Source of the DNA: a virus
IMG/VR virus record: IMGVR_UViG_3300035698_030367
Span: 1 to 41,948 of that record
Direction: 5' to 3' (one strand)
DNA length: 41,948 bases
Translations under genes and position numbers: made by a program
The notes under the pieces: model-generated
Databases searched by the model: none
What the model saw: only the letters and a program-made list of their open reading frames with translations
Told to the model about the DNA's origin: nothing
In this document: one piece after another, positions 1 through 41,948 of the stretch
Position numbering within the stretch: position 1 is the stretch's first letter
Layout: each line of letters begins with the position of its first letter

Positions 1-396
1 AAATCGAACGCTTTATCCACACCATTCGAAAAATCGAACAGTAGTGTTCTGAAAAACGAACGGAAAATACCCCTTGCCGTTCGTAAAAAAGAACACAATC
101 ATAATACTATTAATCATATTATTAAATTCAACGTTAACGTTGTTAAAAATAATAAAAAATCTTTGTCAGATGCTAGAAGGGGGAGACTTCAATATCATGC
201 AGAAAAAATTGGAGATGAGAAGAATATAAAAGCATGGATTGAAGTTGCTAGTCAGATTGGCTTTCAGAAAACAATTAATATTTTAATAGATGTATCGGAA
301 AGTACTGATGCAAAAAATAAGGGAGCATGTGCTATGGGGCTTGCCAAGAAGGCAGGTTATAAAAAGTTTTTTAGACCGAACAAAGACCGACTATGA
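1..396 (+). CDS. C-terminal part of a possible phage replication protein (5' end outside window)
   Basis: The reading frame is open from base 1 to the TGA at 394-396, giving at least 131 residues with no start that must be used; the first candidate start is TTG at 163, but open frame continues upstream of it. The first 40 codons form a low-complexity linker rich in Lys, Asn and Ser, followed by a compact, probably helical C-terminal domain. This layout, and its position ahead of phage packaging genes, resembles replisome-organiser or initiator proteins, but no diagnostic motif is visible, so function is a guess. Its stop overlaps the next start (ATGA). Confidence 0.6.
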   Translation, partial: KSNALSTPFEKSNSSVLKNERKIPLAVRKKEHNHNTINHIIKFNVNVVKNNKKSLSDARRGRLQYHAEKIGDEKNIKAWIEVASQIGFQKTINILIDVSESTDAKNKGACAMGLAKKAGYKKFFRPNKDRL

Positions 397-812
397 AAAA
401 TTTAAAAGAAAAAATAGCCGAGAATTTGATTATAAAAGTTGATTTTAATGTCAGATTTAAGAAAGGTACAAAAAACACAAAACAGATTACCAATTTTTGT
501 CTTATTGGATCATTGCCAGTGCTAATCAAATTTAAAAACGGTGAAGATAAAACAATTAGACTTAATCGAGCAGTTCAAGTTCGGGATGATCCAAATTTGA
601 GAAGGATGCAAGGACTTTTTGCAGTAGACCCAAAAATAACAGGAAAATATAAAAAACTAGTTTTGGGAATAGTTCATGATTTAAGCAAAATGATTGAGAG
701 GATTTCAAAAGACAATAAATTCAATAATCAAGATATTCAAAAAATAGTAATAGTTAAAATAAAAGATGAAAGAAGTAAAAAAGGAAATAATGGTAAGTCT
801 AAGCGAGATTAA
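393..812 (+). CDS. hypothetical phage protein, 139 aa
   Basis: The ATG overlaps the preceding TGA (ATGA), which indicates translational coupling. The protein is basic, begins with a beta-rich half (about residues 12-75) and ends with a Lys/Asn/Asp-rich helix and a charged tail. No family is recognised. Its place between a replication-like protein and a ParB-methyltransferase suggests an early or middle gene involved in DNA metabolism. The 3' end overlaps the methyltransferase start by about 20 bases. Confidence 0.7.
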   Translation: MKNLKEKIAENLIIKVDFNVRFKKGTKNTKQITNFCLIGSLPVLIKFKNGEDKTIRLNRAVQVRDDPNLRRMQGLFAVDPKITGKYKKLVLGIVHDLSKMIERISKDNKFNNQDIQKIVIVKIKDERSKKGNNGKSKRD

Positions 813-2016
813 GCCATACAAGAAAAACGCTAAACAACATCCTAAAAAGCAGGTTGATCAGATTGCTTTTAGTATTGAAAATTATGGTTTTAATCAGCCA
901 TTGGTCCTTGATCTGAAAAATGTAATTATAGTTGGTCATGGGAGATTCGAGGCAGCTAAGAAGTTAGAGCTTGAGGAAGTGCCTTGTTATATTGTAAATC
1001 TTTCAGCAGACAAGGCTAAGGAATACAGGTTAGCTGATAATAAAACTAATGAGAGTGATTGGGATCAAGAATTGTTAATTGAGGCTTTAAAGGAAATAGA
1101 TGAGAAAATAGTTGAATCTATGGGTTTTGACTTGGATCTTATAAAAGATATTACAGAAGATGATTTTAATTCGCAAGAAGAATACGACAAGATTGATAAG
1201 CCTGTTGCAGAACTGGGAGATATTTATCAACTTGGGAGGCACAGGTTAATGTGCGGTGATTCTGCCAAAAGAGATGATATGAAGAAACTTATGGATGGCA
1301 AGTTAGGAAGAATGATTTTTACAGATCCTCCATACAACGTTGATTATAAATCTCCAGGAGGGCTTGATTATAGCTCAAAGAAGTTTGGTGGGAGTGGTGG
1401 CAAAATATTTAATGATAATAAAACAGATAAAGATTGCGTGGCATTCTATACGGATGTGTTAAAAAACTTATATGAATTTTCAACTGATGACGTGACGATT
1501 TACTGGTGGTTTGCAAATAAGAATAATCATTTAAATAGGGAGGCATTTGATAATGCTGATTGGCACATGAGCCAAATAATTATGTGGCTTAAAAATTCAA
1601 TGGTTTTTTCAAGAGGACAAGATTATCACAGAATGTATGAGCCATGCATGATGGGATGGAAAAGAAAAAAAGTACATTATAAAAATAAAAAGATTAACAA
1701 TCTAAAGGATGTCTATAATCTTGATTATGAAGATTTTCATGAAATGCTAGATGTTTGGTATGAGAAGAGAGACGTGACACAAAATTATGTGCATCCAACG
1801 CAGAAACCACTACGACTTCCAGAACGAGCATTAAAAAAGAATAGCGAGAAAGATGATATTGTAATCGATTTGTTCGGTGGGTCAGGATCAACCTTGATGG
1901 CTTGCGATCAGAAAAATAGAAGTTGTTATTCTATGGAGTTGGATCCAAAATATATTGATGTGATTATTAAAAGATGGGAGGAGTACACAAATAAAAAAGC
2001 AGAAAAAGTATGCTGA
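790..2016 (+). CDS. ParB-like domain fused to a beta-class DNA methyltransferase
   Basis: The N-terminal ParB/Srx-like domain contains GHGRFEA at about residues 49-55 in this numbering. The C-terminal half is an S-adenosylmethionine-dependent DNA methyltransferase: motif IV DPPY (about 179-182) comes before motif I, DLFGGSGS (about 360-367), which is the beta order. DPPY favours N6-adenine methylation. Such fusions are common in phages and usually act as orphan methylases that mask phage DNA from host restriction. I chose ATG 790 over ATG 766 because an AAGGA sits just upstream and the ParB domain starts right after it. The type I R-M system downstream has its own HsdM. Confidence 0.9.
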   Translation: MVSLSEIKPYKKNAKQHPKKQVDQIAFSIENYGFNQPLVLDLKNVIIVGHGRFEAAKKLELEEVPCYIVNLSADKAKEYRLADNKTNESDWDQELLIEALKEIDEKIVESMGFDLDLIKDITEDDFNSQEEYDKIDKPVAELGDIYQLGRHRLMCGDSAKRDDMKKLMDGKLGRMIFTDPPYNVDYKSPGGLDYSSKKFGGSGGKIFNDNKTDKDCVAFYTDVLKNLYEFSTDDVTIYWWFANKNNHLNREAFDNADWHMSQIIMWLKNSMVFSRGQDYHRMYEPCMMGWKRKKVHYKNKKINNLKDVYNLDYEDFHEMLDVWYEKRDVTQNYVHPTQKPLRLPERALKKNSEKDDIVIDLFGGSGSTLMACDQKNRSCYSMELDPKYIDVIIKRWEEYTNKKAEKVC

Positions 2017-2177
2017 CATTTTATTGTAAAAAGAGAGGCGAAGCGATAGAAAAAGAAAAAGTATTTACTTATTGCTATAAAAAACACTGTAAAAACCATA
2101 TTTTGTTTAGAAATGAACGTAAAATGATGAATTATCATAATAAATTAACAAGGGCTCAAATAATGCTTAGTCCATAA
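2010..2177 (+). CDS. small Cys-rich protein, 55 aa
   Basis: This short frame starts inside the end of the methyltransferase gene (ATG at 2010, methyltransferase TGA at 2014-2016), a usual phage overlap. It encodes MLTFYCKKRG then a YCYKKHCKNH segment, so Cys6, Cys22 and Cys27 with neighbouring His could bind one zinc ion. The protein is strongly basic. It fills what would otherwise be a 170-base gap between the methyltransferase and the small terminase. Function unknown; a small nucleic-acid-binding protein is plausible but unproven. Confidence 0.55.
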   Translation: MLTFYCKKRGEAIEKEKVFTYCYKKHCKNHILFRNERKMMNYHNKLTRAQIMLSP

Positions 2178-2184
2178 ACATTGA

Positions 2185-2628
2185 ATGAAAAGCACACAAT
2201 GTCACAAATGTCACACTATAAAAAGGGGTGTCCGTTATACAACAGCAAAGAAGAAAAAGATAGTTTTGGAATTATTGTCAATGAGAATGGGAATTATAAA
2301 GACAGCATGTGTTGAAGCAGGAATTGCAACTAAAACTTATTATAGATGGATTGAGAAGGATAAAAAGTTTGCGGAAAAAGCTAGTGATATTCAAGTTGAT
2401 CAGAGAGCTTATGTAGAAAGTGTGTTAATGAGAAAGATAACAGAGAAAGATACGACATCAGTTATTTTTTATCTGAAATGTAGGCACCCAGATTATAAAC
2501 CAAAGAGTGAGCATGAGATTAATAATTCACAAGAATTAGAAGATATGAGAAGTGGGTACAATGAATTAATTAAAAAGATAGCCACAGAGGATGATGACAA
2601 AGATGAAATTGCCAAAGATACCGGGTAA
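2185..2628 (+). CDS. terS: terminase small subunit-like protein
   Basis: This 147-residue protein has a helix-turn-helix region around residues 35-60 (KTACVEAGIATKTYYRWIEK), the form usual in phage small terminase subunits that recognise the packaging site. A helical middle and an acidic C-terminal tail follow, as expected for oligomerisation and contact with the large subunit. It lies directly before the large terminase and overlaps it by 38 bases. The N-terminus (CHKCH) looks unusual, so the true start could differ, but no better start is seen. Confidence 0.75.
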   Translation: MKSTQCHKCHTIKRGVRYTTAKKKKIVLELLSMRMGIIKTACVEAGIATKTYYRWIEKDKKFAEKASDIQVDQRAYVESVLMRKITEKDTTSVIFYLKCRHPDYKPKSEHEINNSQELEDMRSGYNELIKKIATEDDDKDEIAKDTG

Positions 2629-4033
2629 GGAAAAAGAGCTTTGTCTGTCATTGCTTGCTCATTTTAATTTGGAAGGAAGGGTTGCAAGTGATGTGATAAC
2701 TGAAGGTCAATTGGTAATTTTTTGGGCGATAGTATTTAGACATTTTGAGTACATTCAAATCATAGCTTGTACGCAGTACGGAAAATCATTAATTGTAGCG
2801 TTGGCTTGTATAGTGGTGAGCTGTATTCAGGGAGAGTTGATACCAGTAGTGGCACCAAAGAAAGAACAGGCTAAAAAGATAATGAGATATTATATTGAGC
2901 ATATTGGTGATAGCCCAATGTTCAGTTCGTTGCTAGAGAAGAAAGACAAGATTGATATGTTAAGGCAAGAAGCCAGTAAAGATAGAATCGTGTTAAGAAA
3001 TGGCGGAGGATTATTCGCATTAAGTGTTGAGGCTAGAAGTGTGGAGCGAGGAGTGAGAGCTGTAATGGGAGAAGGCGGAAGAATAGTTATTCAAGATGAA
3101 AGTGCTTTGATACCAGACGAGATTGAGGCTACAGTATTTCGTATGATTGCAGGAAAACAAAAGATAGGAGATGAAACACAGAAGTCGTGTTATATAAAAA
3201 TTGGTAACCCATTTCATAATAATCATTTTAAAAAGACATGGAAAGATAAGGATTATTTTAAAATATTTATTGATGCTAATCAGGCTTTAAAAGAAGGGAG
3301 ATATACCGAGGCTTTTTTAAGAAAAGCTTTGACTATGCCGTTAGCTGATATTTTATATAATTGTAAATTTCCAGATGAGAATGAAGTTGATCCAAGAGGT
3401 TTTAGAAAGTTAATGACAGAAAAAGAACAAGCACGAATGTATCTGAATACAGTACCAGAGCTAAAGACAGGGGCTAAGAAATTGGGTGTAGACGTGGCAA
3501 GGGGAGGTAATTGGACAGTATTTGTCATTAAGGGCATAGATAAAAAAACTAGCTTACCCGTGGCATATATTAAAAGAAAGCTAAAAACTAAGAATATAAT
3601 GGATATCGCAGGTGAAATTAAATTGATATGCAGGGAAGAGAAAATTGAGTATTCAGATGTGTTCGTGGATGTGGTGGGAATTGGAGCGGGGGTAGCTGAT
3701 AGATTGTTGGAAGATGATATTTATATAAACCAATGTAGAGCAAATGACAAGCCAAGCGAAAATGGATCAAATATGTATATCAATATTAAGGCTGAATCAA
3801 ATTTTAAAGCAAGGAAAATGTTAACTGAAATGGGTGGTAAAGTTTACGGTAAAGAATTTGCAGAAGTCGATGATATCAAATGGAAGATAGCAAACGGAGG
3901 AGATGGCAAGATTCAGATGGAATCAAAAGATGATTTGATTGCAAGGGGTGTGGCTAGTCCTGATTTCTGGGATGCACTATGTTTCACGTTTTATGAAAGT
4001 TCGGTTATTGTTCCGAAAATATCAATGATATAA
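2591..4033 (+). CDS. terL: terminase large subunit (DNA-packaging ATPase/nuclease)
   Basis: The ATPase domain has a Walker A-like CTQYGKS at residues 60-66 and a Walker B RIVIQDE at 164-170. The C-terminal RNase H-like nuclease has its acidic ligands at D301 (LGVDVARGG), D360 (VFVDVVGIGAG) and D461 (PDFWDAL), the usual spacing. At 480 residues it is full length. It pumps phage DNA into the prohead through the portal and cuts the concatemer. It overlaps terS; the next gene begins two bases after its stop. Confidence 0.95.
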   Translation: MMTKMKLPKIPGKEKELCLSLLAHFNLEGRVASDVITEGQLVIFWAIVFRHFEYIQIIACTQYGKSLIVALACIVVSCIQGELIPVVAPKKEQAKKIMRYYIEHIGDSPMFSSLLEKKDKIDMLRQEASKDRIVLRNGGGLFALSVEARSVERGVRAVMGEGGRIVIQDESALIPDEIEATVFRMIAGKQKIGDETQKSCYIKIGNPFHNNHFKKTWKDKDYFKIFIDANQALKEGRYTEAFLRKALTMPLADILYNCKFPDENEVDPRGFRKLMTEKEQARMYLNTVPELKTGAKKLGVDVARGGNWTVFVIKGIDKKTSLPVAYIKRKLKTKNIMDIAGEIKLICREEKIEYSDVFVDVVGIGAGVADRLLEDDIYINQCRANDKPSENGSNMYINIKAESNFKARKMLTEMGGKVYGKEFAEVDDIKWKIANGGDGKIQMESKDDLIARGVASPDFWDALCFTFYESSVIVPKISMI

Positions 4034-4035
4034 AT

Positions 4036-4221
4036 ATGAACTGGATTAAAGACAAAATTTTAAAAATACTTTTACGTGTTATACAAAGTGTTAATGGAGG
4101 ATTGAGAATTGTTATTGCTAATAGAGCAATTATGAAAGCAAGAGTGTGTAGAAATGGTAAATGGTCAGAAGATATTATTTTAAATAAAAAACCAAAGTTT
4201 AATAAATTTTTTATCAAATAG
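4036..4221 (+). CDS. small hypothetical protein, 61 aa
   Basis: This short, strongly basic frame sits two bases after terL and four bases before the next gene. It carries an amphipathic N-terminal helix and a Lys/Phe-rich C-terminus and has no recognisable domain. The tight fit between neighbours and the AATATG start context shared with nearby genes support it as real. Function unknown. Confidence 0.5.
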   Translation: MNWIKDKILKILLRVIQSVNGGLRIVIANRAIMKARVCRNGKWSEDIILNKKPKFNKFFIK

Positions 4222-4225
4222 AAAT

Positions 4226-4639
4226 ATGGAAATAGCTATTAATAATAGAATACAAAAATGGTTAAACAATTTTATATATTTTGCAGTTGTTTTAACTCAA
4301 GTTTGTGAAGAATGGATTGTTGATAAAATTGATAATCAAGTTACCACTAATACAGAATATATTGCATGGGGATCAGGTAGTGGGACATTGCTTAAGGATA
4401 ATGTCGCTTTGTTTGCAGAGGAGAGTGAGGCTAGAGTTGAGACAGTGAGAAGTCAGTCACTCCCCGATGTTTTGCAATGGGTAGCAACAGTAACTGCTGA
4501 AGCTAATAAGACAATAACTGAAGCAGGGTTATTTAATAATAGTACGGCTGGTAGTTTATTCATTCATGGTGATTTTACAGGAATAGTTTTATCAACTGGA
4601 GATAAGATTGAATTAACATTTCAATTAGAAGTGCAATAA
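4226..4639 (+). CDS. tail-fibre/baseplate-like structural protein, 137 aa
   Basis: The protein has a helical N-terminus followed by a beta-rich domain with WGSGSGT, EARV, ATVTAEANKTITEAGLF and LFIHGDF elements. This pattern is seen in many small phage structural proteins near tail-fibre genes. A second protein of the same plan is encoded at 16875-17441 in the true tail module, sharing the GSGS turn, a TE-G element and a hydrophobic beta C-terminus. Location between terL and portal is unusual for a fibre gene. Role in receptor binding or as a decoration is inference. Confidence 0.6.
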   Translation: MEIAINNRIQKWLNNFIYFAVVLTQVCEEWIVDKIDNQVTTNTEYIAWGSGSGTLLKDNVALFAEESEARVETVRSQSLPDVLQWVATVTAEANKTITEAGLFNNSTAGSLFIHGDFTGIVLSTGDKIELTFQLEVQ

Positions 4640-4641
4640 AT

Positions 4642-5748
4642 ATGAAAGAAGTACTAATAAGCCAAGCACAGAAGAATTCAGAATTTACCGCTGTTCCGTT
4701 GGGGCAAACTTTTACGCTTGATGGTCCTGCGAAGATATTGGGGATTTCATTATGGGAGTGTGATTATGTTGGAAACAATGTTGTTGTAAATTTGTATGAT
4801 GGTATTGAGAAGAATACATTGCTGGCTACAAAAACAGTGAATGTATATCATCATCAGGATAGTTGGCTGGAGTGGATATTTGCAATACCTATAGAGCTTG
4901 AAGCTGGAACGTATTATTTCGAGATACCGACATCAGGAATAAAGATGGGTTACTATAATGGAGATGTTTACGATGGAGGCGGTTTGTATTATAACGGCAA
5001 TTTACAAAGTAGGGACATGACTTTCCAAATTTTATATGATAGTCCAGTTGAGGCATTTTATGAAGTTACATCGCATAATAGTAGTTGGGGATTTAATGGA
5101 TATCAATGGCTGTATCAATCGTTTAATTCTGGAACTGTAAACAATTTTCTTGGTATTGATTGGTATAACATATATAGCACAAGTGGAAGTTATGATTTTA
5201 CTCTGGAGCTTAGAAGATACTTAGATGATGAACTTATCGCAAGTAAATTTTTTAACGGCATTAATCGACAGACAACAGGATGGGTTCCATTTTTCTTTGA
5301 TGATCCAGTGGCTATTGAATACAACACAGATTATTATATAAAAATTACATTTTCAGAATATTGGCAGGTTAGATTTAGGACGGATAATGTTTATGCAGAT
5401 GGAGCAATGGGAACTTCTAAAACTCAGGCAGGAGACAAGGATGCACAACTTAGGATGTGGACAGATACAGGCATTTGGATGCCTAAAACTCATGAGCAGA
5501 TATTAGAAGGAAATATTAACAGTGATTTAGAAATCTTACAGGCTAAAACATTTTATAGGTCAATAGAAATTGTATTATTGGGAGTAAAGAATTTAACAAT
5601 ATGTGGATTTAATCAAGTTACCTTTAGCGTTAGTACGAGCATTAGGGCGATGTTGAGTGGAATGGATAAAATATACAGTAGTGTAACAAAAAGATATTAC
5701 ACGTTAAAGCAAAAAGTAAGAAAGTTTATTATAAGACTAAAATCATGA
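4642..5748 (+). CDS. tandem beta-sandwich structural protein, possible fibre or decoration protein
   Basis: The 368-residue protein contains two consecutive jelly-roll-like repeats, about 10-130 and 140-265. Both have a run of aromatic beta strands ending in a similar element: LEAGTYYFEIP in the first, IEYNTDYYIKITF in the second. This matches carbohydrate-binding-like sandwich domains that occur in phage tips and bacterial surface proteins. The last 90 residues are helical and basic. No catalytic residues are evident. It follows the preceding gene by two bases and overlaps the next by four, so it belongs to the same cassette. Confidence 0.6.
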   Translation: MKEVLISQAQKNSEFTAVPLGQTFTLDGPAKILGISLWECDYVGNNVVVNLYDGIEKNTLLATKTVNVYHHQDSWLEWIFAIPIELEAGTYYFEIPTSGIKMGYYNGDVYDGGGLYYNGNLQSRDMTFQILYDSPVEAFYEVTSHNSSWGFNGYQWLYQSFNSGTVNNFLGIDWYNIYSTSGSYDFTLELRRYLDDELIASKFFNGINRQTTGWVPFFFDDPVAIEYNTDYYIKITFSEYWQVRFRTDNVYADGAMGTSKTQAGDKDAQLRMWTDTGIWMPKTHEQILEGNINSDLEILQAKTFYRSIEIVLLGVKNLTICGFNQVTFSVSTSIRAMLSGMDKIYSSVTKRYYTLKQKVRKFIIRLKS

Positions 5749-6077
5749 GAACTGATATTGAAATAATAAAAGGAGACAATGGATTTGATTTGTTTTTTGT
5801 ATTGCAAAATTATGAAGGCAATGCACTTAGTTTAAACACCGTCAATAATATTTATTTTAAGGTGCAAAAGTCAGGTGAAGAAGTATTATCATTTACAGGT
5901 GACATGGAGGTAATCGATGGGAGTAACGGAGAAGTTAAATATAATGTTGAACAAAATAATTTTAATGAAGAAGGAAGGTATTACGCTGAAATTGAAATAA
6001 ATTTTAATAACGGGCAGATAATAACATATGATGATATTTTAATAAAAGTTAAAAGTGATTTACCTAAAGAAATATGA
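5745..6077 (+). CDS. BppU-type N-terminal Ig-like baseplate protein, 110 aa
   Basis: The whole protein resembles the immunoglobulin-like domain at the N-terminus of baseplate upper proteins (BppU_N family). It has the early IKGDNGFDL, a central NIYFKVQKSGEEVLSF strand pair, GSNGEVKYNVEQ, and the late GRYYAEIEINFNNGQ with a dityrosine strand. In lactococcal phages this domain anchors receptor-binding proteins to the baseplate. Here it stands alone and sits between a beta-sandwich gene and the portal, overlapping both by four bases. Confidence 0.65.
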   Translation: MRTDIEIIKGDNGFDLFFVLQNYEGNALSLNTVNNIYFKVQKSGEEVLSFTGDMEVIDGSNGEVKYNVEQNNFNEEGRYYAEIEINFNNGQIITYDDILIKVKSDLPKEI

Positions 6078-8131
6078 GTTTTATAAAACACATCTACAAT
6101 CGAATAGCTGGAAAGCAGGCAGTACCATATTCATTTTTTGTTAATTCAGGAGTGATGTCTTCGATAGTTACCAAAACTGATGCTTTAGATTTTTACAAGT
6201 CTTGGGTTTATGCTTGTGTTGCTAGGCGAAGTATGGGATTGGCTCAAATAGAATTCAAGCTGTACAGACTCAAAGACAATGACGAAGTTGAAGAGTTGGT
6301 TGATCATGAGTTATTAGAATTGTTGTATAGAGTTAACCCGGAAATGACTAAATATAACTTTATTCAGTTAAGTGTTATTTATAGAGATTTGCTTGGAGCA
6401 AGTCCATGGATACTTAGCAAGACTAATGAAGATGATAAATATCCTAGTAATATTTTTATTGCTCGACCAGAATTTTTTAAAGTTAAAAAAGATAATCAAG
6501 GGAATTTAGAGGGGTATGTTTATGAGATTGGTACATACAAAAAAGAGTTTAAGAAAGAAGAGGTATTGTTTTTAAAAAATTATAATCCTAAAAATCCAGA
6601 TAGAGGAATAGGTGTGATTGAGGCAGTAAGAGAGACTGCAGAAAATGATGACTATATTATGCAGTCAAATAAGAATTTATTAAAGAACAATGCTAGACCG
6701 ACTGGGATACTGGAAGTAGATGGAAATATTAGCGGTAAGCAAGAAAAGAGATTGTCAAAAATATTCAAGGCGAAATATCAGGGTTATGAAAATTCATATG
6801 AAGTTCCATTGTTGCAAGGAGGGGTAAAATTTAAACCTATGACTTTGCCACCAAAAGACTTAGATTTTATTGAAAGCAGAAAAATGAACAGGGATGAGAT
6901 ATTGATGGTTTTTGGTGTCCCGTTATCTGTTTTAGGAATGTCTAAAGATGTTAATCGTGCCAGTGCTGAAACTGCTGAATATACATTTTGTAAGAGGACT
7001 TTAGAGCCAATGGCAACTGAAATAATTGAGCAGTTAAATGAATTTTTAGTACCGATGTTTGGGAGTAATTTATGGCTTGGTTTTGAGCCTTTAGCCAAGG
7101 AAGATAAGGAGATTGAACTTAAGAGAAGAAGCGAGGGTTGGAATAAGTGGATGACTACCAATGAGGTGAGAGAAATGGAAGGACTTGAGGCAGTGCAGGG
7201 AGGAGATTATATTTATCTTCCACTTTCAAGCATGCCGATGATTGGGGGCAATAAAAAGAATGTGGAGATTAAAGGGGATTATATTAAGTTAAAAAAGAAA
7301 AGAGAAAATGGAGTTAATTTGAAGACGCAAAAATATATTACTAAAAGGATAAAAAATAGAGAGTTAAGCAAAAGAAAGATAGCTGAAAAATTTAAAAACA
7401 ATATTATTTCAGCGGTTAATAATAAAGATAGGGTTGTAAAAATAGTTAGAGACAAAGAGACACCCAAGGAGAGGAGCGGTGAGATTAGTAAAAGAATAAA
7501 AGGAAGAATGATGAAGGTGTGGCAAAAGCAAATGAAAAAGTTTTTTGATAATCAAGAGAAAAGATTTTTAAATGCTGTTGATGACACTTTCAAAAAAGAT
7601 ATTTCTGATCAAGTTAGTATTAATAAAAACAATGAATTATCTGCAGTAATTGAGATTATAAAACCACTTTATGAAATATCATTTGATCAGGGAGTAATTG
7701 GAGCAAGTGAAGTGATGGGAGAAGATTTCGTTTTGGATAGAGCATTTATGAGAGAGTGGCTAGATAAAGTTAGTAATGAGATTGGTGAGATGATAACAGA
7801 TGAGACGGTTAATAAATTTAATAAGACGATGCAGGAAGGTATTTCAGATGGCGAAGACTTGGAAGAATTAAGAAAAAGAGTTGAGAAGGTATTTGAATTT
7901 GCTAAAGGGTATAGGGCAGAAATGATAGCTAGAACAGAATCAGCAAGAGGTGTGACAGAAGGACACAGGTCGGCATACGGAGAATATGGTATTTCAAATG
8001 TAGAATGGCTTTTATCTCCCGATGCTTGCGATATTTGTAAAAGTAAAGCAAGTGAGGAATGGGATATAAAAAATATCAAAGGAGAAATTCCAGTGCATCC
8101 AAATTGTATGTGTGATTTTACTCCAGTTTAA
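6074..8131 (+). CDS. portal protein fused to MuF-type head morphogenesis domain
   Basis: Residues about 1-390 match HK97-family portals, including VYACVARRSMGLAQIEFKLY near the start and the PPKDLDFIESRKMNRDEI / VFGVP region that lines the channel. After a basic linker, residues about 450-685 resemble the SPP1 gp7/MuF minor head protein, with ARTESARGVTEGHRSAY and a terminal metal-binding-like set C652, C655, H675, C678 and C680. In most phages these are two proteins. The fusion forms the DNA entry vertex and perhaps delivers its C-terminal domain with the DNA. It overlaps the previous gene by four bases. Confidence 0.9.
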   Translation: MSFIKHIYNRIAGKQAVPYSFFVNSGVMSSIVTKTDALDFYKSWVYACVARRSMGLAQIEFKLYRLKDNDEVEELVDHELLELLYRVNPEMTKYNFIQLSVIYRDLLGASPWILSKTNEDDKYPSNIFIARPEFFKVKKDNQGNLEGYVYEIGTYKKEFKKEEVLFLKNYNPKNPDRGIGVIEAVRETAENDDYIMQSNKNLLKNNARPTGILEVDGNISGKQEKRLSKIFKAKYQGYENSYEVPLLQGGVKFKPMTLPPKDLDFIESRKMNRDEILMVFGVPLSVLGMSKDVNRASAETAEYTFCKRTLEPMATEIIEQLNEFLVPMFGSNLWLGFEPLAKEDKEIELKRRSEGWNKWMTTNEVREMEGLEAVQGGDYIYLPLSSMPMIGGNKKNVEIKGDYIKLKKKRENGVNLKTQKYITKRIKNRELSKRKIAEKFKNNIISAVNNKDRVVKIVRDKETPKERSGEISKRIKGRMMKVWQKQMKKFFDNQEKRFLNAVDDTFKKDISDQVSINKNNELSAVIEIIKPLYEISFDQGVIGASEVMGEDFVLDRAFMREWLDKVSNEIGEMITDETVNKFNKTMQEGISDGEDLEELRKRVEKVFEFAKGYRAEMIARTESARGVTEGHRSAYGEYGISNVEWLLSPDACDICKSKASEEWDIKNIKGEIPVHPNCMCDFTPV

Positions 8132-8148
8132 TAACTAAGTTTATATAT

Positions 8149-8916
8149 ATGACAAAAAAAGAAAACAATAAAAATAATTCAAAAATAGATGAAAAGATTT
8201 TGAGAGTTAGGGTTAAGGCTGATATTAAAACTGTTGAAAAAAAAGGAGCTAAGGATTTGGGAATAATTGAGGCTTATGTTTCTATATTTAATAATATAGA
8301 TTTGGATGGAGATATTATTAAACAGGGAGCATTTAAGGATAGTTTAAAGTCAAAACTACCCAAGGGTGTTTGGATGCATGATTGGAATTTGCCAATTGCC
8401 AAAACATTAAAAGCCGAAGAGGATGAAAGGGGTTTACATATTCAGGCTGAATTTAATTTAGAAACACAACGTGGCAAAGAGGCTTACAGTGATATTAAGT
8501 TTGGAATAATCGATGAGTTTAGTATTGGGTTTAAGGTGCTTGATTTTGAGTGGGATGAAAATGACAATAGGATTATTAAGAAAGTGAAGTTATACGAATG
8601 GTCGCCAGTGTTAGCTGGAGCTAATCCAGATACGCAACTTCTTGATGTAAAAGCTAAAAAAGATGACAAGAAAAAAGAAGCAAAAATTAACTATGTGGAT
8701 GTTGATTATAAAAAACAGAGAGTGAAGATATATTTTAATGATGGAAGAATAAAAAGAATTAAGATAAGTAATAAATATATTAAATATTTAAAATCCCTGG
8801 TAAATCAAAAAGGGGGAAAGGTCGATTCTGGTGCGGTTAAAAAAGTACTCCGTATTAGACAAATTGCTAAGCAGATAGATAAGGGAGCAGAGTATCTACT
8901 GCGTATTACTAAATAA
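8149..8916 (+). CDS. HK97-type prohead maturation protease
   Basis: The protein has the S78 (caudovirus prohead protease) core: an AYVSIFNNIDLDGDII start, catalytic H77 in WMHDWN and catalytic S125 in EFSIGFK. It cleaves the capsid scaffold or delta domain during head maturation. At 255 residues it has a Lys-rich C-terminal tail beyond the protease core (about residue 165 on) that could act as a scaffold-like segment. The gene lies between portal and major capsid, the standard order. Confidence 0.93.
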   Translation: MTKKENNKNNSKIDEKILRVRVKADIKTVEKKGAKDLGIIEAYVSIFNNIDLDGDIIKQGAFKDSLKSKLPKGVWMHDWNLPIAKTLKAEEDERGLHIQAEFNLETQRGKEAYSDIKFGIIDEFSIGFKVLDFEWDENDNRIIKKVKLYEWSPVLAGANPDTQLLDVKAKKDDKKKEAKINYVDVDYKKQRVKIYFNDGRIKRIKISNKYIKYLKSLVNQKGGKVDSGAVKKVLRIRQIAKQIDKGAEYLLRITK

Positions 8917-8925
8917 ATTAAAGTT

Positions 8926-9987
8926 ATGGATAAAAATAAAAAACAAGATGTAAATTCTCAGGTTGATGTAATTTCAATTAAGGAATTAGAAGGGATGATT
9001 TCAAAAGGTGCTCAAAGTATTATTGAAGACTTAAGGAAAGATATTCTCAAAGATATCCAAAAAGGAATCAAAGACAGTAAGGGTGTTACAAAGGAAGAGA
9101 AAATTGAAAAAGCAGCTAAGTTTGTTCGTGATTTCTGTTCTGGAAATCTAGAAGAGAAAGCAATAAATTCTGATGATGCTTCTTTCGGGTATGTAATACC
9201 TACAGAGTTAGCCGATTTTATTCTTACTAAAAAGGATAAAATTTCGAGAATTAGAAAATTGGCTTATACGTTCAAGTTGAGTGGTATCTTCCAATTGCCA
9301 ACAGAAGGGACAGGTGTTACCGCATATTGGGTTGATGATAATGCAGTGATAGCCCAGTCTAATCCGACTGTTGATAAGAAAAACTTAACTGATAATTATT
9401 TGACTGCAAGAGTGCTTATTCCAAGACGTCTTTTAAATACTTCGGCGTTTAATATAGTTAGCTATATTTCTGAATTATGTTCAAGGAAATTAAGGGATAC
9501 TGAGGAAACTGCTTTTGTGGCTGGTGATGGTGTTGGTAAGCCAACAGGAATTAGAGGTGCTGGGTTTGCCGAAGTTGCTCAAAATGGAGCTGATTTTGCT
9601 TATAAGGATTTGGTAAATTTGTTTTATGAATTGCCAGAGCAGTATAGAGAGAAAGGTGCATTTATGACTTCATCAGCTGGCATGAAATTGCTTAGAACTT
9701 TAGTTGATCAGAACGGCATGCCGATCTTTGATATTAGAGACCAATCAATTTTCAATCGACCAGTATATGAAAGTGCTGATATCCCAGCTAATCTTGGGGC
9801 TGGTAGTGATGAGACTGAAATTCTCTTTTTTGATCCTTGGTATTACTGGATTAAAGATGGAGAACAGATGTTTGTTGATACCGATAAGATTTTAAGCAAG
9901 TTGCAAACTGAATTAGTTGTTGCTGAAGCTGTTGATGGAGTATTTACACTTCCTGATGCTGGTAAAAAGCTAACAGGCGTAAAATAG
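8926..9987 (+). CDS. HK97-fold major capsid protein
   Basis: An Ile/Lys/Asp-rich coiled-coil delta domain occupies about residues 1-78 and serves as internal scaffold. The mature coat begins near ASFGYVIPTELADFIL, followed by the typical GIFQLPTEGTGVTAYWVDD strand, the spine-helix region and GDGVGKPTGIRG. Processing by the adjacent protease near residue 78 is predicted from the family, not seen directly. Length (353) is normal once the delta domain is included. An exceptionally long hairpin begins 13 bases after the stop. Confidence 0.95.
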   Translation: MDKNKKQDVNSQVDVISIKELEGMISKGAQSIIEDLRKDILKDIQKGIKDSKGVTKEEKIEKAAKFVRDFCSGNLEEKAINSDDASFGYVIPTELADFILTKKDKISRIRKLAYTFKLSGIFQLPTEGTGVTAYWVDDNAVIAQSNPTVDKKNLTDNYLTARVLIPRRLLNTSAFNIVSYISELCSRKLRDTEETAFVAGDGVGKPTGIRGAGFAEVAQNGADFAYKDLVNLFYELPEQYREKGAFMTSSAGMKLLRTLVDQNGMPIFDIRDQSIFNRPVYESADIPANLGAGSDETEILFFDPWYYWIKDGEQMFVDTDKILSKLQTELVVAEAVDGVFTLPDAGKKLTGVK

Positions 9988-10000
9988 TTTGTCGCTATAT

Positions 10001-10070
10001 TCTCCGTCTATGGTTTTGATGAGCATGTCCTTGCATGGGGAGGCTTGTTCGTCAAAACCATAGGCGGAGA
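10001..10070 (+). other. 25-bp RNA stem-loop after the capsid gene
   Basis: Bases 10001-10025 pair with 10046-10070 without a bulge: 22 Watson-Crick pairs and three G-U wobbles (10007/10064, 10020/10051, 10023/10048). The arms are GC-richer than their surroundings. The 20-base loop can form a short inner pairing (10028-10031 with 10038-10041). There is no T-run behind it, so it is not a plain rho-independent terminator. Possible roles are capsid-mRNA stabilisation, RNase processing, or a small inverted-repeat element. Confidence 0.7.
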
Positions 10071-10110
10071 GAAAACGGTAAATTAATTTAATAAAATAAG
10101 AACAAATTTT

Positions 10111-10323
10111 ATGACAAAGGAAAACACACAAAACAATTCTAGTAGTGATAATACTGGAGAAGAGAATAGTAAAAAAGACAGCAAACCCGAAACAAAGAAA
10201 AACAATTTAATTGTAGTCAGGTTTAAGAAAAACTACACACCCTATCTCAAGGGAGAGAAGGCAGGACTTAAAAAAGATGAAGCTAAAAAACTTATTGAAA
10301 TGGAGGTTTGTGAAAAAGCATAG
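10111..10323 (+). CDS. small head-module protein, 70 aa
   Basis: A disordered, charged N-terminal half (Asn/Ser/Glu/Lys) is followed by a short conserved-looking strand-turn region, VRFKKNYTPYLKGEKAGL then an EAKKLIE helix. Proteins of this pattern often lie between the major capsid gene and the head-tail connector in HK97-type phages. No biochemical role is known. The gene is bracketed by two hairpins, at 10001-10070 and 10334-10359. Confidence 0.7.
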   Translation: MTKENTQNNSSSDNTGEENSKKDSKPETKKNNLIVVRFKKNYTPYLKGEKAGLKKDEAKKLIEMEVCEKA

Positions 10324-10333
10324 AATATTGATA

Positions 10334-10359
10334 CCTGATTCTAGTTTTGTAGAATCAGG
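10334..10359 (+). other. perfect 10-bp hairpin
   Basis: CCTGATTCTA (10334-10343) pairs perfectly with TAGAATCAGG (10350-10359) around a GTTTTG loop. It lies just after the stop of the small head-module gene and 20 bases before the connector gene. The downstream sequence is AT-rich but has no clear T-run, so a weak terminator or an mRNA-processing hairpin are both possible. Confidence 0.6.
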
Positions 10360-10379
10360 AATTAATACTTTATAAATTT

Positions 10380-10919
10380 ATGATAGTAAGCAAAGAAGAT
10401 TTTAAAATATATACAAATTTGAATACTAACGATTTTGATGACACAATTGGTCTTTTGATTTCAGGGGCAGTTAAGTGGGTTGAAGTAATGGTGAACAATA
10501 TAATCGAGGAGACTCAGGTGGAAGAATATTTTGATGGGGATGAAATAAGAAATAATATATATTTGTCTGATAATTTAAATATACAGAATCTAGTGATTCA
10601 ATATGAGGGTGATGGTGGTTGGTTCACAATTCCTGATAGTGATTATATTTTTTATAATGACGAGGGAGTTGTAAAACTTGATTATGTGAGATATGGAGAA
10701 CAGAACTATAAAGTCACTTATAAAGCAGGATATACAAATAAAAATATTCCAAGTGATTTGAAATTGGCGATATTGAAAATAGTAGGAAAACTTTGGAATA
10801 AAAGAAGAAGCGATGGAATTAAAATGGAAAATTTAGGAGATGCAAGCATTACTTGGGAAAATTATTTGTCACAAGATATTGCATTAATGTTATCAAAGTT
10901 TAAAAAATATAATATATGA
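10380..10919 (+). CDS. head-tail connector (gp6-like adaptor)
   Basis: The 179-residue protein begins with the helical DDTIGLLISGAVKWVEVMVNN segment typical of gp6/gp15-type adaptors. It then has a beta-rich insert with YFDGD and GYTNKNIPSDLKLAILKIVGKLW near the end. Such proteins form a ring beneath the portal after packaging. Its position, first of four short genes between capsid and tail tube, supports the call. It overlaps the next gene by four bases. Confidence 0.8.
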   Translation: MIVSKEDFKIYTNLNTNDFDDTIGLLISGAVKWVEVMVNNIIEETQVEEYFDGDEIRNNIYLSDNLNIQNLVIQYEGDGGWFTIPDSDYIFYNDEGVVKLDYVRYGEQNYKVTYKAGYTNKNIPSDLKLAILKIVGKLWNKRRSDGIKMENLGDASITWENYLSQDIALMLSKFKKYNI

Positions 10920-11221
10920 AGTTTGCTTTTAGAAAGATGCTTGTTTATAGATTGGTAAGTGATAGTAATAAAAAGACAGAAGAATATAAAAGAATTAGAG
11001 ATATAAATGGTGCCGTATTCCCAATTAAAGCTGAAGACTTGATGATGAGTGAGGGCAATCCAGCAGAAATGTACAAGTTGTTTGCTAATGATTATTCAGA
11101 TGTGAAAGCTACAGATAAAATTGAATACGATGGAGAAGTATATATAGTTAGTAAGTTGAGAAAATATAGAGGGGGAGGACTAGCAAGACTTGAAGCAATA
11201 ATTATAAAGCCAAATAATTGA
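10916..11221 (+). CDS. head-closure/stopper-like protein
   Basis: This 101-residue, beta-rich protein occupies the place of the head-closure (stopper) protein between the adaptor and the gp10-like gene. The middle NDYSDVKATDKIEYDGEVY and the strand YIVSKLRKY fit the small beta-barrel of this class (for example SPP1 gp16), in which the phrase "D-I--DG--Y-V" recurs. Sequence divergence is high, so position is the main support. Confidence 0.65.
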   Translation: MKFAFRKMLVYRLVSDSNKKTEEYKRIRDINGAVFPIKAEDLMMSEGNPAEMYKLFANDYSDVKATDKIEYDGEVYIVSKLRKYRGGGLARLEAIIIKPNN

Positions 11222-11222
11222 T

Positions 11223-11684
11223 ATGCCATTTGAGATTGAGATTGAAAATTTAAATGAGATCAGGGAGGTTTTTAGAATGTATCCAGTGATTGCCAATCAG
11301 GAAATAAATAAAGGATTATTGAAGTCAGGTAAGCTTATTGTCAGTACTGAAAAAAGAGAAGTGCCGATCGGTGTTACAAATCATTTAAGGCAGAGTATCG
11401 GTATGAGGTTGGTAAGAAATAGCATCATAATTGTTCCAAGAAAGAAATATGCCATATCAGTTCATGAGGGAACAAGACCGCATTATGTGTCAGTACATAA
11501 TCCTAGATCACCACTTAGAATTTGGGCAATCAAAAAAGGAATAAATCCTTATGCCTTGCAAAAATCAATTATGCGTAAAGGAACAAAAGCTAATCCGTTT
11601 GTTGATAGGACGGTAAACATGACAAATATGAAAGTGAGAAAAATATTTGTTAATGTCTTAGAGAAAATAATAAGAAGATTATGA
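11223..11684 (+). CDS. HK97 gp10-like neck/tail protein
   Basis: The 153-residue protein has the gp10-family arrangement: an N-terminal helix pair (IANQEINKGLLKSGKLIVST), REVPIGVTNHLRQSI, then YAISVHEGTRPHYV and a C-terminal NPFVDRTVN helix. The family is thought to act at the head-tail joint. It is separated by one base from the previous gene and overlaps the next one by four, within the connector operon. Confidence 0.8.
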   Translation: MPFEIEIENLNEIREVFRMYPVIANQEINKGLLKSGKLIVSTEKREVPIGVTNHLRQSIGMRLVRNSIIIVPRKKYAISVHEGTRPHYVSVHNPRSPLRIWAIKKGINPYALQKSIMRKGTKANPFVDRTVNMTNMKVRKIFVNVLEKIIRRL

Positions 11685-12091
11685 GAAACAATATTTTAAA
11701 TGCCATTTATAATAAATTGAAAACTATTGATGATTTAAAAGAGGTTTATAAATATAGCAAAGGTCATTTTACTAAATATCCAGTTGCAATTATTTTGGGA
11801 AGTGAAAATGAAAAGGTGAGAGAAAGCGTGAAGACTATAAAAAAGATATATAAATTTAAATTACAGATACTTCAGGAGATAAACGAAAATTCAAGAGGTC
11901 AAGAGGATGGAGAAAATTTGCTTATAAATTTATCAGAAGTAATTGATGACATGTTTGATAATGATGATACTCTTGGTGGCGTATGTGATGATGTTCAGGT
12001 GGCTAGTAGTTTTACTTGGGAGGATAGAGAGCTTTTAATGAGGGTGCTAGAAATGGAAATAATTTGTATTAAATTAAAACAATTAACATAA
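11681..12091 (+). CDS. tail terminator/completion-like protein
   Basis: A 136-residue alpha/beta protein with an N-terminal helix, a YPVAIILGSENE strand, a middle KIYKFKLQIL strand and an acidic helix (LINLSEVIDDMFDND). This order matches tail terminator proteins of the gpU type, which cap the tail tube and join it to the head. Location just upstream of the tail tube gene agrees. Assignment rests on fold-like pattern and position. Confidence 0.65.
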   Translation: MRNNILNAIYNKLKTIDDLKEVYKYSKGHFTKYPVAIILGSENEKVRESVKTIKKIYKFKLQILQEINENSRGQEDGENLLINLSEVIDDMFDNDDTLGGVCDDVQVASSFTWEDRELLMRVLEMEIICIKLKQLT

Positions 12092-12097
12092 AACATT

Positions 12098-12274
12098 ATG
12101 TCTATAAAAAAAGAAAAACAAGAGAATAAGTCTTTGGACAAACACGAAGTTGAAGACAAGGATTTAAAGCACAATTCAAGGGAGATTGAATTTAATTATC
12201 CCGGCAAAGTAACAATAAAAGCTAAATCAAAAAAGGAGGCTGATGAGAAATTTAAAAAACTAAACAATAAATAA
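12098..12274 (+). CDS. small charged phage protein, 58 aa
   Basis: A short frame starts at ATG 12098 and ends at TAA 12272-12274, four bases before the tail tube gene. The first 30 residues are Lys/Glu/Asp-rich. The rest, FNYPGKVTIKAKSKKEADE, looks like a beta strand followed by a helix, as in small repeat-like tail accessory proteins. It fills the gap between tail terminator and tail tube genes. No function can be named. Confidence 0.6.
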   Translation: MSIKKEKQENKSLDKHEVEDKDLKHNSREIEFNYPGKVTIKAKSKKEADEKFKKLNNK

Positions 12275-12278
12275 TCGT

Positions 12279-13253
12279 ATGACAGAAACATTAAAAAGAA
12301 AATTTAACATTGGGATAGGTCGAGAAATATCAAGAGGCACTGTTGTTGCTCCAGCCTATTGGCTTAAGCCATTATCGGAGGATGTAAACGATAAGATTGA
12401 AGTTGCAGTTTCAGAACGAGCTGTGGGAGTAATTGAAGACAGTGAGGATCAGGAAATAAGCAAAAAGATGAGTGGAGGCACAGTTGCTGGTGAAGTGTTT
12501 GATAAAAGTTTTGGACTTATAATGCTAGCTACTCTTGGGCAGGTGACAAGCGAGGAGTCAGCTGATGCTGGAGTTTATAACCATAGTTTTGAAGTGTTGC
12601 AATCTGCTAAACATCCCACGTTATCAGTTGAAGTTAAGAGAGGCGACAATGAGCAAAAGGCTTATGCTAATTCAGTAATTGAAACATTTAAACTAAATGC
12701 AGTTGCCAAGGATTATCTTAAGTTTGAAATAGCATTGAGAGGTAAATCAGGCGTACCAGCTACTAACACACCAGCATATATAGAAGAGAATTATTTTCTT
12801 GGTAAGGATATTAATGTAAAACTTGCAGATGATTTATCAGGTGTTTCAGGGGCTAGTCCAGTTGATGTGCAAAGCGTGGAAATAAGTATAAACAAAAACA
12901 TTGAAGATGATGACAAGCTAGGAAGCATTGAGCCGAATGATTTTCTTAATAAGCAATTAACAATTGAGGGAAATATTGAAATGCTTTTTAAGAATACTGA
13001 TTTAATGAGTTATGCTTTGAATGGAAACAAGAAGGCGATGAGGTTGGAGATTGTTAATACTACCGAAACTATTGGGTTAAGCTCAAATCCAAAATTAGTT
13101 ATTGATTTAGCTAAGATAAAATTCAGAGAGCCACTAATTGCTGGAGACAATAATGAAATCGCTAAAGTAACGGTCGGCTTTAAAGCGTTTTATTCAAGTG
13201 CTGATGCTAAAAGCATTGTTGCTGTATTAACTAATGAAGAAGCTAGCTATTAA
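12279..13253 (+). CDS. major tail tube protein
   Basis: This 324-residue, beta-rich protein has the tail-tube pattern: an N-terminal GREISRGTVVAPAYWL segment like those of other siphovirus tubes, a central FDKSFGLIMLATLG strand-helix, and EISINKNIEDDDKLGSIEPNDF before the C-terminal LTIEGNIEML sheet. It polymerises into the non-contractile tube. No sheath gene is present, so the tail is of siphovirus type. It is followed by the frameshifted chaperone gene. Confidence 0.85.
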   Translation: MTETLKRKFNIGIGREISRGTVVAPAYWLKPLSEDVNDKIEVAVSERAVGVIEDSEDQEISKKMSGGTVAGEVFDKSFGLIMLATLGQVTSEESADAGVYNHSFEVLQSAKHPTLSVEVKRGDNEQKAYANSVIETFKLNAVAKDYLKFEIALRGKSGVPATNTPAYIEENYFLGKDINVKLADDLSGVSGASPVDVQSVEISINKNIEDDDKLGSIEPNDFLNKQLTIEGNIEMLFKNTDLMSYALNGNKKAMRLEIVNTTETIGLSSNPKLVIDLAKIKFREPLIAGDNNEIAKVTVGFKAFYSSADAKSIVAVLTNEEASY

Positions 13254-13257
13254 AAAT

Positions 13258-13575
13258 ATGCCAATACTTAAAGATTCAAGAGAATTAAAAAATATAAAAC
13301 TTCCTAAAAGTGGAATTCTAGTTAAAGTCCGAGATGGGATTTTGGCTCAGGATATAGAAAAGATTGAAAAAGTAGAAAGTGAGATTAAGCAGATATTGGT
13401 CCTTCTTTCTAGGATTATTGAAGATTGGGATGCAACTGATGAGAGTGATCAAAAATTACCTGTAACTGTTGAGAATATAAATTTGCTTAGTATCGATGAT
13501 ATTAAATTTATACAAGAGAGTCTAAGTTTCGTTAAAGATTTTTTAGCAAAAGCCAATCCGCAAGATATGAGATAG
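13258..13575 (+). CDS. tail assembly chaperone, short form (gpG-like)
   Basis: The zero-frame product is 105 residues: an N-terminal beta part with LKNIKLPKSGILVKVRDG, then a mostly helical body ending with KDFLAKANPQDMR. ATG 13258 is chosen over 13234 because it follows the tail tube stop and has the AATATG context common here; the longer version would overlap the tail tube gene. Chaperones of this type hold the tape measure protein during tail assembly. A -1 frameshift signal near its end makes a longer product. Confidence 0.8.
   Translation: MPILKDSRELKNIKLPKSGILVKVRDGILAQDIEKIEKVESEIKQILVLLSRIIEDWDATDESDQKLPVTVENINLLSIDDIKFIQESLSFVKDFLAKANPQDMR
13539..13545 (+). promoter_or_regulatory. 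programmed -1 frameshift site TTTTTTA
   Basis: In the frame of the short chaperone, the heptamer reads T TTT TTA, a canonical X XXY YYZ slippery sequence, ten codons before its TAG stop at 13573-13575. A slip of one base back continues into an open frame to 13739. A short stem, CCGCA (13558-13562) with TGCGG (13585-13589), could help pausing. This reproduces the G/GT arrangement conserved across long-tailed phages. Confidence 0.85.
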
Positions 13576-13739
13576 CACGGTTTGTGCGGTTTGGCGATAT
13601 TAGTTTTAAAGCTACAAGAGCTTTAATATGTACCGAGTTAGGTTGGACAGAAAGTGAGTTTATGGAGCAAAGGTGGGGGTTTATAAATGAAATATTAATA
13701 TACATGGCCGAAAGAAACAAAAAGCAAAATGGCAAATAA
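13545..13739 (+). CDS. tail assembly chaperone, T extension made by frameshift (gpGT-like)
   Basis: The -1 frame is open from the slippery site to TAA 13737-13739 and encodes 64 residues, including FGDISFKATRALICTELGWT and EFMEQRWGFINEILIYMAER. The LGWT-EF segment followed by a helix is what gpT domains show. No start codon with good context lies at its beginning, so it should be made only as a fusion of about 160 residues with the short chaperone. It overlaps the tape measure start by 11 bases. Confidence 0.82.
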   Translation, partial: SKSQSARYEIARFVRFGDISFKATRALICTELGWTESEFMEQRWGFINEILIYMAERNKKQNGK

Positions 13740-15369
13740 CAAAGAATTACAAATTGTTTTAAAAGCTGTTGACAATGCTAGTTCAGAAATGAAAAAAGTG
13801 AGCAAGGCATTAAATGGCATGAGCACTGATGTTGAACAAACATCAAGTTCTTTTGGTTCTATGGCGAAGGCAGTGACGGTCGGTAATTTAGCATATGGAG
13901 TTATTGCTGGCACGGTCAGTAAGTTGGCAAGTGGTTTATCAGGGCTTATTAAAGAGAGTATCAGTTTAACTGGTCAGCTTGGACAATCAAAAGCGGTTAT
14001 TTATAAATTGGGGGAAAATAATAATTGGACTAAAAAGCAGATTGATAGTTTGGTGAAAAGCATTAGAGATGAAAACAAAGACATGTTGACATCAATTGAA
14101 TTAACCAAAACTGCCATCATGACAAACATGAGCGAAAAGCAAGCACTGGAAATTGTAGCTAGAGGTAGGGATGTTGCAGCCGCTTCAAATAGGAATTCAA
14201 ATGATGCAATCAAAGCCATGATGCAAGCTGTAGTTAAACTTCGACCAGAGTTATTGAGCGAATATGGCATTGAGATGAATTTGGTCAAGGTTTATAAAGA
14301 TGCATCATCGCAGTTAGGTATAAAAACAAGCGAGCTTACTTATGCTCAAAAAACACATGCTATGTATAATGCCATAATTGGTGAGGCAACAAGAATGGAG
14401 GGATCATATACGGAGGCGATGGGGAGTTGGTATAAAATGTCTAATTCAGTAAAGGATGGAATTGTTAGTTTGAAGTTGGTATTGGGAGATATGCTTGATA
14501 ATGCTATGAAACCGATGATTGAGTATGTCTATAAATCAATCAAAAGTTTTAAGGAGTGGGCGTTCACTGAAGAAAATGAGATGAATCCACGTTTAAAAGA
14601 AACTGCTGATATTATTGGTCAAGTATTATTAAAAGCGTTCGAGGCTCTAAAATCTACGATTAAAACAGTTATTGATATTTCAAGAGGTTTTGTTGATATT
14701 GTGAAATCTGGGATAGATATTGTTACTAAGTACAAAGGCTTGCTTGTAATATTTAGAACTTCTTGGGAAAATATTGCCTTAGTTTTTAAAGAGAATTTAC
14801 TTCCTGAATTACAAAAGTTATGGGAGGCACTAGCACCACTTATGCCGTTCTTGGAAATATTTGCAAAAATTATAGGAGTAATATTACTTGGTGCTTTAAT
14901 TGCTGTGGTTAAAATATTAGAGGTTAGTTTGATTGTGCTGATACAGACGCTAGCAAATATAATGGAGACAGCGAATGCTAGTATTGAGAAGTTTAAGGGG
15001 ATTTGGGATGCTACAACTACTTCAATATCAAAAGTGATTGGTTGGATAGACAAGCTTATCAATAGCATCAAAAGATTAAATGTAGTGCAAGGTGCAAAGA
15101 ATGCAATTGGTAATGCCCTGGGGTTTGGTGGAGCTAGGGCAGGTGGCGGTTTTGTAAGTCCGAGCAAGGCGTATTTAGTGGGAGAGCAGGGACCAGAGTT
15201 ATTTGTGCCAAATGCAAATGGCAATATTATTTCAAATGGAAAATTGGGAGGTAGAGGAACTGTTATTAATGTGAATATTTCAGGTAATACAATAATGGAC
15301 AGAAAAGGAGCAGAGAGGATTGGCGACTTGATGATTAGAAAATTAAAGACAAGTAATTTATTAGGTTGA
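13729..15369 (+). CDS. tail tape measure protein
   Basis: The 546-residue protein starts with a coiled-coil region, has a hydrophobic helical segment at about 380-415 (IIGVILLGALIAVVKILEV) and ends with the characteristic GGGFVSPSKAYLVGEQGPEL block seen in tape measures. It sets tail length and is released at infection. At roughly 0.15 nm per residue it predicts a tail of up to about 80 nm, short for a siphovirus. Its position after the frameshifted chaperone fits. Confidence 0.93.
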   Translation: MANNKELQIVLKAVDNASSEMKKVSKALNGMSTDVEQTSSSFGSMAKAVTVGNLAYGVIAGTVSKLASGLSGLIKESISLTGQLGQSKAVIYKLGENNNWTKKQIDSLVKSIRDENKDMLTSIELTKTAIMTNMSEKQALEIVARGRDVAAASNRNSNDAIKAMMQAVVKLRPELLSEYGIEMNLVKVYKDASSQLGIKTSELTYAQKTHAMYNAIIGEATRMEGSYTEAMGSWYKMSNSVKDGIVSLKLVLGDMLDNAMKPMIEYVYKSIKSFKEWAFTEENEMNPRLKETADIIGQVLLKAFEALKSTIKTVIDISRGFVDIVKSGIDIVTKYKGLLVIFRTSWENIALVFKENLLPELQKLWEALAPLMPFLEIFAKIIGVILLGALIAVVKILEVSLIVLIQTLANIMETANASIEKFKGIWDATTTSISKVIGWIDKLINSIKRLNVVQGAKNAIGNALGFGGARAGGGFVSPSKAYLVGEQGPELFVPNANGNIISNGKLGGRGTVINVNISGNTIMDRKGAERIGDLMIRKLKTSNLLG

Positions 15370-15370
15370 T

Positions 15371-16870
15371 ATGAATATAGTTGTAAAAATAAACAATGAA
15401 GAAAAAACAAACCTAGTTGATTGGGAGAGCTTTGGGATTGAAGACAATATTAATGAACAGCCAAATTTATGTAATTTTACAGTTAAAGTTTTTGAGGGAC
15501 AAAGTTATAAACCAGAAATTAGTGACATCGTAGAAGTGTTTGATGGATCGGAAAAGATATTTGCTGGTAAGATTATCAGGGTTGCAAACTTCGCAGAGGG
15601 AGATGTTATTTATTATGAGATTGAAACAAAGGATTACACTTTGGATTTAGACAGAATATTAGTTATTGAAAGATTTGAGGACAAAACAGCTAATGAAATT
15701 ATTTCATATATTGTTGATAATTATTTAGCAGGAACTGGAATTACTTATAACAATGTTAATTGTGATTTAGAAGTTACTGTAGTTGTATTTAATAATTTAA
15801 GTATCAGCAAATGTTTAAGTGAACTTTGTGAATTGTTTAATTACAGTTGGTATATTGATTATGACAATGATGTTCATTTTTTTGCCAAGAATGATGAGCT
15901 AGCACCATTTAATATTGCGGACGGAAGTGAAAATTATATCAGAGATAGTTTGAGTATTGAAAATGATTTGAGTCAGCTTAGGAATGTAGTAGTTATTGAG
16001 GGTGGTGAAATTACTTCCGATAACGAAAGAACTAAAATTCATGATGGAGATGGGAATCAGAAAAGTTTCGCTACTGATTATAAGTTTTCTAAAAAGCCAA
16101 CAGTTTTAGTGAATAGCGTAGAAGTGACGGTGGGAGTGGAGTTTTTAAATAGTGATGAAGACTATATTTGTCTGTGGAGTTACAACGAGAAATACATCAG
16201 ATTTGTAAATCCTCCAATCAGTGGAGATTTGATAGAGGTGAGCGGATATTATTTAATTCCGATTATGGCACAGGTTGAAGATAATGCCAGTATTTCTAAA
16301 TATGGAAGATTTGAATTTAAGAAAATTGACAAAACTATAAAAACAGCAAATGAGGCAAAACAATATGGCGAGGCTCAATTGTCAGCCTATGCCAATACAA
16401 TAAGAGAAGGGGGATTTAGAACTTATGTAAGTGGTTTAAGTTCAGGTCAAACAATCAGTATAAATTTAACAGTAAGAAATATACATGAGAATTTTTTAAT
16501 CATGAGAGTTAGTCTTAAGATGTTTACTGCTACTGAGGGAGAATGGACGGTTGAATTAGCCACACTCAAAACTTTAGGCATGATTGCATTTTTACAGAGC
16601 TTACTGGTGGGAGAAAATAAGAAAGTTACTTTAAACGCAAATGCAGTTTTAAAAAAGTATTATCTTGATTATCAGGACATCGAAGTCAATGAAGAAATTG
16701 GAGTAGTTGCAGAAATGGAAGATTTTAAAAATATTGAAGTAGCTGAATCAATCGAGAAAGATCCATTTGGAGCAGGTGTTAGACCAATATTTGTTTTAGC
16801 ACCGTATACGCCAACAGGGCACTCTGACCCCGAAAGAGAATTTTGTTTAGATACAAGTGAGTTAAGTTAA
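15371..16870 (+). CDS. tail-associated baseplate hub-like protein
   Basis: The 499-residue protein is beta-rich. Its first 200 residues have the layout of gp27/Tal-type hub domains: an N-terminal VVKINNEEKTNLVDWESF strand pair, DIVEVFDGSEKIFAGKIIR, and a central LSELCELFNYSWYIDYDND that is typical of late-control-D-like folds. It follows the tape measure gene by one base, the position of tail-tip hub genes. The C-terminal part (about 430-499) contains a GVRPIFVLAPYTPTGH region of unknown role. No peptidase residues are obvious. Confidence 0.75.
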   Translation: MNIVVKINNEEKTNLVDWESFGIEDNINEQPNLCNFTVKVFEGQSYKPEISDIVEVFDGSEKIFAGKIIRVANFAEGDVIYYEIETKDYTLDLDRILVIERFEDKTANEIISYIVDNYLAGTGITYNNVNCDLEVTVVVFNNLSISKCLSELCELFNYSWYIDYDNDVHFFAKNDELAPFNIADGSENYIRDSLSIENDLSQLRNVVVIEGGEITSDNERTKIHDGDGNQKSFATDYKFSKKPTVLVNSVEVTVGVEFLNSDEDYICLWSYNEKYIRFVNPPISGDLIEVSGYYLIPIMAQVEDNASISKYGRFEFKKIDKTIKTANEAKQYGEAQLSAYANTIREGGFRTYVSGLSSGQTISINLTVRNIHENFLIMRVSLKMFTATEGEWTVELATLKTLGMIAFLQSLLVGENKKVTLNANAVLKKYYLDYQDIEVNEEIGVVAEMEDFKNIEVAESIEKDPFGAGVRPIFVLAPYTPTGHSDPEREFCLDTSELS

Positions 16871-16874
16871 AAAT

Positions 16875-17441
16875 ATGATAATAAAAAAACATACAAAAGA
16901 AAACGCACACACAGTTGGAGATATTACTGCTAAGTTTTACGATCAATCAAAATTGAATACCAAGGAAAGATCATTTAATAAAGTTTTGCAAAAACTTAGA
17001 CCACTGTTTCCAAAAATAATGAGTTTTTATATTTTGGGAAATTTAGTGCAGGAGAAGAGGAGATTTAATGTTATTTGCAACGGTGGTTTTAATGCCTTGA
17101 TTAAGAGGTTAGTGGGAGACACAACATATAGTGGTTATATCAATAAAGCTGTACTAGGCGATGGATCAGGAAGTGCTGGAGCAGGTGATACGCAATTGAT
17201 AAATGAGGCATACAGGAATGACATGGCTAGTGGAACAGATAATTCAAACGTTGTTTTATTAACGGCGTTTTTTACAGAAACTGAATGTGCTGGAACTTAT
17301 ACAGAGTTTGGCAATGTGATTGATGGTAATACAGATCCAAACACTGGCAAATTATGGTCGCATATTACAGGAATAAATTGGGTTAAAGATAACAATACAG
17401 TTTTGGTAATTAGCCAGAAATATACATTTATAAGCGTATGA
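16875..17441 (+). CDS. tail-fibre/baseplate-like protein, 188 aa
   Basis: After a basic helical N-terminus (about 1-65), the protein carries a beta domain with VLGDGSGSAGAGDTQL, NEAYRND, a TEFGN element and a hydrophobic C-terminal strand (VLVISQKYTF). The same arrangement occurs in the 137-residue protein at 4226-4639, so the two are likely distant paralogues. The gene lies between the hub-like and adhesin-like genes in the tail-tip module. Its stop overlaps the next start by four bases. Confidence 0.65.
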   Translation: MIIKKHTKENAHTVGDITAKFYDQSKLNTKERSFNKVLQKLRPLFPKIMSFYILGNLVQEKRRFNVICNGGFNALIKRLVGDTTYSGYINKAVLGDGSGSAGAGDTQLINEAYRNDMASGTDNSNVVLLTAFFTETECAGTYTEFGNVIDGNTDPNTGKLWSHITGINWVKDNNTVLVISQKYTFISV

Positions 17442-17641
17442 TTTTAAATATAAAAATTAAAGTAAAAGATAAATTGGAAGCTTATGATATTGTGAGCCGA
17501 ATTGGATTGCAACATGAAGTTAAAGAAGCAGAATTTAATGGCAAAAAGGAAGTCTTTGGTGATAAAAATAAGCCAGTTTTGTTTTTAAAAGATAATAAAA
17601 AAAACATATCAAAATATAGAAGTTATGAGTTTAGACAATAA
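17438..17641 (+). CDS. small hypothetical tail-module protein, 67 aa
   Basis: A compact alpha/beta protein with a strand (ILNIKIKVKD), a helix and a second strand (VLFLKDNKKN). Overlaps of four bases upstream and 17 bases downstream place it firmly in the tail operon. No family is recognised. It may be a small assembly factor. Confidence 0.6.
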   Translation: MILNIKIKVKDKLEAYDIVSRIGLQHEVKEAEFNGKKEVFGDKNKPVLFLKDNKKNISKYRSYEFRQ

Positions 17642-18077
17642 ACAAAAACAAAATAAGTTATTTGCGTTTGAGATAAATAATATAATGAAGGCTATTCGGA
17701 ATTTAGCTCAAAATGTTATTTCATTGAATAGATCGGCTCATTGGGAGTTTATAGGTTCGGAGGGTATAAGCAATAGCCAGTCAAATTCATCAACGGCATG
17801 TACGGACACTGGTACAATCCCAGCTGATTGCAATTTTATAGTTTTGAAAATATCCCATTCGGTTAGTGGTTGGAATTGGAATGGGCAGATATTGCTGGCA
17901 AGAGCTGGTATTACAAGCCAAACTTTAAAACAACAACCGGGGGTTGATAGTGATAGTTATTGGAGTCGAGTAGTTAATTCAATCTCTGGAGATGTTTTAA
18001 CTTGCGCACAATCGTGTGGATCAAGCTGGAATAGCACAAGTAGAAGTTTCAGCGTGAGTGCTTATTATTATAGATGA
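17625..18077 (+). CDS. small tail-fibre-like protein, 150 aa
   Basis: An N-terminal helix (about 1-45, FEINNIMKAIRNLAQNVISL) likely forms a trimeric coiled coil. It leads into a beta-rich, Ser/Thr/Asn/Trp-rich head (AHWEFIGSEGISNSQSNSST and on) with Cys residues at TACTD, PADC and LTCAQSC. This is the plan of short phage fibres that end in a receptor-binding knob. It lies immediately upstream of the glycine-rich adhesin. Function is inferred from architecture and position. Confidence 0.6.
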   Translation: MSLDNKQKQNKLFAFEINNIMKAIRNLAQNVISLNRSAHWEFIGSEGISNSQSNSSTACTDTGTIPADCNFIVLKISHSVSGWNWNGQILLARAGITSQTLKQQPGVDSDSYWSRVVNSISGDVLTCAQSCGSSWNSTSRSFSVSAYYYR

Positions 18078-18083
18078 ATATAT

Positions 18084-19820
18084 ATGCCGATATTGAAATT
18101 AGCAGGAATACTGCAAGATGATTTTACATCAAATGAACAAATTAATGAAACAAAAGATTTTATTGATAGTATTGCAAATCTTGGGCAAAGGGACATTGTT
18201 GTTGGCGATGGCTCAAAATTTAGCGTAGGTGAAATGGTGATTGTTTATGATGGATATGAGATTTTTGAAAATGCAGTTATTGAGAGTATAAGTGGCAATA
18301 CTTTAACAATGACTGAAAATTTATTGAATACATATTCTGAAGGATCTTATATTGGTAAATTTTTGGGAGTGTTGGATACAGTTAATAATAAATATTTGAG
18401 AATGCAGTCACCTGATTTAGGTGATGGGGTAGATGGTGCTTTTGAGAGTATTGGTAATGCAACTTGGTCGAGTGAAAAGAACTATACATCAGTAAAAATT
18501 AAAAATGGTCATACTATTACAGCTAATGGAAATTTTTCAATTAAATGTCAGGGTTTGTTTGAAATTGAGGCAGGTGGAAAATTAACAGCAAAAAGCAAAG
18601 GGCATGCTGGTGGAGCTGGAAGAAGATATCGTGGTGATTGTGGTGCGAGTGAACTTGGAGGATCTCATGAACAATGGCAGAGAAATGGTGGAGGTGGTGG
18701 AGGGGGCTATGCCTCTGGTTATTCATCATCAAGAAGTTGTGGAGCAGGTGGAGCATATGGCACAAATGGTAGTAATGGATATACAGTTGGGTCCTCTCCA
18801 AATAATAGACCAGAAGGAGGATATGCATACAATGATAGTGAATTAAGTAATTTTTCATTAGCATATCTTAAAGGATCAGGTGGTGGAGGAGGTGCTAGTG
18901 CAGAAAGTTCAGGAAACGGTAGGGGTGGATATGGTGGTGGAATAATAAGAATTCATTGTAAAAATATTATTGTTAATGGCGAAATTGATTGTAATGGTGA
19001 AAATGGTATTGATGGGGGTGTTCCAAGCAATTACTACACAGGTGGTGGTGGCGGCGGTGCAGGAGGTACTATTTATATCCAAGTATTAAATAAAGCAGTC
19101 CTCGGCACAAATATTATTCATGCCAATGGTGGGATTGGTGGCGTAGGAAAAGTCACCAATGGAAGTACTTGGGGGAATGCTGGTAATGGAGGAAAGGGGA
19201 GAATTAGGATTGAGGCTGGAAAGAGAGAAGGGTCTACCAATCCAGGATATGCTAGTGGATTTAATACAAATGTTGGAGCTTATGCAAAATATGGTTGGTA
19301 TTTCACAAAAGAAATAAAAACATTAAATCCGACAATAACAGTAAATGGATATTTTAAGCAGAAGGCAATAATAAAAATTAATTTGTTAAATATTGCTAAT
19401 GCTAATCAGCCCGATGTTGAATTGGTTGATGTGAATGATTTTGAGATGGGAGATAAAGCAGTTGTCTATGAAGATGAAAAAATGGAAATTGTAGAGATAG
19501 AAAGTGTAGCAAATAATATTTTAACACTTACGGAAAATTTGCAAAATTTATATTCTACAAATGCTCAAGTTATAAGAATAGATGCTTATGGTGTAATTAG
19601 CCTAGAGCCAGCTGGAGATAATGATAATTTGCAAGATATGATGTTGCAGTCAGTTGAGAATTTGGGAGATGATATATGGTATTTATCATACAGTAAAACG
19701 ATAAAAGAAATGAATGAGCAAGATTCTGGAGTAAGACTTATTGGTTGTGTGAGGCTTAAGGGCAAAACAAACAATATAAATGAGCTTAATTTAAAAGAAG
19801 TTAATTGGAATTATTTTTAA
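18084..19820 (+). CDS. glycine-rich phage adhesin with flanking duplicated domains
   Basis: Residues about 170-390 are very rich in glycine, with NGGGGGGGYASG, GSGGGGGASAES and TGGGGGGAGG runs. Such runs make polyglycine-II sandwiches in phage adhesins such as S16 gp38 and glycine-rich folds elsewhere. Before and after it lie copies of one small domain: residues about 36-92 (VGEMVIVYDG, LTMTENLLNTYS) and about 450-505 (MGDKAVVYED, LTLTENLQNLYS). An N-terminal beta region precedes the first copy's junction with the Gly-rich part. It is likely the receptor-binding tip of the tail. Length 578. Confidence 0.75.
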   Translation: MPILKLAGILQDDFTSNEQINETKDFIDSIANLGQRDIVVGDGSKFSVGEMVIVYDGYEIFENAVIESISGNTLTMTENLLNTYSEGSYIGKFLGVLDTVNNKYLRMQSPDLGDGVDGAFESIGNATWSSEKNYTSVKIKNGHTITANGNFSIKCQGLFEIEAGGKLTAKSKGHAGGAGRRYRGDCGASELGGSHEQWQRNGGGGGGGYASGYSSSRSCGAGGAYGTNGSNGYTVGSSPNNRPEGGYAYNDSELSNFSLAYLKGSGGGGGASAESSGNGRGGYGGGIIRIHCKNIIVNGEIDCNGENGIDGGVPSNYYTGGGGGGAGGTIYIQVLNKAVLGTNIIHANGGIGGVGKVTNGSTWGNAGNGGKGRIRIEAGKREGSTNPGYASGFNTNVGAYAKYGWYFTKEIKTLNPTITVNGYFKQKAIIKINLLNIANANQPDVELVDVNDFEMGDKAVVYEDEKMEIVEIESVANNILTLTENLQNLYSTNAQVIRIDAYGVISLEPAGDNDNLQDMMLQSVENLGDDIWYLSYSKTIKEMNEQDSGVRLIGCVRLKGKTNNINELNLKEVNWNYF

Positions 19821-19833
19821 TTTTTATAATCGT

Positions 19834-19998
19834 ATGAATTACACAAAAGAATTATTATTATCAGTGGCAACAATATTTGTTAGCACTGGAATCGCAATTA
19901 TTCAAAGCAATATTTGGCAAGGTACAGTTTTGCTTTTGATTGGCGTGGGAGTTTTTGTTTTAAGAGGATTTTATAAAAAATATTTAAATAACGGTTAA
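19834..19998 (+). CDS. holin-like two-helix membrane protein, 54 aa
   Basis: The small frame encodes a charged start, a membrane segment ELLLSVATIFVSTGIAII, a short turn (QSNIWQG) and a second membrane segment TVLLLIGVGVFVL, ending in a basic RGFYKKY tail. Two hydrophobic helices with charged ends and a place right before the amidase fit a holin, which opens the membrane for the endolysin. Start ATG 19834, stop TAA 19996-19998. The next gene begins one base later. Confidence 0.65.
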   Translation: MNYTKELLLSVATIFVSTGIAIIQSNIWQGTVLLLIGVGVFVLRGFYKKYLNNG

Positions 19999-19999
19999 T

Positions 20000-20227
20000 A
20001 TGGATAAATTGGATTTGATACTTGATAAAATCAAGGATTTGAAAGATGAAAATTTAACTGGTCATAAAGGCATTATCAAGAGGCTGGATGATACTAATGG
20101 CAATGTAAAAAAGAACACACAGTTTAGAATTGAAGTATCAACAACTATTAAAAATCTTAAATGGTTTATTGGTCTTTTGGGGATTGGCAATATTGCCAAT
20201 ATTATTTATATGATAGTTAAATATTAA
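20000..20227 (+). CDS. XhlA-like lysis-associated membrane protein
   Basis: A 75-residue protein with an N-terminal coiled coil (about 1-45) and one C-terminal membrane segment (WFIGLLGIGNIANIIYMIV). This resembles hemolysin XhlA-type proteins that work with holins in phage lysis. It lies between the holin-like gene (one base away) and the amidase gene (four bases away), making a three-gene lysis cassette. Confidence 0.65.
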   Translation: MDKLDLILDKIKDLKDENLTGHKGIIKRLDDTNGNVKKNTQFRIEVSTTIKNLKWFIGLLGIGNIANIIYMIVKY

Positions 20228-20231
20228 TTTT

Positions 20232-20744
20232 ATGAAACCAAAGTATATAATGATACATCATAGCTCTGTATCGCATAGTAAAAATGCAGATCAATTTGAG
20301 GCAAATAATAGAATCCATAAAGGTAGATGGCAGTTCGTTGGCTCGCTTGGTTTTTATCTTGGCTACAATTATGAGATTGCTAAGAATGGACGCATTAGGC
20401 AGGCTCGTAAGGACGGAGAGAAGACAGTAGCATGTTATCAAAAAGATATGAATAATGGTCAATGCATTCATATTTGTTTAGATGGAAACTTTGATATTGA
20501 GAAACCAGCATCTACACAAATATTTGCCTTGCGTGATTTGCTTAAAAAATTAGTTCAACAATATAAAATTGAAAAATCAAATATTGTTTTCCATAAAGAT
20601 TACTCAAGTACAGCTTGCCCGGGCAAAAATATGGATGTCGATTTTATTCGAAGTCTTGTGCAAACTGTACAAGTTGAAGGAAGTGATAAGGAAAGGTTAA
20701 TTAAACTCTTGGAAGAAGTTTTAGTATTAGTAAAAAAGATGTAA
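20232..20744 (+). CDS. endolysin, N-acetylmuramoyl-L-alanine amidase (Amidase_2 type)
   Basis: The zinc-amidase fold is supported by ligands H9 (MIHHSS), H121 (FHKDYSSTACPG) and C129. The family cleaves the bond between muramic acid and L-alanine in peptidoglycan. At 170 residues it is a catalytic domain with a short C-terminal helix and no separate wall-binding domain. There is no signal peptide, so release must depend on the holin just upstream. It may also help entry. Confidence 0.9.
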   Translation: MKPKYIMIHHSSVSHSKNADQFEANNRIHKGRWQFVGSLGFYLGYNYEIAKNGRIRQARKDGEKTVACYQKDMNNGQCIHICLDGNFDIEKPASTQIFALRDLLKKLVQQYKIEKSNIVFHKDYSSTACPGKNMDVDFIRSLVQTVQVEGSDKERLIKLLEEVLVLVKKM

Positions 20745-20816
20745 GAATAGCGTGCAACATTGGGAAGAATAAATGTCTTGCCATATAGTTTTTACTACGT
20801 TAGTATCCAATACAAT

Positions 20817-20984
20817 ATGAAAAATATAACTAAAGAGCAATTTAAAAGCTACGAAGATGTTAGGCTTTCTGGTGTGACCAATATGTTCAATGTGGAAATA
20901 GTTTCTAGCTTATCGGGATTATGTCGAAGCACCATTTTAAATATCATGGATAATTATGAAAAATTTAAAAAAGAATTTACATAA
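20817..20984 (+). CDS. small phage protein, DUF5049-like, 55 aa
   Basis: Starting at ATG 20817 (a longer TTG start at 20760 is possible but less likely), the 55-residue helical product has an ITKEQFKSYEDVRLSG element followed by TNMFNVEIVSSL and ILNIMDNYEKF. This resembles small phage proteins of the DUF5049 type, where the sequence TNMF is a hallmark. Function is unknown. It overlaps the next gene by 29 bases. Confidence 0.55.
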   Translation: MKNITKEQFKSYEDVRLSGVTNMFNVEIVSSLSGLCRSTILNIMDNYEKFKKEFT

Positions 20985-21162
20985 AGACGTTAGAAACGGT
21001 AGCAGTTTACTTGAAATAATTGGGGAGAATATAGATGTTTATGCTGAAATTTTCGCAGATAAGTATAAAGAAAAAAAGATAGTAATTAAAAGGGAAATTA
21101 TTAAATTTATTATTCAAGATTTGAATAATGATTTAAAGTATTTATATAAAATAAAGAAATGA
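20956..21162 (+). CDS. small hypothetical protein, 68 aa
   Basis: A Lys- and Ile-rich, mostly helical small protein with no recognised family. It overlaps the preceding gene by 29 bases and the next by four, which argues it is translated. It may be one of several phage accessory or regulatory proteins at the end of the late operon. No function can be given. Confidence 0.5.
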   Translation: MKNLKKNLHKDVRNGSSLLEIIGENIDVYAEIFADKYKEKKIVIKREIIKFIIQDLNNDLKYLYKIKK

Positions 21163-21470
21163 AATATAGACCGGCAAAATTAAAAGAAACTTATGGCACG
21201 AGCCGTATCGGCACTGTTCATGCTAGCTATGACGAACTAGTTGAAGTACTTGATCAGCCTCATGATCGTGTTTTGAGGGGAGAATGGGAATCTGCGGATA
21301 ATAAGATCAGAGTTGAGTGGGCTTTTGTTATAAATGATAATGAAAAGTTAATTTTTACGATTTATGATTATAAAAGTCGATATGAGTTGGATCAGGTTAA
21401 GCAGTGGAGTCTTGGTGGAAGGAGTGATGATGTTAAGAAATACTTGAGCAAGATATTGTTAATCGAATAG
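21159..21470 (+). CDS. conserved small alpha/beta phage protein, 103 aa
   Basis: The protein has features that recur in small phage and CPR hypothetical proteins: an N-terminal TYGTSRIGTVHASYDELVEV segment, DNKIRVEWAFVINDN, then FTIYDYKSR and WSLGGRSDDV near the end. The charged, compact fold is probably a sheet packed on helices. Biochemical function is not known to me. It is the last gene before the terminator at 21508-21540, so it ends the phage transcription unit. Confidence 0.6.
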   Translation: MKYRPAKLKETYGTSRIGTVHASYDELVEVLDQPHDRVLRGEWESADNKIRVEWAFVINDNEKLIFTIYDYKSRYELDQVKQWSLGGRSDDVKKYLSKILLIE

Positions 21471-21507
21471 GATATGCATGTTAAATTTGTTTTGCTATTT
21501 TATGATT

Positions 21508-21540
21508 AAACAGCTTCGTGGAAGTTGTTTTTTTGTTTTG
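21508..21540 (+). terminator. rho-independent terminator after phage late region
   Basis: AAACAGCTT (21508-21516) pairs with AAGTTGTTT (21522-21530), with one G-T pair, around loop CGTGG. A run of T with one G follows (21528-21540). It ends the phage operon and precedes the promoter of the regulatory/R-M unit. Confidence 0.85.
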
Positions 21541-21566
21541 ATATATTTGGATTAATATGGTAGTAT
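21538..21566 (+). promoter_or_regulatory. putative sigma-70-type promoter for XRE/R-M operon
   Basis: TTGATA (21538-21543) is separated by 17 bases from TAGTAT (21561-21566), a fair -35/-10 pair, placing a start near 21573 just ahead of the XRE regulator gene. The -35 overlaps the tail of the upstream terminator, an arrangement that keeps phage and defence units separate. Confidence 0.5.
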
Positions 21567-21603
21567 TATATTGAAGATTTTTTTAATAATAGTAAAGGAA
21601 AAA

Positions 21604-21804
21604 ATGACAAAGACAATAGGTGAAAATATTAAAAAATGGCGTAAAAAACAGGGATTTACTCAGGATACGTTGGCAAAAAAGGCAGACATTCCTTACACGA
21701 CATTAGCAAAAATTGAAAGTAATGTAAATCAAAACCCAACTTATTTAACAATTACTAAAATTGCTAAGGCTTTTGATATTACTCTTGATGAATTAACTAA
21801 ATAA
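21604..21804 (+). CDS. XRE-family helix-turn-helix regulator, 66 aa
   Basis: The whole protein is a single HTH_3/Cro-C1 domain: IGENIKKWRKKQGFTQDTLA, then KADIPYTTLAKIESN as recognition region, and a final ITLDELTK. ATG 21604 is chosen because an AAAGGA lies five bases upstream; a 5' extension from 21571 is possible but has no such site. The gene directly precedes hsdM (ten bases after its stop). It likely regulates the type I operon, in the style of a controller protein, and perhaps itself. Confidence 0.85.
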   Translation: MTKTIGENIKKWRKKQGFTQDTLAKKADIPYTTLAKIESNVNQNPTYLTITKIAKAFDITLDELTK

Positions 21805-21814
21805 TTTTTTAAAT

Positions 21815-24211
21815 ATGGCAATTAAAAAAACACAACTATATAGCATGCTGTGGGAGACAGCGAATGGACTTCGTGGTGGCATGGATGCATCTTCTTATAA
21901 AGATTATGTACTTGTGATATTGTTTGTAAAATACGTTACTGATAAATATAAGAATGATAAATATGCATCTTTTGAAGTTCCTGAAGGAGGAAATTTTTTA
22001 GATATGATTGAGGCTAAAGGGAAAAAGGATATAGGAGAAAGGATTAATATTATTATCAGTAAACTAGCAGAGGCTAATGACTTGAAAGGGGTTATCGATA
22101 GAACTGATTTTGATGATAGTGAAAAACTTGGTAAAGAAAAAGAAAAAGTTGACAGATTGACAAAGTTGGTTGCTATTTTTGAAAACCCAAATTTAGATTT
22201 TAGTAAAAATAAATCTGGTGGTGATGATATATTGGGAGATGTGTACGAGTATTTTATGAAGCATTTTGCTTCCGAGTCTGGAAAAAGTAAAGGACAGTTT
22301 TATACTCCTGCCGAAGTTTCTAGGATTATGGCTCAAATTATTGGAGTAGAAAAAGCAATAAGTGCTGATCAGACAGCTTATGATATGGCTTGTGGAAGTG
22401 GATCGTTGCTTTTGAAAGTTGATAGTGAATCACCAGTTGATATTACTCTGTATGGGCAAGAAAAAGATATTGCTGTTTCAGTGCTTGCTAAAATGAATAT
22501 GATACTTCACGGAAAACCAACAGCTGAAATTAGACAAGGGAATACTTTGACGGATCCGAAATTCAAGGAAGGAGAGAAATTAAAGACATTTGATTTTTGT
22601 GTAGCAAATCCTCCATTTGCTGATAAGGCATGGATGACTGGTCTTGATCCAGAGAATGATGAATTTCATCGTTTTGATGATGGCGTGCCCCCGGTAAAAA
22701 CTGGAGACTATGCTTTTATTTTACATTTTATAAAATCGCTTAAGCACACAGGAAAAGGTGCTATCATTTTACCTCATGGTGTTTTGTTTCGAGGAAATTC
22801 TGAATCTGACATTAGACGGAATTTAATTAAAAAGGGATATATTAAAGGAATTATTGGATTGCCAGCAAATTTGTTTTTTGGTACAGGTATTCCAGCAGTT
22901 ATTATAATAATTGATAAAGAGAATGCTATTAATCGGAAAGGTATTTTTATGGTTGATGCTAGCAAGGGATTTATTAAAGATGGAAATAAAAATAAATTAA
23001 GAGAACAGGATATTCATAAGATTGTAGATACTGCTGTTAACCAAAAAAAAGAAGATAAATATTCAAAGATGGTGTCACTTTCTGAAATTGAGAAAAATGA
23101 ATATAATTTAAATCTTCCAAGGTATATTGATATCTCAGAGGAGGAAGATATCCAGGATATTTATGCCCATTTAAATGGAGGAATACCTAATGTTGATATT
23201 GAAAAAATGAAAGAGTTTTGGGAAGAATTTCCAAGCCTTAGAAAAAATCTTTTTGATAAAAAGAACGATAACTACTCGATGATAAGGGCAGAAGACGATA
23301 AAATTACTGATATTATCTTTGAAAACAATGAATTTCAAAGTTTTAGACAAAAAGTGAAAGATGTTTTTCAAAAATGGCGAGAAGATAATGTTGAAAAATT
23401 GCAAAGTATCGACGGAGAGACAAATGCTAAAGAATTTATCAAAGAATTATCTAATAATTTATTAAACACTTTTAAACCGCTCAATCTCTTGGATGAATAT
23501 GCCGTCTACCAACATTTAATGAATTATTGGGACGAGATAATGCAGGATGATGTTTATATTATTATTGATGATGGGTGGAAAGCTAATACTTATAGAATAT
23601 TAGAGAAAAATAAAAAAGGAAAAGAAATTGATAAGGGGTGGACTTGCGATATTTTACCAAAGTCTATCGTGATAGATGAGTATTTTAAAGATGAAAAAAA
23701 AGAAATTGAGGAACTAGAAAATAAAAAAGAAGAAGCGGTCAGGCAAATGGAAGAAACACAAGAGGAAAATTCAGGAGATGAAGGGCTTTTGGAAGACTCT
23801 AAAACAGACAAAGGAACTTTAACAAAAACAAGTGTTAGTAAAAGAATTAAAGAAACAACAGACAGTGAAGAAAAAGAGCTTTTACAGAAGTATTTAAAGC
23901 TTATTGAAAGTGAGGCGGATTACAAAAAACAGATAAAAATAAAAGAAAAAGAACTTGATGACAAATTGTTGGCAAAATATCCAGAGCTTTCAGAAGGTGA
24001 AGTTAAGGATTTGGTGGTAAATAAAAAGTGGCTCAAGTATTTGAGCGAGGCGATTAATGATGAACAGGAAAAAATATCACAGAGCTTAAGTCAGAGAATT
24101 AAAGAATTGGCAAAGAGATATAAAAGTACATTGTTAGAAATTGAGGGAGGTGTTGAGGAATATGAGAGAAAAGTAAAAAGTCATTTAGAAAAAATGGGAT
24201 TTAAATCATGA
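21815..24211 (+). CDS. hsdM: type I restriction-modification methyltransferase subunit HsdM
   Basis: The protein starts with a HsdM_N helical domain (about 1-140). The N6-adenine methyltransferase core follows, with motif I ACGSGSLL (192-199) and motif IV NPPF (265-268), then FILHFIKSLKHTGKGAIILP. It methylates adenine in the target sequence read by HsdS and is part of the restriction complex. At 798 residues it is about 300 longer than classical HsdM (about 500); the extra C-terminal part (about 480 on) is charged and coiled-coil-rich. Its TGA overlaps the next start by four bases. Confidence 0.95.
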   Translation: MAIKKTQLYSMLWETANGLRGGMDASSYKDYVLVILFVKYVTDKYKNDKYASFEVPEGGNFLDMIEAKGKKDIGERINIIISKLAEANDLKGVIDRTDFDDSEKLGKEKEKVDRLTKLVAIFENPNLDFSKNKSGGDDILGDVYEYFMKHFASESGKSKGQFYTPAEVSRIMAQIIGVEKAISADQTAYDMACGSGSLLLKVDSESPVDITLYGQEKDIAVSVLAKMNMILHGKPTAEIRQGNTLTDPKFKEGEKLKTFDFCVANPPFADKAWMTGLDPENDEFHRFDDGVPPVKTGDYAFILHFIKSLKHTGKGAIILPHGVLFRGNSESDIRRNLIKKGYIKGIIGLPANLFFGTGIPAVIIIIDKENAINRKGIFMVDASKGFIKDGNKNKLREQDIHKIVDTAVNQKKEDKYSKMVSLSEIEKNEYNLNLPRYIDISEEEDIQDIYAHLNGGIPNVDIEKMKEFWEEFPSLRKNLFDKKNDNYSMIRAEDDKITDIIFENNEFQSFRQKVKDVFQKWREDNVEKLQSIDGETNAKEFIKELSNNLLNTFKPLNLLDEYAVYQHLMNYWDEIMQDDVYIIIDDGWKANTYRILEKNKKGKEIDKGWTCDILPKSIVIDEYFKDEKKEIEELENKKEEAVRQMEETQEENSGDEGLLEDSKTDKGTLTKTSVSKRIKETTDSEEKELLQKYLKLIESEADYKKQIKIKEKELDDKLLAKYPELSEGEVKDLVVNKKWLKYLSEAINDEQEKISQSLSQRIKELAKRYKSTLLEIEGGVEEYERKVKSHLEKMGFKS

Positions 24212-24792
24212 GAAGAATAAATAATAATAACAATAATTTAAATAATCATATTCAAATTATTAAAGATTGTCTAAATGAGTTGTATGAGGAAGAATTGCTT
24301 TTTGAAGGTAATCTAAGCGAGCGATGCATAGGTTTTAGATTTGCATATTTTTTACAGAATAAATTTGACGATTATTTTGTTGATTGTGATTATAATAGTT
24401 CAACTTATTTTGATGAAGAGAGTGGAGAATGGAAAAGGCGAAGTGGGAAGCCAATAGAAGATATATTAAAGGATCGTAATATTGGTGTTGCAGTTAACGA
24501 AAAGAGGACAGGAAGGTTTATTGATATTATTATTCACAAAAGAAGTTATAATAAAGATAATTGGTCAGATTTGATTTGTTTTGAATTAAAAAAATGGAAT
24601 AGTAGCAATTCAGAAGATGAAAAGGGAATACGACCTATTGAAAAAGATAGAAATAATTTAGAGAAATTAACTTTTGATTATGGTTATAGATATGGATTTC
24701 ATTTGATATTTGGAGAAAAAAAAGAAGAGACAAAAATTGAGATTTTTGAAAATGGCAGAGGCAATGGTTTAAAATTATTATTTAATAATTAA
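24208..24792 (+). CDS. PD-(D/E)xK-like nuclease-fold protein in the R-M operon
   Basis: After an Asn-rich start, the 194-residue protein has a helical part with LSERCIGFRFAYFLQ, then GRFIDIIIHKR and DLICFELKKW. The pair D106 plus E126-x-K128 matches the catalytic core of the PD-(D/E)xK fold, and a late DRNNLEKL helix fits too. I know this pattern from conserved genes in defence loci ("DIIVH-R ... E-K"), without an assigned biochemical role. It is coupled to hsdM by a four-base overlap and lies one base before hsdS. Confidence 0.7.
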   Translation: MRRINNNNNNLNNHIQIIKDCLNELYEEELLFEGNLSERCIGFRFAYFLQNKFDDYFVDCDYNSSTYFDEESGEWKRRSGKPIEDILKDRNIGVAVNEKRTGRFIDIIIHKRSYNKDNWSDLICFELKKWNSSNSEDEKGIRPIEKDRNNLEKLTFDYGYRYGFHLIFGEKKEETKIEIFENGRGNGLKLLFNN

Positions 24793-24793
24793 A

Positions 24794-26083
24794 ATGACAA
24801 CAACACAAAATAAAAAAATACCGCAAGGTTATAAAATGACAGAACTTGGAGTTATTCCCGAGGATTGGGAAATTAAAAAATTGGGTAATATCGGAATACC
24901 GTACGGGGGTTTGACTGGAAAAAAGAAAGAAGATTTTGGTGCTGGAAATGCTCAGTTTATTACTTTTTTAAATGTAATGAATAACACAAGGATTGACATA
25001 GAGAATTTTGAAAAAGTAAAAATAAAAAGTGGAGAGTGCCAGAATGAGGCAAGAAAAGGTGATATATTTTTTAATACATCCTCTGAAACACCCGAAGAAG
25101 TTGGAATGTGCGCAGTTTTACTTGACAATATTAAGGGAGTTTATTTAAACAGTTTTTGCTTTGGGTATAGATTAAAAGATATAAAAAAAATTGATGGATT
25201 ATTTTTGTCTTATTTTATAAATAGTGAATATGGAAGAGAATTATTTGCTTCTTTGGCTCAGGGTGCAACAAGATATAACATGTCAAAATCTCATTTTAAC
25301 AAGTTAGAGGTTGGGTTTCCAGGACATGAAGAGCAAAAAGCGATTGCGACAGCTCTTTCGGATACGGATAGGATGATTGGAAAATTGGATAAATTAATCG
25401 CCAAGAAAAAACTTATTAAGCAAGGTGCAATGCAGGAACTTTTGACTGGAGGGAGGAGATTGAGCAGGTTTAATGAAGAGTGGGAGGTAAAGAAATTGGG
25501 CAATATCGGAACACCATATGGTGGTTTGACTGGAAAAAAGAAAGAAGATTTTGGTGACGGAAATGCTAAGTTTATTACTTTTTTAAATGTAATGAATAAT
25601 ATAAAAATTGACATAAAGAATTTTGAAAAAGTAAAAATAAAGAATGGAGAGTGTCAGAATGAGGTAAGAAAAGGTGATCTATTTTTTAATACATCGTCTG
25701 AAACGCCTGAAGAAGTTGGAATGTGTGCAGTTTTGCTTGATGATATTAATGAGGTTTATTTAAATAGTTTTTGTTTTGGGTATAGATTAAAAGATATAAA
25801 AAAGATTGATGGATTATTTTTGTCTTATTTTATGAATAGTGAATATGGAAGAGATCTATTTGTATCTTTGGCTCAAGGTGCAACAAGGTACAACTTGTCA
25901 AAATCTCATTTTAATAAGCTAGAGATTGAGTTTCCATTATACGAAGAACAAAAAGCGATTACCAAAATTTTATCTGATATAGATAGTGAGATTGAAAAGT
26001 TGGAAAAGAAAAAAGAAAAATATCAGATGATAAAAGAGGGGGCGATGCAGGTTTTGTTAACTGGGAAGATTAGGTTGGTTTAA
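24794..26083 (+). CDS. hsdS: type I specificity subunit HsdS with duplicated recognition domains
   Basis: The 429-residue protein has the usual plan: TRD1 (27-176), central conserved helix region (177-231, EEQKAIATALSDTD), TRD2 (232-381) and C-terminal conserved region (EEQKAITKILSDID on). Counting by eye, TRD1 and TRD2 differ at only 19 of 150 positions, about 87% identical. Since each TRD reads one half of a bipartite target in opposite orientation, this subunit should recognise an interrupted palindrome or near-palindrome. It sits between the PD-(D/E)xK and DUF4238 genes, with gaps of one and seven bases. Confidence 0.95.
   Translation: MTTTQNKKIPQGYKMTELGVIPEDWEIKKLGNIGIPYGGLTGKKKEDFGAGNAQFITFLNVMNNTRIDIENFEKVKIKSGECQNEARKGDIFFNTSSETPEEVGMCAVLLDNIKGVYLNSFCFGYRLKDIKKIDGLFLSYFINSEYGRELFASLAQGATRYNMSKSHFNKLEVGFPGHEEQKAIATALSDTDRMIGKLDKLIAKKKLIKQGAMQELLTGGRRLSRFNEEWEVKKLGNIGTPYGGLTGKKKEDFGDGNAKFITFLNVMNNIKIDIKNFEKVKIKNGECQNEVRKGDLFFNTSSETPEEVGMCAVLLDDINEVYLNSFCFGYRLKDIKKIDGLFLSYFMNSEYGRDLFVSLAQGATRYNLSKSHFNKLEIEFPLYEEQKAITKILSDIDSEIEKLEKKKEKYQMIKEGAMQVLLTGKIRLV
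24872..25321 (+). repeat. direct repeat, copy 1 (HsdS TRD1)
   Basis: This 450-base segment encodes HsdS residues 27-176 and is repeated at 25487-25936. Copies are very similar at the DNA level, with mainly single-base changes. Such long direct repeats can recombine, so domain loss or exchange is possible. Confidence 0.9.
25487..25936 (+). repeat. direct repeat, copy 2 (HsdS TRD2)
   Basis: Second copy of the HsdS recognition domain (residues 232-381), pairing with 24872-25321. Changes are scattered and mostly conservative in protein, which suggests duplication followed by mild divergence rather than two separately acquired domains. Confidence 0.9.
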
Positions 26084-26090
26084 AAATTGT

Positions 26091-27029
26091 ATGTTATCAC
26101 AACAAATTACAAAAAATCAACATATTATTCCACAAAGGCATTTAAAGCAATTCGCTATTACCGGAGAAAAAAAATTAGAGTGCTTGAATGTGGATTTAAT
26201 GAGAATAGAAAAACAACAATCACCCAAATCGATTTGTAGTGGATATTTTCATTATGCAATGAGTCCAGGCGAGGAGGATGAATATAGCCAGGTAGTTGAA
26301 AAGTCTTTTAAAAATATTGAAGATTGGTATGGTGAAAATATAGAGAGAATTGAGAAGTTATTACTTTCAAAACAAAAATTATCAGACAATGATAAATATG
26401 GTCTTTCTTGGATAATAGCAAATTTTTACTTTCGTGGTTATAGCTTCAGAAAAGAAACAACAAGGGCATTAGAAAAGATTACAAAATCAATGACTCCTAC
26501 TATTTCAGAGAATATTTTTAATGGTTGCAAAAAAGAATATCCCAGTATATTTTCAGGCAATAAAAAAGAAAAAGAAGTTGCTCAAAAGGTAGTAGAGCAA
26601 GAAATGAAGACTTATACTTCTAACACGGCTTATGCAACCAATAGAGCTTTTGATGAGGGCTTTGCAAATACTTTAACACATAAGAAATGGAGAGTATTGA
26701 TTAACAATTCAAAGGATTATCCATTTATTACAGGGGATGAAGCTGTAATTACGCTTAGTAACGAAAAAATCCCAAAAAGTTTTATTTCAAATAGTTTTCT
26801 TTGTTTAACGCACATTTTTCATTTATCACCAAGAATTGCTATTATTGCTACTTATCCTTTTAATGAAGAAATGCATGGACAGGTTATTTTCGAAGATGTA
26901 GTTAATAATCCTAAAAAGATATTAGAACAAAATTTTCATTATGCGAATTATACAAATAAATATTGCTATGCACCAAATAAAATCTTTTTTGAAACATTAG
27001 TACTAGCTAAAAATAATAATATATTATAA
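26091..27029 (+). CDS. DUF4238 protein in R-M operon
   Basis: The 312-residue protein begins with a KNQHIIPQRHLKQFAITG segment, the N-terminal signature (H-P-x-L-F) of DUF4238, and has KWRVLINNSKDYPFITGDEAV later, also typical of that family. Function is unknown; the family appears in R-M and other defence loci. It lies between hsdS (7 bases) and hsdR (8 bases), so it is co-transcribed and possibly an accessory restriction or toxin component. The start context is TATG, as for other genes here. Confidence 0.8.
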   Translation: MLSQQITKNQHIIPQRHLKQFAITGEKKLECLNVDLMRIEKQQSPKSICSGYFHYAMSPGEEDEYSQVVEKSFKNIEDWYGENIERIEKLLLSKQKLSDNDKYGLSWIIANFYFRGYSFRKETTRALEKITKSMTPTISENIFNGCKKEYPSIFSGNKKEKEVAQKVVEQEMKTYTSNTAYATNRAFDEGFANTLTHKKWRVLINNSKDYPFITGDEAVITLSNEKIPKSFISNSFLCLTHIFHLSPRIAIIATYPFNEEMHGQVIFEDVVNNPKKILEQNFHYANYTNKYCYAPNKIFFETLVLAKNNNIL

Positions 27030-27037
27030 AAAATACT

Positions 27038-30000
27038 ATGCCAAATAAAAATCCAAAAATAGGACAGATTGAGAGAAAAACACAAGACAGGGTTGTGCAG
27101 TTTTTTCAAGATGTTTTAAAATATGATTATTTAGGAAATTGGGAGCATGATAGGGATAATAGTAATATAGAAGAAGAATATCTTAAAAAGTTTTTAAAAG
27201 AGAAGCAAGGCTACTCCGATGATGTTATCAAAAAGGCTATTTTTGAAATTGAAAAAGTGGCTACTAATCAGCAAAAGACTTTATATTATATCAATAAGGA
27301 CATCTATGGAATAATTCGTTACGGAGTAGATATTAAAGAAAACCCAACCAAGCCATCAGAACATATTCATTTTATAGACTGGGAAAATCCAGAGAATAAT
27401 CATTTCGCTATTGCCGAGGAAGTGACTATAAGGGGCAGGCACACAAAGAGACCAGATATCGTTTTATATATAAATGGTATTGCCTTGGGAGTAATAGAGC
27501 TTAAGAGAAGTAAAATTTCTATTAGCGAGGGTATTAGGCAAAATCTTGATAATCAAAAAAAAGAATTTATTGAGCAATTTTTTGTCACTCAGCAACTTGT
27601 TATGGCAGGAAACGACACACAGGGATTGAGCTATGGAACAATAGAGACTCCTGAAAAATATTATTTAAACTGGAAAGAGGAAAATAAAGACTTTGATCAT
27701 AATAAGAAAACTAGTATATCTAGAACATTAGCGCAAGGTGATTGTGACAAGAGTAAAAATATTTTAGATTGCGATATCTATAGATTATTGAATAAGGAGA
27801 GATTTTTGGAATTGATTCATGATTTTGTTATCTTTGATTTTGGAACAAAAAAAATATGTAGGCATAATCAGTATTTTGCGATTAAAGAAACACAAAAAAT
27901 ACTCAAACAAAGAGAGGGCGGTATCGTTTGGCATACTCAAGGAAGCGGGAAGTCATTAACTATGGTTTGGATCGCAAAATGGATTAGAGAAAATATTAAC
28001 GATAGCAGAATTTTGATAATTACAGATAGAACAGAACTAGATGATCAAATCCGAGGAACATTATCAAATACTGGGATTGTAAAAGATAAGAAAGAACCCA
28101 AGGTCACATCTGCACGGAATCTTATGGAAGAATTGAATAAGAAAGATAAAAATGTTTTATGTTCTTTAGTGCATAAATTCGGCAGAGATCAATCTGGCAA
28201 GGATCAGAATTATAATGAATATATTGCCGAAATCAAAAAAAGTTTGCCAAGTAACTTTGAAGCAAAAGGGGATATCTATGTTTTTGTTGATGAGTGTCAC
28301 AGAACTCAGTCAGGTAAGCTTCACAAGGCGATGAAGGAAATTTTGCCAAATGCAGTATTCTTAGGTTTTACAGGAACGCCGTTGCTCAAAAAGGACAAGG
28401 CAACAACCATGGAAACATTTGGTAAATATATTCATACATATAAATTTGATGAGGCTATTGATGATGAAGTAGTTTTGGATCTTCGGTATGAGGCGAGAAA
28501 AATTGATCAAAAAATTTCAGCACAAGATAAAATTGATATTTGGTTTAAATCAAAGACAAAAGGACTTTCTGATTTGGCGATATTTGAGCTTAAGAAAAAA
28601 TGGGGGACCATGCAAAAAGTTCTTAGTTCTAAATCGAGGTTAGAAAAAATTGTTGCCGACATATTATTTGATTTTGAGACTAAGCCAAGGCTAGACGAAG
28701 GTAGAGGCAACGCCATGCTTGTGGCAGGTAGTATATATGAAGCATGTAAATATTATGAGTTATTTGTTGATGCAGGATTTAGTAAATGTGCAATAATAAC
28801 TTCGTATATTCCTGATATAGCAAGCATAAAGGGTGAAAGTGATGGAGAAGATCAGCGTTCTGAAAATATCAAAAAATACGAAGTTTATAAAAAAATGATT
28901 GCAGATTTTTTTAATATAGAAGAGGGTGATATTCGAGATAAGCATATCGAAGATTTTGAGAAAGATGTGAAAAAGAAATTTGTGAAGGAGCCCGGACAAA
29001 TGAAGTTATTAATTGTTGTTGATAAGCTTCTTACTGGATTTGATGCTCCATCTGCATCATATTTGTATATTGATAAAAGCATGCAGGATCATGGTTTGTT
29101 TCAGGCTGTGTGTAGAGTTAATAGGTTGGATGACAAAGACAGGGGGGATGAGCTAGATAAGGATTATGGCTATATTATTGATTATAAGGACTTGTTTAAA
29201 AGTGTGGAACAAGCAATTGATAATTATACAAGTGGAGCATTTGATGATTTTGACAAGGATGACGTTTCTGGTCTTTTAAAAAATCGGCTAGAAGAGGGTA
29301 AGAAAAAACTTGATGAAATTCTTGAGCAAATTAAGGCATTAGTTGAAGGAGTTGAGGCTCCTAAAAGCATCAATGAATATAAGGATTATTTTTTAGGAGA
29401 TGATATAAAATCAAAAGAACAGTTAAGGCTGGAGTTCTATAAAAAAGTGGCATCACTTATTAGAGCCTATACAAACATTGCAAACGAAATGCAGGAATCT
29501 GGATATGACACTAAGCAGGAAATAGAGATTAAAAAGGATGTTACTTATTTTTCAGATTTAAGAGATGAACTTAAATTAATGAGCGGTGATTATTTGGATT
29601 TAAAAAGATTTAATCCAGCAATGAGACACTTGATCGATTCATATATTCAAGCAGAGGATAGTGAAAAAATTTCAGCATTTGAAGACACGTCTTTGCTTGA
29701 GATTATTGTTAAACAAGGGATTGAAACTGCAATTGAAAAATTACCAAAAGCAATAGGAAAAGAAAAAAATGCGATTGCTGAAACTATAGAAAATAATATC
29801 AGAAAATTAATTACAGATGAGAGGGCTGTAAATCCTAAGTATTTTGAAAAAATGTCAATTATATTAGATGAGTTAGTTAAGAAGAGAACAGAAGAAATGA
29901 TAGATTATGAAGAATATTTAAGACAAATCACAAGGCTTGTTGAGAAAGTTATGAAAAAGGAGGATTTAGATAGTAAATATCCACATTTGATAAAGGGAAG

Positions 30001-30229
30001 TGAAGCTAGAAAAGCTTTGTATGATAATTTAGATAATAATGGCGATTTAGCTGTTAAATTAGATGAAATAGTCAGGAAGACAAAAAAAGATAATTGGAGA
30101 AGTAGTAAACCAAAACAAAGAGAGGTAAGAAATGTTATTATGAAACTTTTTGATGATAATGAGGTTTCTTATAATGACGAGTATTTAGATAATATTTTTA
30201 ATATTGTAATGGAACAAAATGAGTACTAA
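27038..30229 (+). CDS. hsdR: type I restriction subunit HsdR
   Basis: The N-terminal PD-(D/E)xK nuclease has D140 (RPDIVLY), E154 and K156 (VIELKRSK). The SF2 translocase has Walker A TQGSGKS (300-306), motif II DECH (418-421) and motif III FTGTP, followed by helicase and C-terminal helical regions that bind the methyltransferase. The 1063-residue length is normal. It translocates unmodified DNA and cuts at a distance. Its end overlaps the next gene by 11 bases. Confidence 0.97.
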   Translation: MPNKNPKIGQIERKTQDRVVQFFQDVLKYDYLGNWEHDRDNSNIEEEYLKKFLKEKQGYSDDVIKKAIFEIEKVATNQQKTLYYINKDIYGIIRYGVDIKENPTKPSEHIHFIDWENPENNHFAIAEEVTIRGRHTKRPDIVLYINGIALGVIELKRSKISISEGIRQNLDNQKKEFIEQFFVTQQLVMAGNDTQGLSYGTIETPEKYYLNWKEENKDFDHNKKTSISRTLAQGDCDKSKNILDCDIYRLLNKERFLELIHDFVIFDFGTKKICRHNQYFAIKETQKILKQREGGIVWHTQGSGKSLTMVWIAKWIRENINDSRILIITDRTELDDQIRGTLSNTGIVKDKKEPKVTSARNLMEELNKKDKNVLCSLVHKFGRDQSGKDQNYNEYIAEIKKSLPSNFEAKGDIYVFVDECHRTQSGKLHKAMKEILPNAVFLGFTGTPLLKKDKATTMETFGKYIHTYKFDEAIDDEVVLDLRYEARKIDQKISAQDKIDIWFKSKTKGLSDLAIFELKKKWGTMQKVLSSKSRLEKIVADILFDFETKPRLDEGRGNAMLVAGSIYEACKYYELFVDAGFSKCAIITSYIPDIASIKGESDGEDQRSENIKKYEVYKKMIADFFNIEEGDIRDKHIEDFEKDVKKKFVKEPGQMKLLIVVDKLLTGFDAPSASYLYIDKSMQDHGLFQAVCRVNRLDDKDRGDELDKDYGYIIDYKDLFKSVEQAIDNYTSGAFDDFDKDDVSGLLKNRLEEGKKKLDEILEQIKALVEGVEAPKSINEYKDYFLGDDIKSKEQLRLEFYKKVASLIRAYTNIANEMQESGYDTKQEIEIKKDVTYFSDLRDELKLMSGDYLDLKRFNPAMRHLIDSYIQAEDSEKISAFEDTSLLEIIVKQGIETAIEKLPKAIGKEKNAIAETIENNIRKLITDERAVNPKYFEKMSIILDELVKKRTEEMIDYEEYLRQITRLVEKVMKKEDLDSKYPHLIKGSEARKALYDNLDNNGDLAVKLDEIVRKTKKDNWRSSKPKQREVRNVIMKLFDDNEVSYNDEYLDNIFNIVMEQNEY

Positions 30230-30959
30230 TAATATTATACAATCAGAGATGAAAGTTAACAATATAGATGTTTTGGTTTTAAAGAAAAATATTAAAAATT
30301 TTCATCTTAATGTATTGCCACCAGACGGTAGAGTTAGAGTCTCTGTGCCCAAAAAGACCAACGATGAAGCAATTAATCTTTTTGTAGTTACTAGGTTGCC
30401 ATGGATCAGGAGACAAATTAAAGGTTTCAAGAATCAATCGAGGCAAACACTAAGACAATATATAACAGGAGAGAGTCATTATTATAAAGGGGATAGATAT
30501 ATATTAAATTTAGTTGAAGATGGCTCAAAACCAAGAGTGGAAATTAGAAATAAAAAATATATTGATTTGTTTGTTAGTAAAAATGCTTCAAGAGAACAAA
30601 AAGAAGACGTATTTTTAAAATGGTTTAAACTTGAATTGAAAAAAGAAGTTGAGAAATTGGTAAAAAGGTGGAAAGAAAAAACAGGAGTACAATTAAGTGG
30701 ATGGAGTATTAGACAAATGAAGACAAAGTGGGGGGCATGTAATATTAAAAAAAGGCAAATTTGGGTAAATTCTGAGTTAATAAAAAAACCAGTTAATTGT
30801 TTGGAGTATATTATAGTTCATGAATTAGTGCACTTGATAGAGAGAACACATAGCGAAAAGTTTATTAGCCTTATGAACAAATATCTTCCACAGTGGAGAT
30901 CTCGAAAAGATGAATTAAATGAGTTAATATTATCTTATGATGAATGGGGTAAAGAATAA
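30219..30959 (+). CDS. YgjP-type (DUF45) zinc metallopeptidase
   Basis: The 246-residue protein has the active-site helix HELVH (201-205) with a third ligand candidate H211 (ERTHSEKF), and the family's WGACNIKKRQIWVN segment just before. DUF45 peptidases often accompany type I hsdR genes, as seen here, but no substrate is known to me. No signal peptide, so it is cytoplasmic. It overlaps hsdR by 11 bases and the next gene by 23. Confidence 0.88.
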   Translation: MSTNNIIQSEMKVNNIDVLVLKKNIKNFHLNVLPPDGRVRVSVPKKTNDEAINLFVVTRLPWIRRQIKGFKNQSRQTLRQYITGESHYYKGDRYILNLVEDGSKPRVEIRNKKYIDLFVSKNASREQKEDVFLKWFKLELKKEVEKLVKRWKEKTGVQLSGWSIRQMKTKWGACNIKKRQIWVNSELIKKPVNCLEYIIVHELVHLIERTHSEKFISLMNKYLPQWRSRKDELNELILSYDEWGKE

Positions 30960-31575
30960 TAAAAAAATAAATAACAGTAAACCAGAAAAACATTATGATT
31001 GGATCGTTCAGCCTGATTGTTTTTTTGCTTTGGCATTATTGGGTTGCGATTCTATGCTTGATTCAGAAAGTATAAATGGTGAATTAATTGGTAATTCAGT
31101 TTTTAAAAAATTGGGGTTAAGCTCATCACATCCAAACTATGAATTAATTTATTCAGTTGTTTATAATTTTAAACACGGAGTAGAATTACATATTAAAGGT
31201 TTAGGAAATATGGATCATGGAGAGTATGTAAACAAGCATGACTTAAAAAGTCTTTTTGAATTTGCGGAAAATTCTGCTGGTAAAAATATGCAAATTATAA
31301 AAAAGCTATATGGCAAGGCTTGGGGAGTGTTAGATAAATATTATTATGGAACTTATATTACGTCTAATACCTCGCAAAAACATCCAGATATTAAAAATGA
31401 AGCTGAAAGATATCCAGAAAATAACAATGCTTATCAATTATATGAGCCATACAAATGGGTTAATGTTGATATTGTAAGAAAACTAAAAAGCGATATCAAA
31501 AATACTGAAAAATATTTTTTTGATGCTATGTGCGATATTGAGCCAGCTAAAACATATAAATACAACTACAATTAA
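30937..31575 (+). CDS. hypothetical protein, possibly HEPN-like, 212 aa
   Basis: This protein overlaps the peptidase gene by 23 bases. It has a helical middle, YNFKHGVELHIKGL then KHDLKSLFEF, which recalls the helical pair of HEPN domains (E-L-x-L-K-G-L ... H-D-L-x-x-L). The usual R-x(4-6)-H ribonuclease motif is not clear, so this is a weak hint only. The C-terminus is rich in Lys and Tyr. The operon placement points to an R-M accessory role. Confidence 0.5.
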   Translation: MMNGVKNNKKINNSKPEKHYDWIVQPDCFFALALLGCDSMLDSESINGELIGNSVFKKLGLSSSHPNYELIYSVVYNFKHGVELHIKGLGNMDHGEYVNKHDLKSLFEFAENSAGKNMQIIKKLYGKAWGVLDKYYYGTYITSNTSQKHPDIKNEAERYPENNNAYQLYEPYKWVNVDIVRKLKSDIKNTEKYFFDAMCDIEPAKTYKYNYN

Positions 31576-31584
31576 AGCAATTTT

Positions 31585-31607
31585 ATATTATTAATAATAA
31601 TATTTTT
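31585..31607 (+). terminator. weak AT-only hairpin terminator after the R-M operon
   Basis: ATATTATT (31585-31592) pairs with AATAATAT (31596-31603) around AAT, followed by TTTT. The stem has no G-C pairs, so stability is low, but it is the only break in a long operon and an AAGGA follows before the next gene's start. Confidence 0.35.
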
Positions 31608-31627
31608 AGGATATTATTAAGGAAAAT

Positions 31628-32470
31628 ATGACAGAATCAAAGACATTAAAACTTTTTTTATTAGATGGCGAGGCAACTGGAACCAAGGTGGTTGATATTA
31701 TCGGCTGGACTGGAAAAACCTATGTAATTCCAAGAGCAAAATTAAAAAAGATTCTTCAAAGGGATGAATTAGGATCTCAAGCGGTATATTTTTTAGTGGG
31801 AGAAACAGAGGATGGAGAGAGCAGTGTTTATATCGGAGAGGCAGAAGATTTTAGAAAAAGAATACAGCAACATAATCAAAATAAGGATTTTTGGAATTTA
31901 GTGATTTGTTTTATATCAAAGGATGATAATTTAACCAAGGCTCACGTGAAGTACCTGGAAGCTGTTTTAATAGAAGAGGCAACAAAAGCAAGGCGTGTAA
32001 AAATAGAAAATGGTAATTCTGGAGGAGCTCCTAGATTATCAGAATCCGATGAGGCAGATATGAATTCGTTTTTATTGAATTTACGAATTGTTTTGTCGTC
32101 TTTAGGTTTTAGATTTTTAGAGGATCTTACTGACATCAAAGAGGAAGCAGAAGAAATTTTCTATATATCACAACGAGGAACTAAGGCGGTGGTTAAGTTG
32201 ATAAATGAGGGCTATGTTTTGCAACCTGGTTCTACGATTGCAAGAACTGAAACAAATGGTGCAACAGATATGGTGGTAAATATAAGGAAAAAGTTTTTAA
32301 CTGAAGAAAATGTTAAAATTAAAGATAGTGAACTTTTTGAATTACTAGTACCTTTAAAATTTACAAGCCCTTCTACTGTCGCTCTTTTTGTAATAGGACA
32401 CAATGTTAATGGATGGAATAAATTAAAAGATAAAAATGGAAAAACATTAAACGAGTTAAAAAGAATGTAA
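31628..32470 (+). CDS. GIY-YIG nuclease-like protein with DUF4357 C-terminus
   Basis: Residues about 51-115 form a GIY-YIG domain: VYFL (53-56), SVYIGEAEDFRKRIQQH with YIG (68-70) and R76, and E111 in KYLEAVLIEEA. The C-terminal region (about 225-280, LKFTSPSTVALFVIGHNVNG) matches DUF4357. Such proteins are frequent near type I R-M loci; a DNA cleavage role is likely by domain but not shown. An AAGGA eight bases upstream is one of the clearest ribosome sites in the window. Confidence 0.88.
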   Translation: MTESKTLKLFLLDGEATGTKVVDIIGWTGKTYVIPRAKLKKILQRDELGSQAVYFLVGETEDGESSVYIGEAEDFRKRIQQHNQNKDFWNLVICFISKDDNLTKAHVKYLEAVLIEEATKARRVKIENGNSGGAPRLSESDEADMNSFLLNLRIVLSSLGFRFLEDLTDIKEEAEEIFYISQRGTKAVVKLINEGYVLQPGSTIARTETNGATDMVVNIRKKFLTEENVKIKDSELFELLVPLKFTSPSTVALFVIGHNVNGWNKLKDKNGKTLNELKRM

Positions 32471-32485
32471 AAAATAAATAGTCCT

Positions 32486-33970
32486 ATGCATATAACAAAA
32501 ACAGATTATCTTGAATATACATTCTGCAAAAAAAATCTTTGGCTTAAAAAACACAAGCCAAAGCTCTTTGAGGATGTTGAATTGTCTGATTTTGAAAAGA
32601 AGATTATTGAAGAGGGTAATTTGGCAGATGAAGAAGCAAGGCATTTATTTCCAGGTGGTGTTTTGGTAGATAGTTATGGTGAGGACGCAATTAATGATAC
32701 AAAAAAGTATTTAGAAAAACAGCAAGAAGTTATATTTCAGGCTACTTTTTTTGAAGATGTATATTTTATTCGGGCAGATATTTTTGTTTATAATAATGAT
32801 AAAGGTGGTTACGAGCTTTATGAGGTGAAAGCTTCGAATGATGTTAAGCGAAAAGAACCGCATCACTATATTAATGATCTTGCTTTCCAAAAGAGTGTTA
32901 TCGAGATGAGTGGGTTGAAGATTATTAAAGTGGGAGTGATTCATTTAAATCGTGAATATAAAAGAGATGGAGAGGTGGACTATAATCAATTATTTACAAT
33001 TGTTGATCTTACTGATGAAGTTTTAGAATCCCAAGATGGTGTAAAAAAGCAAATGTTGGAAATTAAAGAATATCTAGACATGCCAGAAGAAAAAGGTTGT
33101 GAATGCTTGTATCGTGGAAGAAATGCTCATTGCACTACTTTTGCTTATTCCAACCCTGATGTCTCTGAATATTCAGTGCATGATATTAATCGCATAGGTT
33201 CTAGTAAGAAAATATTTATTGATTGGATAGATAGGGGAATTTACGATATTAAGGACATAGATAATCCAGAGGTTCTCACAGGGGCTAAAAAAGCTCAATA
33301 CGACGCCTATATGTTGGGCAAGGCTATAATTAACCCAGTTGCTATAAAGGAAACTTTAGATGAGTTAGTGTATCCTCTTTATTTTTTCGATTATGAGGGG
33401 TTTATCAGTGCTATTCCAATGTTTGACGGCTTTGGAGCTTATGAACAAGTACCTTTTCAGTATTCACTCCATATCATGCAAGAGGATGGGAGTATTGAGC
33501 ATAGGGAGTTTTTAATAACCGATCCTAAGGGGGATATAACTCGTCCTTTAGTTAAAAGAATGAAAGAAGACATCAATCCAAAAGGGACAGTTATTGCGTG
33601 GTATAGTTCATATGAAAAACAACGCAACACTAAGCTAGCAGAGTTGCACCCAGATTATGCTTATTTTTTAGAAGAGATAAATGAGAAAATGTTTGACTTG
33701 ATGACAATTTTTTCAAAAAACTATTATGTAGATCCAGCATTCAAGGGAAGTTCTAGTATTAAAAAAGTTTTACCAGTGATAGTCCCAGAGCTAACATACA
33801 AAAATCTTCATATATCAAAAGGGGACCAAGCGAGTGAACGTTGGGAACGAATGATATCAATTGACACACCGAAAGAAGAAAAGGAACAAATCAAAAACGA
33901 TTTGCTTGAGTATTGTAAATTGGATACTTGGGCAATGGTTAAGATTTATGAGTTTTTGAAGGGGAGATAG
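32486..33970 (+). CDS. RecB-like nuclease fused to DnaQ-like exonuclease (DUF2779)
   Basis: The N-terminal half is a Cas4/RecB-like nuclease: D98 (FIRADIF), E113 and K115 (LYEVKAS) make the PD-(D/E)xK core. C14 with C205, C207 and C216 could hold a 4Fe-4S cluster as in Cas4. The C-terminal half (DUF2779) carries D302/E304 (FFDYEGF) and D480 (EYCKLDTWAM), the acidic residues of a DEDD 3'-5' exonuclease. Two nuclease types in one chain suggest processing of invading or damaged DNA. It is 15 bases after the GIY-YIG gene. Confidence 0.85.
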   Translation: MHITKTDYLEYTFCKKNLWLKKHKPKLFEDVELSDFEKKIIEEGNLADEEARHLFPGGVLVDSYGEDAINDTKKYLEKQQEVIFQATFFEDVYFIRADIFVYNNDKGGYELYEVKASNDVKRKEPHHYINDLAFQKSVIEMSGLKIIKVGVIHLNREYKRDGEVDYNQLFTIVDLTDEVLESQDGVKKQMLEIKEYLDMPEEKGCECLYRGRNAHCTTFAYSNPDVSEYSVHDINRIGSSKKIFIDWIDRGIYDIKDIDNPEVLTGAKKAQYDAYMLGKAIINPVAIKETLDELVYPLYFFDYEGFISAIPMFDGFGAYEQVPFQYSLHIMQEDGSIEHREFLITDPKGDITRPLVKRMKEDINPKGTVIAWYSSYEKQRNTKLAELHPDYAYFLEEINEKMFDLMTIFSKNYYVDPAFKGSSSIKKVLPVIVPELTYKNLHISKGDQASERWERMISIDTPKEEKEQIKNDLLEYCKLDTWAMVKIYEFLKGR

Positions 33971-34055
33971 TTTATGGGATGAAATTAATCTTTATTAAAA
34001 AAAACAGCTTGATTAGAATATAATTTTTATCTGAGTTTATATTTTTGTTAAATTC

Positions 34056-34064
34056 TGGTATAAT
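34056..34064 (+). promoter_or_regulatory. extended -10 promoter for the IetAS-like pair
   Basis: TG at 34056-34057, one base, then perfect TATAAT (34059-34064) makes an extended -10 element, which does not need a good -35. It places transcription start near 34071, about 22 bases before ietA. The preceding 120 bases contain no gene, so the pair has its own promoter, separate from the R-M operon. Confidence 0.65.
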
Positions 34065-34092
34065 AAAGTAAAATAAATTAATATATATTTAT

Positions 34093-35094
34093 ATGACAAC
34101 TTCGGAAATAATAAAAAAGTTATTTCAATATTATAATAGCAAAGACGATGATTCTTTTGTTCAAACTGCAAGAGAATATATTTCACGTGAAAAGAGAAAA
34201 AAACACAATGTGGTTGTAAAAGAACTAGAAAAAGCGCTGTATAGTGAAGGATTCACTTCTCCAAATAAACGTGTAAAAGATTATCTACCAATTCCTAGAG
34301 ATACGGAAAATGGATTTCCATTGCTTGAGATCCAGAATTTTGATTATAGTTTAGATGGAATTGTCTTGCCAGATAAAACTAAATATCAACTTAAACAAAT
34401 AACAAAAGAATTTAAAGATGCTGACATTTTGGCAACTTACAACCTGGAGCATAAAAAAAAGGTTCTATTATGTGGTGCCCCAGGAACAGGAAAAACTTTT
34501 TCTGCACAAATAGTTAGTTCTATTTTGAATATACCATTGGTTTATATTCGTTTTGATGCAATAATTTCATCTTATCTAGGAGAAACAGCAACAAATTTGC
34601 GTAAAGTGTTTGATTATATTGAAAATGGTACATGGATAGTTCTTTTTGATGAAGTTGATATTATTGGAAAGAACAGAGATGATGATCATGATCACGGAGA
34701 GATAAAAAGAGTAGTTAATAATTTTTTACAAATGCTTGATAATATCAAAGGTGAAAGCATTATTTTTGCTGCGACTAATCATCAACATATGCTTGATTCG
34801 GCTATATGGAGGCGTTTTGATGAAGTGGTGTATTATGAATTACCAAATCAGAAGAACAGAGAGGTGTTGTTTAACCTTTTTATAAAGGCTATAAAAAGAA
34901 TGCCTAATATTGATACTGCGAAAATTGCAAAAAAGACTTCTGGATTTTCTCCATCTGATATTAAAATGGTTATTGAAAATGCAATAAAAGTAACTATATT
35001 GGATTCAAGAAATAAATTATCAATGAAGGATATAAACGAAGCAATAAATAATTTTATTCGCAGAGAAAAAGTTAAAAATAATAAAATTAGATAA
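34093..35094 (+). CDS. ietA: AAA-family ATPase of an IetAS-like defence pair
   Basis: After an N-terminal helical region (1-110), the AAA core shows Walker A GAPGTGKT (128-135), Walker B VLFDEVD (183-189), sensor 1 AATN (226-229) and arginine finger WRRFD (239-243). The next gene starts on the last base of its stop (TAATG), so both are translated together. This exact pair, a small AAA ATPase and an S8 protease, was reported as a plasmid-stability pair and later as the anti-phage system IetAS. Length 333. Confidence 0.85.
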   Translation: MTTSEIIKKLFQYYNSKDDDSFVQTAREYISREKRKKHNVVVKELEKALYSEGFTSPNKRVKDYLPIPRDTENGFPLLEIQNFDYSLDGIVLPDKTKYQLKQITKEFKDADILATYNLEHKKKVLLCGAPGTGKTFSAQIVSSILNIPLVYIRFDAIISSYLGETATNLRKVFDYIENGTWIVLFDEVDIIGKNRDDDHDHGEIKRVVNNFLQMLDNIKGESIIFAATNHQHMLDSAIWRRFDEVVYYELPNQKNREVLFNLFIKAIKRMPNIDTAKIAKKTSGFSPSDIKMVIENAIKVTILDSRNKLSMKDINEAINNFIRREKVKNNKIR

Positions 35095-37748
35095 TGGAAA
35101 AATATCCTCATTTGAAACTCCCTGTTTTTCAGGGCAATATTGAAAGGAAGAAGCCATCAAATTTTGGTGGTGGTTTTTTATTTCCGCCTGATCGAATAAA
35201 GGAAAAATATACGAAAGAAGTTGTGGAAAATGTTAATAGTCTTGAAGCTTCTTTTTCTGATTTGAAAAAGAAATTTTCAGGAAAAATAGATCCCACTTTA
35301 ATTTATGAGATAGAAATTAATCAAAGTGTTTCTTCTGATAATTTTGCTAAAAATTTATTAGGTATGGGGATTCACGTATTGTCGAGATATGAGGATGGAA
35401 AAAGACTGTGGGTTGTTTTTAGTGATGGCGAAAATTTTGATGATTTTAAAAATAAAATTACAAGATATTCAACACCTATCGGAAAACAAGTTTTAGAAAA
35501 TGCATTTATAGATAAAGATTTAAATATAAATATAGATGAGTCAATAAAAATAAGAGAATTTTATAAAAAAGAAGGGTTACTTAATTCTGATTATTTTTTA
35601 GTAAAAGAAAAGGCAAAAATACATGGTAAAATTGATAATGTAAAAATTAACTTTTTAAAACAAGACATAAATTACAAAAAGAGTATAGTATTAAAATTAA
35701 AAAAATATCATGATGGAAATTATGATATGTTTAATGCCATAGAATCATTGAAAGATATACCCATTGAACAAAAAATTGGAAAGAAATTATTAGATACACC
35801 TCTGCATAGTTCTCCTGAATTTATAGATTTAGAGTTGTGGAAGATAGAGGACTATCCTCAGAAGAATATCGATTTTATTAAGCAGTTAAAAGAAGCTTAT
35901 AATAATCAATCAGTATTTCAAATAACTGATGAATTAATAACGAAGTCTTTTGTGTTGTTGAGGATAAAACTAACACAAAGAATCTTTGATGAAATAATTC
36001 AATTTAAGGAGGTTTCAAGAGCGGATAGACCCTCCATTATTGAGTTTAGTCCAAGTGAGTATAGTGCTCCAGATATATCAAACATTGATATTGGTGAACC
36101 ATTGGAAAATGCAACAGGTATTTTGATTATAGACTCTGGGATTATTTCTAATCACCCGATGCTTGAAAAAAATATTGGAGGTGAAGAAAATTTTCAGAGT
36201 GGAGAAGGGAGTGTTCATGATAGTGTTGGGCATGGCACAGCTGTGGCTGGATGTGCTGTTTATGGTGATGTTGAAAAGTGTTTAGAAGAGAAAACATTTT
36301 CTCCTTCAAATTGGTTGTTTTCTGCAAAATTGATGTATGCTGAAAAAAATGAAATAACCAAGGAGGTTATGGCAAGATATGATGAGGAGAAACTTGTTGA
36401 GCATCAGTTTGGTGATGCAATTGAAAGTTTTATTTCGAATCCGGATTATCATATTAAGGTGGTAAATGTTTCGCTTGGGAATAGTAATGAAGTTTGGCAA
36501 AAGGATTATTATAGACAACTACCCTTTGCTTCTCTTATCGATGAACTAGCTTACAGGTTTCCTGATATTGTATTTATTGTTTCTTCGGGCAATAAAAATC
36601 CTTTTGACGTTTTCAGTTCAATTAATGAAATTATTGATAATTATCCAGAATATTTAATTAGTGATGAGTATAAAATCGTTAATCCTGCCACTTCTGCATT
36701 AGCAATTTCAGTTGGATCGATAGCTGGAAAAAACCGTATCATGGGTGAACGTCATGGATCAGAAGAAATAAAGACTTCTATTGCTGATGAGCATCAACCA
36801 TCACCGTTTACGAGAACAGGAAGCGGTATTAATGGCATGGTTAAGCCTGACCTAGTTGAATATGGAGGCAATTTGATTTTATCTGAAATTCACGGTCATA
36901 TAAGAGAAGATATTGGTGGTAAAATCGCTGTATTAAATAATAGCATCGTTGATAATATTATAAAGTTTGAATCTGGAAGTAGTTTTTCAGCATCAAAAGT
37001 TTCTCACCTTACGGGAAAGCTGGCTAATAAATATCCTCAAAAGTCGTCTAATTTTATAAAAAATCTTTTATTATTGGGAGCGGATTATCCATTCAGTCCT
37101 AAGAATAATTTTTATGGAGACTTTTCTGCAGATAAATCTAGCCAAGTTCATTTATCTGTGTGTGGATATGGTTTGAGTAGTTATGATAGAGCAATTAATT
37201 CTTTTGATAATAGAACGGTGTTGTGGGATGAGGGGAAAATTGCGCTTGATCAAATAAAGGTTTACTCTTTAAAATTGCCAGAAGTTTTTTTCTCAGAGAA
37301 AGGGAAGAAGAAGATTGTAGTAACTTTAACCTTTAATCCTGAAACACGGTCTACTCGTGGAGATAGCTATATTGGGAATAAGATGGAATTTCATTTATTC
37401 CACTCAATAAATCCAGAAGTATTAATAGAAAAATATGGTGTTATATCTGAAGAGATAGAACATGCGGGTGTTCCTGAAGATATAGCAGACTATGAAATAA
37501 AGTTGACTCCTGGTGTTAATATTAGAAAATCAGGATGTCATCAAAAGGCATGGAAAGAGTACAAGAGGGAGCCACAAAAGACCCCTTCAACTCCTATTTC
37601 TTTGGTTTTGCTAAATTATAATAAGTGGATAGCAGACGAAAAAAGATTGCAAGATTATTGTGTGTCGGTTACATTTGAGCATGAAAAAGAGATTGATTTG
37701 TATAATAATATAAGAGCAAATATTAGAACAAGAACCAGAATTAGATAG
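35094..37748 (+). CDS. ietS: S8 subtilisin-like protease of an IetAS-like defence pair
   Basis: The 884-residue protein has a long N-terminal region of unknown fold (1-335), then a peptidase S8 domain with D347 (ILIIDSGI), H380 (GHGTAVAG) and S630 (GSSFSAS, in place of the usual GTSxAxP); IVFIVSSGN provides the oxyanion Asn. There is no signal peptide, so it is cytosolic, in keeping with defence use. A beta-rich C-terminal domain follows (about 700-884). It is translationally coupled to the AAA ATPase gene, which may gate its activity. Confidence 0.88.
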   Translation: MEKYPHLKLPVFQGNIERKKPSNFGGGFLFPPDRIKEKYTKEVVENVNSLEASFSDLKKKFSGKIDPTLIYEIEINQSVSSDNFAKNLLGMGIHVLSRYEDGKRLWVVFSDGENFDDFKNKITRYSTPIGKQVLENAFIDKDLNINIDESIKIREFYKKEGLLNSDYFLVKEKAKIHGKIDNVKINFLKQDINYKKSIVLKLKKYHDGNYDMFNAIESLKDIPIEQKIGKKLLDTPLHSSPEFIDLELWKIEDYPQKNIDFIKQLKEAYNNQSVFQITDELITKSFVLLRIKLTQRIFDEIIQFKEVSRADRPSIIEFSPSEYSAPDISNIDIGEPLENATGILIIDSGIISNHPMLEKNIGGEENFQSGEGSVHDSVGHGTAVAGCAVYGDVEKCLEEKTFSPSNWLFSAKLMYAEKNEITKEVMARYDEEKLVEHQFGDAIESFISNPDYHIKVVNVSLGNSNEVWQKDYYRQLPFASLIDELAYRFPDIVFIVSSGNKNPFDVFSSINEIIDNYPEYLISDEYKIVNPATSALAISVGSIAGKNRIMGERHGSEEIKTSIADEHQPSPFTRTGSGINGMVKPDLVEYGGNLILSEIHGHIREDIGGKIAVLNNSIVDNIIKFESGSSFSASKVSHLTGKLANKYPQKSSNFIKNLLLLGADYPFSPKNNFYGDFSADKSSQVHLSVCGYGLSSYDRAINSFDNRTVLWDEGKIALDQIKVYSLKLPEVFFSEKGKKKIVVTLTFNPETRSTRGDSYIGNKMEFHLFHSINPEVLIEKYGVISEEIEHAGVPEDIADYEIKLTPGVNIRKSGCHQKAWKEYKREPQKTPSTPISLVLLNYNKWIADEKRLQDYCVSVTFEHEKEIDLYNNIRANIRTRTRIR

Positions 37749-37799
37749 AGATTTTATGTTGAAAAAGAATAATGATAAATTTTTTGCAACTTATCCACA

Positions 37800-37828
37800 T
37801 TGACCAAGCACCTAAAATTTGCTATACT
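37800..37828 (+). promoter_or_regulatory. strong sigma-70-type promoter upstream of ftsK
   Basis: TTGACC (37800-37805), a 17-base spacer and TATACT (37823-37828) match the consensus well, the best promoter in the window. The start is expected near 37834-37836, which is the first base of the structured RNA described next. It serves that RNA, ftsK or both. Confidence 0.8.
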
Positions 37829-37833
37829 AATAA

Positions 37834-37988
37834 TATAGATATCCTAATCCCTTGCTTATTATAGAGCTAGGGATTTTTTGTTAGATATCTATAACGATTC
37901 CCCAATCGTATCTTCTTCGCCTTATCACGCATTCAATCGTGCAGTTTTGCATATGGACGCTTCGATAAGGAAGCGTCTTTTCGTTTTT
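37834..37988 (+). ncRNA. candidate structured RNA or attenuated ftsK leader
   Basis: From the predicted start, TATAGATATC (37834-37843) pairs perfectly with 37884-37893. It encloses AATCCCT/AGGGATT (37846-37852 with 37869-37875), which is followed by TTTTTT. Next is ACGATT-CCCC-AATCGT (37894-37909). The end is a terminator-like hairpin at 37956-37977. CCTTATC (37920-37926) can also pair with GATAAGG (37964-37970), the loop of that hairpin plus one base, so a pseudoknot or switch is possible. About 150 nt. Not matched to any known family by me. Confidence 0.55.
37956..37988 (+). terminator. terminator-like hairpin 50 bases before ftsK
   Basis: GACGCTTC (37956-37963) pairs perfectly with GAAGCGTC (37970-37977) around GATAAG, then TTTTCGTTTTT follows. 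It stands between the promoter and the ftsK start, so it either ends a short RNA or regulates read-through into ftsK. Confidence 0.75.
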
Positions 37989-38029
37989 AACGAGAGGACA
38001 AAAATAAAAACAAAAATAAAAAAATCAAT

Positions 38030-40138
38030 ATGTTCTTTCGTAAAAAACGTAAACGAAAAAAACAATTTTCATTATGGCTTGGTTTTAGTTTGGGCAGAGA
38101 AGCTCAACAAGGAATTTGGGTTATAATTTTATTGCTGGGAGTTTTTGCAACTGGTCTTAGTTTGTTTGGTCAAGCTGGGGAGATCGGTTTTTATATTAAT
38201 GCTATCCTTGTTTATTTATTTGGTAATGCTAAATGGTCATTGCCAGTGTTGCTTGGGTTTACGGCGATTAGTTTAGTTCATGATAAAGAGAAAGGTTTTG
38301 ACAGTGCCAATATAATTGGGCTGTTTTTATTTTTGGCAAGTATTTCATCATTGTTGTATTTTTATTCTTTTATAATTGGTGGTGGTGTAGTTGGACAACA
38401 AATTGTAGAATTTGTTTTACCATATGTTGGACCATGGATTGCAGCTGCGATTTTTTCAAGTGGTTTGTTGGTGTCCTTGCTTTTGCTACTTGATACAAGC
38501 ATAGAAAGATTAATAGGAAAAGAAAGTATTATTTTTCGTATTATTGTTTTTGTGTTTAGTATTGTTTTTAGACCGTTTATAAGAAAAGATTTTGATGATG
38601 AATATGAGGAAGAAGAAGACGAGGAGGATGAAGATAAAGAGGAAGATGAGGAAGAAGAGGAGAGCAGTAATGGTAAGACGGTGGTCAAAGAATATAAAAT
38701 TGAAGAAGAGGATGATGGCGATAAAAAACAAGAGGATTTTTCTTGGGCAAAAAGTAATGTTAAAATGGATATTCCTTTGAGTTTGCTAAAGAATAAACCA
38801 AAGAAGCCTAATAGTGGTAATATTGATCGTAATCAAGATGTTATAAAAAAAACTCTTTTAGATTTTGGAGTTCCTGTGAATATGGGAGAAGTGCGAGTTG
38901 GTCCTACTGTAACTCAATATACTTTTAAGCCGTCTAAAGGAATATCGGTATCTCGTGTTAAAGCCTTGTCTGATGATTTGGCACTTAATTTGGCAGTTCA
39001 CCCAGTGAGGATTGAAGCACCAATTCCCGGTAAGTCATTGGTGGGGTTGGAAGTCCCTAATCAAACTAAGGTGATAGTATCACTTAAAGAAATATTACAG
39101 TCAAAGAAATTCAAAAGTCGCAAAAGCAATATGATGGTATCATTAGGGCGAGATGTTTCAGGTCAGGTTTGGTTGGATGATTTGGCAAAGATGCCCCATC
39201 TTTTAATTGCAGGATCTACTGGGAGTGGGAAAAGTATAGGGATTCATTCTCTGATTACAACTTTACTTTATCAAAATAATCCAGATGATCTTAAAATGAT
39301 TTTGATTGATGTGAAACAGGTCGAACTTACTGTTTATGATAAATTGCCATATTTAGTAGCTCCAGTTATCACAGACAATAAACGTGCAATTAGATCTTTG
39401 CAATGGTGTTTGGGAGAGATGGAAAGAAGGCTTGAAAAATTAAAAGAGGCAGGCTGTCAGAATATCGCAGATTATAATAAAAAGAAAAAAGAGCGTATGC
39501 CATATTTGGTAGTAGTGGTAGATGAATTGGGAGACCTTATGTCTACAGCCAAGAAAGAAGTGGAAGGACCCATTATTCGTCTTGGACAAAAGTCACGTGC
39601 AGCTGGGATTCATATGATTCTAGCAACGCAAAGACCAAGTGTCGATATTTTGTCAGGTCTCATTAAGGCAAACATGCCAGCTCGTATGGCATTCTCTGTT
39701 ACGTCTTCAGTGAATTCAAAAACCATTCTTGATTTTACTGGAGCAGAAAAATTGTTAGGGCAGGGTGATATGTTGTATATTAATTCTACCTCACCGAGTC
39801 CAATGAGAATACAAGGAGCTTATGTTGATAAGAGTGAAGTGAAAGCAGTGGTTAATTTTATTAAAAAGAAAGCAGGAAAAGGAGAATATATTAAAGAGAT
39901 AACAGAGAAAGTGCAAGGTGGTTTTAATTTGGATTCTAGTGATGAAGATGAGGATGATTTACTGCAGGAATCTAAGGAATTAATTTTAAATAGTGGTAAG
40001 GCTTCAGCTACAATGCTTCAGAGTCAATTAGCTATTGGTTACCCAAGAGCTAATCGGATTTTGACTATTTTGGAAAAGCAGGGGATAGTTGGTCCTTCGG
40101 TGCAGAATAAACCAAGAGAGGTTTATGCTAGTAAATAA
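38030..40138 (+). CDS. ftsK: DNA translocase FtsK
   Basis: Residues 1-185 contain four membrane segments (for example GIWVIILLLGVFATGLSLFG). A very acidic linker (188-235) follows, then the alpha/beta motor with Walker A AGSTGSGKS (394-402) and Walker B VVVDEL (496-501). The C-terminal winged-helix gamma domain (about 640-702) reads DNA polarity. It pumps chromosomal DNA through the division septum and activates Xer recombination. A complete membrane-anchored FtsK is a chromosomal, not phage, gene. The start is ATG 38030. Confidence 0.95.
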   Translation: MFFRKKRKRKKQFSLWLGFSLGREAQQGIWVIILLLGVFATGLSLFGQAGEIGFYINAILVYLFGNAKWSLPVLLGFTAISLVHDKEKGFDSANIIGLFLFLASISSLLYFYSFIIGGGVVGQQIVEFVLPYVGPWIAAAIFSSGLLVSLLLLLDTSIERLIGKESIIFRIIVFVFSIVFRPFIRKDFDDEYEEEEDEEDEDKEEDEEEEESSNGKTVVKEYKIEEEDDGDKKQEDFSWAKSNVKMDIPLSLLKNKPKKPNSGNIDRNQDVIKKTLLDFGVPVNMGEVRVGPTVTQYTFKPSKGISVSRVKALSDDLALNLAVHPVRIEAPIPGKSLVGLEVPNQTKVIVSLKEILQSKKFKSRKSNMMVSLGRDVSGQVWLDDLAKMPHLLIAGSTGSGKSIGIHSLITTLLYQNNPDDLKMILIDVKQVELTVYDKLPYLVAPVITDNKRAIRSLQWCLGEMERRLEKLKEAGCQNIADYNKKKKERMPYLVVVVDELGDLMSTAKKEVEGPIIRLGQKSRAAGIHMILATQRPSVDILSGLIKANMPARMAFSVTSSVNSKTILDFTGAEKLLGQGDMLYINSTSPSPMRIQGAYVDKSEVKAVVNFIKKKAGKGEYIKEITEKVQGGFNLDSSDEDEDDLLQESKELILNSGKASATMLQSQLAIGYPRANRILTILEKQGIVGPSVQNKPREVYASK

Positions 40139-40180
40139 TCTTTATAAAAACTTTATAATTTCTTGAGCTTTTCTTCATAC

Positions 40181-40208
40181 ACGATCATGTATACTTATGG
40201 TCGTTTTT
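40181..40208 (+). terminator. rho-independent terminator after ftsK
   Basis: ACGATCA (40181-40187) pairs with TGGTCGT (40198-40204), allowing one wobble, with a long T-run behind (40204-40211). It ends ftsK about 43 bases after the stop. Confidence 0.75.
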
Positions 40209-40254
40209 TTTGTGCTAATTTTACGAGAAAGGTAGTGCAAAATTGAGTAAATTG

Positions 40255-40263
40255 TGTTATATT
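40255..40263 (+). promoter_or_regulatory. putative extended -10 promoter
   Basis: TG (40255-40256), one base, then TATATT (40258-40263) forms an extended -10 element; a weak GTGCAA lies 17 bases upstream. Transcription would start near 40270, where the first hairpin begins (40269). Confidence 0.45.
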
Positions 40264-40268
40264 TTCAT

Positions 40269-40340
40269 GTTGCTGTATATCCACAGTAACAATTTGACTT
40301 ATCACTGGATTACGTTAACATCCCCCGTGATAAGTTTTTT
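40269..40340 (+). ncRNA. candidate small RNA with terminator hairpin
   Basis: Two hairpins follow the predicted start: GTTGCTGT/ACAGTAAC (40269-40276 with 40283-40290), then ACTTATCAC/GTGATAAGT (40297-40305 with 40327-40335), perfect over nine pairs with a 21-base loop and a TTTTTT tail. A transcript of about 70 nt would end there. The loop holds GTTAAC and a CCCCC run exposed for pairing. It matches no RNA family I know. Confidence 0.4.
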
Positions 40341-40350
40341 AATTAAACAA

Positions 40351-40374
40351 AAAGACGGCTAACAATCCGTCTTT
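40351..40374 (-). terminator. hairpin, terminator-like on the minus strand
   Basis: AAAGACGG (40351-40358) pairs perfectly with CCGTCTTT (40367-40374). On the minus strand the stem is followed by a T-rich stretch (complement of the A-run at 40341-40350), so it could stop antisense transcripts; the plus side lacks a good T-run. Confidence 0.45.
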
Positions 40375-40379
40375 CCTAG

Positions 40380-40412
40380 CTCAAATAAAGGAAATGCAGT
40401 CCTTTGCTTGAG
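40380..40412 (+). other. 13-pair imperfect hairpin
   Basis: Bases 40380-40392 pair with 40400-40412 with one mismatch and one wobble; the core AAAGGA/TCCTTT is perfect. It adds to the string of hairpins between ftsK and the recombinase gene. No T-run follows. Confidence 0.55.
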
Positions 40413-40440
40413 TTAATGTAATTCTAGCATGGGCAAGTCT

Positions 40441-40463
40441 AATTATACAATAGTTGTATGATT
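40441..40463. repeat. inverted repeat upstream of Xer-type gene
   Basis: AATTATACAA (40441-40450), a three-base centre and TTGTATGATT (40454-40463) form a nearly perfect inverted repeat. Its size and place between ftsK and a Xer-type gene raise the possibility of a recombinase or regulator site, but the arms do not match the usual dif consensus. Confidence 0.4.
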
Positions 40464-40486
40464 TTCTTGTCTAGCTAACAAATGCG

Positions 40487-40702
40487 ATGAATAAATCAAA
40501 CCACAAAGCCGTGGGCAGATATTGCTATGGCGGAAAAATCTACGCTGGACAGTGTGAACACTGTGGAGGCGAACATCATTTAACAATCGAGCAGGCACAG
40601 GAGTTGGTAAATAGTAGCTACATCCGACCCCAAACAAAATTGCAACAAACAATGAAAAGTCGAGTTGCGGTTATGCAAAAAGCATTTAGTTTATTCTTAT
40701 AA
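40487..40702 (+). CDS. small zinc-ribbon-like protein, 71 aa
   Basis: The product has C13, C23 and C26 with H30/H31 (CEHCGGEHH), a likely zinc site, followed by a helical segment (LTIEQAQELV) and a hydrophobic tail. It starts at ATG 40487 and is followed at once by a terminator. No clear family; it could be a small DNA- or RNA-binding factor. The overlapping antisense frame is ignored. Confidence 0.55.
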   Translation: MNKSNHKAVGRYCYGGKIYAGQCEHCGGEHHLTIEQAQELVNSSYIRPQTKLQQTMKSRVAVMQKAFSLFL

Positions 40703-40726
40703 GCCTCTATCCATGAGGCATTTTTT
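40703..40726 (+). terminator. rho-independent terminator just before the recombinase gene
   Basis: GCCTC (40703-40707) pairs with GAGGC (40715-40719), loop of seven, then ATTTTTT. It lies immediately after the zinc-ribbon gene stop and only seven bases before the recombinase ATG. Confidence 0.7.
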
Positions 40727-40732
40727 AGTTTT

Positions 40733-41641
40733 ATGAAGTTATCAGAAGCAGGTTTAATCTTTTTCAGATGGTGTGAACTGGAAAAAGATTATTCTAAAAA
40801 AACGGTGTTCAATTATGAACATCATTTCAGACATTTTTTCGAATGGGCTGGAAATATCAATTTAAAAGAGATCGATGATGATTTTGTTTTGAAGTATAAA
40901 AGTTATTTACTTGATTCAGACAATGTTTATCATAAGAATAGGAAAATAAAAAAGTCGACAGTGGGAGAAAAAATGAAAGTGATTCGTAATTTTCTCACAT
41001 GTATGGATCTCAAAGGTATAAAAACACTGCATCTATCTAGGGTGCCAAAAGGGGTGAGGGCGGATGACAGAATGGTCTTTTTTACTCAGGGTGAGTTTAA
41101 AAAAATGATTGCAACAATTAACACCGAAAATGTTGAAGGTAAAAGAAACAGGGCAATACTCGAAGTACTTTTTGCCACAGGCATGAGACTAGAGGAAACT
41201 ATTAGGTTAAATAAGGACATAGACATAGATTGTGGAGAGGTGATTGTTCAAGGTAAGTTTGATAAGATCAGAACAGTGTATCTTAACAAGAGAGCAATGT
41301 ATTGGATTAATACATATCTTAAAACAAGAAATGATGACTATCCGGCACTTTTTACATTTGTTAGAAAAAGGAACGAATGGACAGAAATCAATAAAGGCAG
41401 AATTGGAAAAAGGTCACTTCAAGAGGTGGTTAAAAAATATGTGAGACTAGCCGGGCTTAGAGGCGATATATCTACTCACAGTTTCAGACATTCATTTGCC
41501 ACCCACATGTTAAAGCAGGGAGCTGATTTGAGGGCAGTCCAAATGTTCTTAGGTCACAGTGACTTAAGGAGTACTCAAATATACACTCATTACGTAAACC
41601 CAGAACTCAAACAAATTCATAGCAGATTAATGAACTTTTAG
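40733..41641 (+). CDS. Xer-type tyrosine recombinase
   Basis: The N-terminal SAM-like core-binding domain (about 1-105) is followed by a catalytic domain with R152 (TGMRLEE), K175 (QGKFDKIR), H249-x-x-R252 (HSFRHSF), H275 (LGHSD) and Y284 (YTHY). At 302 residues this is the size of XerC/XerD. Position beyond ftsK suggests it resolves chromosome dimers at dif; it could equally be the integrase that inserted nearby elements. Its ATG follows a terminator by seven bases, so read-through or an unseen promoter controls it. Confidence 0.9.
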   Translation: MKLSEAGLIFFRWCELEKDYSKKTVFNYEHHFRHFFEWAGNINLKEIDDDFVLKYKSYLLDSDNVYHKNRKIKKSTVGEKMKVIRNFLTCMDLKGIKTLHLSRVPKGVRADDRMVFFTQGEFKKMIATINTENVEGKRNRAILEVLFATGMRLEETIRLNKDIDIDCGEVIVQGKFDKIRTVYLNKRAMYWINTYLKTRNDDYPALFTFVRKRNEWTEINKGRIGKRSLQEVVKKYVRLAGLRGDISTHSFRHSFATHMLKQGADLRAVQMFLGHSDLRSTQIYTHYVNPELKQIHSRLMNF

Positions 41642-41651
41642 TCTATCGTTT

Positions 41652-41680
41652 GGTGGGAGAATGCCTTGCATTATCCCACC
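41652..41680 (+). other. 13-pair hairpin after the recombinase gene
   Basis: GGTGGGAGAATGC (41652-41664) pairs with GCATTATCCCACC (41668-41680) around CTT, with a single G-A mismatch. It lies 11 bases after the recombinase stop and has no T-run. It may protect the mRNA end or mark a recombination site. The rest of the 307-base gene-free end (41642-41948) shows only this, the terminator below and AT-rich DNA. Confidence 0.6.
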
Positions 41681-41830
41681 GTTATGGTAAAGTAAGAGTA
41701 GATTTACAATAGAATAAACAAGAAAATAGTATTTTTTAGCAAGAACGGAGAATAATCCATACATCCAGCATTTATTCGAAAAAAGATGATGTAGGGGCAA
41801 AATCGTTCAATATATTGCAACATTAGCATA

Positions 41831-41865
41831 AAAAAGGCTACAAAATAATATTTTGTAGCCTTTTT
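41831..41865. terminator. bidirectional rho-independent terminator
   Basis: AAAAAGGCTACAAAAT (41831-41846) pairs perfectly over 16 bases with 41850-41865 around AAT, with A-run and T-run on the two sides. It can stop transcription from both strands and closes the recombinase unit. Confidence 0.85.
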
Positions 41866-41948
41866 GATTGGTTTTAGAGCATTTTGGCACAAAATATTAG
41901 ATATATTATATTTTGTGGATAAAAACATAAATCCGTAAAAAATTAATT

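Follow-up and report, generated by a model that had tools for sequence, protein, structure and literature searches.

What does a Type I specificity subunit read if its two recognition domains (TRDs) are nearly the same, and how did it come to carry one TRD twice? We analyzed the virus record IMGVR_UViG_3300035698_030367 over its whole length of 41,948 nucleotides (here referred to as the window). The presence of a phage-borne HsdS with two nearly identical DNA-reading domains was confirmed as a real and rare observation. Taken together, it is quite likely that this HsdS is the subunit of a complete Type I R-M system, that both TRDs read the same half-site of a palindromic target and that the protein arose by movement of the TRD alone.

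The Type I operon and its phage setting

Terminase, portal, head protease, capsid, tail and amidase genes were found between 2.6 and 20.7 kb of the window. The phage module starts with a fusion of a ParB domain and a DNA methyltransferase (766-2016). The phage genes are followed by the Type I operon, an IetAS-like pair, other defence-type genes, FtsK and an integrase. Located past the operon (30937-37748) are the gene of a 212-aa protein, which matches HEPN below the threshold, a PDC-S14 (GIY-YIG/DUF4357) gene, a DUF2779 gene weakly similar to Cas4 and an IetA-like AAA ATPase together with a subtilase (IetS-like). FtsK (4TM, alpha and gamma domains) and the tyrosine integrase at the record end (38030-41641) may be of phage or host origin. 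Neither a tRNA gene nor an end repeat of more than 10 bases was found in the window.

As in other Type I systems hsdM, hsdS and hsdR are located together (Table 1). HsdM contains the SAM-binding motif I (ACGSG) at residue 192 and NPPF at residue 265. HsdR combines the features of a nuclease and of an SF2 motor, namely a PD-(D/E)xK motif present as PD..ELK (PDIVLYINGIALGVIELK), the Walker A motif GSGKS and DECH. The motifs of both subunits are intact; the R-M system is complete and presumably active. Identities to the corresponding proteins of L002, L003 and L004 ranged from 54 to 56% for HsdM and from 54 to 57% for HsdR, the compared relatives being Kuenenbacteria, Zixiibacteriota and Methylococcales MAGs. 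A YgjP-like gene adjoins hsdR also in these three loci and in L007.

The gaps between hsdM and hsdS and between hsdS and hsdR hold differing extra genes. In the window these encode a 194-aa protein and a DUF4238 protein, respectively; in related operons a Fic protein (L004:6776-7885), a GmrSD-type nuclease (L003:9199-11193) and an ATP-binding protein (L012) were found. These gaps apparently serve as cargo slots of the operon. The 194-aa protein showed a weak PADLOC match to PD-Lambda-3_A (E 3e-10) and carries a D...FELKK stretch which by eye resembles a PD-(D/E)xK nuclease motif.

Searches of viral contigs with HsdS, with TRD1 alone and with the TRD DNA pattern returned no homologous HsdS, and the GenBank phage collection contained one weak partial match only. 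The phage relatives identified via the portal protein (L044-L055), mostly short records, had no Methylase_S match over their whole length.

Table 1. Genes of the Type I operon and regions of HsdS, in window coordinates
Feature	Position	Strand	Remarks
hsdM, 798 aa, N6 adenine methyltransferase	21815..24211	+	N6_Mtase E 5.7e-101, HsdM_N
194-aa protein, no Pfam family, between hsdM and hsdS	24208..24792	+	
hsdS, 429-aa Type I specificity subunit, two near-identical TRDs	24794..26083	+	
TRD1, residues 27-176	24872..25321	+	Shares 131 of 150 residues with TRD2
Central conserved region, coiled-coil helix, residues 179-224	25328..25465	+	
TRD2, residues 232-381	25487..25936	+	
Distal conserved region, coiled-coil helix, residues 384-429	25943..26080	+	
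DUF4238 protein between hsdS and hsdR	26091..27029	+	PF14022, E 2.2e-27
hsdR, 1063 aa, restriction/translocase subunit	27038..30229	+	HSDR_N, SWI2_SNF2, T1R_D3-like
YgjP-like metallopeptidase gene, operon end	30219..30959	+	

Two near-identical TRDs in one subunit

The hsdS ORF consists of 429 codons without any internal stop. Two Methylase_S matches were detected by Pfam, and the best solved-structure match was 1yf2 (E 3.7e-32). The same structure was the best PDB match of the AF2 model (pLDDT 81), in which helices span residues 178-217 and 383-421; the fold also matches PacII S and EcoKI S. According to Pfam, the model and the fold match, HsdS has the two TRDs and separating coiled-coil helices of a Type I subunit.

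The offset between the TRDs is 205 aa (615 nt) throughout, and they differ at 19 of 150 residues (87% identity). Both this count and the domain boundaries had been given in an earlier note on this DNA and proved to be exact on alignment. In the self-comparison of HsdS the offset yielded 163 identities over 224 positions, compared to 7-22 for other offsets. On the DNA level the TRDs are 89.6% identical (47 differences in 450 bp). The changes, distributed 9/9/29 over the codon positions, fall mostly on the third, and the longest exact run common to both repeats is 34 bp. An independent repeat search recovered the repeat as well (24860-25159 and 25475-25774, 88%).

In a local alignment the two halves of HsdS were 80% identical over 201 aa, whereas the highest half-to-half identity among 119 other distinct HsdS-like ORFs (330-620 aa) was 52%. 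These ORFs originated from Patescibacteria, three phyla via G003/G004/G007, plasmids and other loci, and since the sample is biased to strong Methylase_S matches the resulting 1 in 120 is a rough frequency only. In the nearest relatives TRD1 and TRD2 share 20-29% identity. The homology over the whole TRD length in the window is far above this range, as in a symmetric S subunit of the BstXI type.

The predicted target

In a folded S subunit, TRDs arranged in tandem are oriented opposite to each other. Two TRDs of one family which each read the same half-site would therefore have an interrupted palindrome as target. The M2S1 methyltransferase would then methylate both strands of a sequence made up of half-site, spacer and reverse-complement half-site, and DNA without the methyl mark would be cut by HsdR. 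The picture of how a Type I enzyme works stays as before.

Several observations point to a common half-site. The substitutions between TRD1 and TRD2 indicate purifying selection, with a dN/dS of 0.13 (bootstrap 0.07-0.23) at a dS of 0.41, although this ratio is no proof of selection for symmetry within hsdS, since the TRDs may have diverged earlier in separate genes. With the same substitutions placed randomly 32 amino acid changes (range 23-41) would be expected instead of the 19 found. Compared with 24 related TRDs, the differences fall in family-variable columns (mean entropy 2.19 versus 1.49, p 0.0011); neither domain has a change in any of the 14 family-invariant columns. The conserved blocks GGLTGK, SSETPEEVGM, YLNSFCFG and LAQGATRYN are the same in TRD1 and TRD2. 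Furthermore, members of the TRD family were found at either position (1 or 2) of HsdS proteins and also in an intact, naturally occurring half-length S. Based on the variable-column differences, the kept invariants and the dN/dS, one half-site and hence an interrupted palindrome is most likely. A TRD relative with known motif was not identified.

The half-length S just mentioned (220 aa; L059:1348-2010, minus strand) is encoded in a Patescibacteria genome, with an AAA ATPase gene on one side and an hsdR-like gene on the other, and carries ELEAELEAELE repeats.

The TRDs may instead have drifted to slightly different half-sites, leaving a near-palindromic target, for example with one degenerate base on one side. 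Among the 19 differences are several changes of charge (A50D, Q54K, E70K, G115E and G174E). In H. pylori few amino acid differences inside TRD groups lead to the recognition of CTA or CCA in one group and of RTAY or VTAY in another (PMC3983042), and therefore one base could differ between the half-sites of the window as well. We regard such a drift as unlikely, since the differences are concentrated at family-variable positions, the conserved blocks are shared and selection between the TRDs is purifying. The interrupted palindrome, already proposed in the earlier note, is still the best reading in the light of family conservation, dN/dS and precedents; the motif itself is a prediction.

Precedents for such a subunit exist. 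M.BstXI consists of 2M and an S with two similar TRDs and reads CCA N6 TGG (PMC3874165). By its description it resembles the window in having a full-length two-TRD S whose TRDs evidently read the same half-site; however, BstXI is classed with the Type II modification enzymes, whereas the window has a Type I hsdR. In H. pylori the TRD2+TRD3 form of JHP1422/JHP1423 (M.Hpy99XV) combines identical TRDs in one chain and methylates AAG N5 CTT, and its authors state that palindromes resulting from identical-TRD S subunits are "commonly accepted" (PMC3936762). In its natural form the JHP1422 gene encodes three TRDs, with an additional asymmetric site, in contrast to the two TRDs found here. An engineered BsaXI S with the order TRD1-CR1-TRD1-CR2 reads AC N5 GT (PMC9159934). 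It likewise has one TRD at both positions and keeps the original two helices, but it is artificial, Type IIB and partially active, whereas the HsdS of the window is natural and part of a Type I operon. A further example is the Type IIG S allele HPV225_1544 of H. pylori, which has the same TRD in TRD1 and TRD2 due to domain movement (DoMo; PMC3077401). The symmetric HsdS had been called unusual, which holds for its frequency in our sample. In view of M.BstXI, JHP1422 TRD2+TRD3, HPV225_1544 and BsaXI 2xTRD1 it is nevertheless a further natural case of an already known type and less novel than implied.

Palindromic targets are also known for half-length S subunits (NgoAV, EcoR124I(delta50), EcoDXXI truncations, JHP0785 and M.AhdI), and the half-S proteins of EcoR124I, EcoDXXI, NgoAV and JHP0785 dimerise (PMC3874165, PMC3936762). 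Here, two separate chains supply the copies of one TRD which in the window are joined in a single chain with a predicted palindromic target. Recombination between the TRD repeats would delete 615 bp in frame and result in a 224-aa half-S, which should dimerise and read a palindrome of the same half-sites. If two TRDs have the same specificity, an exchange between them would have no effect. The repeat is therefore a poor candidate for phase variation or a specificity switch. Domain deletion or swapping by way of the long repeat had been suggested in the earlier note. Among the few searchable relatives no half-length variant of the window hsdS was found. The symmetric state might be selectively maintained on the phage instead of being transient, with the deletion yielding an equivalent half-S so that specificity would survive recombination; we consider this quite improbable.

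Origin of the duplicated TRD

The helices and the TRDs of HsdS have different histories. In the helix tree six relatives contributed one clade of central and one of distal helices, and each of the two helices of the window was placed in the clade of its own position (support 100/98). In the TRD tree, by contrast, TRD1 and TRD2 of the window were sisters (99/93). Correspondingly, the helices of the two halves share 59% identity compared to 87% in the TRDs. Due to this incongruence it appears that the TRD alone was copied into an older HsdS whose halves were already distinct.

The TRD moved more likely from position 2 into position 1 than the other way round. This is suggested by the branch lengths in the TRD tree (0.02 for TRD2, 0.14 for TRD1), by the polarised sites decided by the two nearest relatives (8 agree with TRD2 and 4 with TRD1) and by the closest TRD relatives L109 (68%), L010 (65%) and L078 (48%), in which the TRD is located in position 2.

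The same TRD at both positions together with retained position-specific conserved regions, as indicated by the incongruent trees, corresponds to DoMo, the movement of TRDs within or between S genes by which HPV225_1544 resembles the window. In H. pylori the TRDs are bordered by repeat sequences and numerous alleles have been described, whereas the window provides one allele and no dedicated repeat flanking the TRDs as a recombination site was identified in its hsdS. Both TRDs have a common WE-KKLGNIG start and EEQKAI end; similar motifs are present in many HsdS.

Alternatively, a half-S gene (TRD and helix) could have been duplicated in tandem, replaying the proposed origin of two-TRD HsdS. 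The halves are indeed collinear at the fixed offset, and L059 encodes a naturally half-length S whose TRD is of this family. However, the helices of the window belong to separate clades, in a large majority of comparisons they are closer to the same-position helices of relatives than to each other, and they are identical to each other at roughly 65% of nucleotides, compared to about 90% for the TRDs. Duplication of a whole half is therefore very improbable, and it was rejected on the helix tree. An assembly or binning artefact joining two TRD variants of a mixed population into one gene is hardly credible: even though the sequence is a viral contig from a metagenome and the search of viral contigs yielded no second copy of the gene, the ORF is intact, the repeat spacing is exact, each half keeps its own position-specific helix, and with repeats differing at about 10% of bases and sharing no exact run above 34 bp a collapse was judged unlikely.

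Movement of the TRD alone thus remains the preferred origin. The HsdS of the window would then illustrate clearly, in a natural gene, how such a movement makes a Type I specificity subunit symmetric, and the trace of the event is preserved in its helices. As the half-site should be common to both TRDs, a single methylome would suffice to assign it to a TRD family that is widespread on plasmids and present in Patescibacteria.
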